In this document: in pieces, positions 1 through 64,000 of the stretch
How positions within the stretch are numbered: position 1 is the stretch's first letter
Layout: every line of letters begins with the position of its first letter
From: Rhodococcus spongiicola
GTDB taxonomy: Bacteria > Actinomycetota > Actinomycetes > Mycobacteriales > Mycobacteriaceae
Assembly: GCF_004011835.1 (NCBI RefSeq)
Contig: NZ_RKLN01000001.1
Coordinates: forward strand, 558,001-622,000
Length of the DNA stretch: 64,000 nucleotides
Reading direction: 5' to 3'
Made by a program: the position numbers and the translations under genes
The notes under the pieces: model-generated
The model's database searches: none
Seen by the model: the letters and a program-made list of their open reading frames with translations, nothing else
Told to the model about the DNA's origin: nothing

Positions 1-1
1 T

Positions 2-187
2 GCCCGCTTCCCGCAGACGTGCCTGCGGGAGGACCGGATGTCTCTCCTCGAACAGGAGGGCATGTGCGAGGACGAGGCCCTGGCGTCGGAGTTCCGGCAC
101 GGAATGGTTGCGGCCGCGGTCGACGCGCTCACCGGTGCGGCCCGGTTCACGGCCGGCCAGGGACGACACGGACGATTCGATCGGTGA
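2..187 (+). CDS. Enoyl-CoA hydratase/isomerase family protein, C-terminal end only
   Basis: An open frame enters from the left edge and stops at a TGA at 185-187. The visible 61 residues include FPQTCLREDR near the start and GAARFTAGQGRHG near the end. This is the usual tail of actinobacterial crotonase-fold proteins, where the C-terminal helices close the acyl-CoA pocket and mediate trimer contacts. The catalytic core lies outside the window, so substrate and activity cannot be judged. The next gene starts 20 bp downstream on the same strand, which suggests co-transcription. Family assignment is from recalled tail similarity only. Confidence 0.55.
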   Translation, partial: ARFPQTCLREDRMSLLEQEGMCEDEALASEFRHGMVAAAVDALTGAARFTAGQGRHGRFDR

Positions 188-207
188 GACCGATAGCTTC
201 CAACCGC

Positions 208-1506
208 ATGGACCGATTGACCACGGTCGACGAGATCTTCCTGCGCAGGCATCACGGCTATGGGGTCCCGATCGTGATGCAGGGCATTTGGCGCACCGCG
301 GGCGTCGTGGACCCAGCAGTCCTCGGGTCGGTGCATGAGGAACTTGCTCTGGGCCCCCTGGGTCGCCGCGTCGTGCGTCCCAGGATGCCGGGTGCCCGGC
401 TCCGATGGGAGGCGAGCACCACCGCCTACCCCCTGCGCTACGAGACCGACCCCGTCGACGACGTGGTGCGGTGGGCCGATGACCAATCCAATGCCAACGT
501 CGATCCGGAGGTCGGCCCAGCGTGGGCACTGTCCGCCGCGCCGGTGGTGGGCGGTGGGACCGTGATCTCGCTGGTGTGCTCGCACGTCGTCGCCGACGCT
601 CGTGGTCTGGTGTCGGCAGTCGAGACCGCGCTCAGCGGCCGCCCCCCGACCCCCGCGCCGCCGCGGACTTCGGACGTCGCGGACGCGGTACGCACCGTGG
701 GCACTGTCCTGATCGGGGGCGCCAAGGCGTCCTCGAGGCTCGCTTTCAGCGCGAAACGGCGCCGCGAACTACGCGAGCACACCGACGCCAACCCGAGGCC
801 GCAACCGGGCCGCACCCACGTCGTGACCGGGACGTGCACCACGATCCTCGATGTCGACGCGGCCGCGTGGGATGCGGCCGCGACCGCCGAGGATGGCACC
901 GCGAACGGGTTGTTCATCGCCGTCGTCACCGGGATCGCGGGCGTGGCCGGTGTCCCGATGCCGCTTCACATCAGCGTGCCGGTCGATACTCGCAACGTCG
1001 ATGCTGCTGGCAGAGGCGCAGTGGACAACAGCGCTGCGGACAATGCGGTGGTCATGACGGAAGTGGTTGCGAAACCAGAGGATTCCCTCGCCGACATCCG
1101 TCGGCGGAACCGGGACGCGTTCGAACGCCCGCCGATGGGCGCTCCGCCCGGATTCCCGGAAGAGACCTTGCAGATCCTGACCGATCGGGTCGCCCACCGC
1201 TTGACCTCCGGAGCCGGGGAGCGTGACGCGCTCTGCTCGAACATCGGCCGTCTGCCGGACACGCTCACGTCCCTGGGGCCGTACCGGACCACCGGCGTCG
1301 CCACCCGCGCGATGCACCCGGGACTGACTGCGGACCGGACCCCAACAACGACGACCCGGCTGTCGGCCTACCTCTGCTCCTACGGCGACACGTACACGTT
1401 GTCGCTGGTCGGGATGGATCAGCAGTACTTCGACGATCCCGAGCGGTTGCGCGATCTCGCGATCGTGGAACTGCGGAAGTGGGGGCTGTCGGCGCGGCCG
1501 TGGTGA
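208..1506 (+). CDS. Condensation/acyltransferase-like protein (HxxxD family), function unknown
   Basis: A 432-residue protein. I chose the ATG at 208 because translation from farther upstream is arginine-rich shadow sequence overlapping the preceding crotonase frame. Residues 126-133 read HVVADARG, a degenerate form of the HHxxxDG motif of CoA-dependent acyltransferases, condensation domains and PapA/wax-synthase proteins. The second His of the motif is present (His126) and the Asp is Asp130. There is no signal peptide or membrane segment, so it is probably cytosolic. An acyl transfer role in lipid or ester formation is plausible but not shown. The adjacent crotonase gene agrees weakly with lipid metabolism. 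Substrate unknown. Confidence 0.5.
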   Translation: MDRLTTVDEIFLRRHHGYGVPIVMQGIWRTAGVVDPAVLGSVHEELALGPLGRRVVRPRMPGARLRWEASTTAYPLRYETDPVDDVVRWADDQSNANVDPEVGPAWALSAAPVVGGGTVISLVCSHVVADARGLVSAVETALSGRPPTPAPPRTSDVADAVRTVGTVLIGGAKASSRLAFSAKRRRELREHTDANPRPQPGRTHVVTGTCTTILDVDAAAWDAAATAEDGTANGLFIAVVTGIAGVAGVPMPLHISVPVDTRNVDAAGRGAVDNSAADNAVVMTEVVAKPEDSLADIRRRNRDAFERPPMGAPPGFPEETLQILTDRVAHRLTSGAGERDALCSNIGRLPDTLTSLGPYRTTGVATRAMHPGLTADRTPTTTTRLSAYLCSYGDTYTLSLVGMDQQYFDDPERLRDLAIVELRKWGLSARPW

Positions 1507-1525
1507 CATCCACCAGGGGAAACGG

Positions 1526-1596
1526 TGGCACCACATCTGGCTCCCATTGGCACCACCTGGTCGACACTGAGCCAGTTTGGTGCCATACTGGTGCCA
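1526..1596 (+). promoter_or_regulatory. Four-site TGGCACCA/TGGTGCCA operator in front of the RHH gene
   Basis: TGGCACCA occurs at 1526-1533 and 1548-1555, and its reverse complement TGGTGCCA at 1578-1585 and 1589-1596. Spacings within each same-orientation pair are 22 and 11 bp, exactly two and one helical turns. The last site overlaps the A of the ATG start codon. Short phased half-sites are the usual target of ribbon-helix-helix dimers, so autorepression of the following gene is the natural reading. The binding protein is inferred. Confidence 0.6.
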
Positions 1597-2183
1597 TGGA
1601 CCTTTCGCCGTATGTAGCGGCTATCAGACGAGATCTCGCCATCGCGGCCGAAGCGGGCGGCGACGATGCGCGAGCACTCGCGGAACGGCTCACCGCCCCG
1701 TTGGAGCCCGCGCTACGACTGGCTTTGCTGGGCGTGCTGTCCGACGCCGCTGCCGAGATCAGTCGCGAGTTGGCTCCCAGATCAGTCGATCTGCTTCTAA
1801 GAGAGCACGAGCCGACGTTCTTCGTCTCCCCCCCGGCCCCCGAGTCGGCGTCCGATTCACCTCGGGGGGCGGACCTTCCGCCCGCCCCCACGTCGCTGGT
1901 TGACGACGGGCCGATGACACGCATCAATCTTCGTCTCCCACAACCGCTCAAGGATCGCGTCGAGGAAGCAGCTGAGGCAGCGGGAGTGTCCGTCAACTCC
2001 TGGCTAGTCCGCGCCGCGGTTGCTGCACTGGAACCGCGCTCGGCGGGCCGGAGAAACGCGGAGCGATACCTGGAGGCCGACGACGGCTACCCCTTGCGAC
2101 CAGCCGGGACGCCGGAGGAACGGCTAATGCGCGCAATTTTTGGTCCCGACAGTCCCCTCACGAAACCATTCGACCCGGCCTAA
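1596..2183 (+). CDS. Ribbon-helix-helix (HicB/Arc-type) DNA-binding protein
   Basis: A 195-residue protein. The first 75 residues form an alpha-helical, Ala/Leu-rich domain of unknown role. A Pro/Ser-rich linker (about 78-105) follows, then a C-terminal ribbon-helix-helix at about 107-147 containing the strand RINLRLPQPLKDRVEE and a helix with VSVNSWLVRAAV. This C-terminal fold is that of HicB-type antitoxins and Arc-like repressors. No HicA-like toxin lies next to it, so a solitary regulator is more likely than a toxin-antitoxin pair. Four TGGCACCA-type half-sites run into its start codon and suggest autoregulation. The next gene begins 9 bp after the stop and may be co-transcribed or read from its own promoter. 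Confidence 0.7.
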   Translation: MDLSPYVAAIRRDLAIAAEAGGDDARALAERLTAPLEPALRLALLGVLSDAAAEISRELAPRSVDLLLREHEPTFFVSPPAPESASDSPRGADLPPAPTSLVDDGPMTRINLRLPQPLKDRVEEAAEAAGVSVNSWLVRAAVAALEPRSAGRRNAERYLEADDGYPLRPAGTPEERLMRAIFGPDSPLTKPFDPA

Positions 2184-2192
2184 CGTTGATAC
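2181..2192 (+). promoter_or_regulatory. Possible leaderless -10 element for the FAD oxidoreductase
   Basis: TAACGT at 2181-2186 lies 6 bp before the ATG at 2193, a spacing that would start transcription at the start codon. It overlaps the stop codon of the preceding gene. There is no Shine-Dalgarno sequence before the ATG, which supports a leaderless start. No clear -35 is seen. Confidence 0.35.
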
Positions 2193-3665
2193 ATGGCTCC
2201 CGAAGAATTCGATGTCATCGTGATCGGAGGCGGGCCGGCCGGAGAGAATGCGGCGGCCTACGCCATTGCCGGAAGCGACCGCACCGCGGCCCTGGTGGAA
2301 CACGAGTTGGTGGGCGGCGAGTGCTCGTACTGGGCGTGCATTCCCTCGAAGGCGCTGCTTCGGCCGGGTGAGGTGCTCGGCACGGCTCGGCACATGCCCG
2401 GTGTCGAGGAGAAGGTCAACGCGTACGGGTTGGACGTCGAGGCCGTCCTCTCACGCCGGGACGATTTCACCCACAACCGTGACGACTCGTCACAGGTGCT
2501 GTGGGCCGACGCGGCCGGCATCGACGTGATCCGGGGCAGCGCCGCGCTCACCGGTGTCCGGGAGGTCACGGTCGGCGAGCGCGTGCTCCACGCCCGCCAC
2601 GCGGTGGTGTTGGCGACCGGCACCACCGCGAGCGTGCCCGACCTCCCTGGCCTGCGCGATGCGCTGCCCTGGACGTCCCGGGACGCGACGAACGTCCGCG
2701 AGGTGCCGAAACGTCTCGCGATCATCGGTGGGGGTGTCGTCGCGTGCGAGGCCGCGACATGGCTCCACGAACTCGGCGCCGAGGAGGTCACGCTCGTCGT
2801 GCGTGGGGCGGGGCTGCTCGAACGCAACGAACCGTTCGCCGGGGAACTCGTCGCCGAGAAGCTGCGCAAGCACGGAGTGAACGTGCAGCTCGGGACGTCG
2901 GTGCGGTCCGTCACCCGCGAGACCCCCGCCGACACCGGCATCGGGCGCGTCCACGGAGGCCCGGTCACGCTGACGCTCGGTGGCGAGGCCGGTGATCCCG
3001 ACCTGACGGTCGAAGAGGTGCTCGTCGCGACCGGCCGAACACCCGCCACCGGCGGTCTCGGGCTCGAGCTTGTCGGCCTGCCGGACCACGGCTACGTCAC
3101 CGTCGATGATCACCTGACGGTCAGAGGGGTGGACGGCAACTGGCTCTATGCCGTGGGGGACGTGAACGGACGGGCACTGCTGACGCACATGGGCAAGTAT
3201 CAGGGCCGGGTGTGCGGAGACGTGATCGCGGCACGCGCGCAGGGCCGAACGCTAGACGGGCCCCGATTCGTCGCGTCCGCCGACCTCGGTCAGGTGCCGC
3301 AGGTGGTGTTCACGATGCCGGAAGTTGCCGCGGTGGGACGCACCGAAAGCCAGTGCCGTGCAGATGGACTCGACGTCGAGGTCGTGACCGCGGACATCAA
3401 CGTTGCCGGGTCGGCGTTGTCCCGCGACGACTACTCCGGCCGAGCGTCCCTGGTGATCGACCGGGCCACCGACACGATCACCGGTGCCACGTTCGTCGGA
3501 TCGGGCGTCGCCGAGCTCGTCCATGCCGCAACCGTCGCCGTGGTGGGGAGGGTTACTCTCGACAGCCTGTGGCACGCGGTTCCGAGTTTCCCGACGGTGA
3601 GCGAGGTGTGGTTGCGACTGCTCGAAGAGCGGCGGCTACTCGAGGAGCGACGGAAACCGTCGTGA
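2193..3665 (+). CDS. NAD(P)/FAD-dependent pyridine nucleotide-disulfide oxidoreductase family protein
   Basis: A 490-residue flavoprotein of the mercuric reductase/lipoamide dehydrogenase family. The FAD-binding motif IGGGPAGENA is at 11-20. The redox pair Cys44-Cys49 sits in GGECSYWACIPSK. A second Rossmann motif, IGGGVVACEA, is near residue 178. The C-terminal interface region near 470 reads PSFPTVSE. In classical disulfide reductases this position reads AHPTLSE and supplies the catalytic His. Here the residue is Phe, so ordinary disulfide reduction is unlikely, and a quinone or other acceptor is possible, as in the mycobacterial LpdA subgroup. Soluble; physiological substrate unknown. Confidence 0.8.
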   Translation: MAPEEFDVIVIGGGPAGENAAAYAIAGSDRTAALVEHELVGGECSYWACIPSKALLRPGEVLGTARHMPGVEEKVNAYGLDVEAVLSRRDDFTHNRDDSSQVLWADAAGIDVIRGSAALTGVREVTVGERVLHARHAVVLATGTTASVPDLPGLRDALPWTSRDATNVREVPKRLAIIGGGVVACEAATWLHELGAEEVTLVVRGAGLLERNEPFAGELVAEKLRKHGVNVQLGTSVRSVTRETPADTGIGRVHGGPVTLTLGGEAGDPDLTVEEVLVATGRTPATGGLGLELVGLPDHGYVTVDDHLTVRGVDGNWLYAVGDVNGRALLTHMGKYQGRVCGDVIAARAQGRTLDGPRFVASADLGQVPQVVFTMPEVAAVGRTESQCRADGLDVEVVTADINVAGSALSRDDYSGRASLVIDRATDTITGATFVGSGVAELVHAATVAVVGRVTLDSLWHAVPSFPTVSEVWLRLLEERRLLEERRKPS

Positions 3666-3720
3666 ACTCCGCACCCTGATCGGGTCCGTCGACCCTCAGC
3701 CAGCGAGCGCTCGGTCGTCG

Positions 3721-3733
3721 TATAGTCGCGATC
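3721..3733 (+). promoter_or_regulatory. Leaderless promoter -10 (TATAGT) of the first carboxylesterase
   Basis: TATAGT at 3721-3726 is followed by 7 bp and then the ATG at 3734, which puts the expected transcription start on the start codon. No ribosome-binding site is present in the 55 bp after the previous gene. This is the typical layout of actinobacterial leaderless mRNAs. Confidence 0.55.
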
Positions 3734-5281
3734 ATGCCCTCCAGCCTGGAAGTGAGCACAGCTGAAGGCCTCGTCCGGGGCCGGCGGATCGGCGATCTGC
3801 TGACCTGGCGCGGGGTTCCCTATGCGACGCCACCGGTGGGACCGCATCGCCTGCGGGCGCCGCTGCCGGTGCAGCCCTGGACCGGGGTCCGTGACGCCAC
3901 CACGTTCGGCGACGCCGCGCCGCAGCCCCCGAAGGGCACCGCGCTACGGCCGGGCAAGCACCAGCCGACCTCGGAGGACTGCCTCACCCTCAACGTGGTC
4001 GCCCCCGCCTCGCCCAGTTCGACCCCGCGACCGGTGATGGTGTTCGTCCACGGCGGATCGTTCATGATGGGCACCACCGCATTGGGGATCTACCGTGGCG
4101 ATCGCCTGGTACGGCGCGGCGACGTGGTCTACGTCTCGGTGAACTACCGCCTCGGGCCGCTCGGCTGCCTCGATCTCACCGAGTTCTCGACAGCGGAACG
4201 ACGGTTCGACTCCAATCTGGGGCTGCGCGACCAGGTCGCTGCACTGCACTGGATTCGGCGCAACATTGCCGCTTTCGGCGGCGATCCTTCCAATGTCACG
4301 ATCTTCGGCGAATCCGCGGGCGCCACATCGGTGACGACACTCATGGCCACCCCGGCCGCCCGCAACTTGTTCGCCCGCGCCATCGCCGAGAGTCCCGCGC
4401 CCGAACTGGTGTACGACGCGCACCGCGCGACACGGTGGGCACGCCAGTTCGTGACATTGCTCGGTAGCGACCCGTCCGATCCGTCCGCCGCGGCTCGAGC
4501 GCTCCACACCGCCACTCCAGCTCAGCTCGGCAAGGCCGGAAACCGTTTGACTGCAAAGGTACTCACCGAGACACCTGGACTGCACCCGTTCGGTCCCGTC
4601 GTCGACGGCGAGTTCCTGCCCGAATTCCCACTGGACGCGTTCGCGTCCGGGCGCGCGCACCCGGTGCCGATGATCATCGGCACCAACGCCCGGGAGGGCA
4701 CATTCTTCCCCAAGTTCATGGACGGCCTGCCCACCAGTCCGGCCCGGATCGAGGCCATGTTCGAACTCACCGACCCACAGGCGCGAGACCGTGTCCTCGC
4801 CGCGTATCCGGGGTACCCGGACTCGACTTCGGCGATCGACCTCGGCGGTGATGTGACGATGTGGAAGCCGTCAATCGACATCGCCGAGGCGCATGCGGGC
4901 CACGCCCCTACCTACGGCTACCGCTTCGACTTCGCGCCGCGACTGATGCACTGGCTGGACCTCGGCGCAACCCACGCCTTCGAACTGTTCGCGGTGTTCG
5001 GCTACGGCGAGTCCGCCGCTGGGCGTGCACTCACCGCTCCCGGAGGACGCCGCGGGCTGCGCGCCGTCACCGATAGAGTGCAGGAGAATTGGATCTCGTT
5101 TGCCCACAATGGCGTTCCTGCTCCTTGGTGGCCAAGGTACGAGACCGAACTTCGCAAGACTCTCGTCTTCGATGCATCAACCCGGATTGAACGGGACCCG
5201 GGCCGGGAGAAGCGCCTGGCGTGGTCCGGGTATCACGGTTACCGCGGCGTGCCCGCACTGGACAGTGGACGGCGTCCGTGA
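3734..5281 (+). CDS. Type-B carboxylesterase/lipase family protein (copy 1)
   Basis: A 515-residue alpha/beta hydrolase of the carboxylesterase type-B family, which hydrolyses carboxylic esters. The oxyanion-hole segment FVHGGSF is at 104-110 and the nucleophile elbow GESAG at 192-196, with Ser194 as nucleophile. The N-terminal GRRIGDLLTWRGVPYATPP is typical of the family. No signal peptide is seen, so it is probably cytosolic. It overlaps the next gene by 4 bp (GTGA) and the two proteins are clear paralogues, so they form a translationally coupled pair. A leaderless promoter precedes it. Natural substrate unknown; related rhodococcal enzymes act on diverse esters. Confidence 0.88.
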   Translation: MPSSLEVSTAEGLVRGRRIGDLLTWRGVPYATPPVGPHRLRAPLPVQPWTGVRDATTFGDAAPQPPKGTALRPGKHQPTSEDCLTLNVVAPASPSSTPRPVMVFVHGGSFMMGTTALGIYRGDRLVRRGDVVYVSVNYRLGPLGCLDLTEFSTAERRFDSNLGLRDQVAALHWIRRNIAAFGGDPSNVTIFGESAGATSVTTLMATPAARNLFARAIAESPAPELVYDAHRATRWARQFVTLLGSDPSDPSAAARALHTATPAQLGKAGNRLTAKVLTETPGLHPFGPVVDGEFLPEFPLDAFASGRAHPVPMIIGTNAREGTFFPKFMDGLPTSPARIEAMFELTDPQARDRVLAAYPGYPDSTSAIDLGGDVTMWKPSIDIAEAHAGHAPTYGYRFDFAPRLMHWLDLGATHAFELFAVFGYGESAAGRALTAPGGRRGLRAVTDRVQENWISFAHNGVPAPWWPRYETELRKTLVFDASTRIERDPGREKRLAWSGYHGYRGVPALDSGRRP

Positions 5282-6759
5282 GCGGCAACGACACCGACGT
5301 CGACGTCACCCTCGTCGAGGGAGTGGTCCGCGGTCGGCGTCTACCGGATCTGTTGTCGTGGCGCGGGATTCCGTATGCGAAACCGCCCGTCGGGCGACTT
5401 CGGCTACGCGCTCCCGAATCGGTCACACCGTGGACCGGCGTCTTCGACGCCACCGCGTTCGGTTCCGCTGCCCCACAGCGAAACCGGAATGGTGACGAGG
5501 ATTGTCTGACGCTCAACGTTCTTCGTCCGTCCTCACAGAGCGATGCCGCGCGCCCCGTGCTGGTCTGGATCCACGGCGGCGCGCACATGACCGGAACGGC
5601 ATCGGCGCCGGTCTACAGCGGGGCGTCCCTCGTGCGCCGCGGCGACGTGGTCTTCGTTTCGTTGAACTACCGCCTCGGGGCGCTCGGCTACCTCGATTTC
5701 CGAGAGTTCAGCACACCCGAACGCCCTTTCGAGGTCAACGTAGGTCTGCGGGATCAGATCGCCGCCCTCGAGTGGGTCCAACGCAACATCGCCGAGTTCG
5801 GCGGGGACCCGTCGAATGTCACGATCGTCGGTGAGTCCGCCGGCGCGAATGCGGTGTTGACGCTCATGTCCACCCCGGCCACCGAAGGTCTGTTCGCGCG
5901 CGGAATCGCGCAGAGCCCGCCGTCGGCCGCGACCAACGGCACGGAACTCGCCGCGAGGTGGGCCCGCGAGTTCCTCGACGTCGCGGGAGTGACGACGTCC
6001 GAGGCAAATGCGTTCCTCGCGGAAGCCGATCCTGAACTGCTCGTCCACACCGCCGCAAAGCTCAGTGCGCGCGGCGCCGACGAGGCTCCCGGCGTCCGGG
6101 TATTCGCGCCCGTAGCCGACGGCGCCCTGCTGCCCGAACCTCCGCTGTGGGCGTTCGAGGCCGGCCGCGAACACCGGGTACCGCTCCTGGTCGGCACGAA
6201 CGCGCACGAGGGCCGGATCTTCCCGTGGTTCCTCGACATCCTGCCGACGAGCCGGCACCGAATCGAAAAGATGTTCGTGGAGACGGATCCGGAGATCAAG
6301 GCCCGGGTGATCAACGCCTATCCCGGATACCCGGGGCGGCGCGCCGCCCTCGACCTCGGCGGCGACGTGGTGTTCTGGGTGCCGACACTGCGGTTCGCTC
6401 AAGCCCACGCCCAGCACAGCGACACCTTCATGTACCGCTACGACTTCATGCCGCGGCTGATGCGACTGTTGGGCTTGGGCGCCACCCACGCGACCGACCT
6501 GGTCCCGGTATTCGGTGCGCGCACTCCGTTCGCCCGAGCGCTCACCGCCCTCGGCGGCCGGCGGGGTATGCGCGCCGTCACGGACACGATGCAGGGGCAC
6601 TGGCTCTCCTTCGCGCGTACCGGCCACCCCCTCGACACGTGGCCGCGCTACTCCCCCGACCGCCGTGAGACGTTGATCATCGACGAGACCTGCCGAATCG
6701 AGTCCGATCCCCGGCGCCGCCGGCGAGAAGCATGGCTCGGGTTCCAACACCGTCACTGA
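5278..6759 (+). CDS. Type-B carboxylesterase/lipase family protein (copy 2)
   Basis: A 493-residue paralogue of the preceding esterase. I place the start at the GTG at 5278, which overlaps the upstream stop codon (GTGA). An in-frame GTG at 5221 would sit inside the first esterase without a reason. The oxyanion-hole segment is WIHGGAH (97-103) and the nucleophile elbow GESAG (185-189) contains Ser187. The two proteins align over their whole length, including the C-terminal LGATHA segment that may supply the catalytic His, so this is a tandem gene duplication. Downstream, a 28-bp tandem repeat separates it from the convergent glycosylase gene. Confidence 0.88.
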   Translation: MSGNDTDVDVTLVEGVVRGRRLPDLLSWRGIPYAKPPVGRLRLRAPESVTPWTGVFDATAFGSAAPQRNRNGDEDCLTLNVLRPSSQSDAARPVLVWIHGGAHMTGTASAPVYSGASLVRRGDVVFVSLNYRLGALGYLDFREFSTPERPFEVNVGLRDQIAALEWVQRNIAEFGGDPSNVTIVGESAGANAVLTLMSTPATEGLFARGIAQSPPSAATNGTELAARWAREFLDVAGVTTSEANAFLAEADPELLVHTAAKLSARGADEAPGVRVFAPVADGALLPEPPLWAFEAGREHRVPLLVGTNAHEGRIFPWFLDILPTSRHRIEKMFVETDPEIKARVINAYPGYPGRRAALDLGGDVVFWVPTLRFAQAHAQHSDTFMYRYDFMPRLMRLLGLGATHATDLVPVFGARTPFARALTALGGRRGMRAVTDTMQGHWLSFARTGHPLDTWPRYSPDRRETLIIDETCRIESDPRRRRREAWLGFQHRH

Positions 6760-6837
6760 GCGTCGACGCGATCACATCAGACACTGAGCGCGGATGCGAT
6801 CACTTCAGACTCTGAGCGCGGATGCGATCACTTCAAC
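6755..6837. repeat. 28-bp imperfect tandem repeat, three units
   Basis: ACTGAGCG-type units start at 6755, 6783 and 6811, a constant 28-bp period. The first unit contains the stop codon of the second esterase and the last contains the stop codon of the convergent glycosylase gene. The repeat therefore fills the whole convergent intergenic space. No strong hairpin was seen in it. Confidence 0.7.
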
Positions 6838-7694
6838 AGACGTGACATTCGCCGGTCGGCGAGGATCTTCCCACCGGTCTGGCACCTCGGGCAGTACTGG
6901 AAAGATCGCTCGGCGTACGCCACCTCCCGCACGGTGTCCCCACACACCGGGCACGGCAGCCCCGTACGCGCGTGCACCGTCATCCCCGCACGCTTCTCAC
7001 CCTTGAGCCGCGCCGCCTCCTGGCCGACCGATCGTTCGATCGCGTCCGCCAGTTCGGCGCGCATCGCGTCATAGAGCGCGTCCACCTCACCGGACGTCAG
7101 CTTCGACGCCGTCGCGAAGGGTGACAGCCGCGCCGCGTGCAGGATTTCGTCCGAATACGCGTTGCCGATCCCGGCGAGCAGCGACTGATCGACCAGCGCG
7201 GTCTTGATCCGGGCGGTGGTCCCGGCAAGGATCTCTCCGAACTCGGTACGGGTCACCTCGAGAGCGTCTGGACCGAGCCGGGCGATCCCCGGCACCTCCT
7301 GCGGGTCTGCCACCACCCACACCGCGAGCCGCTTCTTCGTCCCTGCCTCGGTCAGGTCGAACGCGGGCGTCTGCGCGTCGGGGGTGAACAGGTGAACGCG
7401 TAGCGCGAGCGGGCCCTTTCCCGGCTTCGGCGGTGTGGCGCTCGGGTTGTCGGTCCAGCGCAGCCATCCGCCGCGAGACAGGTGCGTGATCAGCCAGAGC
7501 CCGTCGCAATCGATCGCCAGGTGCTTGCCGAAGCGCCTCGCGCCGGTCACGTTCCTGCCCTGCAACGCGTTGATGGGCGGATCGACCGTCTTGAGCACGC
7601 TTACCGCGGCGAGGTCGACGCGGCCTACTACCGCGCCGACGGCTTCGTCGCGCAGGAACTGTGCCAGGGCCTCCACCTCGGGAAGTTCGGGCAT
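6828..7694 (-). CDS. Fpg/Nei family DNA glycosylase
   Basis: A 288-residue base-excision repair glycosylase/AP lyase. The mature N-terminus PELPEVE provides the catalytic Pro2 and Glu3. The helix-two-turn-helix region contains LAGIGNAYSDEILHAA, the family's ligand to the abasic site. The C-terminal zinc finger is intact, with Cys248, Cys251, Cys268 and Cys271. The internal KKRLAVWVV segment lacks an obvious 8-oxoG capping loop, so a Nei-like preference for oxidised pyrimidines is as possible as Fpg activity. It has its own apparent leaderless promoter and lies convergent to the esterases. Actinobacteria usually carry several such paralogues, so I give no gene symbol. Confidence 0.9.
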   Translation of the reverse strand: MPELPEVEALAQFLRDEAVGAVVGRVDLAAVSVLKTVDPPINALQGRNVTGARRFGKHLAIDCDGLWLITHLSRGGWLRWTDNPSATPPKPGKGPLALRVHLFTPDAQTPAFDLTEAGTKKRLAVWVVADPQEVPGIARLGPDALEVTRTEFGEILAGTTARIKTALVDQSLLAGIGNAYSDEILHAARLSPFATASKLTSGEVDALYDAMRAELADAIERSVGQEAARLKGEKRAGMTVHARTGLPCPVCGDTVREVAYAERSFQYCPRCQTGGKILADRRMSRLLK

Positions 7695-7706
7695 GGGCTC
7701 AGCGTA
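7695..7706 (-). promoter_or_regulatory. Leaderless -10 (TACGCT) of the Fpg/Nei gene
   Basis: On the minus strand TACGCT (7706-7701) lies 6 bp before the ATG at 7694, with no ribosome-binding site between. This places transcription start at or next to the start codon. Confidence 0.45.
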
Positions 7707-7734
7707 GGCACGGACACCGACGCTCGGCAGGTGT

Positions 7735-8475
7735 TCAGCGGCGGATCAGGTAGATGTCCATGATCCAGCCCTTGCGTTCGCGTAGTTCGGCACGCACGCG
7801 GACGATCTCGTCCTCGACCTCCCGCAGGTTGCCGGAGATCAGGACCTCGTCGGGCAGCCCCAGGTAGGCGCCCCACCAGATCTGCACCTGGTCACCGGGG
7901 ATGTGGGTGAAGCTGCACTCCGCGTCGAGCATCACCAGCGCGGTGTCGACGCCGTCGGGCAGGCCCTCCCGGAGCCGCCGTCCGGTCGTGATGTGGACGG
8001 GTTCACCGACCCTGTTGAGCACGATCCGGTGCTGAGCCGCCAGCGCCTGTGCACTGGTCACGCCGGGGATCACCGAGTATTCGAATGAGAGGTTGCCGCG
8101 GGCGAGGACGCGTTCGACGATCCGCAGTGTGCTGTCGTACAGCGACGGGTCACCCCACACGAGGATCGCACCGATACCGTCCTCGGCGGCGAACTTCTCC
8201 TCGAACAGCTGTGCACGGCGGTCGTGCCAATCATCGACGACGCCTGCATAGTCCGACGGGGTCCGGTTGCGCGGCGGGTCGATGATGTCGACGACCCGGT
8301 ACTCGTGGTCCATGTGCTCGGCGAGGATGGTGGCGCGCAGGTCGACCAGTTCCCGCTTCTCCTCACCCTTGCCGATGACGAAGAACACATCGGCCCTGTT
8401 CATGGCCTTGACGGCCTGGATGGTCACCTGGTCGGGGTCGCCGGCTCCGATCCCGATCACGAGAAGCTCACGCAT
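7735..8475 (-). CDS. cobF: Precorrin-6A synthase (deacetylating)
   Basis: A 246-residue SAM-dependent methyltransferase of the aerobic cobalamin pathway. It methylates C-1 of precorrin-5 and releases acetate to give precorrin-6A. The N-terminal [20 protein letters not shown] is the tetrapyrrole-methylase signature. Later segments such as [17 protein letters not shown] and the GDPSLYDST loop are typical of CobF. Length matches the family (about 250). It sits alone, without other cob genes in view, which is common in actinobacteria. A leaderless promoter precedes it, and thyA reads away from the same short intergenic region. Confidence 0.9.
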
Positions 8476-8488
8476 GCGTGGGACGCTA
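8476..8488 (-). promoter_or_regulatory. Leaderless -10 (TAGCGT) of cobF
   Basis: On the minus strand TAGCGT (8488-8483) is 7 bp from the cobF ATG at 8475, with no Shine-Dalgarno sequence. It is back to back with the thyA promoter. Confidence 0.45.
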
Positions 8489-8533
8489 CCGGCACGGGTC
8501 GGATGTCGGGACCGCGGAGCAGACTGTCCCGTC

Positions 8534-8546
8534 TAGACTGACCATC
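8534..8546 (+). promoter_or_regulatory. Leaderless promoter -10 (TAGACT) of thyA
   Basis: TAGACT at 8534-8539 and a 7-bp gap place the transcription start on the GTG at 8547. This -10 would be useless if thyA started upstream at 8478, so it also decides the start codon. Confidence 0.55.
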
Positions 8547-9341
8547 GTGCACACCCCCTACGAGGATCTTCTGCGCGTGGTCATGGACACCGGCACCGCG
8601 AAGGCGGACCGCACCGGAACCGGGACGCGCAGTGTCTTCGGGCACCAGATGCGCTGGAATCTGGCCGAGGGCTTCCCGCTGATCACCACCAAGAAGGTGC
8701 ATCTGAGGTCAGTGGTGTACGAGTTGCTGTGGTTCCTGCGCGGCGAGTCCAATGTCAAGTGGCTGCAGGAGCACGGGGTCACCATCTGGGACGAGTGGGC
8801 CGACGCCAATGGCGAACTCGGTCCGGTGTACGGCGTGCAGTGGCGGTCGTGGCCGACACCGTCGGGCGAGCACATCGACCAGATCACCAAGACGATCGAG
8901 ACGTTGCGGAGCAACCCGGATTCGCGTCGGATCATCGTCTCGGCGTGGAACGTCGCCGACCTCGACGACATGGCTCTGCAGCCGTGCCACGCGTTCTTCC
9001 AGTTCTACGTCGCCGAAGGCCGGCTCAGCTGCCAGCTCTATCAGCGCAGCGCGGACCTGTTCCTCGGCGTGCCGTTCAACATCGCCAGCTACGCTCTGCT
9101 CACCCACATGATGGCCCAGCAGACCGGGCTCGAGGTGGGCGAGTTCATCTGGACCGGCGGCGACTGCCACATCTACGACAACCATGTCGAGCAGGTCACC
9201 GAGCAGCTCTCTCGAGAGCCGTACCCCTACCCCACGCTGAAGCTGAACAAGCGCGACTCGATCTTCGACTACACCTTCGAGGACGTCGAGATCGTCGACT
9301 ACCGGCACCACCCGGCGATCAAGGCGCCGGTGGCCGTTTGA
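8547..9341 (+). CDS. thyA: Thymidylate synthase
   Basis: A 264-residue enzyme that converts dUMP to dTMP with 5,10-methylene-THF as methyl donor and reductant. The start at GTG 8547 gives VHTPYEDLL, matching the N-terminus of mycobacterial ThyA. An extra 23 upstream codons have no counterpart. The folate/dUMP signature is intact: active-site Cys in [21 protein letters not shown], and [18 protein letters not shown]. The C-terminus ends in APVAV, which closes the active site. It overlaps dfrA by one base (TGATG). The coupling makes sense because ThyA produces the dihydrofolate that DfrA recycles. Confidence 0.97.
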
Positions 9342-9823
9342 TGATCGGACTGATCTGGGGCCAGACCCTCGCCGGGGTGATCGGCAAGGACAACGCGATA
9401 CCGTGGCGGATTCCCGAGGACATGTCCCATTTCAAGGAGACCACCCTTGGACACCCCGTGGTGATGGGCCGGCTCACGTGGGATTCGCTCCCGTCCCGGT
9501 TCCGCCCGCTGCCGGGACGTCGGAACATCGTCATCACACGGCAGGAAGAGTGGTCGGCCGAGGGCGCGCTGACCGCACACGGGATCGAGGAGGCTCTCAC
9601 ACTCGCGGGGGACACCGCCTGGGTCATGGGCGGTTCTCAGATCTATACGGCGGCAATGCCGTTCGCGGACCTGCTCTCGGTGACCGAGATCGACGCCGAC
9701 ATCGACGGCGACGCATTCGCTCCGAAAATCGGGGGTGAGTGGGTCGTCGGCGATGAGGGCGACTGGCGCATCTCCGATCCGTCCGGCCTGCGGTACCGCT
9801 TTCTCACGTACGTGCGCGCCTGA
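9341..9823 (+). CDS. dfrA: Dihydrofolate reductase
   Basis: A 160-residue NADPH-dependent enzyme that reduces dihydrofolate to tetrahydrofolate. Family motifs are complete: GLIWGQTLAGVIGKDNAIPW at the N-terminus (with the Trp of the substrate loop), the acidic substrate residue in RIPEDMSHFK, and the NADPH loops HPVVMGRLTWDSLP and AWVMGGSQIY. Length matches the mycobacterial enzyme. Its ATG overlaps the thyA stop by one base, so expression is coupled. Confidence 0.96.
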   Translation: MIGLIWGQTLAGVIGKDNAIPWRIPEDMSHFKETTLGHPVVMGRLTWDSLPSRFRPLPGRRNIVITRQEEWSAEGALTAHGIEEALTLAGDTAWVMGGSQIYTAAMPFADLLSVTEIDADIDGDAFAPKIGGEWVVGDEGDWRISDPSGLRYRFLTYVRA

Positions 9824-9942
9824 CCGTCACCGCTTCGACGGTGGCCGAACCGTTAGCCCGATTGTCGGGTCTCCGCCGTCGTCGTGGGTCATACTTCGTG
9901 AAGAGCGTCCCCTTCGTCCCAGAGGTATCGGAGCAGCATGTG

Positions 9943-10269
9943 ATGGACAAGACCTCATTGACGGCCCTGGCCCGCCAGCAGCTGAAGCTGGCGGCCACAA
10001 TGTCGAGCGGACGCAGCTCGCAGACCGTCTTCGGTGGCCACCAACGTCACCTGCGCCAGACCGTGATCGCACTGACCTCCGGGCACAGCCTCGCCGAGCA
10101 CGACAGTCCCGGTGAGGCAACCATACTGGTGCTCAGCGGCAAGCTGGCGCTGATCTGCGGTGAGGACTCCTGGAAGGGGTCCACCGGTGACATGCTGATC
10201 ATCCCAGGGGCCCGGCACAGCGTCGAGGCGCTCGAGGACGTCGCCTTCCTGCTGACCGTCGCGAAGTAG
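9943..10269 (+). CDS. Small cupin-domain protein
   Basis: A 108-residue single-domain cupin. I chose the ATG at 9943 because GGAG at 9930-9933 sits 9 bp upstream. An earlier ATG at 9841 lacks such a site. The barrel motifs are weak: GHSLAEHDSPGEATILVLSG corresponds to the first cupin motif and PGARHSVEALED to the second. Only a few of the usual His ligands are present, so metal binding is uncertain. It lies directly before the DosS-like kinase gene and could be a small-molecule sensor or sugar-binding protein. Function not known. Confidence 0.7.
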   Translation: MDKTSLTALARQQLKLAATMSSGRSSQTVFGGHQRHLRQTVIALTSGHSLAEHDSPGEATILVLSGKLALICGEDSWKGSTGDMLIIPGARHSVEALEDVAFLLTVAK

Positions 10270-10289
10270 ACACGTCGCGAAGTAGACAC
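10258..10289. repeat. 16-bp perfect tandem duplication over the cupin stop codon
   Basis: GTCGCGAAGTAGACAC occurs twice back to back at 10258-10273 and 10274-10289. The first copy contains the TAG stop of the cupin gene, so the second looks like a recent slippage duplication just upstream of the dosS-like promoter. Confidence 0.8.
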
Positions 10290-10303
10290 ACTGCACGGCG
10301 GCC

Positions 10304-10315
10304 TATGCTGCCTGC
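10304..10315 (+). promoter_or_regulatory. Leaderless -10 (TATGCT) of the DosS-like kinase
   Basis: TATGCT at 10304-10309 lies 6 bp before the ATG at 10316, and no ribosome-binding site is present. Confidence 0.45.
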
Positions 10316-11998
10316 ATGGTCGACGGCGCGAATTGGGACCTCGAGGATTTCGAGAACTTCGAGGAGGTCCTCGCCGACATGCGCAGTCGGCTCGTCGCCA
10401 GCGTCGCGACGCCCGCCCGGTTGCGCGAACTCGTCGAGGCCACCCTGGTGGTCGGGGCCGGGCTGGAACTCGATTCCACCCTGCAGCGGATCGTGCAGGC
10501 CGCGACGACCCTGCTCGATGCGCGCTACGGCGCACTCGGGGTGCGCGATCCCGACGGCGGCGGACTGCTGGAGTTCGTGTACGAGGGCATCAGCCCGGAT
10601 GAGCGATCCCGGATGGGTCACCAACCGGAGGGCCGGGGACTGCTGGGACTGCTGATCGAGCATCCGCGGCCGGTGCGTGTCGCGCACCTGGGGCAGCACC
10701 CCGCGTCGGTCGGCTTCCCACCGAACCACCCGCCGATGGACAGCTTCCTCGGCATGCCGATCATCGTGCGGGGCACGGTGTTCGGCAGCATCTACCTCAC
10801 CGAGAAGCGGTCCGGCCCGGAGTTCACCGACGAGGACGAGACCATCCTCGACGCTCTCGCCACGTCGGCGGGGGTCGCGATCGACAACGCGCACCTGTTC
10901 GAGGAGTCCCGCACCCGCGAACGCTGGCTCATCGCGCTCGCGTCGTTCAATTCGCGGCTGCTCTCCGGCGGCTCGATCGACGAGGCCCTCGACCTGCTCG
11001 TAACGCGTACCCGGGACCTGTGCGGCGCATCCGGCGCGTACGTGATGGTGCTCAACGACGACGGCGCCACCATCGAGGCGGCCTCGTCGAACGACGGTCC
11101 CCGAGCGGGTAATCACCTCGACCTGTCGGAGTCGGACCTGCTCGCGGTCGTCCGCGGGCGTCGGCCCGCCCTGCTCACCGCACGGGATCGGGTGGCCCCG
11201 TTCGCCGCAGCCGACGACGTCCGGGTGGCCGCACTACCGCTGTCCACGACGTCCGGGGTCGCGGGCCTGCTGGTGGTCACCCGGGAGGCGCAGGGATGGA
11301 CGCCGGACGAGATCACCCGCCTGATCTCGATGGCGGACTCCGCGGCACTCGCGGTGGAGTTCGCCGATCAGCAGCATCAACGACGACAGCTCGACGTGCT
11401 GGCCGACCGAGACCGCATCGCTCGGGACCTGCACGACAACGTCATCCAACAGTTGTTCGCGACCGGCATGAGCTTGCAGAGTCTGCTGCTCGACGAGACC
11501 CACCCCGTCTCGGAGCCGGCGGCAGCCACGCTCGCGGAGACGGTCGCCCAACTCGACCGCACGATCCGAGAGATCCGCACGACGATCTTCGATCTGCACA
11601 CCGCGGGCGAGCAGGCGCCGACGAGCCTGCGCCGACGGTTGCTCGACGCGATCGGCGACCTGACCACCCGGTCGGCGCTGACGCCGAACGTGCAGTTCAC
11701 GGGCGCGATCGACACGCTGGTTCCGACGCGGATTCATCCCCACGCCGAGGCCGTGCTGCGCGAGGGTTTGAGCAATGCACTCCGTCATGCGGGCGCATCG
11801 ACGATCAACGTCGCGATCGACGCCGCCGACCACCTGACGATCCGCATCCGCGACGACGGCGTCGGCGTGCCCGACAACCCGCGGCGCAGCGGCTTGGACA
11901 ACCTGGCCCGACGAGCCGAGCAGTGCGGTGGCTCCTGCTCGGTGGTGCCGGGCGTCGATCACGGCACCGAGCTGACCTGGCGGGTGCCGCTGGGGTAG
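10316..11998 (+). CDS. dosS: DosS/DevS-like GAF-GAF sensor histidine kinase
   Basis: A 560-residue cytosolic kinase with no membrane segment. Two GAF domains (about 40-195 and 215-350) are followed by a HisKA_3 dimerisation domain with phospho-acceptor His373 in RDLHDNVIQQL and an HATPase_c domain (EGLSNALRHAGAS, DDGVG). Length is close to mycobacterial DosS (578). In DosS the first GAF domain holds heme and senses redox, O2, NO and CO. His138 in NHPPMDSFLG is the best candidate for the proximal heme ligand. The partner regulator is encoded convergently, with stop codons 3 bp apart, which is not the usual devR-devS operon. The symbol is by similarity. Confidence 0.85.
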   Translation: MVDGANWDLEDFENFEEVLADMRSRLVASVATPARLRELVEATLVVGAGLELDSTLQRIVQAATTLLDARYGALGVRDPDGGGLLEFVYEGISPDERSRMGHQPEGRGLLGLLIEHPRPVRVAHLGQHPASVGFPPNHPPMDSFLGMPIIVRGTVFGSIYLTEKRSGPEFTDEDETILDALATSAGVAIDNAHLFEESRTRERWLIALASFNSRLLSGGSIDEALDLLVTRTRDLCGASGAYVMVLNDDGATIEAASSNDGPRAGNHLDLSESDLLAVVRGRRPALLTARDRVAPFAAADDVRVAALPLSTTSGVAGLLVVTREAQGWTPDEITRLISMADSAALAVEFADQQHQRRQLDVLADRDRIARDLHDNVIQQLFATGMSLQSLLLDETHPVSEPAAATLAETVAQLDRTIREIRTTIFDLHTAGEQAPTSLRRRLLDAIGDLTTRSALTPNVQFTGAIDTLVPTRIHPHAEAVLREGLSNALRHAGASTINVAIDAADHLTIRIRDDGVGVPDNPRRSGLDNLARRAEQCGGSCSVVPGVDHGTELTWRVPLG

Positions 11999-12001
11999 AC
12001 C

Positions 12002-12640
12002 TCAGTCCCGCCGGTTGTTACGCAGTTCGGTCGCCAGCACCGCTGCCTGGGTGCGGCGCTGCATGCCGAGCTTGGCGAGCAACCGGGAGACGTAGTTCTT
12101 GATCGTCTTCTCGGCCAGAAACAGTCGCTCGGCGATCTCGCGGTTCGTCAGACCCTCGCCGATGAGGTCGAAGACGGCTCGCTCCTGGTCGGAAAGCTCG
12201 GCGAGCGGGTCGGTGGTGCGTTCGGACCGGATCCGCTGCATGAGCGCGGCCGTCGCGCGACTGTCGAGCAGCGACCCGCCCGCACCGACCGTCCGTACCG
12301 CCGAGATCAGATCCGTACCGAGGATCTGCTTGAGGACGAATCCGGAGGCGCCCGCCATGACAGCGTCGAACAGGGCCTCGTCGTCGGCGTACGACGTGAG
12401 CATGAGACAGCGCAGATCGGGCAGCACAGCCCGGAGTTCGCGACACAGTTCGACGCCGTTGCCGTCGGGAAGCCGGACGTCGAGGACCGCGACGTCGGCG
12501 CCACTGGACGGAATCCGCGCCAGCGCCTCACCGACCGAGGCAGCCTCACCCACCACGGTCAGGTCGGGAGCGCTGCCGAGGAGATCGACCAGCCCACGTC
12601 GCACGATTTCGTGATCATCGACCAGGAAGACTCGCGTCAT
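12002..12640 (-). CDS. dosR: DosR/DevR-like NarL-family response regulator
   Basis: A 212-residue regulator. The receiver domain has Asp8-Asp9 and phospho-acceptor Asp54, the same number as mycobacterial DosR, with Lys in GFVLKQILG. The LuxR-type HTH near 150-205 contains [18 protein letters not shown], nearly the same as the DosR recognition region. I chose the ATG at 12640 because GGAAGGTGG lies 5-8 bp before it, while an upstream GTG at 12649 would sit inside that site. DosR controls the hypoxia/NO dormancy regulon. A DosR-type box lies in this window before the USP gene at 25.8-26.7 kb. It is convergent with its kinase and divergent from htpG. Confidence 0.88.
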
Positions 12641-12797
12641 CGGTGCCACCTTCCGTACTTGTCGGAAGAACGCTACCGCGCCGACCCAACGGACCGAGAT
12701 GGCGGTAGGAGCACGCCCGCTGCGACCTAACTCGCGGAGGCCGCGTCAACCGTCCTAACATTTTTGTCGACAGTTGTGCTGCCGAAGGGAACCACGA

Positions 12798-14744
12798 ATG
12801 ACCACGGGTATCGAACAGCGCGAGTTCCAGACGGAGACTCGCCAGATTCTGGATCTGATGATCCATTCGGTGTATTCCAACAAGGACACCTTTCTCCGCG
12901 AGCTGATCTCGAACTCGTCCGACGCGCTCGACAAGCTCAAGCTCGAGGCATTCCGCGACAAGGACCTCGAGGCCGACACGTCGGATCTGCACATAGAACT
13001 GGCGGTCGACAAGGACACGCGGACGCTCACGGTGCGTGACAACGGCATCGGCATGTCCCGTGACGAGGTGATCGACCTGATCGGCACGCTCGCCAAGTCC
13101 GGAACCGCCGAGCTGCGTCGCAAACTGCGAGAGGCCAAGGACGCCGCGGCGTCGGAGGAGTTGATCGGGCAGTTCGGCATCGGCTTCTATTCGACGTTCA
13201 TGGTCGCCGACAAGGTCACACTGCTGACGCGCAAGGCCGGCGAGAAGCATGGGACACGGTGGGAGTCGAGTGGCGAGTCCACCTACACGATCGAGACCAT
13301 CGACGACGCCCCCCAGGGCACGACGGTGATGCTGCACCTCAAGCCGGAGGATGTCGAGGACCACCTCTACGACTACGCGGCCGAGAACAAACTGCGCGAG
13401 GTCGTCAAGCGCTACTCGGATTTCATCGCGTACCCGATCCGGATGGACGTCGAGCGTCCCGCTCCGAAGAGCGAGGATGAAACCGAGACCGAAACCGACA
13501 CGCCGAAGACGGTCGTCGAGACCGACACGCTGAACTCGATGAAGGCGCTGTGGGCCCGCCCGAAGGACGACGTCACCGAGGACGAGTACAACGAGTTCTA
13601 CAAGCACGTCAGCCATTCCTGGGACGACCCGCTCGAGGTCATCCCGATGAAGGCGGAGGGCACGTTCGAATACCAAGCGCTGCTGTTCATTCCGTCGCAC
13701 GCACCGTTCGACCTGTTCTCGCGCGAGCATCGCGCCGGTATCCACCTGTACGTCAAGCGCGTGTTCATCATGGACGACTGCGAGGAACTCATGCCCGAGT
13801 ACCTGCGCTTCGTCAAGGGCGTGGTCGATGCACAGGACCTGTCGCTCAACGTCTCTCGTGAGATCCTTCAGCAGGACCGGCAGATCCGCGCGATCCGCCG
13901 TCGCCTCACCAAGAAGGTGCTCACCACGATCAAGGACATCATGTCCGCCGATCAGGAGAAGTACCGGACGGTGTGGTCACAGTTCGGTCGGGTGCTCAAA
14001 GAGGGCCTGCTCTCGGACTTCGACAACCGGGAGACCCTGCTCGAGATCTCATCCTTCCAGTCCACCAACAGCGATGACGAGCAGACCACGCTGGCGCAGT
14101 ACGTCGAGCGCATGCAGGACGGCCAGGAGCAGATCTTCTACCTCACCGGCGAGTCCCGCCAACAGCTCGAGGCGTCCCCGCACATGGAGGCGTTCCGTGC
14201 CCGCGGTCTCGAAGTGCTGTTGCTCACCGACCCGGTCGACGAGATGTGGGTGACGTCGGTCCCCGAGTTCGATGGCAAGCCGTTGCAGTCGATCGCGAAG
14301 GGAGAGGTGGACCTCGACACCGAGGAGGAGAAGAAGGATGCCGAGGCCAAACGGGAGGAACAGGACAAGGAGTTCGCCAGCGTCCTGTCTTGGCTGACCA
14401 CGACACTGGAGGAACAGGTCAAGCAGGTGCGTCTGTCGACGCGCCTCACCGACTCCCCCGCGTGCATCGTCGGAGACGAGTTCGGCATGACCCCAGCCCT
14501 CGAGCGGATGTACCGGGCGTCCGGGCAGCAGGTGCCGCACTTCAAACGCATCCTCGAACTCAACCCCACCCACCCGCTCGTGGAGGGTCTACGCAGTGCG
14601 CACGCCGAGCGCGGCGACGATCCGGGCCTAGCCGAGACCGCCGAGTTGCTCTACGGCACTGCACTTCTCGCCGAGGGCGGTGAGCTGGAGGATCCGGCGC
14701 ACTTCGCGAAGCTGCTTGCGAACCGCCTGGCACGCACCATCTAG
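12798..14744 (+). CDS. htpG: Hsp90-family molecular chaperone HtpG
   Basis: A 648-residue ATP-dependent chaperone. The GHKL ATPase signature is intact: YSNKDTFLRELISNSSDAL, DNGIGM, GQFGIGFYS. The middle-domain motif LNVSREILQQD and the C-terminal dimerisation region are present. Length is typical. An acidic, repetitive insert near 220-245 (alternating Glu/Thr) links the N and middle domains. The ATG at 12798 has GAAGGGA upstream, and an earlier ATG at 12774 has no such site. Transcription probably ends at the hairpin at 14768-14806. A decayed copy of the last part of this gene lies about 3 kb downstream. Confidence 0.96.
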   Translation: MTTGIEQREFQTETRQILDLMIHSVYSNKDTFLRELISNSSDALDKLKLEAFRDKDLEADTSDLHIELAVDKDTRTLTVRDNGIGMSRDEVIDLIGTLAKSGTAELRRKLREAKDAAASEELIGQFGIGFYSTFMVADKVTLLTRKAGEKHGTRWESSGESTYTIETIDDAPQGTTVMLHLKPEDVEDHLYDYAAENKLREVVKRYSDFIAYPIRMDVERPAPKSEDETETETDTPKTVVETDTLNSMKALWARPKDDVTEDEYNEFYKHVSHSWDDPLEVIPMKAEGTFEYQALLFIPSHAPFDLFSREHRAGIHLYVKRVFIMDDCEELMPEYLRFVKGVVDAQDLSLNVSREILQQDRQIRAIRRRLTKKVLTTIKDIMSADQEKYRTVWSQFGRVLKEGLLSDFDNRETLLEISSFQSTNSDDEQTTLAQYVERMQDGQEQIFYLTGESRQQLEASPHMEAFRARGLEVLLLTDPVDEMWVTSVPEFDGKPLQSIAKGEVDLDTEEEKKDAEAKREEQDKEFASVLSWLTTTLEEQVKQVRLSTRLTDSPACIVGDEFGMTPALERMYRASGQQVPHFKRILELNPTHPLVEGLRSAHAERGDDPGLAETAELLYGTALLAEGGELEDPAHFAKLLANRLARTI

Positions 14745-14767
14745 ACCCGACCACCGGCGGTTCCGCT

Positions 14768-14806
14768 CGGAACGCCCGCGGGAGTCCTACTCCAGCGGGC
14801 GTTCCG
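14768..14806 (+). terminator. Strong hairpin after htpG
   Basis: CGGAACGCCCGC (14768-14779) pairs with GCGGGCGTTCCG (14795-14806), a 12-bp perfect stem. Part of the 15-nt loop can extend it (GGAG/CTCC). There is no T-run, as is common in actinobacteria. Confidence 0.8.
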
Positions 14807-14951
14807 GCGCGAACAACCTGAAAGGTATCGGTGAACTGCCCGTCCACGTTCGGTGCAGCCACTCACTGTGCGTCCCGGCACCTCCGTTGCGACAACTGCT
14901 GGCCCGCGAGTGGGCCGGGTCGGCGATTGCCGGCGACGGCCGATCCACGTG

Positions 14952-15065
14952 TCACGGCAACATCATGTCCATGTGCAGGTGCATCATCATCATCTGACCC
15001 ATTTCCATCATGTGCATGTCCATGTGCATCCCCATCATGTCCATCCCCATCATGTCCGTTTCCAC
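14952..15065 (-). CDS. Met/His-rich 37-residue peptide, candidate copper-binding protein
   Basis: A 38-codon ORF starting with GTG at 15065, preceded by GGAGG (15078-15074) at the ideal 8-nt distance. It encodes 37 residues, of which 19 are Met and 4 His, with 4 Asp and no Cys. The spacing repeats as MMGMD, MHMDMH, MMMMH and HLHMDMM, the kind of pattern that binds Cu(I) in copper chaperones and periplasmic Met-motif domains. There is no membrane segment or signal peptide. It lies downstream of a SHOCT membrane protein gene on the same strand and near a divergent two-component system. Two palindromes sit just before its ribosome-binding site. Metal choice is inference. The reverse strand reads His-rich because CAT is the complement of ATG. 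Confidence 0.65.
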   Translation of the reverse strand: METDMMGMDMMGMHMDMHMMEMGQMMMMHLHMDMMLP

Positions 15066-15083
15066 AATCCTCACCTCCCTCCC

Positions 15084-15107
15084 ACGAACTGTTCGTCTCA
15101 ACTGAGA
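15084..15107 (-). promoter_or_regulatory. Two adjacent palindromes before the Met-rich peptide gene
   Basis: ACGAACTGTTCGT (15084-15096) is a perfect 6-1-6 palindrome and TCTCAACTGAGA (15096-15107) a 5-2-5 one. They abut and lie 6 bp upstream of the ribosome-binding site, where a repressor or activator of this gene would bind. The regulator is unknown. Confidence 0.5.
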
Positions 15108-15195
15108 TAGTCGACCGCCCATGCCGAGCACGAGGGCGCGCCAAGAGAGGAGGCGTCACGGGTGCATGGCCGACAGGTACTCGAACGGCACAGTG

Positions 15196-15468
15196 TCAGC
15201 GTTCTTGCGCGGCACGAAGATGGTCTCGACGGATGCGGTACTCGTCGACGTCGATCTCCCCGCGCGCGAAGCGCTCGTCGAGGATGGTTTCCGCGCTGCG
15301 CCTGTCAGTGTCGTTGGTCCCGTAGGGAGGATTGCGGTCCGAACGGATGCTGCGGAAGAGTGCCATCACCGCCACGATGACCAATGTCCAGAACGCGACC
15401 ATCGCCAGGACCATCAGAACCCAGCCGCCCCAGCTCCATCCGTAGCCAAACCCGTCGTTCCACATCAT
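15196..15468 (-). CDS. SHOCT-domain small membrane protein
   Basis: A 90-residue protein. The N-terminus is Trp/Gly-rich (WNDGFGYGWSWGGW). One transmembrane helix (about 16-38) and a short linker follow. A C-terminal SHOCT motif reads ILDERFARGEIDVDEYRIRR at about 62-81, ending at residue 90. Small SHOCT proteins of this form are common beside copper and heavy-metal genes and two-component systems in actinobacteria, but their biochemical role is not established. It is divergent from the response regulator gene across about 160 bp and lies 130 bp upstream of the Met-rich peptide gene, perhaps in one transcript. Confidence 0.8.
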   Translation of the reverse strand: MMWNDGFGYGWSWGGWVLMVLAMVAFWTLVIVAVMALFRSIRSDRNPPYGTNDTDRRSAETILDERFARGEIDVDEYRIRRDHLRAAQER

Positions 15469-15629
15469 GTTCGTTCGCCTCTTCTCGTCAGGGGTCTTAC
15501 TTCTCCCGTCCAGCGTGGATTTCGAACCCGATGAATCGGTGAGGGTTCTGTGAAGTTTCGCTCAAGAAATGCCGGTCCAGGCCGGCCGCCACAGGATCGG
15601 AAGGGCAAAACCGACGATCGAGGGTGACG

Positions 15630-16409
15630 ATGGAGAGCATGGATGACATGCCCGCCCTCACACCCCGGGATACCGCCGCACTTCGGGCTTTGGTGGTGGA
15701 CGACGAGCGCCCGTTGGCTGCAGTGGTCGTGAGCTACCTCGAACGGGAGAACTTCGAGGTAGCAGTGTCCTACGACGGGATGGATGCGCTTGCCCGCGCC
15801 CGGGAGTTCGACCCGGACGTCGTGATCCTCGATCTGGGGTTGCCGGGTACGGACGGAATCGAGGTGTGCCGCGAGTTACGGACGTTTTCCGACGCCTACG
15901 TGGTGATGTTGACCGCTCGGATTGCGGAGATGGACAAGATCATCGGTTTGTCCGTCGGCGCCGATGACTACGTCACCAAACCGTTCAGCCCGCGGGAACT
16001 GGTAGCCCGAGTCCGTGCGATGTTGCGTCGACCCCGGAATGCGGCTACAGACGAGCCGCGCTCGCCCGTGCCCGGAGCACTCGAGCCGCGTGGGGGCGAG
16101 CCTCCACCGCGGGTGTTCGGGGCACTGCAAATAGATATCGCGGGTCGTGAGGTTCGTCTCAGCGAGCGTCCGGTGGGTTTGACTCGCACCGAGTTCGATG
16201 TGCTGGCGACGTTGTCGTCTCGGCCTGGCATGGCCTTCAGCCGGCGCCAGTTGATCGACTCGGTATGGGGGGAATCCTGGGTGGGCAACGAGCACCTCGT
16301 CGACGTGCACGTCGGTAATCTGCGCCGCAAGCTCGGCGACGACCCGGTCGCACCCCGGTACGTCACCACCATCCGCGGGATCGGATACCGGATGGGTACC
16401 GGTCGATGA
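15630..16409 (+). CDS. OmpR-family response regulator
   Basis: A 259-residue regulator. The receiver domain has acidic residues Asp24-Asp25 and phospho-acceptor Asp68 in VVILDLGLPG, with Lys in DDYVTKPFSP. A winged-helix DNA-binding domain follows (TRTEFDVLATLSSRPG and VDVHVGNLRRKLGDD). I prefer the ATG at 15630 because GAGGG ends 5 bp before it; the GTG at 15624 overlaps that site. It overlaps the kinase gene by 4 bp (ATGA). Divergent to the SHOCT/Met-rich genes, so it probably regulates that intergenic region. The signal is not known; metal or envelope stress is a reasonable guess. Confidence 0.9.
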   Translation: MESMDDMPALTPRDTAALRALVVDDERPLAAVVVSYLERENFEVAVSYDGMDALARAREFDPDVVILDLGLPGTDGIEVCRELRTFSDAYVVMLTARIAEMDKIIGLSVGADDYVTKPFSPRELVARVRAMLRRPRNAATDEPRSPVPGALEPRGGEPPPRVFGALQIDIAGREVRLSERPVGLTRTEFDVLATLSSRPGMAFSRRQLIDSVWGESWVGNEHLVDVHVGNLRRKLGDDPVAPRYVTTIRGIGYRMGTGR

Positions 16410-17557
16410 AGGCGCCACACTCAACGGGCTCTCTCATCTCGGGCCGGGTGACTGGAGGCCCCGGCATTGGTCTGCGTCTGCTGTTGGCGCAATCGATGGT
16501 GGTCGTGGCGGGTGGTGCAACCTCGTGGGTGGTCGCAGGTCTGGTCGGCCCCTCGCTGTTCCGTGAGCACTTGGAGCAGGCTGGTCTACCGGACTCGTCC
16601 GAGGAGCAGTTCCATGCCGAGCAGGCGTACCGCTCCGCCACGGTAATTTCCCTGACAGTGGCCATCGGGGCGGCTGTCCTGGCTGTGCTTGTCGTGACCT
16701 GGTACTTCAGCCGGCGCCTGCAGCACTCGGTGAACGAGGTGTCCTCAGCTGCCACCGCAGTGGCCGACGGCCGCTATGGCATTCGGGTGTCACCACCACA
16801 CCTGGGTGAGGACTTCAGCGCACTCGCCCGCGCGTTCAACCGAATGGCGACACGGCTCGAATCGGTGGAATCCACCCGCCGTCAGCTGCTCGCCGATCTC
16901 GCCCACGAGATTCGTACCCCCGTATCAGTGCTCGAGGCATACATGGAGGCGCTCGAGGACGGTGTCGAGACACTCGACACCGACACCATGACGATGCTCC
17001 GTGCTCAGATCCGCAGACTCGCCCGGTTTTCGGACGACGTCAGCGCGCTTTCCCATGCTGAAGGGGGCCTGAAATCGATCGAGCCGACATGGGTGGCTCC
17101 CGATGCAGTGATATCCACCGCGGTGATGGCCGCAGCCGACCGGTACGCAGCCAAGGAAGTGGCGCTCACCTCTCATGTTCCCGCGGACCTTCCCCAACTG
17201 TGGGCCGACCCGGTAAGGCTCGGGCAGGTGCTGGGGAACGTACTCGACAACGCTTTGCGCCACACACCCCGGGGTGGTCGAGTGAGCGTGACCGTGGAGC
17301 GAAGACACCAAGTGCTCGTGTTCGCGGTGACCGACAACGGCGACGGAATCCCTGCAGAACATCTCCCGTACCTGTTCGAGCGGTTCTATCGGGTCGATGC
17401 GGCTCGCGACCGTGAGCATGGAGGAGCGGGGATTGGTCTCGCGATCGCCAAGGCGCTCGTCGAGGCGCAGCAGGGTCAAATTGCGGCGAGCAGCCGTGGT
17501 CTCGGACTGGGAAGCACCTTCACCATTACCTTTCCTCTGCACCGGGACCAGAGATGA
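16406..17557 (+). CDS. Membrane sensor histidine kinase, partner of the OmpR-type regulator
   Basis: A 383-residue kinase with two transmembrane helices (about 22-48 and 78-100). They enclose a very short extracytoplasmic loop of about 30 residues containing one His and several acidic residues. A HAMP domain follows (about 101-155), then HisKA with His167 in DLAHEIRTP, and HATPase_c with NVLDNALRH and DNGDGIP. The start codon overlaps the regulator stop. The short sensor loop resembles kinases that sense metal ions or membrane state rather than large ligands. Transcription appears to end before the decayed htpG fragment. Confidence 0.9.
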   Translation: MKAPHSTGSLISGRVTGGPGIGLRLLLAQSMVVVAGGATSWVVAGLVGPSLFREHLEQAGLPDSSEEQFHAEQAYRSATVISLTVAIGAAVLAVLVVTWYFSRRLQHSVNEVSSAATAVADGRYGIRVSPPHLGEDFSALARAFNRMATRLESVESTRRQLLADLAHEIRTPVSVLEAYMEALEDGVETLDTDTMTMLRAQIRRLARFSDDVSALSHAEGGLKSIEPTWVAPDAVISTAVMAAADRYAAKEVALTSHVPADLPQLWADPVRLGQVLGNVLDNALRHTPRGGRVSVTVERRHQVLVFAVTDNGDGIPAEHLPYLFERFYRVDAARDREHGGAGIGLAIAKALVEAQQGQIAASSRGLGLGSTFTITFPLHRDQR

Positions 17558-17618
17558 GGAGGTACCCCGGACGCGACACCGGACGTCGGCACGACTGCCA
17601 CGCTTCGAGCGCGCCCTC

Positions 17619-17815
17619 AGTTGCTCTACGACACGGCGCTTCTCGCTGACGGCTGCGAGTAGAAGGGCTGGCATACTTCGCGAAACCGCTTGCAAAACAA
17701 CGCATTGCCGACAAATGCGGCAGTATGCCGTCGAAACCACGCCGCATGACCACCGTACAGAGAACTACCTCGCGAAACCGGCCATGAATCTCCCTGGTGT
17801 GCGTAGCATCTAGAC
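17619..17815 (+). pseudogene. Decayed fragment of an htpG 3' end
   Basis: Bases 17619-17700 align with the last part of htpG (14645-14731). CAGTTGCTCTACGACACGGC matches GAGTTGCTCTACGGCACTGC, followed by CTTCTCGC, then ACTTCGCGAA and GCTTGC blocks, with indels and an in-frame stop. About 100 bp later, GTGCGTAGCATCTAGACC resembles the real gene end CACGCACCATCTAGACCC. No open frame survives. This is either the remnant of a second htpG or a partial duplication. Seen by eye; not aligned by program. Confidence 0.6.
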
Positions 17816-17860
17816 CATCTCGTCCAGACCATCTCGTTCGATTCCCTTCGGGAGGCCGGC

Positions 17861-18850
17861 GTGCGCGGACTTGGCATCGATCTCGGAACCACGAACACTG
17901 TCGTCGGGACCCTCGAAGACGGGATCGTCCTGAACGAACCGTCTTTCATGCTGGTGCGGAACAAAGATCCGCACCGCGCCCTCGCGATCGGCCACGATGC
18001 GCGGAACCTCATCGGTCGCACGCCTGCAGGGATCACGCAGGTTCGCCCCATGCGCGACGGCGTCGTCGTGGATCTGGACTCGGCCCGAGCCTTCGTCGCA
18101 GCCGTCATCGAGCGGGTCGCCCCGCGCAGGCTGTACCGTCGGCGGCCGAAGGCCATCTTCTCGGCTCCTGCCGGAGCCACTCCCCTCGAGCGTCGCGCAC
18201 TTCTCGAGGTCGGGCATGAGGCCGGCCTGCGGAAGGTCGGCTTGATACCGGAACCGGTGGCGGGCGCAATCGGGTGTGGCATCAATCCACTCGAGGCTCG
18301 TGCCCATCTCGTCGTGAACGTCGGCGGCGGCACCTCTGAAGTCACCGCTGTCTCCTTCGGTGGCGTGATCTCCCACCGCACTTGCCAACTGGCAGGGGAG
18401 GAACTGGACGAGGCGTTGCACCACTACGTACGTGAAGAGCACCACATCATCGTTGGCGAGCTCACCGCCGAACGCGCCAAGATGGGCGCAGCCGACACCG
18501 CCGAGGGACAGTCGCTCGTGGTGGAGGGACTCGACGGCGTCACGGGCCGCGCACGGCTGATCTCCCTGGACGTCGAGGAGGTAGTGGAAGCGCTGCGGCC
18601 GACCACGACCGGAATCGTGCAGACGTTGACAGCCTGCCTGGATGACCTTCCCCCGCAAGCGATCAGCGACGTGATGGCCGAAGGTGTCCTGGTGATCGGG
18701 GGCGGCGCAGGGCTCCGCGGACTCTCTCACCTGTTCGAGGAGTCGTTCGGCCTCCCGGTGAAGACGGCCGAACGGCCGCTGACCTGCGTCGCCGAGGGGG
18801 CTACCGCCTGCCTCGATCACCCGGAGCTCGTCGCCGCCTACAGCAGCTGA
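17861..18850 (+). CDS. MreB-family bacterial actin homologue
   Basis: A 329-residue protein, close to MreB length (about 335-345). Actin-fold nucleotide motifs are in order: phosphate 1 GIDLGTTNTVV (5-15); ERRALLEVGHEAG (110-122) and IPEPVAGAIGCGI (129-141), both typical of MreB; phosphate 2 VNVGGGTSEV (152-161) with Asn153 where MreB usually has Asp; adenosine motif VLVIGGGAGLRGL (276-288); and the C-terminal PLTCVAEG (306-313). Length excludes full Hsp70. No N-terminal amphipathic helix is evident. The start is a GTG with GGGAGG upstream. MreB forms membrane filaments that guide wall elongation. Mycolic-acid actinobacteria usually lack it. It is convergent with a SEDS-PBP fusion gene. Confidence 0.82.
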   Translation: MRGLGIDLGTTNTVVGTLEDGIVLNEPSFMLVRNKDPHRALAIGHDARNLIGRTPAGITQVRPMRDGVVVDLDSARAFVAAVIERVAPRRLYRRRPKAIFSAPAGATPLERRALLEVGHEAGLRKVGLIPEPVAGAIGCGINPLEARAHLVVNVGGGTSEVTAVSFGGVISHRTCQLAGEELDEALHHYVREEHHIIVGELTAERAKMGAADTAEGQSLVVEGLDGVTGRARLISLDVEEVVEALRPTTTGIVQTLTACLDDLPPQAISDVMAEGVLVIGGGAGLRGLSHLFEESFGLPVKTAERPLTCVAEGATACLDHPELVAAYSS

Positions 18851-18864
18851 CCACCGAGGCGGCG

Positions 18865-18982
18865 CCTCGCGAACTCACCGAGGCGGTGCCTCGCGAACTC
18901 ACCGAGACGTGCCCCGCGAACTCACCAAGGCGGCGCCTCGCGAACTCACCGAGACGTGCCCCGCCCTAGGTAATTGGGGCGG
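18865..18982. repeat. Tandem array A, 23-24 bp units
   Basis: Five units of the form CCTCGCGAACTCACCGAGGC begin at 18865, 18889, 18912, 18936 and 18959, with periods 24, 23, 24 and 23. Every second unit is a CCCCGCG variant. Each contains GCCTCG/CGAGGC-type complementary arms. The array starts directly after the MreB-like stop codon. Confidence 0.8.
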
Positions 18983-18987
18983 GGCAC
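18956..18987. terminator. Perfect 11-bp hairpin between convergent genes
   Basis: GTGCCCCGCCC (18956-18966) pairs with GGGCGGGGCAC (18977-18987) across a 10-nt loop. It is placed to terminate the MreB-like transcript and could act on both strands. Confidence 0.7.
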
Positions 18988-19028
18988 CGCGACGTCACAG
19001 ATGCGGTGCCTCGCCTGAAGTCACCGTG

Positions 19029-19100
19029 CCGGGCGCCGACGGATCCCCCCACCTCTCCGGTCTCGGCGCCGGCCGTCACCGGCAAGGCGGCGAGCTGACC
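19029..19100 (-). pseudogene. Decayed duplicate of the transpeptidase KTG region
   Basis: About 70 bp here match the sequence at about 19454-19523 inside the fusion gene, including the identical GGCGCCGACGGATCC block and the GGCGAGCTG end. Translated on the minus strand it reads SGQLAALPVTAGAETG against GGQLASLPITAGSKTG in the intact protein. The active-site Lys has become Glu and no long frame remains. It lies about 180 bp beyond the stop of the functional gene. Confidence 0.65.
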
Positions 19101-19145
19101 GGATGAGGTCGTAGCCTCCCACAGCGGTTGATCGCCCAGGCGGCG

Positions 19146-19295
19146 CCTCGCGGGTATCACCGAGGCCGCGCCTCGCGGATATCACCGAGGCCGCGCCTCG
19201 CGGGTATCACCGAGGCCGCGCCTCGCGGATATCACCGAGGCCGCGCCTCGCGGGTATCACCGAGGCCGCGCCTCGCGGGTATCACCGAGGCGGCG
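19146..19295. repeat. Tandem array B, six 25-bp units
   Basis: Units CCTCGCGGGTATCACCGAGG plus CCGCG begin at 19146, 19171, 19196, 19221, 19246 and 19271 with an exact 25-bp period. The central GGGTATC and GGATATC forms alternate over the first five units. GCCTCG and CGAGGC arms give each unit hairpin potential. The last unit contains the TGA stop codon of the fusion gene (19284-19282). There are no unique spacers, so it is not a CRISPR array. Confidence 0.9.
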
Positions 19296-22137
19296 CCGGG
19301 ACGGGACGTTCCGCGAGGTAGCGCTCGAGGATCGACATGGCCACGGGGCCGGACGTCGCCGATCCGAATCCCCCGCCACGGACCATTACTGTGACGACGA
19401 TTTCGGGAGACTCGAAGGGCACGACCGCGGAGAACCAGGCGTCGAGACCATCGCCCGGCGCCGACGGATCCTCCGCCGTTCCGGTCTTGGAGCCAGCCGT
19501 GATCGGCAGACTGGCGAGCTGCCCACCCGTACCGGCAGCGGCCGAAGCCCGCATCCCGGCGCGGACCGGACCGAGCTGATCGGCGAAGGGAAGCGGATCA
19601 GGATCCGCCGTCGGAATCGGCGCGCCCTCCCCGGTTCCGTAGGCGGCGGCGAGTTGCGGAGTGACCATCGCCCCGGTGGCGATGCCGGACGTCCACCCTG
19701 CCACTTGCAGCGGGGTCGCCGTCACTGTGCCCTGCCCGATCCCCATCAACACCGTCGAGCCCGGGTACCAGGTGGCCCCGATCTCGCCGACCGTCTCCGG
19801 TGTCCCCAGGAAACCCGCGGACTCGCCCGGCAGATCGATCCCTGACCGTCGCCCCACACCCAATTGGTCGGCGACAGTAGCGATCTGCTCGGGACCGAGC
19901 ATGAGGGCGAGCTTGTAGAAGTACACGTTGTCGGACCATTGGATCGCCCGCAACAGGTTGTTCGGACCCATCGGCTGCCAGTTCGCGAACGTGTGTCCTC
20001 CGTAGGTGAAAGCGCCACCGGTCGGGATCGCCAGGTCCGGATCCAGTACCTGATCATCCGCGTTCGCCGAAGCGACAACGATCTTGAACGTCGAGCCGGG
20101 TGGCGCGGCGGTCTGGAACGCGTGGTTGAGCATCTTGCTGGGTCCCGGGCCCTCTGTTTGGGCCGCCAGCGCGACGGCGTCGACTGGAGGACCGTAGACG
20201 TTGTTGTCGTACCCGGGAACGCTGGCGAGCGCCAGCACTGCGCCGGTGCGCGCGTCCATCACAAGCGCCGCGCCCAGGTCACCCCCGCTGCCGCGGACCG
20301 CCTGCGCCAAGGACTCCGTCGCCAGGTTCTGCAATCCGATGTCCAGGTGCAGCCGCAGGTTGTGGCCCGGTACCGGATCTACCCGCTCTCCCGCGCCGAC
20401 CGGATTTCCCCTCGGATCGACGTATACGCACTGCTTGCCGTCGGTGCCGCGCAGCAGCGCGTCGTATTGCTTCTCGATTCCTGCACTCCCGACCCGCGAC
20501 CCGAGTGCGAGCTCCGGCCAGCGTTCCATGTCGTCCGGATCGCCGACACTGACGTATCCGAGGACGGAGGCGAGCGTATCGCCGTACGGATATTGCCGAC
20601 GGCCGGAGGGAAAGACGAGCACGCCTGGGATCTGCGCATCGATGATTCGCTGAGCCTGATCAGGTGCGACCCTGCCGACGACGGTCTGCATTTCCCCTAC
20701 GCCGCGTTCAGCCAAGATGTTCGTCAGCTCTTCATGAGGAATCCCGAGGGAGGCGAGGAGCGCACCGCGCGAACCGGAGTCGTTCTCGTCGAACATTCCG
20801 GTGACCACCGAAATGGAGTATTCGGGAGCGTTGACCGCCAACGGCACGCCGTTCCGGTCGACGATTTGACCACGTTCGGCAGGCAGGCGGACACAGCGAG
20901 TCATCTGGCTATCGCTCAACGCACGCAGCTCCGGACCTCGATCGGTCTGCAACTGCCAGGTGAACACCGACATCGCGACGAGGAGTGCGGTCACCGCGGC
21001 GGTACCCGCCGTCATGCCCCGGGGCCGTCGCCTGCGTACGGACGGCTCGGCCCACAGGGGCCGAGCGACACCGTCACGGCGCACCGCGAGCACCAGCCCG
21101 ATCGCGACGAACCCGACGAGTGCGACCGTGCCCCCGTAGCTGAACATCGGGAGCGGCATTCCGGTGTGGGGCAGCAGCGACAGGCTCGCCCCGATCGACA
21201 GCACCGCGTGGATCCCGAACAGCCCGCCGATACCCGCGGCCACGAGGGCAGCTTCCTTGGTTCTCGCCCGTCGGGCGGCGAGCGCGGCGCGCCAGGTGAT
21301 CACCAAGCTGGCCGCCACGACTGCAATGCCGGCGAACAGTCCCCACCCGTACACGACGCTCGCGAACGCGAGGTCGTGCTCCGCTTCGGGAAGATACTGA
21401 GCCCTCAGGTCGTACAAGGGGTCTCGTGCCAGACCCCACAGCCCACCGCTGCCTACGGCGATGTCGGCCTGAAGCGATGCCCACCCCGACCCGCTCGGGT
21501 CGGCATCGCTCGACACGAACACCTGGATCCGTTCGAGTTGGTACGGACGGAGAAACAGCGCGGCAATGGGCAGCGAGGCAAGTCCCAGAGCGAACAGCGG
21601 CAACAGCGGCAACATCGGCACCCTGGCGAGGACCAGCATCAGCGCCGCAACCGCTGCCAGCACCACGGCGCTCGACAGGTCGGGCTGCAGGGCGACCAGT
21701 GCGACCACGCCGGCTGCGATCGCCAACGTCGCCGCCAACCGACCGATGTTGTAGCCGCCGGCCAGGACGGTCGCCGCCACCATGACCAGACCGAGCTTGG
21801 CGACTTCGGCCGGCTGAATGGTGAACACACCGAAATCCAGCCAGCGTTGCGCACCCTTGACCGACACCCCGACGAGCGGCACGGCCACCAGCATCGCGAC
21901 CGACACCCCGAGGGTCACCAGTCCGAATCGTCGCAGGTTGCTCACCCGCATCCGCGACACCAGGAACATCACCCCGAGGCCGACGACGGCAAAACCCAGG
22001 TGACGGACCGCTTGCGATGTGAGTCCGATCGACACCAAGTTGAGGAGGCCGAAGATGGTGAGAACGACCGCCGCAATGACGATCCAGGGATCGGATTCGC
22101 GATCGTGTCCCTCCACACGACCACCGTCCCCGCGCAT
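19282..22137 (-). CDS. Single-chain SEDS glycosyltransferase (RodA/FtsW)-class B penicillin-binding protein fusion
   Basis: A 951-residue polytopic membrane protein joining two enzymes normally made separately. Residues about 17-355 are a SEDS lipid II polymerase: GAQRWLDFGVFTIQPAE (95-111), QPDLSSA (151-157), the conserved acidic loop LPEAEHDLAFA (249-259), and GMPLPMFSYGGT (326-337). A basic linker (352-374) leads to a further helix (377-395) and a class B PBP. Its transpeptidase motifs are complete: SxxK at Ser682-Lys685, SxN at Ser735-Asp-Asn737, and KTG at 884-886. The pair should polymerise and cross-link peptidoglycan outside the membrane. It is coupled to the upstream gene by TGATG and convergent with the MreB-like gene. 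Whether it acts in elongation or division is not shown. Confidence 0.93.
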   Translation of the reverse strand: MRGDGGRVEGHDRESDPWIVIAAVVLTIFGLLNLVSIGLTSQAVRHLGFAVVGLGVMFLVSRMRVSNLRRFGLVTLGVSVAMLVAVPLVGVSVKGAQRWLDFGVFTIQPAEVAKLGLVMVAATVLAGGYNIGRLAATLAIAAGVVALVALQPDLSSAVVLAAVAALMLVLARVPMLPLLPLFALGLASLPIAALFLRPYQLERIQVFVSSDADPSGSGWASLQADIAVGSGGLWGLARDPLYDLRAQYLPEAEHDLAFASVVYGWGLFAGIAVVAASLVITWRAALAARRARTKEAALVAAGIGGLFGIHAVLSIGASLSLLPHTGMPLPMFSYGGTVALVGFVAIGLVLAVRRDGVARPLWAEPSVRRRRPRGMTAGTAAVTALLVAMSVFTWQLQTDRGPELRALSDSQMTRCVRLPAERGQIVDRNGVPLAVNAPEYSISVVTGMFDENDSGSRGALLASLGIPHEELTNILAERGVGEMQTVVGRVAPDQAQRIIDAQIPGVLVFPSGRRQYPYGDTLASVLGYVSVGDPDDMERWPELALGSRVGSAGIEKQYDALLRGTDGKQCVYVDPRGNPVGAGERVDPVPGHNLRLHLDIGLQNLATESLAQAVRGSGGDLGAALVMDARTGAVLALASVPGYDNNVYGPPVDAVALAAQTEGPGPSKMLNHAFQTAAPPGSTFKIVVASANADDQVLDPDLAIPTGGAFTYGGHTFANWQPMGPNNLLRAIQWSDNVYFYKLALMLGPEQIATVADQLGVGRRSGIDLPGESAGFLGTPETVGEIGATWYPGSTVLMGIGQGTVTATPLQVAGWTSGIATGAMVTPQLAAAYGTGEGAPIPTADPDPLPFADQLGPVRAGMRASAAAGTGGQLASLPITAGSKTGTAEDPSAPGDGLDAWFSAVVPFESPEIVVTVMVRGGGFGSATSGPVAMSILERYLAERPVPAPPR

Positions 22138-23354
22138 CAGCAGGTCACTTTCTCGGCAGGCACGTACAGCGGCTCCGAGGCAGCGACTGCCGGGGCGCTT
22201 GTGATCGCAGCGACACCCAGAGCGAAACCGGGCGGCAGGAACGTCTTACTGAGGCCGTACACCTCATCACGACCCGGTTCCACTCGCATGGTGACGTCAC
22301 CACCGGCGTGCACTTCGCCGGAGCAGCGGTCGTAAACGTTCAGCTTCCAGGTGACCGTGTCGACGGGCACCGCCGGGTCGAGCCGAACGTCCACTCGTAC
22401 CGCACACGATTGACCAGGACTACACGATCCGTCCGCGAAACTCGATGTGACGCTGGTGATCTGGCCCGCGTTGGGCGGGGCACCGGTCTGGACGGCGGCT
22501 GGCTCCACGGCGCCGGGCGCGGCCATGGCCGGGTCCGCGGGCACGACCGGCGGCGGCGACACCGGCCTGAGGGTGTTCTGATCCGCGAGGTCCACCGGAT
22601 TGACGACGGTGTCCCAGCCCTTCTTTACCTCCGTCCATGCGCGGGGACCCGTCACTGCCGCCGTGAGGACAACTACGATCGCGACGAAGGTAAACACAAC
22701 CTGATTCCGGGATGGCCGCCACCGACGGTGGTGCCATCCAGTTCGCACCGGCGGATACCAGCCTGTGGTTGACACGAGCGACCCGGCCGGCACATTGGTC
22801 GAATCTTCCCCCGCCCGATCATCCGGAAGCGGCCGTTCCATTGTCGCCCTGACGAGTTCGCCGATCTGGCGCCTCCGCCTGGTCTCGTCGGCCGGATCGA
22901 GCTCGGGAGCGATTGCTTGACCAACCCGGTGCACTTGGTCCCCCAGATTTGTTGTCTCTGATACCGATTCGATCACAAGATCACCGAACTCCGGCCCTCG
23001 ACAGTTCGTCGCGATACCGCGAAGCAGGCTGGTGATCGCTTCGTCCATCTCGATGGACGGTGATCCTCTCCGAGTGCCCTCGATCGTGAGCCGTCCTCCG
23101 CCGGAGACCATCACGGCGTCGTCCCGCAGGATGGTCGGACGACCACCCCCGCTACCCGCCAGGTCGAGCTGGTCGGCCAAATCCGTGACCAGTTGCGCAG
23201 CCTGTGCCGGAGTCAACCTCGTGAACGCGAGCAGCATCGGGAGTGCGATACCGGCAGAGCCGCCACCCGAGTCGTCGTCGTTCGGTTCAGACGGTTCTGG
23301 TCCAGCTGAGGGCTCACTGCTGCTCCCGTGGACTCCCAAGGCTGCTTCGTTCAT
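22137..23354 (-). CDS. Bitopic membrane protein with cytosolic and Cys-containing extracellular domains, RodZ-like topology
   Basis: A 405-residue protein not assigned to a family. I chose ATG 23354 because upstream translation is low-complexity repeat. The cytosolic part (1-215) has an acidic Ser/Pro-rich start, then a helical region with LPMLLAFTRLTPAQAAQLVT and a strand-rich segment with repeated GGGR. One transmembrane helix spans 217-236. The outside part has a Pro-rich spacer (265-298) and a beta-rich domain (299-405) with Cys311, Cys317, Cys344 and C-terminal Cys405, probably paired. It overlaps the SEDS-PBP start by one base, so the two are made together. A scaffold linking a cytosolic filament to the wall enzyme, as RodZ or MreC do, is an inference from topology and context. 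Confidence 0.7.
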   Translation of the reverse strand: MNEAALGVHGSSSEPSAGPEPSEPNDDDSGGGSAGIALPMLLAFTRLTPAQAAQLVTDLADQLDLAGSGGGRPTILRDDAVMVSGGGRLTIEGTRRGSPSIEMDEAITSLLRGIATNCRGPEFGDLVIESVSETTNLGDQVHRVGQAIAPELDPADETRRRRQIGELVRATMERPLPDDRAGEDSTNVPAGSLVSTTGWYPPVRTGWHHRRWRPSRNQVVFTFVAIVVVLTAAVTGPRAWTEVKKGWDTVVNPVDLADQNTLRPVSPPPVVPADPAMAAPGAVEPAAVQTGAPPNAGQITSVTSSFADGSCSPGQSCAVRVDVRLDPAVPVDTVTWKLNVYDRCSGEVHAGGDVTMRVEPGRDEVYGLSKTFLPPGFALGVAAITSAPAVAASEPLYVPAEKVTC

Positions 23355-23569
23355 CGCGCATCCTCGAAACGATCGGCCTCCCGCAGCGTGACACCGAACC
23401 GAAGCGGGTGGGCGGTGGACTGGTATGTGCTTATTCCTGTCGAAATCCATTGCGCCTGCGCGAATCCACCCGACTCCGATCCGTATCACGGAGAAGAGAA
23501 GACGCGAAGACGAAAAAGTCTCGGGGACAGGGCCGGTGAGCAGGGGAGGAACCGGACACATTGCCCCCC

Positions 23570-23617
23570 AAAGTTCCTCCGAAAGTGCCTCCGAAAGTGC
23601 CTCCGAAACTTCTTCGG
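23570..23617. repeat. 12-bp tandem repeat upstream of the bitopic protein gene
   Basis: AAAGTGCCTCCG units occupy 23570-23617 in four copies, the outer two degenerate. The surrounding 23355-23696 region holds no supported gene: it must carry the promoter of the bitopic protein/SEDS-PBP operon, but I see no confident -10. Confidence 0.75.
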
Positions 23618-23696
23618 TCCACCCTCGCAGCATTTCCCGTTCTGTCAGACTCGATCGAGAGGTCGAGATCGAAGCGACACCTGACCGAAACGACGC

Positions 23697-23726
23697 CGGG
23701 ACCGCGCGGTGAGCCGCGCGGTCCCG
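23697..23726 (-). terminator. Terminator hairpin of the USP gene
   Basis: CGGGACCGCGCGG (23697-23709) and CCGCGCGGTCCCG (23714-23726) form a perfect 13-bp stem with a 4-nt loop, 21 bp after the stop of the USP gene read on the minus strand. Confidence 0.85.
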
Positions 23727-23746
23727 GAAAGTACGGATCTAGGGAA

Positions 23747-24643
23747 CTAGGTGCCGGGCGGCACGATCAGCACCGGGCAGTCCGCGGTGTGCAGCATCGC
23801 CCGGCTGGTCGAACCCAGCAGCATCCCCCTGAAGCCGCCGCGCCCACGGGTGCCGACGACGATCAACTGGGCCTGCTCGGCGTACTCACTGAGGACGCGC
23901 ACCGGCCGGTCGCGCGCGACGACCCGTTCGACGGTGACATCGGGGTAGCGCTCCTTCCATCCGGCGAGCCGCTCGGACAGCACCACTTCCTCCCCGGTCT
24001 GGATGCGGCTCCATTGCGGGTCGTCGGGGGTGGCACCGAGGGACGGCTGGACGCTCACATCGCTCCACACGTTGACCGCGATGAGATTTGCGCCCCGGAT
24101 CGCCGCCTCCTCGAAGGCGGCCCCGACCGCCGGCTTGCACGACTCGGAGCCGTCGACACCCACGACGATCGGCCCCTCCGTCGGCGGGAGGCCGTCGAGG
24201 GTCCGACCGCGGACCACCGTGACGCGGCACTCGGCGTGCGCAGCTACCGCCGCAGTGACGGACCCGACGACGAGTCCGGCGATCTCTCCGTGTCCGTGCG
24301 ACCCAAGCACCACCATCCAGGCCTGCTTCGACAGGTCGATCAGGGTTGGGGCGGGACGGCCATCGATCTGTTCGGTGGTGATGTCGATGGAACCGATGTC
24401 CTCGGCGGTCTGCCGAGCGAGCACCTGCGCGCTGTCGAGACGCGAGCGTGCCGTGTCGCGTAGCTCGTCCTGAAAACTCCGGGCCAGGTACGGCTCGGAG
24501 TAATAGAACGCGGGGATGTGCACGGCGGTGACGATGTGCAGGCGACGCTGGTGGACGGCGGCGGCGCGGGATGCCCACACCACCGCGTTCGAGGCCGCTT
24601 CGGACCCGTCGACAGCAACGACGATCGCTTCGGTTGCGCTCAT
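23747..24643 (-). CDS. Tandem universal stress protein (two UspA domains)
   Basis: A 298-residue protein with two UspA folds. The first starts IVVAVDGSEAASNAVVWA and ends with GSHGHGEIAGLVVGSVT; the second starts IVVGVDGSESCKPAV and ends GTRGRGGFRGMLLGSTS. Both G2xG9xG(S/T)-type ATP-binding loops are present, so nucleotide binding is likely. This two-domain form is characteristic of mycobacterial dormancy USPs. It follows the LLM oxidoreductase gene by 36 bp on the same strand, so an operon is likely, and a strong hairpin ends it. Confidence 0.93.
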   Translation of the reverse strand: MSATEAIVVAVDGSEAASNAVVWASRAAAVHQRRLHIVTAVHIPAFYYSEPYLARSFQDELRDTARSRLDSAQVLARQTAEDIGSIDITTEQIDGRPAPTLIDLSKQAWMVVLGSHGHGEIAGLVVGSVTAAVAAHAECRVTVVRGRTLDGLPPTEGPIVVGVDGSESCKPAVGAAFEEAAIRGANLIAVNVWSDVSVQPSLGATPDDPQWSRIQTGEEVVLSERLAGWKERYPDVTVERVVARDRPVRVLSEYAEQAQLIVVGTRGRGGFRGMLLGSTSRAMLHTADCPVLIVPPGT

Positions 24644-24679
24644 GGATTCGGCTTCTCCTTCACACGCGCCCGGTAGTCG

Positions 24680-25720
24680 TCAGTCAACGATCGCGCGCAG
24701 CTTCTCGACCTGCGCGACCCGGCCGGCCCGGTCTGCGGCCAGCGGGGCCACGGTCAGCGTCGTCACCCCGGCCGCCTCGAACGCGGCGACCCGCTCCTTG
24801 ACGAAGCTCTCGGTGCCGATGAGCGATACCGCCCGCACGAGTTCATCGGGAACCGCCGCCGTGGCTTCCTCCTTCTTTCCGGCGAGGTAGAGGTCCTGGA
24901 TCTTCTCGGCCTCCTCCTCGTAGCCGTACCGGCAGGCGAGGTCGTTGTAGAAGTTCTTGCCCTTGGCACCCATTCCGCCGATGTACAGCGCGAGATGAGG
25001 CTTGATCCACTGCAGCATCGGCTCGACATCGTCTCCGATCGCCAGCGCTGGACCTGCGTAGATGTTCAGCTCACCCAGGCTCGGGTCCCGCTTGGCCTTG
25101 CCGGCTGCGAGCGCCTCGCCCCACACCGACTCCGCCTTCTCCGGGTGGAAGAAGATCGGCTCCCAGCCCTCGGCAATCTCCGCAGTGAGCGCAACGTTCT
25201 TGGGGCCGAGCGAGGCAATGACGACCGGAATTTGTTCGCGCACAGGGTGGTTGATCAGCTTGAGTGGCTTGCCCAGCCCGGTGCCCTGATCGGCGGGCAG
25301 CGGGATCTTGTAGTACTTGCCGTCGTACTGGACCTTCTCCCGACGCCACACCTGGCGGCAGATGTCGACCAACTCGCGGGTGCGGCCGAGAGGGGCGTCG
25401 TACTTGACGCCGTGGAACCCCTCGATCACCTGCGGGCCCGATGCCCCGATGCCCATCACGAATCGACCGTTGGAGACGTAGTCGAGGCCCGCCGCCGTCA
25501 TCGCGGTCAGGCTCGGGGTGCGGGTGTAGATCTGGAAGATGCCGGAGGCCAGTTGGATCGTCGAGGTCTTGGCCGCGAGGTAGCCGAGGGCACTGACGGC
25601 GTCGAACGAATACGCCTCGGGGACGAAGATGATGTCCAGGCCTGCCCGTTCGAGATCCGCGACTTCTTCGCTAGCCTCCGCGAATCCTCCGCTGTAGTTC
25701 AAAGCCATACCGATGCGCAC
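24680..25720 (-). CDS. LLM-class (F420-dependent type) oxidoreductase
   Basis: A 346-residue TIM-barrel protein of the luciferase-like monooxygenase family, in the branch that uses coenzyme F420 in actinobacteria. It starts at a GTG (MRIGMALNYSGGF). Family segments include DIIFVPEAYSFDAVSALGYL, IQLASGIFQIYTRTPSLTAM and RFVMGIGASGPQVIEGFHG, and the C-terminal LTVAPLAAD. It sits between two USP genes on the same strand, a typical stress or dormancy context. Substrate unknown; some relatives reduce enones or act on cell-wall lipids, which cannot be told from sequence here. Confidence 0.9.
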   Translation of the reverse strand: MRIGMALNYSGGFAEASEEVADLERAGLDIIFVPEAYSFDAVSALGYLAAKTSTIQLASGIFQIYTRTPSLTAMTAAGLDYVSNGRFVMGIGASGPQVIEGFHGVKYDAPLGRTRELVDICRQVWRREKVQYDGKYYKIPLPADQGTGLGKPLKLINHPVREQIPVVIASLGPKNVALTAEIAEGWEPIFFHPEKAESVWGEALAAGKAKRDPSLGELNIYAGPALAIGDDVEPMLQWIKPHLALYIGGMGAKGKNFYNDLACRYGYEEEAEKIQDLYLAGKKEEATAAVPDELVRAVSLIGTESFVKERVAAFEAAGVTTLTVAPLAADRAGRVAQVEKLRAIVD

Positions 25721-25771
25721 TGCTGCGACCCCATTCCGTGTTCCAAGTAACGGACGTTACGACACAGGACT

Positions 25772-26698
25772 CTACGACCGCTCGGGCCGCACCACCATCA
25801 CAGGGCACTTCGCCTTCTGCACCAGCTCGTTGCTCGTCGACCCGAGCAGCAGTCCACGGAACCCGCCCCGACCACGGCTGCCGACGACCACGAGCTGCGC
25901 CTTCTGCGACCACGCGAGCAGATGGGTGCGCGGCCCGTCGATGTACAGCTCGCGGCGGACCTCGACGTCCGGGTACCGCTCACTCCATCCCGCGAGACGC
26001 TCGGCGAGCTCCACCTGCTGTGCATCCTCGAAGGCCCTCGGGTCAACGATCGCGCTGCGCCCGCCGGCGAGCGTGCCGTGCGGGGTGTCGCTCCACGCGT
26101 GGATCGCCACCAGCGGGACACCACGCTGCGCCGCCTCGTCGAACGCCACCGCGGTGGCGCGCTCGCTCGTGGGGCTGCCGTCGATCCCGACGACGACGGG
26201 ACCGTCGCTGGGAACCTCGCCGTTGCGCTGGTGGACCACGACCACGGGGCACACGCCGTGGCTGGCGGCGTTCACCGCGGTCGAGCCGATGCCACCCGCC
26301 GCACCGCTCCCCGATGCCCCGAGTACGAGTGCCCGCGAATCCTCGGAGAGCGACACGAGCCAGCGAGCACCGCCGAGGGTGGAGATCTCGGTGGAGATGT
26401 CGAGGTCGGGCGACACCTCGCGCGCCGCGGCGGCTGCGCGGGCCAGGATCTCCTTGCCTTCGTCCTCCATCCAGTCGAAGATGCCGGCCACGTCGAGATA
26501 GGGCGCTCCGTAGGTATAGGACGAAAAGTTCAGGGCGTGGATGATCCGCAACGACAGGTTGCGGTCCGCGCACATCCGCGCAGCCCAGACGACGGCCGCC
26601 TGTGCGGCGTCCGACCCGTCGACCCCGACCACGACCGCGTTCGCGTCCCGTGCGGCCGACGGTTCCTTGACTCTGTACTCCATGCCCTCCGAGGTCAT
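25772..26698 (-). CDS. Tandem universal stress protein, putative DosR target
   Basis: A 308-residue protein with two UspA domains: VVVGVDGSDAAQAAVVWAAR with ATP loop LGASGSGAAGGIGSTA, then VVVGIDGSPTSERATA with GSRGRGGFRGLLLGSTS. I chose ATG 26698 because GAGAGGGTG lies about 7 bp before it; the ATG at 26683 has its purine tract too close, and translation from 26794 lacks support. A DosR-type box is centred about 145 bp upstream of the start. The LLM oxidoreductase gene follows after 51 bp, so all three minus-strand genes may be co-expressed in hypoxia. Confidence 0.9.
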   Translation of the reverse strand: MTSEGMEYRVKEPSAARDANAVVVGVDGSDAAQAAVVWAARMCADRNLSLRIIHALNFSSYTYGAPYLDVAGIFDWMEDEGKEILARAAAAAREVSPDLDISTEISTLGGARWLVSLSEDSRALVLGASGSGAAGGIGSTAVNAASHGVCPVVVVHQRNGEVPSDGPVVVGIDGSPTSERATAVAFDEAAQRGVPLVAIHAWSDTPHGTLAGGRSAIVDPRAFEDAQQVELAERLAGWSERYPDVEVRRELYIDGPRTHLLAWSQKAQLVVVGSRGRGGFRGLLLGSTSNELVQKAKCPVMVVRPERS

Positions 26699-26834
26699 CC
26701 CGCTCACCCTCTCCCGTGTACCCGAAATCGGTGCGGCAGTCGTGGTCGATCCCTTGATCGGGCCGATCGCAGTGCCACCCTCGACGTTAGTCACTCGCGC
26801 GGGGGTACGTGGGGATCAGTCAGTCCCGCACTGC

Positions 26835-26853
26835 TCAGGACCAAAGTCCCTGC
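26835..26853 (-). promoter_or_regulatory. DosR-type box upstream of the USP gene
   Basis: On the minus strand AGGGACTTTGGTCCT (26851-26837) closely fits the mycobacterial DosR consensus, a GGGACTT/GTCC inverted repeat. A weaker GGGACCT-GGTC site lies nearby at 26871-26884 on the plus strand. Paired strong and weak sites are typical of DosR promoters. A DosR-like regulator is encoded in this window. Confidence 0.6.
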
Positions 26854-26946
26854 CGCCGAGGCCCAAGGTCGGGACCTGCGGTCGGCGGGCGCGAGCCCGG
26901 TCACATTTAATTGGAATCGCATTTACCAGTTTTTACTGTCGGGTTC

Positions 26947-27411
26947 ATGCAGTTGACGCAGTTCACCGACCTGGGCCTGCGGATCGTCATGCGCCTGGCG
27001 GCCGGGTCCGCCACCGACGCAGGATCGGCACCCAGCACTCGCGTGATCGCGCAGCAGCTCGCCGTGTCATACACCCATGCCACGAAAGTTGTTGCGCGAC
27101 TGGGTGAACTCGGCATCGTCACCACCCGCCGGGGCCGCGGCGGCGGACTGGCCATCACGGAGTTGGGCCGGACGGCGGCGCTCGGCTGGCTGACGCGACA
27201 GCTCGAGGGCGACGCCGAGGTCGTCACGTGCGAGGGCGACAACCCTTGCCCGCTGCGCCACGGCTGCCGACTCCGCTCCGCCCTGCGCGACGCCCAGAAC
27301 GCCTTCTACGACGCCCTGGACGCCCTGACGGTCCAGGACCTCACCACCGCTGGATCGTCCCCCGAGAACGTGCTGCTGACGCTCACCGCGCCGACAGCGA
27401 ACAAGCCCTGA
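26947..27411 (+). CDS. nsrR: Rrf2-family regulator, NsrR-type
   Basis: A 154-residue Rrf2 transcription factor. The start MQLTQFTDLGLRIVMRLA is the usual NsrR N-terminus; extra upstream codons do not align. The winged helix includes IAQQLAVSYTHATKVVARLG and the wing RRGRGGGLAI. Three Cys for an iron-sulfur cluster are at 95, 101 and 107, the C-x5-C-x5-C spacing of NsrR. NsrR holds a 4Fe-4S cluster that reacts with NO and derepresses hmp. The flavohemoglobin gene follows 41 bp later. An AT-rich tract at 26907-26941, rare in this genome, is the likely operator and promoter. Confidence 0.9.
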   Translation: MQLTQFTDLGLRIVMRLAAGSATDAGSAPSTRVIAQQLAVSYTHATKVVARLGELGIVTTRRGRGGGLAITELGRTAALGWLTRQLEGDAEVVTCEGDNPCPLRHGCRLRSALRDAQNAFYDALDALTVQDLTTAGSSPENVLLTLTAPTANKP

Positions 27412-27452
27412 GTACCCGTAAGACCGCAGCACCCGACCGACAGGAGAATCCG

Positions 27453-28676
27453 ATGCTCACCGAGGCCTCGAAGGAAATCGTCCGCGCGACGCTGCCCGTT
27501 GTGGGAGCGGCGATCGGCGACATCACGCCGCTGTTCTACCGCAAGATGTTCGCAGCCCACCCGGAACTCGAGCGCGACCTGTTCAACCGTGGCAACCAGC
27601 GTCAGGGTGAGCAGCAGAAGGCGCTGGCCGGGGCCATCGCCGCGTTCGCGACACTGCAATCGGAACCCGACCAGGCGCGCGTCGACGCGATCCTGTCCCG
27701 TATCGCCCACAAGCACGCCTCGCTGGGCATCACCGCGGACCAGTACGAGATCGTCCACAAGTACCTGTTCGAGGCGATCGTCGAGATCCTCGGCGAGGCC
27801 GTGACGCCGGAGGTCGCGTCCGCCTGGGACGAGGTCTACTGGCTGATGGCCGAGACCCTCATCTCGATGGAGGCCCGACTCTACGAGCAGGCCGGCGTCG
27901 AGGCCGGTGACGTGTGGCACCCCGTTCGGGTGGTGCGCCGGACCCTCGAATCGACCGACACCGCCTCGTTCACGCTTGCCGCGAAGGACGGGTCCGCGTT
28001 GCCGACGTTCGCACCGGGCCAGTACATTTCGGTCGCCGTGCATCTACCCGACGGAGCCCGACAGATCCGTCAGTACAGCCTCGCGTGTGGCCCCACCGAC
28101 GACGAGTGGCGGATCACCATCAAGCGGATCACTGCCCACACCCTGCCCGACGGCTCCACCGCTCCGGCCGGTGAAGTGTCGAACTTCCTGTACGACAACG
28201 TCTTCGAGGGCGACGAGTTGACCGTGTCGCTCCCCTTCGGTGATCTGGTCCTGCCGGAGGACGATGCACCGCTGCTGCTGATCTCGGCCGGGATCGGTTG
28301 CACGCCGATGATCGGCATGCTCGAGCACCTCGCCTCGACCGACGACAAGCGCAGCGTGTCGGTGCTGCACGCGGATCGCTCCGCGGCACACCATGCACAC
28401 CGCGCCGAACTCACCGAACTGGTCGAACGGCTGCCATCCGGCATCATGCACCGTTGGTACGAGGACCTGGGTGCGCGCGAGGCCTTCGCCAGGACCCGGC
28501 TGGGTCGCGCCGATCTGGCCGACGTCACCCTGGAGCCCGGCACCCGCGCCTTCCTGTGCGGTCCGCTGCCGTTCATGCTCGCGATGAAGAAGTCTCTCAT
28601 CGCGCGTGACGTGCCCGCCGAGAACATCCACTACGAGGTGTTCGGCCCGGACAGCTGGTCCGGCACGTCCGCATAG
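27453..28676 (+). CDS. hmp: Flavohemoglobin, nitric oxide dioxygenase
   Basis: A 407-residue protein that oxidises NO to nitrate with O2 and NAD(P)H. The N-terminal globin domain (1-140) has the proximal-His region IAHKHASLGITADQYEIV. The FAD domain has RQYSLA, and the NAD domain has LLISAGIGCTPMIGML and FLCGPLPFM. Length fits the family (about 400). ATG 27453 has AGGAG 6 bp upstream. Its position directly after nsrR indicates NO-induced expression. A hairpin at 28690-28731 follows. Confidence 0.95.
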   Translation: MLTEASKEIVRATLPVVGAAIGDITPLFYRKMFAAHPELERDLFNRGNQRQGEQQKALAGAIAAFATLQSEPDQARVDAILSRIAHKHASLGITADQYEIVHKYLFEAIVEILGEAVTPEVASAWDEVYWLMAETLISMEARLYEQAGVEAGDVWHPVRVVRRTLESTDTASFTLAAKDGSALPTFAPGQYISVAVHLPDGARQIRQYSLACGPTDDEWRITIKRITAHTLPDGSTAPAGEVSNFLYDNVFEGDELTVSLPFGDLVLPEDDAPLLLISAGIGCTPMIGMLEHLASTDDKRSVSVLHADRSAAHHAHRAELTELVERLPSGIMHRWYEDLGAREAFARTRLGRADLADVTLEPGTRAFLCGPLPFMLAMKKSLIARDVPAENIHYEVFGPDSWSGTSA

Positions 28677-28689
28677 ACACCGCAAAACG

Positions 28690-28731
28690 GAACCCGGGTC
28701 GTCGGCGACTCACGTCGTCAGGCCCGGGTTC
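28690..28731 (+). terminator. Hairpin after hmp
   Basis: GAACCCGGG (28690-28698) pairs with CCCGGGTTC (28723-28731), a 9-bp stem with a 24-nt loop, placed 13 bp after the hmp stop. Confidence 0.65.
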
Positions 28732-28783
28732 TTGGGAGACCAGGTTCCCGGGCGACCGGGGCGAGAGTGTTCTAGCGTGAGGT

Positions 28784-29806
28784 GTGGCCCGACCGCAGTT
28801 GATTTTGACCCCGCTGACCCCGGCGGCGATCTTCCTCGTGCTCACCATCGACGAGGGTGGAGAGAACGCCACCCGAGAACTGATCGCGGACATCGACGGC
28901 CTGCGCAAGTCCGTCGGATTCCGGGTGCCCGACTCGGGACTGGTGTGCGTCACCTCCATCGGTTCGTCCGCGTGGGACCGATTGTTCGACGGCCCCCGGC
29001 CCGCCGAGCTGCACGCTTTCGTCGAACTGGACGGTGGCCGGCATCGAGCTCCGGCGACCGACGGTGATCTCCTGTTCCACATCCGCGCTGCATCGATGGA
29101 TCTGTGCTTCGAACTGGCCTCGAAGATCGTCGGACGGCTGCGCGGCGCGGCGACCGTCGTGGACGAGACGCACGGGTTCCGATACTTCGAACAGCGTGAC
29201 CTGCTCGGGTTCGTCGACGGCACCGAGAACCCCGAGGGCGTCGAGGCGGCCGAGGCGGTTCTGGTGGGTGACGAGGACCCCGCGTTCGTCGGCGGCAGCT
29301 ACGTGATCGTGCAGAAGTACCTGCACGACATGGACTCCTGGAACGCGATCTCCACCGAGGAGCAGGAGCGCGTCATCGGCCGCACCAAGCTCGACGACAT
29401 CGAACTGGACGACGACGTCAAGCCGTCGAACTCGCATGTCGCGCTGAACACCCTCACCGGCGACGACGGAGCCGGACGCCAGATCGTGCGCGTCAACATG
29501 CCGTTCGGCAATCTCGGCGACGGCGAGTTCGGCACCTACTTCATCGGGTACGCGGCCACACCCTCCGTCACCGAGGAGATGCTGCGCAACATGTTCATCG
29601 GCAAACCCGAGGGCAACACCGACCGCATCCTGGACTTCTCCACGGCCGTCACCGGCGGCCTGTTCTTCACCCCCGCCGTCGAGTTCCTCGACGAACTCCC
29701 ACCTGCGCCGGGTACCCGGCAGATAGGTACCGAAGACACGAGCCCGTCCTCTGCCGTCGACGGATCGCTCGGAATCGGCAGTTTGAGAAGGAGTTCCACG
29801 CGATGA
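28784..29806 (+). CDS. dypB: DyP-type peroxidase with encapsulin-targeting tail
   Basis: A 340-residue heme peroxidase of the DypB class. The family motif GFVDG is at 142-146 with catalytic Asp145, and the proximal heme ligand is probably His218 in NSHVAL. The C-terminal extension ends DGSLGIGSLRRSSTR (326-340), the consensus cargo-loading peptide for family 1 encapsulins. The enzyme should therefore be packaged in the shell encoded next door; the two genes overlap by 4 bp (ATGA). DypB enzymes oxidise dyes, Mn(II) and lignin-like phenols with peroxide. The start is a GTG. Confidence 0.96.
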   Translation: MARPQLILTPLTPAAIFLVLTIDEGGENATRELIADIDGLRKSVGFRVPDSGLVCVTSIGSSAWDRLFDGPRPAELHAFVELDGGRHRAPATDGDLLFHIRAASMDLCFELASKIVGRLRGAATVVDETHGFRYFEQRDLLGFVDGTENPEGVEAAEAVLVGDEDPAFVGGSYVIVQKYLHDMDSWNAISTEEQERVIGRTKLDDIELDDDVKPSNSHVALNTLTGDDGAGRQIVRVNMPFGNLGDGEFGTYFIGYAATPSVTEEMLRNMFIGKPEGNTDRILDFSTAVTGGLFFTPAVEFLDELPPAPGTRQIGTEDTSPSSAVDGSLGIGSLRRSSTR

Positions 29807-30600
29807 ACAACCTCTACCGCGGTCTCGCCCCCATCACCGACGCCGCCTGGACGTCGATCGAGGAGGAGGCGACCCGAACCTTCAAGCGGCACATCGCAGG
29901 ACGCACCGTCGTCGACGTCTCGGGCCCGCACGGCAACGACTTCTCCGCGGCGGGGTTGGGACGCACCACCGCAATCGACGCTCCGGCGGCCGGCGTGCAG
30001 GCGCGCCAACGTCGGGTGGCCCCACTCGTGGAGTTGCGGGTGCCGTTCACGCTGTCGCGCGAGGAGATCGACAACGTCGAGCGTGGCGCGCAGGACGCCG
30101 ACTGGGATGCAGTGAAGGAGGCCGCGAAGAGGATCGCATTCGCCGAGGACCGCGCGATCTTCGAGGGCTACGCCGCCGCGGGTATCGAGGGGATTCGTGC
30201 GAGTTCGTCGAATCCGCCGCTGCGTCTGCCCGAGGACGTTCGTGACGTACCCGAGGCGATCAGCCAGGCCCTGTCCGGGCTCCGTCTGGCCGGCGTCGAC
30301 GGACCGTACTCGGTGCTGCTGAGCGCCGAGGCGTACACACAGGTCAGTGAGACGTCCGACCACGGCTACCCGATCCGCGAGCACATCCGGCGTCTCGTCG
30401 ACGGCGACATCATCTGGGCCCCTGCGATCGACGGCGCGTTCGTGCTCACGACCCGCGGCGGCGACTTCGACCTGCAGATCGGCCAGGATCTGTCGATCGG
30501 CTACCTGTCACACGAAGCGGAACGCGTCGAACTGTACTTCCAGGAGTCGTTGACATTCCTCACCTACACCGGAGAGGCATCTGTAGCCCTGACTCGGTGA
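29803..30600 (+). CDS. enc: Family 1 encapsulin shell protein
   Basis: A 265-residue HK97-fold nanocompartment protein. It begins MNNLYRGLAPITDAAWTSIE and contains GRTVVDVSGPHG, the E-loop and PLVELRVPFTLSREEIDN. The P- and A-domain segments such as DGPYSVLLSAEAY and IIWAPAIDGAFVLTTRGGDF follow. Length is typical (about 265). It overlaps dypB by 4 bp, so cargo and shell are made together. Shells of this size are usually 60-subunit, about 24 nm. Located in the cytosol. Confidence 0.96.
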   Translation: MNNLYRGLAPITDAAWTSIEEEATRTFKRHIAGRTVVDVSGPHGNDFSAAGLGRTTAIDAPAAGVQARQRRVAPLVELRVPFTLSREEIDNVERGAQDADWDAVKEAAKRIAFAEDRAIFEGYAAAGIEGIRASSSNPPLRLPEDVRDVPEAISQALSGLRLAGVDGPYSVLLSAEAYTQVSETSDHGYPIREHIRRLVDGDIIWAPAIDGAFVLTTRGGDFDLQIGQDLSIGYLSHEAERVELYFQESLTFLTYTGEASVALTR

Positions 30601-30695
30601 TCGGAGGCGTGGCTCGCACTACCGGTTCAGCGCGTAGGCCCCCCGACCGCTACACTCCCTAACTGCGGTTCGGCGCGAAACAGGTCGCCCGCCCC

Positions 30696-30768
30696 GCCCT
30701 CGTAGCTCAGGGGATAGAGCACGGCTCTCCTAAAGCCGGTGTCGCAGGTTCGAATCCTGCCGGGGGCA
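30696..30768 (+). tRNA. tRNA-Arg (anticodon CCT)
   Basis: A full cloverleaf: acceptor GCCCTCG pairs with CGGGGGC (one G-T), the D-arm includes AGCTCAGGGGATAGAGC, the anticodon stem is CGGCT/AGCCG with CCT at 30729-30731, and the T-arm is GCAGGTTCGAATCCTGC. CCA is not encoded. The following 240 bp (30769-31009) hold no feature I can support. Confidence 0.95.
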
Positions 30769-31009
30769 CAGATCCAGCAACATTCCACGCATCAAGAACC
30801 ATCTTGACCAGCTGGAATCCAGTTCCGGACCAATCCCGATGGCGAGTGATCGGGCGTTTTGGGACTCAGCCACCCGACCCGCCTCGCCGTACCGATTGCG
30901 GCGGGGATTCGTCGTGGTAGCGGCTCTTCGCGAGCTCCCAGTGCTCGGAGTCGATGGGCTCGCGTAGTTGAGGGCGTCTTCATTGCAGCCTTCGACTCGA
31001 ATCACGGCC

Positions 31010-31153
31010 GCTCTGATCGGGTCCACGCCTGTCGTTCTCGAGATCACCGACGAACTGTTGACCGGGTCGTTGGGGTCGCTCGGGTCGTCGGGGTGGCTCG
31101 GGTTCTCGGGGGTGGCCGGGTCAGTGGGGTCGGCCGGGTCCTCGGGGTCGTAG
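31010..31153 (+). pseudogene. 3' remnant of a YVTN-propeller surface protein gene
   Basis: The translated end reads TPVVLEITDE, then a Gly/Ser/Leu/Val tail (GSLGSLGSSGWLGFSG and so on) and a stop. The intact gene just downstream ends IPVVLDIADTTSTGPFGSLGSLGS and both stops are followed by GGTCC. This is the leftover C-terminus of a third paralogue. No propeller blades remain upstream. Confidence 0.6.
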
Positions 31154-31267
31154 GTCCAGAGCCGATGAAATGCCCCTGCCCGACGAGGGTGGGGCGTTTG
31201 TCGTCCTGCCGGAGGGGACCGTCCGCGCCTAGTGACTGCACCCGGTGAATCGAGTCACTTCGGATGA

Positions 31268-32356
31268 ATGGCCCGAACTGCGCCGGCGTATCCCGTAAAG
31301 TCCCCACCCTCACAGGAAGACAGTCCGTTTCAATCTTTCGGCGCTCTGCACGGCGCGCCCGTCGAGATGCAAGTACCGCCTGCCTCCCCCATTGGTCGAA
31401 GGATCCCGATCGCATTGCCTCACAACACCATTGACCTGTCCCGCCTCGGAGGTAACCCAAGTTCGGGGCTCCGCACCCGACGTCGGCGCATGGCAGGGCT
31501 CGTCGCCGCCCTTGCGACGGGGCTCATGCTCACGGCCGGCCCGCTCGCGCACTCCGACACCGTCAAGACCACAATCCCGGTGGACGTCAGTCCGATCGGG
31601 GCGGCTATCGCCCCCGACGGCAACCGCGCCTACGTCGCCAACATGGGCGACGACACCGTGTCGGTCATCGACACCTCCACCAACACCGAGACCACCACCA
31701 TCGACGTCGGCAACGGTCCACGCGCTGTGGCGTTCACCCCCGACGGCACCCGCGCCTACGTCACCAACCAAAACGACAACTCCGTGTCGGTGATCGACAC
31801 CGTTGCCAACACCGTCACCATCACCATCAACGTCGGCGGCGCCCCGGAAGGGGTGACGATTACCCCCGACGGGACCCGCGCCTACGTCACCAACTATCTG
31901 GGCAACACCGTGTCGATGATCGACACCGCCACCAACACGTTCACCACGATCGACGTCGGCAACGGTCCGCGCGCGGCGGCGATCACCTCCGACGGCACCC
32001 ACGCCTACGTCACCAACCAGCACGACAGCTCGGTGTCGGTCCTCGAGATCGACACGGCCCCGACCTTGACCGGCACACCCCCGGCTGGGGCCGTCGGACA
32101 GCCCTACGAGTACGCCTTCACCCTCACCGGGCAGCCCGCCCCCACCACCACGGTTACCGCCGGCGCACTGCCCGGCGGATTGACCCTCAGTGCTGATGGC
32201 GTGCTGTCCGGAACCCCCACCACCGCAGGACACTTCGCATTCTTCATCGCAGCCACCAACGACGTCGGTGGCGACGCCTCCATACCCGTCGTCCTCGACA
32301 TCGCCGACACAACGTCGACCGGGCCCTTCGGGTCCCTCGGGTCCTTGGGATCGTAG
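31268..32356 (+). CDS. Secreted YVTN beta-propeller protein with Ig-like domain and Gly/Ser tail
   Basis: Up to 362 residues; the start is uncertain. ATG 31268 is the longest option, but a TTG at 31415 with GAAGGA upstream would begin just before the twin-Arg-rich signal sequence RTRRRRMAGLVAALATGLML. The body has four YVTN blades of about 41 residues, each with AYVTN or AYVAN followed by VSVID, then a putative Ig (He_PIG) domain with GALPGGLTLSADGVLSGTP. The tail is FGSLGSLGS. Four blades are too few for a closed ring, so it may assemble with another protein or be shortened. Predicted to be exported; role unknown, perhaps surface adhesion. Confidence 0.75.
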   Translation: MARTAPAYPVKSPPSQEDSPFQSFGALHGAPVEMQVPPASPIGRRIPIALPHNTIDLSRLGGNPSSGLRTRRRRMAGLVAALATGLMLTAGPLAHSDTVKTTIPVDVSPIGAAIAPDGNRAYVANMGDDTVSVIDTSTNTETTTIDVGNGPRAVAFTPDGTRAYVTNQNDNSVSVIDTVANTVTITINVGGAPEGVTITPDGTRAYVTNYLGNTVSMIDTATNTFTTIDVGNGPRAAAITSDGTHAYVTNQHDSSVSVLEIDTAPTLTGTPPAGAVGQPYEYAFTLTGQPAPTTTVTAGALPGGLTLSADGVLSGTPTTAGHFAFFIAATNDVGGDASIPVVLDIADTTSTGPFGSLGSLGS

Positions 32357-32529
32357 GTCCTGAGACGACGACACGCCGCCACCAGACCGGCGGGTTCACG
32401 GTCGCCGCAACACTCTCGATGTGGGAGGTTGCGGCGACCGTGTCGTTTTCGGAGGACTGTGTTCGGTTCGGTGATCGGTCGGCGAGGTTGGTCGATTCCG
32501 GGGTGCCGGTGAAGGATGCCTCCGCAGGG

Positions 32530-32778
32530 ACTTCCCGGACGACGAGAGCATGCGGGTGAGCCACGAGACGCCCTACCAGGCGCTGTACTTTCAGGCCCGC
32601 GGCGGCCTCAAACGGGAAGTTCAGCAAGCGCTTCGGACGGGCCGGGTGCGGCGCACACCGCGGCGCGGCGCGGATCGGCGCACCCACCCGCAAAACACTC
32701 GACTGGGAAACCCCAGCCGAGCGTCTGCGTGATCTACTGACCGCCTAGAACCAGACAGTGCTGCAACGACCCCTGGAA
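32530..32778 (+). mobile_element. Internally deleted IS30-family transposase remnant with right end
   Basis: The frame at 32532-32732 gives FPDDESMRVSHETPYQALYF and GGLKREVQQALRTGR, typical of the IS30 transposase middle. In another frame KTLDWETPAERLRDLLTA and a stop follow at 32747, the family's C-terminus. The DDE catalytic region that should separate them is missing and a frameshift is present. The element ends near GTGCTGCAACGACCCC (32759-32774), which recurs after the second remnant. Not functional. Confidence 0.75.
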
Positions 32779-32782
32779 ACCG

Positions 32783-33940
32783 TCAGCTACCGGCGCTGCC
32801 CGTCGATCCGGCGCCGGCACCGGCACCCGCGAACGAGCCCGCACCCGCCGAACCGGAGCTGCCCGCCGACCCGGCACCGGCGAACGGCCCTGCGAACGAG
32901 CCGGTGTCGATGCACAACGAGCCCAGGCACTTCTCGACGGCGATCACCGACACCGTGTCGTCAGCGTTGTTGGTGACGTAGACGCGGGTCCCGTGCGGGT
33001 TCACCGCCACCCGGATCGGTTGGTCCCCGACTGTGATGGTGTCGACGACCGTGTTGGTGGAGGTGTCGATCACATCCACCGTGTCGTCACCGAAGTTGGT
33101 GACGTAGACGCGGGACCCGTCCCGGTTTACCGCCACCCCTGCCGGTTGGGTCCCGACCGTGATGGTGTCGACGACCGTGTTGGTGGAGGTGTCGATCACA
33201 TCCACCGTGCCGTCACCGAAGTTGGTGACGTAGACGCGGGACCCGTCCCGGTTGACCGCCACCCCGTTCGCGCTCCCGACCGCGATGGTGTCGATGACCG
33301 TGTTGGTGGAGGTATCGATCACCGACACCGTGTTGTCAGCATTGTTGGCGACGTAGACGCGGGACCCGCCCCGGTTGACCGCCACCCCGAACGGGTCGTT
33401 TCCGACCGTGATGGTGTCGATCACCGTATTGGTGAAGGCGTTGATCACCGACACCGTGTCGTCGTTGGCGTTGGCGACGTAGACGCGGGATCCGTCCCGG
33501 TTCACCGCCACCCCGAACGGGGCGTCCCCGACCGTGATGGTGTCGATCACCGTGTTGGTGAAGGTGTCGATCACCGATACCGAATCGTCGGACCGGTTGG
33601 TGACGTAGGCGCGGGTTCCGAGCGGGTTCACCGCTACTATGAACGGTTGGTCCCCGGCTGTGATGGTGTCGATCACCGTGTTGGTGAAGGCGTTGATCAC
33701 CGACACCGTGTCGTCGTTGGCGTTGGGGACGTAGACGCGGGTCCCGAGCGGGGAGACTGCTACCCCGACCGGGGCGTCCCCGACCGTGATGGTGTCGATG
33801 ACGGTGTCCGCCACCGCGGCCCCCGCCCCGATCCCGGCCATTCCCAGCGCCATCGCGGAAGTAGCGGTCATCCCGAACACCAGGCGGGCTGTGCGCCCCC
33901 CGACTGTGCGGTGACTTCGAAAACCACTGAGCCGATTCAC
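32783..33940 (-). CDS. Secreted seven-bladed YVTN beta-propeller protein with Gly/Ala/Ser tail
   Basis: A 385-residue exported protein. The start is a GTG at 33940 with AGGAG 6 bp upstream. A signal peptide ends at about residue 45 (GAGAAVADT). Seven blades of about 42 residues follow, with VYVPN, AYVTN, VYVAN (twice) and VYVTN (three times), each ending VSVI or VDVI, then NTVIDTITVG. This is a complete ring. A short Cys pair segment (EKCLGSLCIDTG) leads to a low-complexity tail of Gly/Ala/Ser with Phe. Blades 5 and 6 are nearly identical at DNA level. Flanked on both sides by IS30 remnants, so probably acquired or moved. Ligand unknown. Confidence 0.85.
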   Translation of the reverse strand: MNRLSGFRSHRTVGGRTARLVFGMTATSAMALGMAGIGAGAAVADTVIDTITVGDAPVGVAVSPLGTRVYVPNANDDTVSVINAFTNTVIDTITAGDQPFIVAVNPLGTRAYVTNRSDDSVSVIDTFTNTVIDTITVGDAPFGVAVNRDGSRVYVANANDDTVSVINAFTNTVIDTITVGNDPFGVAVNRGGSRVYVANNADNTVSVIDTSTNTVIDTIAVGSANGVAVNRDGSRVYVTNFGDGTVDVIDTSTNTVVDTITVGTQPAGVAVNRDGSRVYVTNFGDDTVDVIDTSTNTVVDTITVGDQPIRVAVNPHGTRVYVTNNADDTVSVIAVEKCLGSLCIDTGSFAGPFAGAGSAGSSGSAGAGSFAGAGAGAGSTGSAGS

Positions 33941-34179
33941 ATTTTTCTCCTACACCAGAGGAATAAAACGGACAGGCCATGCAGTTACACAAACCCGGCG
34001 GCCGAATACGACCACCAGCCGAAAGGAGGCTAACAACAACAATCCAGATCAGACCGCGGAATCACCGAAAGGCCGCATCACCGAAAGGCCGCACAATAAC
34101 CAAGACATCAGCAATCGGCGCCGCTGCGGCGTCGCAATCCTCATGCGCCGGTGATCATCGACGCGGCCGTATTGCCCCC

Positions 34180-34268
34180 TATGTTCTTATCGACCGGGAG
34201 ACCCCGGCCGATCGTCTGCGTGATCTACTTACCGTCTAAACCAGGCGGTGTTGTAACGACCCCCCGGC
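34180..34268 (+). mobile_element. Second IS30-family remnant (transposase C-terminus and right end)
   Basis: The frame ends RETPADRLRDLLTV at the TAA 34237-34239, matching ETPAERLRDLLTA of the first remnant. It is followed by GGTGTTGTAACGACCCCCC, the same end sequence. Only about 15 codons survive. The rest of the 33941-34340 interval has a 16-bp tandem repeat (ATCACCGAAAGGCCGC at 34061-34076 and 34077-34092) and no supported gene. Confidence 0.65.
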
Positions 34269-34340
34269 ATCCGCCCTCAGGGTGGGGGCGTTCTCGTGCG
34301 CGGGGTAGGCACGGAACAGGACGCGTGGTTTGATCCCGGT

Positions 34341-35060
34341 ATGAAACGGACAGTTGGAACGCGCAGCATCACGGCGGTCGGGATCCTCGCTATATGCACA
34401 GTCGGGCTCTCCGCATGCGCCGGCGCCGACACCGCCGACACCGACGGCAACTCGGTCTCCATCTCGAAGGCCGCAGCAGCCCCTCGCCCTGCCACGTACA
34501 CGCTGAGCGAGATCGGCGATTACGGATACACGGCGACCGTCTCCACCGCCGACACCGACTCGATCGGCGCGGCCTGGACCATGATCCGCGGCCAACTCCT
34601 CGACACCAAACCCGACGGCGCATACTTCGTCAACTTCACCTGCGCCGACCCTGCACCCGGTAAGGATCCCCTTCTGGGCACCGCCAAGGTCGCGGTCGGA
34701 CAGCTCGGCGCCACGCAGACCGGGATCGACGCCGGCAAGGGCTCGATCGACTACGTGCCAGGCGCCCGGTGCGGCGAGGACCCCGGCTACCAGTCCCAGG
34801 TCGATCGCAACGCCCCCCTCGACGCCGATGCGGTCAACGACCTCTGCCGCGAGTTCATCGAAGAGAAGTACGTCGTCCAGCAGCTACCCGTCGACATCGC
34901 CAACGAACGCACCGAGCAGAACTCCGACGGCAAGTGGACCGCTACCGGAACCTCTCAGGGCGCAAGCAAATACGGAGCCGAAACCGCGACGATCACCTAC
35001 ACCTGCACCGTCTCCAACACGACCGGCGCACTGTCCAGCAACGTCGAGTTCACCACGTAG
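34341..35060 (+). CDS. Secreted lipoprotein of unknown function
   Basis: A 239-residue protein with a lipoprotein signal: n-region MKRTVGTR, hydrophobic core, and lipobox LSAC, so the mature protein begins at Cys26 and is anchored outside the membrane. I chose ATG 34341 because it gives a standard signal length. The mature part has two Cys-containing segments (VNFTCADPAPGKDP, GARCGEDPGYQ), a third Cys in NDLCREF, and a last one in TYTCTVSN. No catalytic motif is recognised. Homologues, if any, are probably confined to related actinobacteria. It follows the IS30/YVTN patch. Confidence 0.75.
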   Translation: MKRTVGTRSITAVGILAICTVGLSACAGADTADTDGNSVSISKAAAAPRPATYTLSEIGDYGYTATVSTADTDSIGAAWTMIRGQLLDTKPDGAYFVNFTCADPAPGKDPLLGTAKVAVGQLGATQTGIDAGKGSIDYVPGARCGEDPGYQSQVDRNAPLDADAVNDLCREFIEEKYVVQQLPVDIANERTEQNSDGKWTATGTSQGASKYGAETATITYTCTVSNTTGALSSNVEFTT

Positions 35061-35267
35061 CAGTGGTCATCGCGGACCGACTCCATGTGCGATGTCGTTC
35101 TGGGCACGCAGGCCATTCGATGGTGAGGGATTGACAACTGTCCGAAACCGATATCAGATGATCCGAAGCGTTGCTTCGACCCGAGAAGCGGTTGTGGGTT
35201 GATTGCTGGTCGCGTGGCGTTGCGCATACGTTTCCCTGTCGCGCGCCACCACCTACCGAGGAGTGGG

Positions 35268-36491
35268 GTGTTGCCGACGCACGACTTGCAGGAGTTGGTC
35301 GATCACCTAGCTGCGCGGTTGCAACGATCCGTCACGGTCACCGACCCGGATATTCGAATCCTTGCCACTAGCGCGCACTACGGAGACGAGGACGAGGCCC
35401 GGGTTCGGGCAGTGTTGGCTCGGGTTGCGCTACCCGAGGTCTATCGACACATCCATTCCTTCGAGGTCCGAAGTTGGAGCGAACCCGGTACCGTTTCTGC
35501 CGCACCGGAGTTGGGCTTCGAGCAGCGATTCGTGATCCCGATCCGGCAAGGCCGAACCCTGCTGGCCCTGCTCATGGTCATCGATCGGACCGAGAGCGGC
35601 CTCACCGATGTCGAACTGAATGCGGCGATGCAGACGACTCGAGCGATAGTCGGCATTCTCGATCGCGACCAGGCAGGCCAACAGCAACGGCGGGCACAAC
35701 GCTCCAAGCTCCTCTCCGACCTTCTCAGTGATCACGATGCCGCGCGAGAGCAGGCTCGCTCGCAAGCAGCCCACATCATGGGCGGTCCAGTCGAGCAAGC
35801 CGTGGTCATGACGATGAAGATCGGCAGCGCGAGCCTCTACGGCACTGAGGTTGACCTCGAGGTCGATGCCGGGCTGGCAAACGCGGAGCTGAGGGAGGGC
35901 TCTCGGCTGGCGCACGTGTACGAGGGCGGAGTTGCGACGATTTGCTCGGTCACCGAACAGCCACCAGGCAAGGACCGCATTCTCGAGCAAGGAAGACACA
36001 TCCTGGACTCGGTGAGTTCCCTTCTCGACGAGAGTTCCTGCTGCACAATGGGATTGTGCGATACCCCGACACAGCTGAGTATGATGCGTACGGCGCAGAA
36101 GAATTCACGACTGGCCGCCGAGGCTGCAACGCTGCTCCCCCAGTTCCGACCGTTGGCGACGTATTCCGATCTCGGGGTGTTTTCCGTCCTCTTGCGGCTA
36201 CAGCGCGAGGATCTCGGAGAGGTAGTTCCGTCAAATCTGCGCCGACTTCTCGAGAATGACTCTCACGGTGTGCTCGGCGAGACACTGACGCTGTACCTAG
36301 CCTCGGGCGGATCGATACCTGTTACCGCCCAACGCCTTAGGTTGCACCGCACGTCGCTCTACTACCGCCTGAACCAGATCGAGACGCAGCTCGAGATGAG
36401 CCTCCACGATGGCGAGGTACGCCAACTTCTCCACCTCGGTCTCAAGGCAATGGAACTACTCGACGCCTACACCCGCTTGCAAGACAACTGA
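35268..36491 (+). CDS. PucR/CdaR-type transcriptional regulator
   Basis: A 407-residue regulator. The start is a GTG at 35268 with GAGGAG just upstream. The N-terminal sensor half carries TVTDPDIRILATSAHYGDED and RFVIPIRQGRTLLALLMVID, resembling a GAF or sugar-diacid recognition fold. The C-terminal PucR HTH_30 has VTAQRLRLHRTSLYYRLNQI. The next gene on the same strand is a class II aldolase 199 bp downstream, the likely target. Such regulators usually activate catabolic genes in response to the substrate; the inducer here is unknown. Confidence 0.85.
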   Translation: MLPTHDLQELVDHLAARLQRSVTVTDPDIRILATSAHYGDEDEARVRAVLARVALPEVYRHIHSFEVRSWSEPGTVSAAPELGFEQRFVIPIRQGRTLLALLMVIDRTESGLTDVELNAAMQTTRAIVGILDRDQAGQQQRRAQRSKLLSDLLSDHDAAREQARSQAAHIMGGPVEQAVVMTMKIGSASLYGTEVDLEVDAGLANAELREGSRLAHVYEGGVATICSVTEQPPGKDRILEQGRHILDSVSSLLDESSCCTMGLCDTPTQLSMMRTAQKNSRLAAEAATLLPQFRPLATYSDLGVFSVLLRLQREDLGEVVPSNLRRLLENDSHGVLGETLTLYLASGGSIPVTAQRLRLHRTSLYYRLNQIETQLEMSLHDGEVRQLLHLGLKAMELLDAYTRLQDN

Positions 36492-36690
36492 GCGGAACGG
36501 CTGCCCAGGTGATCGACTCCACAGCCGACGCGGAAACCGCTCGACGAGCGCATTACTACGAACCGTGAAAGTAGCAGCCTCATCTCGCGACAAAGCGCGG
36601 TTGTACGCTACGCCCCTCACGCCGACGATTGCGTTAGGCATCCAAGACAGGTTGCGAGCGCGACATCTACTCGCCGAAAGGAGAGACGCC

Positions 36691-37503
36691 ATGACCGACA
36701 CGGCGCAGCGCCAATCCATCTACCAACCCGTGCAACCGGGGCTGAACTTCCCTGAGCTACCAACGTTCAAATCTGCGGAAGAAGATCGCAAGCATCGAAA
36801 AGAACGTCTCGCGGCAGCGTGCCGCGCTTTCGACAAGTTCGGCTTCAGCTACGGAACTGGCGGTCACCTTACAGTCCGCGATCCGGAAGACCCTGATCTC
36901 TATTGGACGAATCCATTCGCCGTGCCGTTCGCGCACGTCAAGGTGTCAAACCTGATCCTTGTCGATCACAGCGGCAGGGTCGTGGAAGGCAACTATGCCG
37001 CGAATCGCGCCGGCTTCGTCCTGCACTCGGCAATACATGAGGCGAATCCCGACATCGTGGCGTCCTGCCATGCCCACACGGTTCACGGGGCGGCCTGGGC
37101 CGCCATGGGGCGGCTGCTACCACCCAATACACAGGATGTCTGTGTGTTCTTCGAGCACCACGCCGTCATCGAGGAAGAAGCCGGCGCGATCGTCGTCGAA
37201 GTCGATGCGGGAAAGGCTGTCGGTTCGAGGTTCGGCAACAACAAGGCCGTCATCCACCAGAACCACGGGCTGTTCTCGGCCGGAACACACAGCATTGACG
37301 AAGCGGCCTGGTGGTTCATCGCCCTGGAGCATGCCTGCCGGGTGCAGCTGTTGATCGAGGCGTCGGCAACGCCGCCGAAGCCGGTCGCACCGGAGGCGGC
37401 GCGGCACACCCGCCACCACTTCGGTACCCCGTACATGGGGTGGCTCAACTTTCAGCCCATCTACGAGAGCCTTGTCCACGACCAGCCCGATCTGTTGACC
37501 TGA
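36691..37503 (+). CDS. Class II aldolase/adducin family protein
   Basis: A 270-residue protein of the metal-dependent class II aldolase family, which cleaves or forms sugar-phosphate or hydroxy-acid C-C bonds, or in some members decarboxylates. Metal-binding His residues are in VASCHAHTVHG, with further His in FFEHHAVIEEE and HQNHGLFSAGTHSIDEAAWW. Start ATG 36691 has AAAGGAGAG upstream. The upstream PucR-type regulator probably controls it. No adjacent kinase or isomerase hints at the substrate. Confidence 0.88.
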   Translation: MTDTAQRQSIYQPVQPGLNFPELPTFKSAEEDRKHRKERLAAACRAFDKFGFSYGTGGHLTVRDPEDPDLYWTNPFAVPFAHVKVSNLILVDHSGRVVEGNYAANRAGFVLHSAIHEANPDIVASCHAHTVHGAAWAAMGRLLPPNTQDVCVFFEHHAVIEEEAGAIVVEVDAGKAVGSRFGNNKAVIHQNHGLFSAGTHSIDEAAWWFIALEHACRVQLLIEASATPPKPVAPEAARHTRHHFGTPYMGWLNFQPIYESLVHDQPDLLT

Positions 37504-37521
37504 CGGGCACTTGCGAAAGTG

Positions 37522-37559
37522 AAACTAGACTGCGGTTCTGAAATTGGACTACGGTTTTG
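37522..37559 (+). promoter_or_regulatory. 19-bp tandem repeat operator before the TetR gene
   Basis: AAACTAGACTGCGGTTCTG (37522-37540) and AAATTGGACTACGGTTTTG (37541-37559) are directly adjacent and match at 15 of 19 positions. They end 3 bp before the TetR start codon, where an autorepressor would block transcription. Confidence 0.55.
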
Positions 37560-37562
37560 CTC

Positions 37563-38225
37563 ATGGACTCCCTACTCGACAGCGACCGCGACCGGCGGCG
37601 GCGGCGCACCCGCACATCGGTGCTCGATGCTGCCGAGGCCCTGTTCACCGAACGCGGGTACCGCCAAACCTCGGTAGAGGACCTCGCGAAGGCTGCGGAC
37701 GTTGCCGTGACCTCGGTCTATGGCAACTTCGCCGGCGGCAAGGCGGAGGTCTACGCAGTGCTGGGATGCCGGACCGCGCGTGACCATGCGGCCCGGATGG
37801 CGGAGGTCGTCGACGCCGCACCGGACGGCGCGGCCGCTGCCCGCGCGGCACTGGCCGAATACATCCGGTTCCATCGGGACTGCCCCCTGGCCTTCCGCCT
37901 CCTCGGCTTGACCGACATCGCCGACACGGCATCAGGGCACGAATCGAGCGGGGCCGACGTGGCCGGGCGGGCGCGGGCAGAGATCGCGACCCGTCTCGGT
38001 GGTGTGGTCGACCACGTTGTGCGGCGGGTGTCGCGATCGACGGGCGACGAGGACGACGCCCGGACGGCTGTCCTGCTCGGGTGGGCATCCGTCAACGGCA
38101 TCCTGAGCCTGCTTCAACAGAACCTGATCGACGAGAAGACTGCCGACAACCTGCTGGGCGCGGCCGTCGAAGCCTCCCTGTCCCGCCTGGCGCAGACCGA
38201 TTGGAGCGACATTGCAACCCGGTGA
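37563..38225 (+). CDS. TetR-family transcriptional regulator
   Basis: A 220-residue regulator. The N-terminal HTH spans about 15-60: RTSVLDAAEALFTERGYRQT, then VEDLAKAADVAVTSVYGNFA. The C-terminal ligand domain is Ala-rich and helical. I use ATG 37563; a TTG two codons earlier is possible. It overlaps the next gene (HD-domain protein) by 14 bp, so the pair is an operon. A 19-bp tandem repeat just upstream is its probable operator. Ligand unknown. Confidence 0.9.
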   Translation: MDSLLDSDRDRRRRRTRTSVLDAAEALFTERGYRQTSVEDLAKAADVAVTSVYGNFAGGKAEVYAVLGCRTARDHAARMAEVVDAAPDGAAAARAALAEYIRFHRDCPLAFRLLGLTDIADTASGHESSGADVAGRARAEIATRLGGVVDHVVRRVSRSTGDEDDARTAVLLGWASVNGILSLLQQNLIDEKTADNLLGAAVEASLSRLAQTDWSDIATR

Positions 38226-38940
38226 GAAGACTCGGCAACCCGGTGAGAAGAGCCGCGGCGAACGAGTCCGCCTCGGCGCCCGCGCACTGTTGAACGCCAC
38301 CCTCGAAGTCCCGCGGGCCACGCTCGGCCCCCGTGTCGGCACCGATCGACCGCTCACTACCGCGCCCGCCACGCCCGTCTGCGTCGAGGCCGACGAGCTG
38401 GCGAAGCAGACGCTCACGCCCGCCATCTACGAGCACAGTCGACGCTGCTGGCAATGGGCTTGTGCGCTGGCCGATATCGACGAGATCACCCCTGACGCGG
38501 AAGCGCTGTTCGTCGCCTGCATGCTCCACGACATCGAACTCGGAACCAAAGAGCCCGGCGTCGGGTGCTTCGTCACCGCCAGCGGCGCGGTCGCCGCCGG
38601 GCACTGTCGCGATGCCGGTCGTCCGGAACTGGCTGATCTGGTCGAGCCCGCCATCCTCGGGCACTTCGATCCCACCCCTGGCCCGGCGCCCGAGCAGCGT
38701 GCACTCCACGACGCAGCGCACCTCGACGTCGTCGGGTACCGGCTTCGCGAGCTCACCCGAACCTTCGTCACCCACGTACTCGACGCCCATCCACGCGACG
38801 GGTTCCCGCAGGAGTTCCTCGCTGCCATGCGGACCGAGGCACGCCTACGGCCTCGTTCGGTCGCTGCCACCATGTATCGATCGGGGCTTGCACTGCCGCT
38901 ACGCCTCAACCCACTCGATGGGCGCGGTTCACAAGCTTGA
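38212..38940 (+). CDS. HD-domain protein
   Basis: A protein of up to 242 residues with a metal-dependent HD hydrolase fold. The first His lies in YEHSRRCWQWA and the HD pair in ACMLHDIELG, with later His and Asp in LGHFDPTPG and HDAAHLDVVGYR. The start is a TTG at 38212 overlapping the TetR gene; the first 14 residues contain a duplicated QPGEK caused by a 21-bp direct repeat (38214-38252), so the true start may be later. HD proteins hydrolyse nucleotides or other phosphoesters; this resembles the small cyanamide-hydratase-like HD group, but substrate is not established. Confidence 0.75.
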   Translation: MQPGEKTRQPGEKSRGERVRLGARALLNATLEVPRATLGPRVGTDRPLTTAPATPVCVEADELAKQTLTPAIYEHSRRCWQWACALADIDEITPDAEALFVACMLHDIELGTKEPGVGCFVTASGAVAAGHCRDAGRPELADLVEPAILGHFDPTPGPAPEQRALHDAAHLDVVGYRLRELTRTFVTHVLDAHPRDGFPQEFLAAMRTEARLRPRSVAATMYRSGLALPLRLNPLDGRGSQA

Positions 38941-38988
38941 GGGCCTCGAGACCGCACTCATCCGAGGGTCGCCCAGAAACTTTGTGGT

Positions 38989-41226
38989 TCAGCCGGACTC
39001 GTCGCGGACGTCGTCAGGTGACTTGTCCTCACGCAGCCCCCGCCAGCTCGGATGTCGGAGCCGACCGCTGTCGGTGCGGTCCCGGAACCGGACCTCCCCG
39101 ACGATCTTCGGTGTCACCCACACGGTCTCGCGTCCGCTGACCGCGGGTACGTCACCGATGAAGGGGCTGGTCCTGCGTTCGAGCGGGGCCAGCACCGCGC
39201 CCACACGGTCGAGTTCGCGCTCACTGAATCCGGCGCCGACACGGCCGATGTAGCGGAGACCACCGTCGCCTGGCACCCCCAGCAGCAACGAGCCGAACCG
39301 CCCACTTCGTGCGCCGTATCCACTGACCCAGCCACCGATGACGGCCTCCTGGGTGTGCCAGTTCTTGGTCTTGATCCACGCCGACCCCCGCCTGCCGGGC
39401 AAATAGATCGAGTCACGGCGCTTTGCGACGATGCCCTCGAGGTCACGGCTGCGTTCGACGACGTCTTGGGCCGAGCCCGTCAGCTGCGGCGGGACGACGA
39501 GCCCGTCCACCGCCGCCGCGAGCGCATCGAGCACCTGCCGACGGTCGTCGTAACGCTTGCGTAGCAACGACACACCGTCCAGGTACAGGATGTCGAAGGG
39601 CCAGAACACCGGCGCTCCTCCAGCCTGCAGGCCCGTGAAACTCGTGTGTCCGGCTTCGTCGAGGCTGACCACCTCACCGTCGAGCACCATCCGGTGCCCG
39701 TCGAGGGTGGTCGCCAAGGTCTGCAACGCCGGGTACCGGTCGGTCACATCGTTGCCGGCGCGGCCCCGCAGGGTGATCCTCTCGCCGTCGAACTCGACGA
39801 TCAGCCGGACTCCGTCCCACTTGCCCTCGAAGGCCCACTCGGCGGGATCGAGGCCGTCGATGCTCCCGGCGGTGGCGAGCATCGGCCGCAACGCGCGCGG
39901 CAACTCTCCGCCGTTTCCGCCGTCCTTCATCCGGTGCATCAGCCACTGGTCGCCGTCGGTCCGGATGAGCGCGAACTGTCCCTCGACGCGCTGACCGAAC
40001 AGACGAACGATCACCTCGTCATCGAGCCACTTGATCGGCTCGTAAGTGCCTGCATCCCAGATGCTCACGGTTCCACCACCGTACTCACCCTTTGGTATCG
40101 ATCCCGAGAACGTCGCGTACTCGAGGGGATGGTCCTCGGTCTGCACGGCCAGTCGGTTCTCCTCGGGAGAAGTCGGAACACCGCGCGGCACGGCCCACGA
40201 GACCATCACACCGCCACGTTCGAGCCGGAAGTCGTAGTGCAGACGCCTGGCGTGGTGTTCCTGGATAACGAACGAATTCCCTTCACCCCCTTCGGCTTCC
40301 GTTCGTGGCATCGGTTCCGGGGTGCGCGCGGGATCACGCTTGCGCCGGTACTCGGTCAGGGTGTCCATCTTCGCGTCGAGATCGGCGAGCAGATCACCCA
40401 TCCGCCGGTAGCGTTCGAGGACCTCGTCGAACCGCAGATGGCGCAGCAGCGGATCCTCGAGTTCCTGCCACGTGCGGGGCGCGGCGACGGTCGGCGCGGC
40501 GCGACCGCGCATCGAGTAGGGCGCGATCGTGGTCTTGGCGGGATTGTTCTGGCTCCAGTCCAGGAACACCTTTCGGTCCCGCACCGACTTCGACATCGTC
40601 GCCGTCACGAGATCGGGATGGAGTTGTTCGAGACTGGTGGCGACCTTGCGCGCCACGGTCGACGCACCACCGGGGGCGAGCGTGCGGTCGAGCGACACGT
40701 AGACGTGAATCCCCTTGCTACCGCTCGTGACCGGGTATGCGGTCCACCCGAGCGTCGCGACGAGATCCCGCACCGCAATTGCCACCCGCGCGCACTCGAG
40801 CAGGCCGACACCCTCGCCGGGGTCCAGGTCGAAGACCAACCGGGTCACCGGCCCCGGCTCGCCATCGACGAATCGCCATTGCGGTACATGCACTTCCAGC
40901 GCAGCCTGCTGCCCGATCCACGCGAGAGCGGCCGCGGAGTCGATGATGGGATAGCGGACGGTGCGGTCCTTGTGGTGAACGGCGTGGCTCGTGAGCCACT
41001 TCGGCGCCGACGCCGCGAGGTTCTTCTCGAAGAACGACGGCGCATCCACCCCGTTCGGCCAACGCTTACGGGTGACCGGACGGTCGACGACATGCGGAAG
41101 CATGGCGGGTGCGATCGCGGTGTAGTAATCGATCACCTCGCCCTTCGTGGTACCCGTGGCCGGGTACAGCACCTTGTCCAACCTGCTCACAGCCACGCGA
41201 CGGCCGTCGATCGTCCGTGTGGGCAT
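38989..41226 (-). CDS. ligD: Multifunctional ATP-dependent DNA ligase D
   Basis: A 745-residue bacterial NHEJ protein with three domains in the mycobacterial order. Primase-polymerase (about 10-290) has metal-binding Asp133 and Asp135 in VFDLDPGEG. The 3'-phosphoesterase (about 305-430) has VIQEHHARRLHYDFRLE. The ATP ligase (about 445-745) has nucleotidyl Lys469 in EGKWDGVR and SAWIKTKNW. ATG 41226 has GGGGAGGTG upstream. LigD fills and seals double-strand breaks with Ku. No ku gene is in the window, so the partner must lie elsewhere. Confidence 0.95.
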   Translation of the reverse strand: MPTRTIDGRRVAVSRLDKVLYPATGTTKGEVIDYYTAIAPAMLPHVVDRPVTRKRWPNGVDAPSFFEKNLAASAPKWLTSHAVHHKDRTVRYPIIDSAAALAWIGQQAALEVHVPQWRFVDGEPGPVTRLVFDLDPGEGVGLLECARVAIAVRDLVATLGWTAYPVTSGSKGIHVYVSLDRTLAPGGASTVARKVATSLEQLHPDLVTATMSKSVRDRKVFLDWSQNNPAKTTIAPYSMRGRAAPTVAAPRTWQELEDPLLRHLRFDEVLERYRRMGDLLADLDAKMDTLTEYRRKRDPARTPEPMPRTEAEGGEGNSFVIQEHHARRLHYDFRLERGGVMVSWAVPRGVPTSPEENRLAVQTEDHPLEYATFSGSIPKGEYGGGTVSIWDAGTYEPIKWLDDEVIVRLFGQRVEGQFALIRTDGDQWLMHRMKDGGNGGELPRALRPMLATAGSIDGLDPAEWAFEGKWDGVRLIVEFDGERITLRGRAGNDVTDRYPALQTLATTLDGHRMVLDGEVVSLDEAGHTSFTGLQAGGAPVFWPFDILYLDGVSLLRKRYDDRRQVLDALAAAVDGLVVPPQLTGSAQDVVERSRDLEGIVAKRRDSIYLPGRRGSAWIKTKNWHTQEAVIGGWVSGYGARSGRFGSLLLGVPGDGGLRYIGRVGAGFSERELDRVGAVLAPLERRTSPFIGDVPAVSGRETVWVTPKIVGEVRFRDRTDSGRLRHPSWRGLREDKSPDDVRDESG

Positions 41227-41307
41227 GCGGGCACCTCCCCTGGACCGACACCCTGTACGCACATTGTGCGCCGTCGACTCACCCGCGGCACGGAACTGCG
41301 CTATTAC

Positions 41308-42636
41308 TCAAGCGTCGGAGGTCCGGAGGATCGTCGGCCCGAGGAACCTGCACACCTCCAGGGCAAGCGCCAGATCGAGCTTGCTGTGGTCGGCCAGACC
41401 CGTCTCCGGGTCCCCCAGAGTCTTGTTGATGCGGTACTTGACCGTGTTGCGGTGGACCTGCAACTGCTGCGCGGTGTGCAGGTGACTCTCGCCGGCATCG
41501 AGGTAGGTGCTCAGGGTGGTGCGCAGTGTGGCCGCCTGATCGGTGTCCTCGGCGAGTGAGCCGAGCACCTGCCACACCCACGCACGCGTCGACTCGAGAT
41601 TCTCGGCGAGGAGCGCGACCGCGGCGACGCCGGGGTCACCGAAACTCACGATCGGGCGCACCGGTGCATGGGAGACACTCGTGACCGCGTGGGCCGCCAG
41701 GGCCTGCTCGTGGGACCTACGAAACCCATCGATGCCGACACCGGGAAGACCGAGCACGGCTCGAATGGCGCTACCCGCAGGCAGCTCGATCGTGAGGGCG
41801 GCGGTGTCTACACACGGCCATCGGTCTCCGAACGGCAGCCACGCCCAGACCGTGCTGCGATCTATGGCGCTGGTGATCGGCGAACCGTCCGTCCCCAACT
41901 GCTGGGCCATCGACCGCGCGAACCGACAATGGCAGGCCACGACGTCATCACCGCAGCGCGGGGACCACAGGATTACTGCGATGTGCGTCTGGTCGAGACG
42001 ATAGCCGGTCTCCGCTTCGAAAACCTTCGTAGAGGTTCCCGCTCCCGTTAGCAGATTGCAGATCGCCGAGGAATGAACACTGCCGTGAGCTTCGATCCAC
42101 CTCCGACGTTCCTGCTCGTAGGCGTCGAACACGTAGATGGTGATCCAATCGACGTAGCTGTAGAGCACATCAGAAACGTGTTCGAGCACCGCCATCGCCT
42201 GGCTGCCCGGCAACCCCAACGCCTCGACTTCGCAGTAGCACGCCTTCATCAGGGCTTCCTGCCACATGTGATACGCCCGAACCAGCCAGTGTGAGGGCAT
42301 GTCACGTTGCGCCAGACGCAGCGCGTACTCCACCGCCGCGGTGGTCGGCTGCATGTGATCGACGGAGACGTCGTTGGCCAACACGCCCAGGATCGTCGAC
42401 ATGTTGCCGTGCGCGCACGCTTCGCCCAGCTCGAACAGCTGCGGATCCTCGTCGAGTTCGTCGATCTTCCGCGTGAGCGTCGCGGTCATCGAGCGGATTA
42501 CCTGCGACTTTCGGGCGTCGATCCGGCGGGCGATGACACCGGCCGCCTCGAGGACGGCGTCATCCGCGGAAGCCGGGACACTCGCGAGCCGACGCCGCGC
42601 CACCGCTTCTGCATCCCCGGAGACGGCACCGCTCAT
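41308..42636 (-). CDS. PucR-family transcriptional regulator
   Basis: A 442-residue regulator with a helical N-terminal sensor (RsbRD-type region with RKSQVIRSMTATLTRKIDEL), a central GGDEF-like region and a C-terminal PucR HTH (AQQLQVHRNTVKYRINKTLG). It lies 95 bp from an acyl-CoA ligase gene on the same strand, downstream of it, so the ligase may be a target or operon partner. No recognisable operator. Confidence 0.88.
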   Translation of the reverse strand: MSGAVSGDAEAVARRRLASVPASADDAVLEAAGVIARRIDARKSQVIRSMTATLTRKIDELDEDPQLFELGEACAHGNMSTILGVLANDVSVDHMQPTTAAVEYALRLAQRDMPSHWLVRAYHMWQEALMKACYCEVEALGLPGSQAMAVLEHVSDVLYSYVDWITIYVFDAYEQERRRWIEAHGSVHSSAICNLLTGAGTSTKVFEAETGYRLDQTHIAVILWSPRCGDDVVACHCRFARSMAQQLGTDGSPITSAIDRSTVWAWLPFGDRWPCVDTAALTIELPAGSAIRAVLGLPGVGIDGFRRSHEQALAAHAVTSVSHAPVRPIVSFGDPGVAAVALLAENLESTRAWVWQVLGSLAEDTDQAATLRTTLSTYLDAGESHLHTAQQLQVHRNTVKYRINKTLGDPETGLADHSKLDLALALEVCRFLGPTILRTSDA

Positions 42637-42731
42637 GTCCCATCTCTACCGGCGCTCCTCCCCTGCCGCAACGCAGGCCCGTTACACCCGAGGACGTCGG
42701 CCGGAGTGCCGTGGGATCAAGCGCGGTGGGA

Positions 42732-44219
42732 TCAGCTGTGCGTGGTCAGCGGCTTCTCCATGTGACGCCTGCGCAGCTCGGGCTTGTCCACCTTGCCGAC
42801 GGGGTTCCGCGGCAGTTTGTCAGCGTCGACCAGGTACACCTTCGTGGGCACCCTGGTTCGCGGCACCCGTTCGGCGGCGTGGGCGAGCAGTTCTCCTTCG
42901 GTGACCACGCTGTCGGGGTAGGTCACGACATAGGCGACAGGGACCTCTCCGAAGATCTGGTGCTCGGCACCGATCACGGCGGCCTCGACCACCGCGGGGT
43001 GGGACGCGAGGGCCTTCTCGATCTCCTTGGGGTACACGTACTCTCCGCCCCGTACGATCATGTCCTTCATCCGATCGAGGACCGTGAGATAGCCGTCGTT
43101 GTCGAATCGTCCGACGTCGCCGGTGTGGAGCCAGCCGTCGACCACCGTGCGGGCTGTTTCCTCTGGCCGCCCCACGTATCCGGACATCACATTCGGTCCC
43201 TTGATGAGCACCTCACCGGTGCCGCCGATGGGCAGGTGTTCTCCGGACGGCCCGGCAATGGCGACCTGCTGGCCGGGCATCGGCGGCCCGACGGTGCCGA
43301 TCTTGCGCACCCCTTCGACCGGGTTACATGCCGAAGCGCAGGTACCCTCGGTGAGCCCGTATCCCTCGACCACGGCCAGGCCGAAACGCCTCTCCACCCG
43401 ATCGAGAAGCTCCTTCGAGATCGGAGCAGCGCCGCATATCCCGAACCGCAACGACGACGTGTCGGATGCAGTGTCGGCGGGCAGAGCCGCCAGAAGTGCA
43501 TAGATGGCGGGCACAGCGGAGAAATAGGTCGGACGCAGCCGACTGACGTCGTCGAGAAAGCGCTCCGGTGAGAACTGGCCGGTGATGCTCAGTTGTCCGC
43601 CCGCCAGCATCGGCGTGAGGAAGCTGATGATTATCGCGTTGGCATGGAAGAGCGGCAGGATCAGCAAGCAGTGATCATGCTCGGTCACCCGCAGATGGCT
43701 CCGGATGGAATCGGCCATGAACTGTAGGTTCGCGTGGGTCAACTGCACGCCCTTCGGGTGCCCCGTCGACCCAGATGTGTAGATCAGCAGGGCCAAGTCC
43801 CCTCCGGCCGGCGTCACGCTCCAGGTCCGATCCGGCGATGGGGCGGCCGTCATCTCGTCGACCGAGACGGTCGGGCGCCCGCCGTCGGGTGCCTGCTGTC
43901 CCTCGTTGACCACCAGCACCGCGCCGGCATCGTCCATCTGGTAGTCGGCTTCGGACTCGGCGAACGCAGGGTTGATCGGAGTCGGAATCGCACCGACACG
44001 CCACGCCGCCATCACGGCGATCAGGAGTTCGGCACGGTTGGGCAGCATCACGGCTACGACGTCACCGGCGCCGACACCACGATCTGCCAAACGTTCGGCA
44101 AATGCCAACGCGCGATCGGCGAACTGGCGGTACGACAATTCGACATGGTCGTCGCGGACGCACGGTGCGTCGGGACGTTCCAGTGCCAGGTCCCACGCGA
44201 AATAGTTGATCTCCGACAC
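42732..44219 (-). CDS. Acyl-CoA synthetase (class I AMP-forming ligase)
   Basis: A 495-residue adenylate-forming enzyme that activates a carboxylic acid with ATP and joins it to CoA. Core motifs: P-loop LLIYTSGSTGHPKGVQ; GYGLTEGT; DGWLHTGDVG; hinge KDMIVRGGEYVYPKEIE; and catalytic Lys in LPRNPVGKVDK. I place the start at GTG 44219 because GGAAGGG lies 7 nt upstream; longer versions run into non-conserved sequence. Substrate chain length cannot be read from sequence. The upstream -10 may be TTTAGT at about 44270. Confidence 0.92.
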   Translation of the reverse strand: MSEINYFAWDLALERPDAPCVRDDHVELSYRQFADRALAFAERLADRGVGAGDVVAVMLPNRAELLIAVMAAWRVGAIPTPINPAFAESEADYQMDDAGAVLVVNEGQQAPDGGRPTVSVDEMTAAPSPDRTWSVTPAGGDLALLIYTSGSTGHPKGVQLTHANLQFMADSIRSHLRVTEHDHCLLILPLFHANAIIISFLTPMLAGGQLSITGQFSPERFLDDVSRLRPTYFSAVPAIYALLAALPADTASDTSSLRFGICGAAPISKELLDRVERRFGLAVVEGYGLTEGTCASACNPVEGVRKIGTVGPPMPGQQVAIAGPSGEHLPIGGTGEVLIKGPNVMSGYVGRPEETARTVVDGWLHTGDVGRFDNDGYLTVLDRMKDMIVRGGEYVYPKEIEKALASHPAVVEAAVIGAEHQIFGEVPVAYVVTYPDSVVTEGELLAHAAERVPRTRVPTKVYLVDADKLPRNPVGKVDKPELRRRHMEKPLTTHS

Positions 44220-44369
44220 AACATCACCCTTCCGTAGTGTCTCGGACACAACGGTGCCGATCACCACACTAAAGGCGTCCGGGCCGAGTCGAAACAGTCC
44301 CGCGGGCTCAACTTTCCCGCACCGATTGTCCCGACGGCACAAGCGACGGATGGGCGGTCGTGCTCCGCG

Positions 44370-45992
44370 TCAGGCCGCGGCGCGACTGCGCATTGCGTCG
44401 ACGAAGACACCGGGAATCTCGGCGGGTGTGCGCGCGATATGACTGGTTCCCCCAGTCGCGGCCGAGATCTGCTGCAGCGTCTCGGCGTCGGCGTCGGCGG
44501 TAATGCCGATCGTGACGATGATGACAGGACGTGCGGGGTCTTGTTCCTTCTCGAATGTGTCGAGCAATTCGTCGAGCGTGATGCTCGACGGATCCTCGTT
44601 GGAGCCGTCGGTCAAGAGAATGACACTGTTGATCGCGGCGGGGTCATAGCTCTCCTTGACCTTGCGGAACGCCGCGAGCGTCGTGTCGTACAGCCCGGTG
44701 CCACCGTTGACGAGTGTCGGCAGCTCGCGCACCGCATCGGTGAGGCGCTCGCGGTGGCTGACACCGTTCCTCTTCTCGTCCAGACGGCGGATCGGCGCGA
44801 GTTCCCTGTAGTCCTTCCCGTTCTCACCGAGCCCGATCGAGAACGCCCACAGACCGAGTTGCGCGTTGTCCGGGAACAACTTTGCCCCGGTCTCGCTTGC
44901 CTGGACCGTCAAAGCAATCCGTGTCTCCGTGCCGGCGGTCTCGGACATCGATCCGGAGACGTCCTCGACGACGAGTGCTCGCGACGGCAGCGCCAGCACG
45001 GCGTATCGCTTCAGCAACTGCGACGCCGCCTCGGGGTCGGCCACCGTCAACTCCACAATCTCCCCGACTCCCCGACCGGCGTCGAGCGGAGCGCGATCCG
45101 GCCCCCGGAAGCCACCCTCCGACAGTGCGGTCTGCCCGGCTGCAGAGCGCATCACCTCCGCCAGCGCGACGCCGGCTTCCTTAGCCTCGTCGCGGCGAGA
45201 GTCCGGCGCAGTCACCACCATCGGGTAGTCGAGAAACACGGCCCCCGTGTTCGGTGCGGTGACCGTCAACCCTGCCGACTGATCCCCCCGGTTTCCTACC
45301 TGCTGTTCGGTCGCGATCGCAGTGCCGCCATCCGACACGACGGCCTCGAGACGCTTCCCGGCGTCGGCCTCGAGCATGTTGGTGGCCTGCGTCTGCGCGA
45401 GTGGGACCAGGGCCCCATTGACAGAGTCGGCGGGGACCTGGCCCGTGTCCGCTTCGACGAGTGCGCCGACGATCGGCCCGCTCGAGATACTGCTCGACAG
45501 CGGGTCGCCGGTCCGCAGCCCCTGCAGTTCCAACGCGCTCACCCAGTTCGCGAAGAACGGCATCTCGCCGTCACGTGCCGCGATCACGATCGGCGTACTC
45601 GCAACCGACGGGGCCGCGACGTCGAACTGGGTGCCCGACACGCCACTCGCGTGAGCGACCCACCGCGTGGAATCCGGAATCCACAGCTCAGGGCCACCCT
45701 CACGGCCCGGTGCCCCGAGTTCCTCGACACCGGACGCGGCCTGAATCGAGAAGCTGCGACAGCCGAGGTCTTCTGCCGAGGTTCCGCTGGAGACCTCGCT
45801 GAGAACGGGAGCGATCGAGGGATCTGCGGCCACGGTGTAGTCGCTCACCGAGTCACACTTGTTGCCGACCAGGCCGCCGACGATGGCAAAGGCTCCGACG
45901 CCGACGACGACCGCGACGGTGATCCCTATCGTCGTGTACTTGACTCCGGGCGGAACCGGTTTCGACGGTGGGGCACTGTGGCGACCGGCCAT
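44370..45992 (-). CDS. Membrane-anchored solute-binding/von Willebrand A domain protein
   Basis: A 540-residue protein. It has a short cytosolic N-terminus, one transmembrane helix (about 20-43), an extracellular periplasmic-binding-protein-like region (about 50-330), and a VWA domain (about 338-535) with an intact MIDAS motif DVSGSM at 344-349. VWA domains bind protein partners through a divalent metal. The SBP-plus-VWA layout is common in actinobacterial cell-surface proteins of unknown role; adhesion or envelope assembly is likely. No operon partner is obvious. Confidence 0.85.
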   Translation of the reverse strand: MAGRHSAPPSKPVPPGVKYTTIGITVAVVVGVGAFAIVGGLVGNKCDSVSDYTVAADPSIAPVLSEVSSGTSAEDLGCRSFSIQAASGVEELGAPGREGGPELWIPDSTRWVAHASGVSGTQFDVAAPSVASTPIVIAARDGEMPFFANWVSALELQGLRTGDPLSSSISSGPIVGALVEADTGQVPADSVNGALVPLAQTQATNMLEADAGKRLEAVVSDGGTAIATEQQVGNRGDQSAGLTVTAPNTGAVFLDYPMVVTAPDSRRDEAKEAGVALAEVMRSAAGQTALSEGGFRGPDRAPLDAGRGVGEIVELTVADPEAASQLLKRYAVLALPSRALVVEDVSGSMSETAGTETRIALTVQASETGAKLFPDNAQLGLWAFSIGLGENGKDYRELAPIRRLDEKRNGVSHRERLTDAVRELPTLVNGGTGLYDTTLAAFRKVKESYDPAAINSVILLTDGSNEDPSSITLDELLDTFEKEQDPARPVIIVTIGITADADAETLQQISAATGGTSHIARTPAEIPGVFVDAMRSRAAA

Positions 45993-46163
45993 GGACTTCG
46001 AGACCTCCGTGATGAGCGCGAGGCGGCGATGCGCACGTTGCGCGGGTTCCGCCGATCAGATGTGGACGGTGACGAGCACCTTCGACTTGGGCACCGATGG
46101 TATCCAATCTCGAGAGTGACGTGCACAACAGTGCCCAACCGCGGTGGCTCCAACCGCCGCGGC

Positions 46164-46204
46164 GGCTACCGGCACGGTCCACGGTGGCTACCGGCACGGT
46201 CCAC
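46164..46204. repeat. 22-bp direct repeat before the VWA gene
   Basis: GGCTACCGGCACGGTCCAC occurs at 46164-46182 and 46186-46204. It lies in the 224-bp gap between the VWA gene start and the lipase stop. No promoter was identified with confidence in that gap. Confidence 0.7.
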
Positions 46205-46216
46205 AGCGTGGCACAC

Positions 46217-47434
46217 TCACGGCGCTACTGCTCCGGCGCACGTGTTCGCGACCGGCGCCCCCGAGAACCGCCCCGCAACCCAGTCGACCGCACCGGGCAG
46301 TGCGCGCGAATCGGCGTGGTGGTCGTCGGCGCGGTACCGCAGTTCGATGTTGTCACCGAGAGCGCACGCTCGGTCGACAGCGTCGACGGTCCAGTCCGGC
46401 TGGATGAGCTCGTCAAGGCCGGAGACCACCACCAGCATCGGTGCCGCAGCCGGTCGCTGCGGCAGGGCGTCCTGCATTAGCCACTCGCGCATTCTCGTGA
46501 CGTCGGCGTTGCTGCGTGGGGCCGTGTCCGCGGGGGTGAGGCTCAATGCGATGGCCAGCTTCTGGGGCAGGAGATCGCGCGTACACGAACGGAGCACGTC
46601 GCGATTCTCGAGGAGCGGGCCGTGGATGTAGGCGCTCGCGTCGAGATCGGGGTGCGCCACCGCCAGCCCGTCGAGCAGCATCGGCAGGAACATCTGTTGC
46701 GGCACGCTGAGGTTCGGCGGGCCATCGGACACGACCGGGCTGAGGTCAGCCGGCGGCGACAGACTCGCAGCCCCGACGAAGTCGAGTCCTTCGCCGTACA
46801 CCGCGGCCTGCTCCGCGGCCGCCCACGACGCCTGACCACCCTGCGACTCCCCTATCGCCGCCCAGCGCGGTGAGGTGTCCGGAACGAGGGACCGTGCCGC
46901 CCGAACCACGTCGATCAGGTTGTACGCTGCGGTGATCGGTTCCAGGTAGGGATGCGGGCCGGGCGTGCCCAACCCCTGGTAGTCGGTGACGGCGACGACG
47001 AATCCATGGCCCAGCAGGTCCCGGACGAGCCCGTCCGACCCCAACAGGTCGGGGGCACGCGAGGGCGCACACTCGTCGAGCAGACCGGTCGTCGGATGCC
47101 CTACGGTCACCACGGGCCAGCCGCCGGGCGGGGCCTGCCCAGGCGGGGCGAACACCGTACCCGAGACCTCGGTTCCGCTGCCGTCGATCCCGGACGTCGA
47201 CCGATACAGGATCCGCTGCCCCAGCAACCCGATGCCGATGAACGGTTCGGCGGACACCACGAGGCCGCGCTCGGCTGGGTCGGGAGCTGGGACCACCGAC
47301 TCGGCCGCGGTAGTGGCGGCGGTCGCGGACACGAACTCGGGCGCCGTCGTCGCGCAGCCGACGGCAGTCGCGGCGCAGACGAGCAAGGTGAGCGCCATCC
47401 GGGTCAGGGTCACGGATCCGATTGTGCCCGTCAT
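46217..47434 (-). CDS. Secreted lipase-family lipoprotein
   Basis: A 405-residue alpha/beta hydrolase of the secretory lipase family. The signal ends in a lipobox-like AVGC, so it is probably a lipoprotein. The nucleophile is in GESQGG, the acid in SGLDELIQP, and the His in DDHHADSRAL. I use ATG 47434, which overlaps the antiporter stop by 4 bp (ATGA); the ATG at 47443 has no ribosome-binding site. Likely hydrolyses triglycerides or esters at the cell envelope. Translationally coupled to the antiporter, for no obvious functional reason. Confidence 0.88.
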   Translation of the reverse strand: MTGTIGSVTLTRMALTLLVCAATAVGCATTAPEFVSATAATTAAESVVPAPDPAERGLVVSAEPFIGIGLLGQRILYRSTSGIDGSGTEVSGTVFAPPGQAPPGGWPVVTVGHPTTGLLDECAPSRAPDLLGSDGLVRDLLGHGFVVAVTDYQGLGTPGPHPYLEPITAAYNLIDVVRAARSLVPDTSPRWAAIGESQGGQASWAAAEQAAVYGEGLDFVGAASLSPPADLSPVVSDGPPNLSVPQQMFLPMLLDGLAVAHPDLDASAYIHGPLLENRDVLRSCTRDLLPQKLAIALSLTPADTAPRSNADVTRMREWLMQDALPQRPAAAPMLVVVSGLDELIQPDWTVDAVDRACALGDNIELRYRADDHHADSRALPGAVDWVAGRFSGAPVANTCAGAVAP

Positions 47435-49095
47435 CCCCTCCATCGGCGCACGCGCTGTTCCGCGGCCGCCTCCTCGATGTCTCGCGATTCGAGTTCGGCG
47501 CGCAGGACCTCGTCGTCGAGGTATCCCTCGTCACGCGCGGCTATGAGTGCGCTGCGTTGCGCCTGGAGCACCCGGCGCCGCACCGTGTCGAACAGGGCCC
47601 CGGCGTGGTGCAGCCTCGTGGTATTGCCGTCGTCGCTGCCATCGTCACCACTGCCGTCGTCATCGCCCTCGGCCTCCTCGACCTGCGCCTGGGCCCGGAT
47701 CGACACGCGCACCCGGTCGAGAGCGTGCGCGAACTCCTCCGGGTCGACCCCTGGGGGCGGACTGGCTGCTGCTTCGGTGAGAGCACGCTCGGCGGCGACG
47801 GCCGAGATGCGGCGTGCGAACTGCACCTCCCGGCGGCCACGTTCGGCCTCCTCGTGGTCCGCGACGTCGAGCCGTTTGATCACGAAGGGGATGGTCGAGC
47901 CCTGGATCAGCAACGTGCCCACAGCGACGGTGAACGCGATCGCCTGGATGACGCCGCGCCCCGGGAACGGGTCGCCGGCCGCAGTCAGCACCGGGACACC
48001 GCCCGCGGCGGCGAGGGTGACGACGCCACGCATACCTGCCCAGGAGACGACGACTTTCTGCCGCCAGGTCATCCCGGTCTGTACCGCGGCTCCCTTTGCG
48101 GGGTCCCGGCGAATTCTCAGCCGACCCCAGATGACGAACACCCACAGTGGCCGCACGAGCATGGCAACCAGCAGGACCGCGAACCCGTACGCGAACACGT
48201 GGTAGACGGGAAGTCCCTCGTTGGCGACGTCGTCGATGACGAACTTGAGTTGCAGCCCCATGTACGCGAAGACGAACATCTCGAGCAGCAGGTCCAGTGT
48301 CGCCCACAGCGAGCGCTCCTGGATCCTCGTCGGGATCGAGGCGTTGGTCGCATGATGGCCCATCACGAAGCCCGCCACCACGACCGCCAGTACACCGGAG
48401 GCGTCGATCTCCTCCGCGGCGAGGTAGGCCGCGAACGGCAGCACCAGCCCCAGAACAGTTTCCAGCGGTGAGTCGAACATGCGGTCCCGGACGAGCCTGA
48501 CCACAGTGGCCATCACGGCACCGATCACGACGCCGCCGGCGACCTCGTAGAGGAAGAACAGTACTGGTTGCTCGATCAGCACGCGGGTTCCGGCGACGGT
48601 GCCGACGCTGACAGTGAACAGCGTCAGTGCGGTCGCATCGTTGAGCAGTCCTTCACCGGTGAGGATCGCCAGTACGCGTTTCGGCAGGCCCAGCTTGCGT
48701 CCGACGCTCACCGCGCTGACCGCGTCGGTGGGCGCGACAACCGCGCCGAGGACGAGGGCCGCCCCCAGGGTCAACTCGGGGACCAGCCAGTTCGCGAAGA
48801 ACCCGACAGCAAAGGCCGTCACCAGCACGAGCCCGACGCCGAGCCGCAGGATCGAGGCGAGGTTGCGGCGCAGGCTCGCGATCGAGAAGTCCAGTGCGGC
48901 CGAGTACAGCAGCGGAGGGAGCACGACCCCGAGGAGGATCTCTGGCGTGAGTTCGAGCCGGGGCATGCCTGGGATGAATGATGCCGCGGACCCGAACGCG
49001 ACGAGGACGAGAGGAACCTGCAGATCCCGCCGCTTCGCCAGGCTCGTCACCGCGATGGCGGCGATCATGACGAGCAGTACCAGGCTCAAGCTCAC
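47431..49095 (-). CDS. Na+/H+ antiporter, CPA1 family
   Basis: A 554-residue transporter with about 12 transmembrane helices in residues 1-430. The ion-binding ND motif is in GEGLLNDATALTLF, and the second conserved core is VVAPTDAVSAVSVGRKLGLP. The cytosolic tail (from about 435) is long, with an acidic Asp/Gly-rich stretch near 500 and a coiled, Arg/Glu-rich end, probably regulatory. It exchanges protons for Na+ or K+. The following lipase gene overlaps it. Confidence 0.93.
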   Translation of the reverse strand: MSLSLVLLVMIAAIAVTSLAKRRDLQVPLVLVAFGSAASFIPGMPRLELTPEILLGVVLPPLLYSAALDFSIASLRRNLASILRLGVGLVLVTAFAVGFFANWLVPELTLGAALVLGAVVAPTDAVSAVSVGRKLGLPKRVLAILTGEGLLNDATALTLFTVSVGTVAGTRVLIEQPVLFFLYEVAGGVVIGAVMATVVRLVRDRMFDSPLETVLGLVLPFAAYLAAEEIDASGVLAVVVAGFVMGHHATNASIPTRIQERSLWATLDLLLEMFVFAYMGLQLKFVIDDVANEGLPVYHVFAYGFAVLLVAMLVRPLWVFVIWGRLRIRRDPAKGAAVQTGMTWRQKVVVSWAGMRGVVTLAAAGGVPVLTAAGDPFPGRGVIQAIAFTVAVGTLLIQGSTIPFVIKRLDVADHEEAERGRREVQFARRISAVAAERALTEAAASPPPGVDPEEFAHALDRVRVSIRAQAQVEEAEGDDDGSGDDGSDDGNTTRLHHAGALFDTVRRRVLQAQRSALIAARDEGYLDDEVLRAELESRDIEEAAAEQRVRRWRG

Positions 49096-49174
49096 CTGTC
49101 GATTGTGCCGCCAACTTCGCCCGGTCGGCGGCGACAGTGGGCGTCAGATGGTCATGACCTGCTGGAACAGCACA

Positions 49175-51640
49175 TCAGTGCACGCCTGGCAGGTCGTCGC
49201 TCGAGGCGAACAGTCGACGGCGCTCACCGTGGACCCGTCCGGTCACCCACCAAGCGACCTCGACCAGCAGCACGCCCAACAGCCCGATCACGAACCCACC
49301 GGTCGTCGCGGCGACGTTCGACGGATCGAGCTTGAAGAATTCGCGCGTGAAACTGAACCCGAACAGGACGACGTAGCCGAGCACCGAGCACACGAGCAGC
49401 ACGATCTTCCACCACGTGTACGGGCGGGCGACGACGGCCAGGACCCACAGCGCGATCATGATGAGGGTGATCAGCGCCGTTGTCCCGGCCTGCTCCACTT
49501 GCTGCTCGCTGGCTTCGGGGCCCGCGTATGCGAACAGATACGACACGTACGTCGCGACACCGATGATCACGCCCGACGGGATCGCGAGCCGCATGACACG
49601 GCCGACGAATCCGGTGCGAGCACGCTCGTTGTTGGGTGCCAGCGACAAGATGAACGCGGGGATGCCGATCGTGAACCAGGCAACGATCGTCACGTGTCGC
49701 GGCAGGAACGGATACGGCAGCGGGTCGAAGTCGAAGATCTGCGCCACGATGCCCGAGACGCCGATGAGGAAGGCAAGCAGCACCGAGTAGACGGTCTTCG
49801 TGAGGAACAGGTTCGCGACCCGTTCGATGTTGCCGATCACGCGCCGGCCCTCAGCGACCACGTACGGCAGCGTCGCGAACTTGTTGTCCAGCAGCACGAT
49901 CTGCGCGACCGCGCGGGTAGCCGGGCTGCCCGAACCCATCGCTACTCCGATGTCGGCATCCTTGAGCGCGAGGACGTCGTTGACACCGTCCCCGGTCATC
50001 GCGACGGTGTGGCCGCGTGACTGCAGCGCACCAACCATCGCGCGCTTCTGGTCGGGGCGCACCCGGCCGAAGGTGGTGGCCTCCTCGAGCGTGTCCGCAA
50101 GTGCCTCGGGTTCCTCTGGCAGCCTGCGCGCGTCGACCGCGTTGTCCCCACCCGGCAGGCCCAACGTCGACGCGACCGCGCCCACCGAAACGGCGTTGTC
50201 ACCGGAGATGACCTTGACCTCGACCTTCTGACCGGCGAAGTAATCGAGGGTCTCGCGGGCGTCGGGGCGCACCTTCTGGTCTAGGATCACCAGCGCCCGC
50301 GGCGTGACGCCACCGGGCGCATCCGGAGCGTCGACCGGCCGGTCGCTGCTGCCGAGCAGCAGCACTCGCAGGCCCCGCGCGCCGACCTCCTCGGCCTGCC
50401 TCGCCATGTTGCTGTCCGGGTCGAGCAGGACGTCCGGGGCGCCGAGGATCCAGTTGCCGTTGTCTCCGTAGGACTGGCCACTCCACTTCTTGGCCGACGA
50501 GAACGGTGCGACGGCGGTCGGTTCCCAGCCCGGATCGTCGGTGAGCGACTCCCGGATCGCGAGCATGCTCGCGTTGGGACGCGGATCGTCCGCGGCTATC
50601 GCGGCCAGTGCACGGGCGGCCTGCTCGTCGTCCGGCTTGGCGGTGCGCACCTCGGCGAGCCTCATGCCGGTCTCGGTGAGGGTGCCGGTCTTGTCCGCGC
50701 AGACGACATCGACCCGGGCGAGGCCCTCGATCGAGGGCAACTCCTGCACCAGGCACTTGCGCTGTCCGAGTCGAACCACCCCGACCGCGAACGCGATCGA
50801 CGTCATGAGCACCAGACCCTCGGGGACCATCGGCACGAGGGCAGCGACCATTCCGGTGAGCGCCGGTCCGAGTGCCTGACCGCTCGAGAACAGCTGGTTG
50901 TAGATGATCAGCAAACCAGCCGGGATCATCAGGTAGGTGATGAACTTGAGGATCTTGTTGATGCCGGAACGCAACTCGGAGTGCACCAGCGTGAACTTGC
51001 TCGCCTCGTCGGCGAGCTTCGCGGCGTACGCCTCGTGCCCCACCTTGGTCGCCCGGTAGGCGCCGCTGCCGGCAGCGACATAGCTGCCCGACAGCACCCG
51101 GGCACCGACAGGCTTGGGCACCGGATCGGCCTCGCCTGTGAGCAACGACTCGTCTACCTCGAGGACCGACGCTTCGACCACGATGCCGTCGACCACGATC
51201 TGGTCGCCCTGGCCGAGTTCGATGATGTCATCGAGCACGACCTCCTTGGGCGGCAGCGGCGTCGCCGTCCGGTCGCGGCGAACCACCGGCTTGGCCTGGC
51301 TGACGATCGCAAGGCGGTCGAGCGTCCGCTTGGCGCGGATCTCCTGGATCATGCCGACCACACTGTTGGCGATGATCAGCAGACCGAACATCCCGTCGAC
51401 GATCGACCCCGTCGCCAGCACGATGATCAACAGGACGCCGAGGATCGCGTTGATCCGGGTGAACACGTTCGCCCGGACGATGTCCTTGACAGAACGGCTC
51501 GCTCGATCCGGCACATCGTTGGTCTGCCCGTTCGCGACCCGCTGCGCCACCTGATCGGCAGTGAGGCCGTGCTCGATGTGCCGAGGATCGGTGTCCAAGG
51601 TGCCGACAACGCCACCTTCGATCGGCTCGTCCGTTGCCAT
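49175..51640 (-). CDS. ctpE: P-type cation ATPase, CtpE-like (Ca2+)
   Basis: An 821-residue P-type ATPase. Phosphorylation motif DKTGT is at 316-320, the actuator TGE at 168-170, the transport-helix PEGL at 273-276, and the hinge [20 protein letters not shown] is present. There are about ten transmembrane helices and no N-terminal metal-binding domain. In M. tuberculosis CtpE imports Ca2+. The neighbours match that locus: an MBL hydrolase and echA6 lie next. The start is ATG 51640; the 16 codons before it are unsupported. Confidence 0.9.
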
Positions 51641-51767
51641 GACACGAAGGCTATGCCAACCTGCCGCGGCCGCCACTGAATGATCCACGTTCCGGCGCGG
51701 TCATGTCGATCACACGATCACCGGGCGCCTCCGCACTGTGGTGCAGGTCAGGTGACCACGATGCGGC

Positions 51768-52865
51768 TCAAGCCAGGTCTTTCCACCACTTCTCTTGCGC
51801 GGCGGGACGCATCGCGTCGACGCGCTGGCCCACCATCGGAACCGACATCTCCACCCCGGCGGTGGCGGCCGCGTCGGTCAGACGGGTGATCGGCTCACCC
51901 CAAGAGTGGAACGCGAGGTTGAACGTGGCCCAGTGGATCGGGATCAGCAGCGCGCCTCCCACGTCGAGGTGTGTGCGGACCGCCTCCTCGGGATTCATGT
52001 GGATGTCCGGCCAGTGCTCGTCGTAGGCACCGACCGGCAACAAGGTGACGTCGAACGGACCGTACCGGCGGCCGAGGTCGGCGAAGCGCGGCGTGTACCC
52101 GGAGTCGCCGCCGAAGAACACCTTCCGTCGTGGACCGGCGATCACCCACGACGCCCACAGCGTGGTGTCGCGGGAGAGCCCCCGACCTGAGAAGTGGCGA
52201 GCCTCGGTGCAGGTCAGGGTCAGTCCGGCCACCTCGACGCTCTCGTCCCAATCGAGTTCGACGATCCTCGCGTCCGGGACGTTCCACCGTCGCAGATGCG
52301 CGCCCACCCCGACGGGGACGACGAACATGGTGTCCTGGGTACGGGCGAGAGCCGCGATCGTCGCCTGATCGAGGTGGTCGTAGTGGTCGTGAGATATGAC
52401 TACGGCGTCGACCGCGGGCAGGTCTGCCAGCGCCATCGGCACCGGATGCATGCGTGAAGGCCCCACGACGGTGGACGGCGAAACCCGTTCACTCCATACG
52501 GGATCCGTCAGCACTCGGCGGCCATCGATCTCGACCAGCACACTCGAATGCCCGACCCAGGTGACGGCCAGTTCGCCGGCGGTGGCCGGTGCCAGCGGCG
52601 TCGCAAGTGGGATCGCGCGTCGTGGCCGGCCCGTGCTGCCGCGTGTGAGGAGGGCCTTCGCGAGGCCAGATTGCGATCCGGCCGGCAGTGACGAACTCGG
52701 GTCTGAATTGTGGAACCGGTTGTCGCGGTACCGCGGTGACTCCGACGCGTACGGTTCGATATCCGCGCGGGACGCTCCGAGCGCCGGAATCGTTCCCCAC
52801 GCGGCCCGGGCCACCCATCCCAGTCCTGCCACCGCCGCTGCGACGAGTGCTCCTCTGCCGATCAT
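51768..52865 (-). CDS. Metallo-beta-lactamase fold hydrolase (NAPE-PLD/RomA type)
   Basis: A 365-residue protein. The N-terminus has a hydrophobic segment (GALVAAAVAGLGWVARAAW) that could anchor or export it. The zinc motif is SHDHYDHLD, with further ligands in CTEARHFSG, FGGDSGYT and LLIPIHWATF. The family includes N-acyl-phosphatidylethanolamine phospholipase D relatives. The ATG at 52865 has GAGGGG upstream, and echA6 ends 11 bp before, so they form an operon matching Rv0905-Rv0906. Confidence 0.9.
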   Translation of the reverse strand: MIGRGALVAAAVAGLGWVARAAWGTIPALGASRADIEPYASESPRYRDNRFHNSDPSSSLPAGSQSGLAKALLTRGSTGRPRRAIPLATPLAPATAGELAVTWVGHSSVLVEIDGRRVLTDPVWSERVSPSTVVGPSRMHPVPMALADLPAVDAVVISHDHYDHLDQATIAALARTQDTMFVVPVGVGAHLRRWNVPDARIVELDWDESVEVAGLTLTCTEARHFSGRGLSRDTTLWASWVIAGPRRKVFFGGDSGYTPRFADLGRRYGPFDVTLLPVGAYDEHWPDIHMNPEEAVRTHLDVGGALLIPIHWATFNLAFHSWGEPITRLTDAAATAGVEMSVPMVGQRVDAMRPAAQEKWWKDLA

Positions 52866-52876
52866 CGTCTTCCCCT

Positions 52877-53608
52877 CTATCGACCCCGGAAGTCCGGCTC
52901 GCGGTTCTCGAGACGCGCTACCCGCGCCTCCTGCGCATCCTCGCTGCACCATGCCGCGAACATTGCGGCGAGCTGCTCCTCTGTCTGCGGTTCGCGGGTG
53001 CCGTCGTCGTTGAAGACCAGCTTGAGGTGCCGCAAAGACAGAGGCGCGAGTTCCGCGATGCTCCGTGCCCAGTTCTGCGCGGTACCGATGTCGCCGATCT
53101 TGTTCACCAGACCGCGTGCGAAAGCCTCATCCGCCGAAAGCGTCTCGGCACCGAGAAGCATCGTGCGAGCCGGGCCGCCGCCTATGAGCGACACCAGGCG
53201 ATGCACCGTCCACTTGTCGACCGCGATTCCGAGCTTCGCAGCGGGGATACCGAAGCTGGCTTCGGGCGCGGCCACGCGCAGGTCCGACGCAAGCGCGAGC
53301 TGGGTGCCGGCCCCCACCGCAGGACCGTTGATCGCGGCAATGACCGGGACCGGGATCTCATCGATCGTGTGCAACATGGCGAGTAGGTGGTCGGTAAATC
53401 CCTCGGCGTACACATCACCGGAGAGGTCGGCGCCCGCACAGAATGCGGTGCCCTGTCCGGTCAGCACGACCACTCTGGCCCCATCGGCCACAGCCTTCTC
53501 GAGAGCCTCGCGCAGCGCAATGCACAACTCGGTATTGAGTGCGTTGCGGCGATCCTGGCGCTGCAACTCGAGCGTGACCACGTGGCCGTCCCGGCTGGTC
53601 CCGATCAT
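52877..53608 (-). CDS. echA6: EchA6-like crotonase-fold protein
   Basis: A 243-residue crotonase-fold protein. TGQGTAFCAGADLSGD supplies the first oxyanion-hole segment and INGPAVGAGTQLALASDLRV the second. The usual catalytic Glu position (QPE in hydratases) reads IPA here, so hydration activity is doubtful. M. tuberculosis EchA6 is likewise inactive as a hydratase and delivers acyl-CoA to FAS-II for mycolate synthesis. Similarity to EchA6 runs over the full length. It is first of an operon with the MBL hydrolase. Confidence 0.88.
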   Translation of the reverse strand: MIGTSRDGHVVTLELQRQDRRNALNTELCIALREALEKAVADGARVVVLTGQGTAFCAGADLSGDVYAEGFTDHLLAMLHTIDEIPVPVIAAINGPAVGAGTQLALASDLRVAAPEASFGIPAAKLGIAVDKWTVHRLVSLIGGGPARTMLLGAETLSADEAFARGLVNKIGDIGTAQNWARSIAELAPLSLRHLKLVFNDDGTREPQTEEQLAAMFAAWCSEDAQEARVARLENREPDFRGR

Positions 53609-53803
53609 CGGATCTCACTCGCTTCCTCGAACGCTGGCGCCATCCACCGTGGACGGTCCCCGGCAGGTGCGATCCGAACAGTACCCGCAACGCGAGATCC
53701 ACCGACCGAGCCCTGTGGAACAACGGAACCGTCGCGCGCGTTGCGGAAAAATCGGACGGCAAATTCAGGCTATGCCAGAACGAAACGGGCAGGACGGAGC
53801 GGG

Positions 53804-54874
53804 ATGGACACCCAGCTGGAAGTGGTTGTGATCGGAGCCGGTCAGGCCGGCTTGTCCACCGCCTACCATCTACGCCGATCAGGTCTGGCGCCCGAGCGCG
53901 AGTTCGTCGTCCTCGACCACGCTCCCGGTCCGGGTGGAGCCTGGCAGTTCCGATGGCCGTCGCTGACGTTGCAGACCGTCAACAACGTGCACGACCTGCC
54001 CGGAATGTCGTTCGCCGAGACCGTCGGACCCCGCGCCGACGCAGTACAGGCCGCCGACGCCGTCCCCACCTACTACGAGCTCTACGAGAAGCGGTTCGAA
54101 TTGCCCGTGCATCGGCCGGTGCACGCCACGGTCGTGTCCGATCGCGGCGAGCGGCTCGCCGTCGAGACTCCGGAGGGGACGTACCTGACCCGTGGCCTCG
54201 TCAACGCGACGGGAACGTGGGAGCGACCGTTCGTCCCCGCCGTTCCCGGCGCCGAACGGTTCGAGGGCCGCCAGCTGCACACACGCGACTACCACTCGGC
54301 ACACGAGTTCGAGGGAAAGCACGTGATCGTGGTCGGCGGCGGGATCTCTGCGATCCAGTTGCTCGACGAGATCTCGTGGGTGACGACGACCACGTGGGTG
54401 ACCCGCCGGGAGCCGGAGTTCCGCGAGGAACCGTTCACACCCGAGATCGGCCGCGCCGCCGTGGCACTTGTCGAGGATCGAGTGCGGCGTGGACTTCCAC
54501 CGGGTTCGGTGGTGTCGGTGACCGGTCTGCCCGTCAATCCCGCGATTCGGGCCGCGCGAGACCGTGGCGTCCTGCAACGTCTGCCGATGTTCTCGGAGAT
54601 CACCGAGACCGGCGTCCGGTGGCGTGACGGATCCGAGCAGCGGTCCGACGTCATCCTGTGGTGTACGGGGTTTCGTTCCTCGCTCGACCATCTCGCGCCG
54701 CTTCGGCTACGCGGCCCCGGCGGCGGGATCACCATGACCGGCCGACTCGCGACGCAGGTCGCGGCGGACCCGCGCGTCCATCTGGTCGGCTACGGCCCAT
54801 CGGCGTCGACGATCGGCGCCAACCGAGCCGGACGCGCGGCAGCGCGGGAGCTGACTCAGTTTCTCGGGCACTGA
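53804..54874 (+). CDS. FAD-dependent NAD(P)H-binding monooxygenase-like protein
   Basis: A 356-residue flavoprotein. The FAD motif VVIGAGQAGLSTAYHL is near the N-terminus, and the NADPH motif VIVVGGGISAIQLL is in the second half. GTWERPFVPAVPG lies between them. The layout matches flavin-containing monooxygenase/TrkA-like enzymes, though the FMO fingerprint FxGxxxHxxx(Y/F) is only partly visible (FEGRQLHTRDYHS). The ATG at 53804 has GGAGCGG upstream. It is divergent from echA6. Substrate unknown. Confidence 0.85.
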   Translation: MDTQLEVVVIGAGQAGLSTAYHLRRSGLAPEREFVVLDHAPGPGGAWQFRWPSLTLQTVNNVHDLPGMSFAETVGPRADAVQAADAVPTYYELYEKRFELPVHRPVHATVVSDRGERLAVETPEGTYLTRGLVNATGTWERPFVPAVPGAERFEGRQLHTRDYHSAHEFEGKHVIVVGGGISAIQLLDEISWVTTTTWVTRREPEFREEPFTPEIGRAAVALVEDRVRRGLPPGSVVSVTGLPVNPAIRAARDRGVLQRLPMFSEITETGVRWRDGSEQRSDVILWCTGFRSSLDHLAPLRLRGPGGGITMTGRLATQVAADPRVHLVGYGPSASTIGANRAGRAAARELTQFLGH

Positions 54875-54884
54875 CAGCGACAGC

Positions 54885-55943
54885 TCAAGCGTCGGACTTC
54901 ACGATCGGCGGGATCCCGTAGCTGCCGTCGAACACGGTCTCGTTCGGGGAGTACATGTGCAGCAACGGCCGGAAGCGACCGGTCGGGGTGGGCAACCAGT
55001 TGGCTCGTGCGGTCGGCTCCGACGGCTCGGTGGCGCTCAATGTCATGGTCAGTGAACCATCGTCGCCGTAGACCAGTCCCTCCGTGCGATCCCCGATCGA
55101 GTACCGCTCGATGGGGTTCGATACGAGATGGAAGTGCGGCATGCTGTACATCGTGATCGACCAGAAACCGTCCACGGGCGGCGTGGGCGCGAAAGTGATG
55201 GTGTAGCGACGATCGCCCGCCAACTGGTCACCGTCCGCGTCCGTGCATATCGGAGTGACGGCGGCCTCGTGCCCGTGGGTATCCCACCGCACACCCGTCG
55301 CCGCGGCAGCGGGCACCCCGATTTCGTTGGCACGAAGCCGGACTCGCCATCCGGTGCCGTCGATCACCCCGATCGCGGAGTCGCTCGCGAAGAGCGGTGT
55401 CAACGAGATCTGCTGCTGGAGTTTGCGGGCGCGACCGATATCGTCCACGCCGTCGCATGCCCACCGCCCCACCATCGACACGATGCGGGTCGGGCAGTGC
55501 ACCGAGGTGGCGTCGGCTGGTAGTTCACCTGGCCATCCCGGCGGAACCAGGACGTAGCGACCCGCCTTGGTGCCCGTCGCGCGCTTGCCGATGTACGCGA
55601 AGGTGTTGGTCCACCCGTCGACGAACTGGAGTACGAAGTAGACAGCGGTGGTATCCGGCACGTCCAGGACCAACGGACCGGCGCCGAGGTCGAGGTGTGC
55701 AATCGAACAGATGGTGTCGTTCTTGACCGAGGCGGACGTATCACCAGGGCCGGCCAGGCCGCCGGCGTGGTTGAGGGAGTTGAACGAAACAGCCGAATTC
55801 GCATCCACCCCGGTGGTCGCGAACCGCTCCACCCGGGACCGGTTGCCAACCGGAGCGAACCCATGAACGAACGCCCTGACGGCCGCCTCGATGCTGACCG
55901 CCGAATTCGAACCGACTACCGAATCTCCACTCGGGTGGGTCAT
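54885..55943 (-). CDS. DUF1254/DUF1214 domain protein
   Basis: A 352-residue protein whose N-terminal half matches DUF1254 (AVSFNSLNHAGGL, LDVPDTTAVYFVLQFVDGW, GRYVLVPPGWPG). Its C-terminal part matches DUF1214 (FWSITMYSMPHFHLVSNPIE). It is shorter than common members of about 450. No signal peptide is visible. I use ATG 55943, which GGTGG precedes by about 10 bp; ATG 55952 is an alternative. Function unknown; relatives are often near redox or detoxification genes. Confidence 0.8.
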   Translation of the reverse strand: MTHPSGDSVVGSNSAVSIEAAVRAFVHGFAPVGNRSRVERFATTGVDANSAVSFNSLNHAGGLAGPGDTSASVKNDTICSIAHLDLGAGPLVLDVPDTTAVYFVLQFVDGWTNTFAYIGKRATGTKAGRYVLVPPGWPGELPADATSVHCPTRIVSMVGRWACDGVDDIGRARKLQQQISLTPLFASDSAIGVIDGTGWRVRLRANEIGVPAAAATGVRWDTHGHEAAVTPICTDADGDQLAGDRRYTITFAPTPPVDGFWSITMYSMPHFHLVSNPIERYSIGDRTEGLVYGDDGSLTMTLSATEPSEPTARANWLPTPTGRFRPLLHMYSPNETVFDGSYGIPPIVKSDA

Positions 55944-56012
55944 GGCGATCATTCCACCATCAGCGACGGGGCTACGTTCGCGTTACGCCAACATTCGGTT
56001 CATCATGGTGTC

Positions 56013-56495
56013 GTGACCTCCTTCCCTGAGTGGGCCAGAGCCCTCGATCTCATCCCGCACCCCGAAGAAGGCGGCTGGTACCGCGAGACCTGGCGAAGCG
56101 ACATCGAGTTGCCTGGCGTCGCGTTGCCGAATATGTTCGGCGGATCGCGGTCGGCCGGCACCGCGATCCTGTTCCTGCTCGAGCCCGGGGAACAGTCCGC
56201 GTGGCACACGGTGCGTGGCACCGAGATCTGGCTGTACCACCGTGGCAGTCCTCTGCTACTCGAACTCGCCGGCGACGGCGACGCACCCGGACCGGTGACG
56301 ACGCACGTTCTCGGACCGGACATTTCGTCCGGCCAGATTCCCCAGGTGGTCATACCACCTAACTGCTGGCAGCGAGCTCGGCCGATCGGGGACGAGGCGG
56401 GATTGGTCAGTTGCATCGTCGTTCCCGGCTTCGACTTCGCGGACTTCCGCGTAGAGGGGAAGGAATACCCGATGCCCTCGCCTTCGCAGTTCTAG
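56013..56495 (+). CDS. DUF985 cupin-superfamily protein
   Basis: A 160-residue single-cupin protein. Family hallmarks: HPEEGGWYRETWRS near the start, GTAILFLLEPGEQSAWHTV (with the metal-binding-type His), EIWLYHRGSPLLLEL, QVVIPPNCWQRARP and VVPGFDFADF. It starts at a GTG. Related to yeast YML079w; ligand unknown. Divergent from the DUF1254 gene. Confidence 0.88.
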   Translation: MTSFPEWARALDLIPHPEEGGWYRETWRSDIELPGVALPNMFGGSRSAGTAILFLLEPGEQSAWHTVRGTEIWLYHRGSPLLLELAGDGDAPGPVTTHVLGPDISSGQIPQVVIPPNCWQRARPIGDEAGLVSCIVVPGFDFADFRVEGKEYPMPSPSQF

Positions 56496-56509
56496 GCGTA
56501 CGTTCCGGT

Positions 56510-57082
56510 TCAGCGCCGGCTGGGACGTACCGCCAGCAGCACGCCGAGGGCAGCACCGTAGAGCAGGTGTTCGACGAGGAAGGTGGGGTATCCGACCATG
56601 CTCGCCATGGTCCGGATCGGGTCGCCTCCGCCGAAGAGTGCGGCCGCAATGGGCAGCCCGACCCAGACACTAGCCGCGAAAACAACTAGGCCCCAGCCAA
56701 TTCCGGAGACGACAACGCTGATGCCGCGCAGTTTGGCGAGCGACACCAGAAGGCCGAAGATCGCCCCATACACGGCGCCGACCATCATGTGGATGACCGC
56801 ACCGAGCACCGCTGGACCAACCGAGAAATAGAAGACGTCGCCAGCGGCGGCGCTTTGCATCGAGCTCATCATCGTGTCGGGGGCAATGAAGGTCGACGCG
56901 ATGTGGTACAGCGGCGTGAAGAAGCCAGAGTCCTGGTAGGTGGCCGCGGCGATCATCGCATATGCCGCCATCACGATCGATGCCACGACACCGGCAAGCG
57001 CTCCCCGGGCGATGACGCCGCCGACAGTTCCGCCGGTTGCGGCGCTCTCGGGTAACGAACTGCTCGAAGCTGGAGTAGTCAT
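56510..57082 (-). CDS. Four-helix integral membrane protein, unknown function
   Basis: A 190-residue hydrophobic protein with about four transmembrane segments (around 22-45, 85-115, 120-145 and 160-185) and a Ser/Thr-rich cytosolic N-terminus. The longest possible frame begins at 57250, but ATG 57082 (MTTPASSSS) is the better start, with GAGGACC upstream. The gene is divergent from a Crp-like regulator, with a perfect palindrome in between, so it is a likely target of that regulator. Confidence 0.75.
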
Positions 57083-57159
57083 GGAAGGTCCTCTGCGTGT
57101 TGGGAAGGAAGTTCTCTCACCAGCAGTCAATCCCGTCGCGACGATTAACGAGCCAAGAA

Positions 57160-57175
57160 TGTCAGCGTGCTGACA
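57160..57175. promoter_or_regulatory. Perfect 7-2-7 palindrome between the membrane protein and Crp-like genes
   Basis: TGTCAGCGTGCTGACA is a 16-bp inverted repeat, 32 bp before the Crp-like start. Its TGTCA/TGACA arms resemble Crp/Fnr-type sites, so the neighbouring regulator is the likely binder. Confidence 0.55.
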
Positions 57176-57207
57176 GGATGGGGGTCCAGTGGATAGGGGA
57201 GGCTGAG

Positions 57208-57936
57208 ATGGACCGGTCACAGCGGCCATTCGCGCACCTGATGCGCGCACTGGGCGGGGAGTCGTTCAGCGACGATCAACTGCGCCAGGCAGCCTGGATC
57301 TCACGCTGTGTCGGTCGCGGCGCCGCCGCGCCGCTGCGAGCCGAAGACCTGGTGGCGTTGGCCGATCTGCTCGAGGTTCAGTCGTTGCCGACCGGGTCGG
57401 TCATGTTCTCGGCCGGCCACTCGGCCGACGGGGTATGGATCGTGCGGGCCGGACAAGTGGAACTTGCGGTCGGTTCGGGGCGTCGTCGTGCCGTGGTCGA
57501 CGTGCTGCGACCCGGCGACGTCGACGGCGACATCCCGCTGCTGCTGGACATGCCGTTGACGTATACCGCGCGCGCACTGACCGATTCGACGTGCTTGTTC
57601 CTGTCGCAGGTCGCGTTCGAGAAACTGATGGCCGGACACCCGGCGATCGCGCGCCGCTGGCTATCGAGCGTCGCGCAGCGCACTGCCGCGACCCAGACAC
57701 GTTTGATCAGCGTCCTTGGGCGCTCACTGTCGATGCAGGTAGCTCAACTGCTCCTGGACGAGGCGGCAGACGGCACCGTGCTGCTGGCCCAGCGAACGCT
57801 GGCAGCGATGCTCGGCGTGCAGCGGCCGTCGCTGAACAAGATCCTCAAGGATTTCGAGCGGGACGGGCTCATCGCGACACGGTATGCCGCCATCGACATC
57901 ACCGATCCGGACCGGTTGCGCGCACTCGGAGGGTAG
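57208..57936 (+). CDS. Crp/Fnr-family transcriptional regulator
   Basis: A 242-residue regulator with a cyclic-nucleotide-binding fold (about 50-160: [37 protein letters not shown]) and a helix-turn-helix near the C-terminus ([21 protein letters not shown]). The phosphate-binding cassette lacks the classical cAMP-contacting Arg pattern, and there is no Cys cluster for an Fe-S centre. The effector is unknown. ATG 57208 has GGGAGG 5 bp upstream. Confidence 0.88.
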
Positions 57937-58004
57937 ACCTGATTCGGGGCAGAACGGATGATGTCGGCGAGTAGCTCGGATGAGTCTGTGCTTGACTGAT
58001 ATTC

Positions 58005-58550
58005 ATGGCGAAGCTAAGCGTCGGTGACCGCTTCGAACCCCGCCGCCTGGAGACGATCGATGGGGACACCGTTGCGGTGCCCAGTCCGGATCGGCTGATC
58101 CACTTGCAGTTCCGCCGCTATGCGGGCTGCCCTGTCTGCCACTTGCATCTGCAGTCGATCCTGAGGCGGTACAAGGAGATCACGGCCGCTGGTGTGACCG
58201 AGGTCGTGGTGTTCCATTCCGCCCCCGAAGCACTGCGCCGCTCTTTGGCCGACATGCCGTTCGCCGTCGTCGCGGACCCGCAGCGAAGCCTCTACTCGGA
58301 AGTCGGCGTCGAATCGGACCCCACCGCGATTGCACACCCACGGGTTTGGCTTGCTGCGGTACGCGGTGCGGCAAGCCAGCGTTCGATCAGATCCGCTCTC
58401 GGTCGGGGTGAGAACCACTTCGGAAAGCCCGCGGATTTCCTCATCGCCTCCGATGGCCGCGTCCTGGCCCGCAAGTACGGCACGCACGCCGACGACCAGT
58501 GGTCGGTCGACGAGATCCTCACGCTGGCAGATCAATTGCCCTCGCCTTGA
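58005..58550 (+). CDS. Peroxiredoxin-like/thioredoxin-fold protein
   Basis: A 181-residue protein with a thioredoxin fold and a CPVC motif in YAGCPVCHLHLQS. It also has VVFHSAPEALRRSLADMPF and VVADPQRSLYSEVGV, as in AhpC/TSA_2-type proteins. It should carry out thiol-disulfide redox reactions in the cytosol. The gene lies between the Crp-like regulator and a DUF427 gene; 68 bp separates it from the regulator. Confidence 0.85.
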   Translation: MAKLSVGDRFEPRRLETIDGDTVAVPSPDRLIHLQFRRYAGCPVCHLHLQSILRRYKEITAAGVTEVVVFHSAPEALRRSLADMPFAVVADPQRSLYSEVGVESDPTAIAHPRVWLAAVRGAASQRSIRSALGRGENHFGKPADFLIASDGRVLARKYGTHADDQWSVDEILTLADQLPSP

Positions 58551-58613
58551 CGCCGGGCGACATCGTCCAGGGCCGACATCCGAGCGCAGTACCACGCACC
58601 GTGTTATTCGGGG

Positions 58614-58907
58614 CTATTCGGGTTCACCCTCGACCTGGATGCCGTTCCAGAATGCAACGTAGTCGCGGATCTGACTGGCCTTCTCTTTCGGTTCGGGGTA
58701 GTACCACGCCCCGTCCTCGTTCTTTTCCTCGCCGACCGTGACGTGGTAGTAGCTGGCAAGCCCCTTCCAGGGGCACACCGTTTCGGTGCGACTGTCGCTG
58801 AAGTACTCGCGGCTTAGCGACTCCGGCGGGAAGTACTGGTTACCCTCCACCTCGATCGTTGACGGCGCCTCGGCGATCACCGTGCCGTTCCAGATTGCGC
58901 GCATCAT
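58614..58907 (-). CDS. DUF427 domain protein
   Basis: A 97-residue protein matching the DUF427 family: MMRAIWNGTVIAEA, YFPPESLSREYF, CPWKGLASYYHV, DGAWYYPEPKEKASQI and FWNGIQV. I use ATG 58907 because AAGGAGG lies 9 bp upstream. DUF427 folds as a beta-barrel; activity unknown. It is convergent with the peroxiredoxin-like gene. Confidence 0.9.
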   Translation of the reverse strand: MMRAIWNGTVIAEAPSTIEVEGNQYFPPESLSREYFSDSRTETVCPWKGLASYYHVTVGEEKNEDGAWYYPEPKEKASQIRDYVAFWNGIQVEGEPE

Positions 58908-59032
58908 CTCGTGCATCCTCCTTCACGGGTCCTTCCTCCATTCGAGCCTTCCACGGCGCACAGCCTGTGTCGAATGTCGGCGTGATGACACGACCGGGGT
59001 AGCCGGTCGGGAGAACGGCAGCCTCGATTCGG

Positions 59033-60526
59033 TCAACCCTCAGCAGGGACCGGTTCTCTGTCGTCACGCGATATCGAAACATGTTGAGTTCCTGTGCCCT
59101 TACGGGGATCGACGAAGAACAGGACGGCTACGAACCCGAGCATCAGCGCAGCAGCTGGAAGCATCGTCGACTGCGCCATTGCGGTGGAGAACGGCTCGCG
59201 GACCAGTTCCGGTAGCTGACCGACGAAAAATCCCTCATGCACCGAAGCACCACCGGCACCCGGCACTTCCGCGGTGATCCGCGACGTCATGAGTGCACCC
59301 ATCGCAGCGCTGCCCAGAACGGCTCCGACCTGACGCGTGGTGTTGTAGACACCCGATCCGGCGCCGACGTGTGCGGGCGGCAGGTTGCGGGTCGCCGTAG
59401 CGGCCAGCGGCGCCCAGATCAAGGCGTTGGATGCACCAATCATCGTGGTCGAAGCCAATATCTGCCAGATTGGCGTGGACGGGGTCAGCTGTGTCGCCAG
59501 CCACGCGATGGACAGCGCGAACATCAGGAAGCCTGGACCGGCTATGTACCGCGGGTGGGTCCGGTCGACCAGCCGTCCGACGAATGGCGCGAGGACGGCG
59601 GTGACGACGGCCAGCGGGGCCATCAGCAGAGCCGAGCGAGTCGGGGACAGTCCGGTCACGCTCTGCGCGTAAAACATGAACGGCAGCATCACCGAGGTGA
59701 CCGCGAACCCCATCGTCGCGATGCCGACGGTTGCGACCGAGAAATTGCGGTCCTTGAACAATCCGAGCGGCACAAGCGGTTCGTCGCGGTTGACCTTCTG
59801 CCACCATACGAAACCACCCATGACCACTAGTCCGGCGCCGATCAGACCCCAGGTGCGGCCGTCCCAGTCGTAAGACCCGCCTTCCTGCAGACCGAAGACG
59901 ATGCAGAACAGGCCGATCGCACTGAGCGCAACACCGATCATGTCGAACTTGTGGTTGTTGGTCGGCAGCGACGGGACCAGGCGCCAAGCGAGCAGGAAGC
60001 CGATGGCGCCGACCGGGAGGTTGATGAAGAAGATCCACTCCCAGCCGAGGTTGTCGACGAGGACGCCGCCGAGGATCGGGCCGACAAGGGTCGCGATACC
60101 GGCCACCGAACCCCACATTCCCATCGCAGCACCACGCTTGTTCGGTGGGAAGATTCGCGCGATGACGGCCATCGTCTGCGGCGTCATCATCGCGGCGCCG
60201 AGGCCCTGGAACACGCGGGCGACGATGAGCATCGCGACGTCGCCGGACAACCCGCACCACAGCGACGCGAGGGTGAACACGACCAGGCCGATCAAGTACA
60301 GGTTCTTGGGTCCGAACCGGTCACCTAGGCGCCCGGTGACGAGCAGCGGCACCGCGTACGCGAGCAGGTAGGAACTCGTTACCCAGATGACCGCGTTGAC
60401 GTCGGTGTTCAAGTCGGCGGTGATGACCGGGTTCGCGACCGCCACGATCGTGCTGTCGACGATGATCATGAAAAATCCCAGGCAGAGCGCCCACAAGGCC
60501 GGCCACGGCCGGATTTCAGTCTTCAT
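59033..60526 (-). CDS. MFS exporter, DHA2 (14-TMS) family
   Basis: A 497-residue transporter with about 14 transmembrane helices. The motif-A loop is GRLGDRFGPKNLYLIG, and the antiporter motif C appears as GPILGGVLVDNLGWEWIFFI. It is proton-driven and probably exports drugs or lipids; the substrate is not predictable. The start overlaps a small upstream ORF by 4 bp. The C-terminus is short and polar. Confidence 0.92.
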   Translation of the reverse strand: MKTEIRPWPALWALCLGFFMIIVDSTIVAVANPVITADLNTDVNAVIWVTSSYLLAYAVPLLVTGRLGDRFGPKNLYLIGLVVFTLASLWCGLSGDVAMLIVARVFQGLGAAMMTPQTMAVIARIFPPNKRGAAMGMWGSVAGIATLVGPILGGVLVDNLGWEWIFFINLPVGAIGFLLAWRLVPSLPTNNHKFDMIGVALSAIGLFCIVFGLQEGGSYDWDGRTWGLIGAGLVVMGGFVWWQKVNRDEPLVPLGLFKDRNFSVATVGIATMGFAVTSVMLPFMFYAQSVTGLSPTRSALLMAPLAVVTAVLAPFVGRLVDRTHPRYIAGPGFLMFALSIAWLATQLTPSTPIWQILASTTMIGASNALIWAPLAATATRNLPPAHVGAGSGVYNTTRQVGAVLGSAAMGALMTSRITAEVPGAGGASVHEGFFVGQLPELVREPFSTAMAQSTMLPAAALMLGFVAVLFFVDPRKGTGTQHVSISRDDREPVPAEG

Positions 60527-60648
60527 CGTTTGCCCTTCCGATCATCGAGCTTCAGTGATGCGAGGAGTTCCTCGGTCACCCACGGAACGGCGCCCGCACG
60601 GACGCGACCGACGGAGGTGTTCAGCCAGCCCACTTCGGCCCGCGTCAT
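60523..60648 (-). CDS. Coupled 41-residue ORF upstream of the MFS exporter
   Basis: A 42-codon frame whose TGA overlaps the exporter ATG (ATGA). It encodes MTRAEVGWLNTSVGRVRA and a basic end with KLDDRKGKR. No membrane segment or known motif. Its ribosome-binding site is weak. Either a small protein, a leader peptide controlling the exporter, or the tail of a vanished regulator gene. Confidence 0.45.
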   Translation of the reverse strand: MTRAEVGWLNTSVGRVRAGAVPWVTEELLASLKLDDRKGKR

Positions 60649-60715
60649 CGCCCGGGTGTACAAGAACGGGATACTAGCGGTTCGCGATAGCTACCTCGGA
60701 CCGCACCGGCAGTCG

Positions 60716-61552
60716 TCAGCCGAAGGTCTCCGGGTTCCCCCCGAGGCGACCGTCGGGTCGATCGAGCGAACAGATCGCAAACATGTCGTCGGCGGTCAGT
60801 TCGAAGTCGAAGACATCGAAGTTGGACGCGATACGCTCCGGCGTCACCGACTTCGGAATGACCACGTTCCCGAGTTGAATGTGCCAGCGCAGGATCACCT
60901 GGGCCGGCGTGCGGCCATGCGCGTCGGCGATGGTACGAATCGTCGCGTTCGCGATGCTGGTCCCCTCCCCCAGCGGACCCCACGCCTCGGTGACGATGCC
61001 CATGTCGGCGTGGACCGAGCGCAGATGTGACTGGGTGAACTCCGGGTGCAGCTCGATCTGATTGAGCACGGGGGTCTCCCCCACCGCCTCGACAAGCCGC
61101 TCGAGGTTCTCGGCGGTGAAGTTGGAGACGCCGATCGACCGGACCCGGCCGTCAGCCTTCAGCTGCTGGAACGCCTTGAACGTGTCGATGTATCGGTTCT
61201 TGGCGGGGACGGGCCAGTGGATCAGGTAGAGATCGATGTACTCGAGCCCCAGTCGGGCGAGACTGTCGTCGAACGCCCGCAGCGTCGAGCCGTATCCCTG
61301 GTCGGCGTTCCGCAGCTTGGTGGTGACGAACAGATCCTCACGGTCGATGCCGGAATCGGCAAGCGCTCGCCCCGTCCCGGTCTCGTTCCCGTAGATGCTC
61401 GCGGTGTCGACACTCCGATAACCCACCGTCAACGCCTCCGAGATGGCGGCGTATGCCTGGTCGTCGGGCACCCGGAACACTCCGAATCCCAACTGCGGAA
61501 TCGAATTGCCGTCGTTGAGCGCAATGTCCGGTACCGGATCGATCGAGGTCAT
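60716..61552 (-). CDS. Aldo/keto reductase
   Basis: A 278-residue NADPH-dependent (beta/alpha)8 oxidoreductase. Catalytic residues are in place: Asp in VDTASIYGNE, Tyr of the same motif, Lys in FVTTKLRNADQ, and His in LYLIHWPVP. Coenzyme-binding VVIPKSVTPERIASN is near the C-terminus. I start at ATG 61552 (MTSIDPVPDI); longer upstream frames are arginine-rich shadow sequence. Related actinobacterial enzymes reduce 2,5-diketogluconate or aromatic aldehydes; the substrate here is unknown. Confidence 0.92.
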   Translation of the reverse strand: MTSIDPVPDIALNDGNSIPQLGFGVFRVPDDQAYAAISEALTVGYRSVDTASIYGNETGTGRALADSGIDREDLFVTTKLRNADQGYGSTLRAFDDSLARLGLEYIDLYLIHWPVPAKNRYIDTFKAFQQLKADGRVRSIGVSNFTAENLERLVEAVGETPVLNQIELHPEFTQSHLRSVHADMGIVTEAWGPLGEGTSIANATIRTIADAHGRTPAQVILRWHIQLGNVVIPKSVTPERIASNFDVFDFELTADDMFAICSLDRPDGRLGGNPETFG

Positions 61553-61702
61553 ACTCGGGCAACGAGAGCGACCGCCGGACTGTTCCCACAGCTCCGAAGC
61601 CGGCAACCGCGGACACCTGCGTATCCGTTGCGCCGCGACCTCGGCGGGGCCTACGTTGGGGCCTACGTGCGATCCAGGTGGTCTGGTCGGAAGGGGCGGG
61701 CG

Positions 61703-62305
61703 ATGAACCTCGGTTACCGGCTGGCGTATCGACTTGGCGTCACCCCTTGGGAGCACGCTGGACGCATCATCTTCGGCAAGCAGCTCGACAGGTTGCTCGA
61801 TGGGGCCGCGCCACCCGCGTCGGGCGCGAAGGCTCTCGACCTCGGCTGCGGCACTGGCGACCACTCGATCCAACTCGCCATGCGCGGTTGGTCCGTTACC
61901 GCGGTCGACGCAGTACCCCTGGCGATCAGCCGGGCCCGCGCCAAACTACCGATCGCAGGCGCGGACGTGAAATTCGTCCTCGGCGACGTCACCAACCTGC
62001 CTGCGTACGTCGCGCGGGGGTACTCCCTCGCGCTCGACATCGGCTGCTTCCACGGGCTCACCGATGACCAGCGCACCGCGTACGGCAACGGACTCACCGC
62101 GGTCACCGATCCCGGAGCACAACTGGTGATGTTCTCCTTTTCGCCGGGCTGGCGGGGACCGCTGCCACGTGGGGCGTCCCAGCTCGACGTGGAGCGGGCG
62201 CTGGGCGGCTGGACCGTCGTCGGCGACTATCCGATCGACCCCGACGCCTCGCTCGGCTTACTCGCGAAGGCCGACCCCCGGTTCTTCCGCCTTGTCCGGA
62301 GTTGA
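61703..62305 (+). CDS. SAM-dependent class I methyltransferase
   Basis: A 200-residue methyltransferase. Motif I is ALDLGCGTGDHSI, followed by the acidic loop VDAVPLAISRA and FVLGDVTNLPAYV. There is no target-recognition domain. ATG 61703 has AAGGGG upstream. It is divergent from the aldo/keto reductase gene. Substrate unknown. Confidence 0.88.
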   Translation: MNLGYRLAYRLGVTPWEHAGRIIFGKQLDRLLDGAAPPASGAKALDLGCGTGDHSIQLAMRGWSVTAVDAVPLAISRARAKLPIAGADVKFVLGDVTNLPAYVARGYSLALDIGCFHGLTDDQRTAYGNGLTAVTDPGAQLVMFSFSPGWRGPLPRGASQLDVERALGGWTVVGDYPIDPDASLGLLAKADPRFFRLVRS

Positions 62306-62493
62306 CTGCCACCGATGCGAGTCAGCCGAGAAATCTGCGGCAATACCAAATCGGCGGCAATACCTCTGACAGTGATGAAACACCCCTAACCGCGATGAGC
62401 CTGTCTACCGGGCAGCCGACCACTAAGCTGAAGAGCGGGGCGGATGCGGTCAGCGTGCCGCCTGTGGTCGACGTGGGGTGCGAGGAGACGGCC

Positions 62494-62850
62494 ATGAACA
62501 ACCCAGTCGCCGGCGCCGGTCCGGAGCCGGGCAACGAACAGAACGAAGACGCCGCACCGCCGCCTCGCGGCTCCAATCTTGTACCCACGCGAGCCGGGAT
62601 GGCATGGACTGCTGTGGCGGTGGGCGCAATCATCGTTGTCGGCATGCTGATTTTCATCCTGCAGAACACCGAGGAGATCGACATTGCCTTCCTCGGCTGG
62701 AACTTCACTCTTCCACTCGGGGTGGCGCTGCTGTTTGCTGCGATCGGCGGTCTGCTGGTCATGGCGTTCATAGGAGGGGCACGCATATGGCAATTGCGCA
62801 ACGCCTACAAATCCGCCAGTGCTGAACCTTCTCGGCGGGACAGCACCTGA
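62494..62850 (+). CDS. LapA (DUF1049) domain membrane protein
   Basis: A 118-residue protein. The N-terminal 35 residues are polar and Glu/Pro-rich. Two transmembrane helices (about 38-57 and 72-93) flank NTEEIDIAFLGWNFTLPLG, the LapA signature. A short basic tail follows. ATG 62494 has GAGGAG 6 bp upstream; the frame upstream is not conserved-looking. LapA proteins assist lipopolysaccharide assembly in Gram-negatives; their role in actinobacteria is unknown. The next gene begins 14 bp later. Confidence 0.85.
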   Translation: MNNPVAGAGPEPGNEQNEDAAPPPRGSNLVPTRAGMAWTAVAVGAIIVVGMLIFILQNTEEIDIAFLGWNFTLPLGVALLFAAIGGLLVMAFIGGARIWQLRNAYKSASAEPSRRDST

Positions 62851-62864
62851 AACAGGAGGCCGCC

Positions 62865-63122
62865 ATGCTTGTCATCGTCGGATTGATCCTGCTAATTGCC
62901 GCTGTGGTCGTCGTAGTCGCAGCTGTGTCCGCGAACAGCGCTGACGAACACATTCTTCCCCGCGAGTTCGAAGTTCTGGGCATCGACATCACCGGATCGA
63001 CGGGAGAGCTGTTTCTGTACGGCGCCGCGGTCGGTGCTGTCGCCATGCTCGGGCTCGCCCTCCTCGTCGCAGGCATGCGTCGCCCGGCACGCCGGGTGAC
63101 GGCCCCTACCGAGTCGGCGTGA
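62865..63122 (+). CDS. Small two-helix membrane protein
   Basis: An 85-residue protein with two transmembrane helices (about 2-23 and 48-68), separated by a polar loop (ADEHILPREFEVLGID). AGGAGG precedes the ATG. It probably forms an operon with the LapA-domain gene. Function not known. The 170 bp after it hold no supported gene. Confidence 0.8.
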   Translation: MLVIVGLILLIAAVVVVVAAVSANSADEHILPREFEVLGIDITGSTGELFLYGAAVGAVAMLGLALLVAGMRRPARRVTAPTESA

Positions 63123-63292
63123 CCTGGTCGGCGGGCAATGCCGCTACTTCAAGGGCCCCCCGCGACCGCCGGATGCTGACACGATGGCGCCGCACCCGGC
63201 GGCGGCGGGTGGGCGAAGGCCGGCTCAGGCAGTACCAGCGTTGATCGGCTCAGCCGATACGAAGCATGAAACCGACTGTCGCCCAGGATTTC

Positions 63293-64000
63293 TCACCCGA
63301 GGAGTCCCTCCCCCAGGTACTCGCCCTCTCGACACCCGGGAGGGATCGCGAACACTGCAGAACCGATCGGCGTCGACCACTCGTTGAACATGTCGGCCTC
63401 CGCGAGTCGCTGCTGCACGGGTAGGTACTGGACATCGACGTCGGCCTGGTACGCGACGAAGATCAAACCGGAGTCCGATACCCCGATTCCGTCCGGTGCC
63501 TCGTCATAGTTGTAGCCCCGCCGCAGGAACCGTTCCCGCGGCGCGAGGGGTCGGGCGCGCGCGATGTGCGAGAACTCCGGGATGATCTCGAGCCCGCCAG
63601 GTCCGACCGCATCGAAATCGGGCGTGTCGAACTCCGATTCGCCGGTCAGGGGCGCACCGTCCGACATTCGGCGTCCCATCACCTCGTCACGGCCCGGACG
63701 GTCGAGTTCGTCCCAACCGTCGAGATCGAGGTGGATCCGTCGAATCACGACTGACGTTCCCCCCGCCATCCACGGCTGCTCGATGCCGTCGTTCCACACG
63801 ACCTGCGCGAAGTCGTCGCTGCCCTTCCGCGGATTGATCGTGCCGTCCACCTGGCCCATGAGGTTGCGCATCGTGGTGCCCTCGGGTTCGCTGCCCCGCG
63901 CACGTCGGAACCCGCGCTGTACCCACCGGACCGTCGCAGTGTTCCGGGCGTTCTTCAGCAGTACTCGCAGCGCGTGCGCGACGGAGACCGGGTCGTCCGA
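63293..64000 (-). CDS. DyP-type peroxidase (EfeB/DypA-like), C-terminal part
   Basis: The frame runs on through the right edge; 235 codons are visible on this strand. The DyP motif is GQVDGT, and the heme-proximal segment EFSHIARARP carries the likely ligand His. Further conserved segments are IVR-type RRIHLDLDGWDELDRP, RRGYNYDE and SGLIFVAYQADVDVQY. The RRGYN pattern points to the class A/EfeB type, often exported by Tat with an iron transporter, but the N-terminus that would show a signal is outside the window. Confidence 0.88.
   Translation of the reverse strand, partial: SDDPVSVAHALRVLLKNARNTATVRWVQRGFRRARGSEPEGTTMRNLMGQVDGTINPRKGSDDFAQVVWNDGIEQPWMAGGTSVVIRRIHLDLDGWDELDRPGRDEVMGRRMSDGAPLTGESEFDTPDFDAVGPGGLEIIPEFSHIARARPLAPRERFLRRGYNYDEAPDGIGVSDSGLIFVAYQADVDVQYLPVQQRLAEADMFNEWSTPIGSAVFAIPPGCREGEYLGEGLLG

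Follow-up and report, generated by a model that had tools for sequence, protein, structure and literature searches.

The closest described counterpart of the locus reported here is the Rod complex, for which passages of a study in Escherichia coli describe MreB and an activated RodA-PBP2 as a minimal elongasome that works without MreCD and RodZ once RodA-PBP2 is activated, and also report that segments of RodA and PBP2 bind MreB (PMC13327600). Synthetic RodA-PBP2 fusions are functional in E. coli according to an excerpt of a further study (PMC6207328), and natural SEDS-PBP fusions in a single open reading frame are already in print, the relevant passages giving the Rhodococcus RHA1 genome as reference (PMC10449877). 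Among actinobacteria, excerpts of earlier work report the mre cluster as absent from most simple members (PMC4255298) and mreB as absent from mycobacterial and corynebacterial genomes (PMC3296230). A module that unites MreB, such a fusion and a bitopic protein was not found described in the open-access literature that was searched.

A module of this kind is present in the window, by which is meant the whole stretch of 64,000 nucleotides of Rhodococcus spongiicola DNA that was analysed. An earlier note had proposed an MreB-like actin, RodA-PBP2 as one polypeptide and a bitopic protein at about the positions given below; all three genes were confirmed by open reading frames and domain searches, the synthase running as a single uninterrupted frame of 951 aa with both SEDS and PBP domains. 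It is argued here, with a probability of roughly 0.6, that the three genes encode a natural minimal elongasome. The features of the locus are as follows.

17861..18850, + strand: homologue of the MreB-family actins in a clade of its own (329 aa from a GTG start; PF06723, E 4e-92)
18317..18319, + strand: codon of Asn153, at the site of the MreB phosphate-2 Asp (alignment of canonical and module rows)
19282..22137, - strand: peptidoglycan synthase of 951 aa with RodA and PBP2 in a single chain (one frame encodes the SEDS, PBP-dimer and transpeptidase domains)
21082..22092, - strand: RodA-like half, residues 16-352 (Pfam domain match)
21019..21081, - strand: junction of the two halves in the cytosol, residues 353-373, containing Leu361-Trp362 and Pro372-Arg373; proposed as MreB dock
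19285..21018, - strand: PBP2-like half, residues 374-951 (TM helix at about 374-392)
22137..23354, - strand: candidate bitopic adaptor, encoded by the leading gene of the operon (ATG at 23354, giving 405 aa; the open frame extends to 23633)
22824..23261, - strand: predicted cytosolic kinase C-lobe (KIND-like) domain, residues 32-177 (model with Foldseek and VIA matches)
22644..22700, - strand: TM segment of the bitopic protein, residues 219-237 (hydropathy 2.35 over 19 residues; the sole hydrophobic segment)
22152..22472, - strand: predicted outer beta-sandwich of the bitopic protein, residues 295-401 (whole-protein model; matches to Ig-like and other beta-sandwiches)

The MreB gene and the bitopic-fusion operon are convergent, tail to tail, and within the operon the two genes overlap, with one base common to the bitopic stop codon and the fusion ATG. 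The MreB and fusion genes are separated by a gap of 431 bp, which is far shorter in most genomes of the family; in the window it is filled by tandem arrays of 24-25 bp units (core GGCGGCGCCTCGCG) at 18852-18964 and 19131-19297. A promoter scan found none against 0.6 expected, and a terminator scan found two against 2.8 expected.

The co-occurrence of the genes was followed in an even draw of 401 genomes of the family, using thresholds of E <= 1e-80 for the fusion and E <= 1e-30 for the module MreB. Each gene was found in 50 of the 401 genomes and the two sets were identical, which answers the suggestion of the earlier note that independent profiles would speak against a link. In all 50 the two genes lie on the same contig in convergent orientation, with a median gap of 28 bp between match ends. 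Neither gene reached these thresholds in the other 351 genomes, in keeping with the claim that the set is unexpected in mycolic-acid bacteria, and the module was present in six of the 31 genera sampled. Within the genus of the window, the fusion was found in 12 of 14 genomes (in one, G431, in pieces), and the two genomes without it also lack the MreB. The fusion and the module MreB occurred in the same nine of 249 genomes of the order, where module MreBs had at least 50% identity and the next MreBs 40%; the fusion of G177 lies in two contig pieces and that of G147 is cut by a contig end. When 197 genomes of the class were searched with MreB alone, five matches of at least 53% identity were obtained, the window's included (the next was at 41%), and the four new genomes all carry both the fusion and the bitopic gene. 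In a phylum-wide sample the fusion was found in one of 396 genomes, namely the window's own. The family, order and class samples overlap (genome G000 is in each) and some of their genomes are identical to named genomes, so that these counts are not additive. That the module MreB and the fusion share the same 50 family genomes and the same nine order genomes is beyond chance, and the observation of the three-gene set is confirmed as real.

Gene order was compared in named genomes, where 80 of 565 confirmed places were listed and at least 23 of these (L078-L100) belong to the module clade. They derive from Rhodococcus/Prescottella, Pseudonocardia, Geodermatophilus, Blastococcus, Modestobacter, another member of the Geodermatophilaceae, Nocardioides and an actinomycete MAG. 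In 22 of the 23 listed loci the gene immediately upstream of the fusion is the bitopic one, the contig of the remaining one (L084) starting 80 bases before the fusion, and MreB is directly downstream in 21, with one locus (L095) ending at a contig end and one (L098) forming an exception. The same arrangement was seen in 29 loci from 29 of the 50 family genomes, with the bitopic gene directly upstream of the fusion in all and MreB in place in 28. A further class-level family, beyond Rhodococcus, Pseudonocardia, Geodermatophilaceae and Nocardioides, also carries the trio, and the genes flanking it in the window are common only to its closest relatives among the loci compared. Neighbouring genes within a single genus do not count as independent evidence; what makes the observation strong is that the trio is conserved across families. 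As the three genes are kept together across families while their neighbours change, a filament-adaptor-synthase set is supported, and the earlier interpretation in these terms is thereby supported in part.

A few loci depart from this order. In the Blastococcus-type genome G217 (locus L070, the same genome as L098), MreB is broken in two frames at about 17043-17966, some 7 kb from the fusion and with several genes between them. In L085 and G431 the frames of both the fusion and MreB are broken, and sequencing error and decay are indistinguishable there. Second copies of the fusion, with no second MreB match at threshold, were seen at G634:C3:55984-58818 and G663:C2:210751-213594 (L210); at the latter the bitopic gene is short and the stretch contains no MreB.

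The window protein is an MreB-family actin both by its PF06723 match and by a near full-length alignment with a solved MreB (E 9.6e-73). Module MreBs (29 of 82 rows) form one clade with an SH-aLRT of 100, far from the other included proteins. The genome of the window has one strong MreB match; two weaker ones, scoring 62 bits (frame of 616 aa) and 26 bits (frame of 678 aa), look like DnaK-type relatives. The protein had been credited with all nucleotide motifs, and it does keep the phosphate-1 Asp (Asp7), Glu131 and the adenosine glycines, but in the alignment the phosphate-2 Asp is replaced by Asn153. Of 30 module MreBs, 26 hold Asp at this site and three, near relatives, hold Ser, the window protein being the one with Asn, while canonical MreBs have the Glu131 equivalent in 53 of 53 and the phosphate-2 Asp in 52 of 53. 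One or the other residue, near-invariant in other MreBs, is absent from 10 of the 30 module proteins; both are residues that we take to act in ATP hydrolysis.

In the fusion, a RodA-type SEDS polymerase and a PBP2-type transpeptidase are present in one chain, with Pfam matches to FTSW_RODA_SPOVE (E 9.6e-60), PBP_dimer (4.2e-31) and Transpeptidase (1.2e-47); its top NCBIfam match, TIGR03423 pbp2_mrdA, is below the cut-off (390.6 of 455 bits). The presumed catalytic residues are kept, namely SEDS Asp255, the transpeptidase SxxK Ser682-Lys685, Ser735 and KTG Lys884. Two other SEDS genes occur in the genome of the window, one of RodA type in a kinase/phosphatase neighbourhood and one of FtsW type among mur and fts genes. 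The SEDS halves of the module (30 of 84 rows) and its PBP halves (30 of 85 rows) each form one branch with an SH-aLRT of 100, far from the other included proteins. That the fusion arose from the RodA/PbpA or FtsW of the same genome was not supported, these proteins being outside the module clade on long branches. In 47 of 57 listed non-module loci, as read from ORF lengths, separate genes for PBP2 and then RodA are found, and the module has RodA first. The C-terminus of RodA and the N-terminus of PBP2 are both cytosolic, and a RodA-first fusion therefore requires no additional membrane segment.

The junction between the two halves is strongly conserved. Leu361-Trp362 and Pro372-Arg373 are identical in all 59 fusions, the length is 21 residues in 52 of them, and on average the junction is as conserved as the transpeptidase domain (mean of 0.752 for both). 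Leu-Trp was found in none of 57 other SEDS tails, many of which are only 6-12 residues long. The two MreB-binding segments of E. coli correspond to this single joint in the natural fusion, and by analogy the junction with its invariant Leu-Trp is proposed as an MreB dock.

The bitopic protein of the window has no Pfam or NCBIfam family match. A model of the whole protein (mean pLDDT 64.7, which is modest) predicts a cytosolic alpha/beta domain, a TM helix and an outer beta-sandwich, in which four Cys are invariant (8 rows). The cytosolic domain modelled alone with 23 sequences reached a pLDDT of 89.4 and a pTM of 0.84, and each of the 50 Foldseek rows and 50 VIA-align rows listed for this model was a protein kinase or Spire KIND; the predicted structure has a kinase C-lobe fold of the KIND type, in which the C-lobe stands alone. 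An ortholog in G177 (L077) is longer at the N-terminus, where phmmer gives an alignment to kinases, and it matches PF07714 at E 4.2e-5 (score 23.4 bits, cut-off 23.1), PAK5 at 3.7e-5 and a PknB-type kinase at 1.2e-4. Among 16 bitopic-family proteins scanned, one reached a kinase Pfam family and Pfam saw no kinase in the other 15. A profile of 23 domains found PAK kinases at E of about 0.03, ranked after one unrelated match at 0.024, and a profile of the whole family matched no solved structure at E 10. As to the kinase N-lobe and the HRD/DFG motifs, the window protein begins about 30 residues before the C-lobe domain and the motif positions are substituted. From model and alignments, the best interpretation of the family is that of a pseudokinase which has probably lost its N-lobe. 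Neither the window protein nor the 16 scanned proteins had a Pfam KIND match, and independent loss of the N-lobe is more likely than common descent with the eukaryotic KIND. The protein had also been called RodZ-like; this stands for its topology alone and not for its fold, as Pfam and NCBIfam found no HTH and the model shows a kinase C-lobe instead. An origin from MviN was likewise set aside, the bitopic profile finding no match in the C-terminal part of the MviN of the window's genome.

Other components of the Rod complex were sought in the module genomes. MreC was found in none of the seven good ones by the single profile PF04085, which matched eight of 14 control genomes and missed Thermotoga maritima, so a divergent MreC could escape it. 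Overall PF04085 matched in two of nine module genomes, the drafts G147 and G177. A second MreB, of canonical type, lies on the MreC contig of G147, and both kinds of MreB system can thus coexist in one genome. HTH_25 gave weak matches in all nine module genomes, and its three matches in the genome of the window are on proteins with no TM-like segment.

It is because the conserved junction lies at the MreB-binding segments, MreC was not found and the HTH_25 proteins of the window's genome have no TM-like segment that the set is read as a natural minimal elongasome. Under this reading the RodA-PBP2 chain would polymerise and crosslink peptidoglycan, and membrane filaments of the divergent MreB would form a complex with it by docking on the short cytosolic junction, with its Leu-Trp motif, between the two halves. 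The bitopic protein, with its predicted non-catalytic kinase C-lobe, membrane stem and outer beta-sandwich, may substitute for MreC, MreD and RodZ, the inner part holding the filament or the synthase and the outer part sensing or positioning the wall. Since growth of the hosts is otherwise polar and they retain a RodA and an FtsW of their own, the set would most likely serve to build wall at non-polar sites or in a certain cell state, such as the rod-coccus change, budding or a thick resting wall. A wider proposal is put forward tentatively, at somewhat less than even odds: the set would be an evolutionarily separate second actin-guided wall machine in polar growers, with an MreB that in some lineages does not hydrolyse ATP, a RodA-PBP2 joint serving as actin dock, and a half-kinase protein that replaces MreC, MreD and RodZ and couples growth of the wall to signalling by Ser/Thr kinases. 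As the existence of SEDS-PBP fusions was already known, the set would be an elongasome variant with a new type of adaptor.

The surroundings of the module in the window are of a stress type. At 10316-14744 and 23747-28676 there are a NarL/MadR-type response regulator with a sensor kinase, HtpG, an F420-dependent LLM oxidoreductase, an NsrR-like repressor, a flavohaemoprotein and two universal-stress-type proteins (assigned by eye). Dormancy control was considered and rejected, as no DosR box (by the consensus we assumed) was found in the window at up to three mismatches; a shorter, looser form gave 18 matches in the window against 37.7 expected, and a palindrome, GGGACTTTGGTCCT, at 26837-26850 has one mismatch to this loose form. 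Just upstream of MreB and on the same strand, at 15624-17557, an OmpR-type response regulator is paired with a sensor kinase; the pair was rejected as part of the module, its regulator, the member that was compared, not being conserved beside the module in the loci compared. A defence origin was rejected, with no PADLOC match at E 0.001, as was a phage origin, PHROGs matching MreB only, in two families of unknown function.

Excerpts of work on Streptomyces describe an MreB complex that thickens spore walls and comprises PBP2, a RodA-like protein and the kinase PkaI (PMC4416010); a comparable role for the module would set it apart from the minimal elongasome less in its parts than in its timing and control. 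A kinase-derived bitopic family fits such a role, budding Geodermatophilaceae, in which part of a published source annotates MreB (PMC9686282), are among the hosts, and the stress-type genes lie nearby in the window. The latter are, however, common only to near relatives, and the assumed DosR box was not found in the window. To our knowledge Rhodococcus is not a spore former, and we consider this explanation unlikely. The fusion could also be a back-up synthase of the pole, recruited there by DivIVA like the usual RodA, with MreB and the bitopic protein merely regulating it. Passages on Corynebacterium describe an overlap of RodA-PBP2 and class A PBPs in polar growth (PMC8262863), and 351 of the 401 family genomes manage without the set, but a polar back-up leaves both the complete MreB coupling and the invariant junction at the MreB-binding segments unexplained and is improbable. 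That linkage alone carries three neighbours with no joint function is very improbable: adjacent genes are gained and lost together and genomes of one genus are not independent samples, but the trio is intact in Rhodococcus, Pseudonocardia, Geodermatophilaceae, Nocardioides and one further class-level family while its neighbours change, and its domains match known partners.

If the natural minimal elongasome is the correct reading, the module would be nature's own counterpart of the minimal elongasome that was reached in E. coli by mutation, and a second growth system in bacteria that have been described as MreB-free tip growers. The fixed one-to-one synthase and the candidate dock of 21 residues would make the coupling of actin and synthase directly testable. 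The module would also be a candidate for placing wall away from the pole in rod-coccus and budding actinobacteria, and its bitopic protein a candidate wall-synthesis adaptor that is a pseudokinase reduced to the C-lobe.

Compared with known systems, the module is like the Rod complex and the E. coli minimal elongasome in having MreB together with RodA and PBP2 activities, and its junction corresponds to the two MreB-binding segments described in passages of PMC13327600. Unlike the Rod complex, it has a single synthase chain with RodA first, an adaptor of another fold and no MreC found, its MreB, SEDS and PBP rows each fall into a clade of their own, and its hosts are polar growers. Its fusion very probably belongs to the same family as the natural single-ORF SEDS-PBP fusions of PMC10449877; the passages of that paper on these fusions mention neither MreB, a bitopic gene nor co-occurrence, and the fusions used there were synthetic constructs. 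The Streptomyces SSSC is likewise an actinobacterial complex of MreB, PBP2 and SEDS with a Ser/Thr-kinase component. Whereas the SSSC consists of an mreBCD cluster (MreC and MreD included), a separate PBP2, the RodA-like Sfr and the active kinase PkaI, in the module no MreC was found, the synthase is one chain and the adaptor, a predicted C-lobe without kinase motifs, is inactive by motif. RodZ and the bitopic protein both have a small cytosolic domain, one TM segment and an outer beta-rich domain, but RodZ has an HTH where the bitopic protein has the predicted kinase C-lobe. With the KIND domain of Spire, which ranked first in Foldseek for the isolated domain (E 5.9e-3, TM 0.57), it has in common a kinase fold of the C-lobe only and a position beside an actin system, although identity is 17-18% and the Z score is tied with ordinary kinases. 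Finally, mycobacterial MviN (MurJ) has a pseudokinase domain according to an excerpt of PMC12599244, and both it and the bitopic protein have a kinase-like domain, a TM segment and an outer domain in the same order and in a context of wall synthesis; MviN is, in the same excerpt, a flippase with a two-lobe pseudokinase, whereas the bitopic protein would carry the C-lobe alone.
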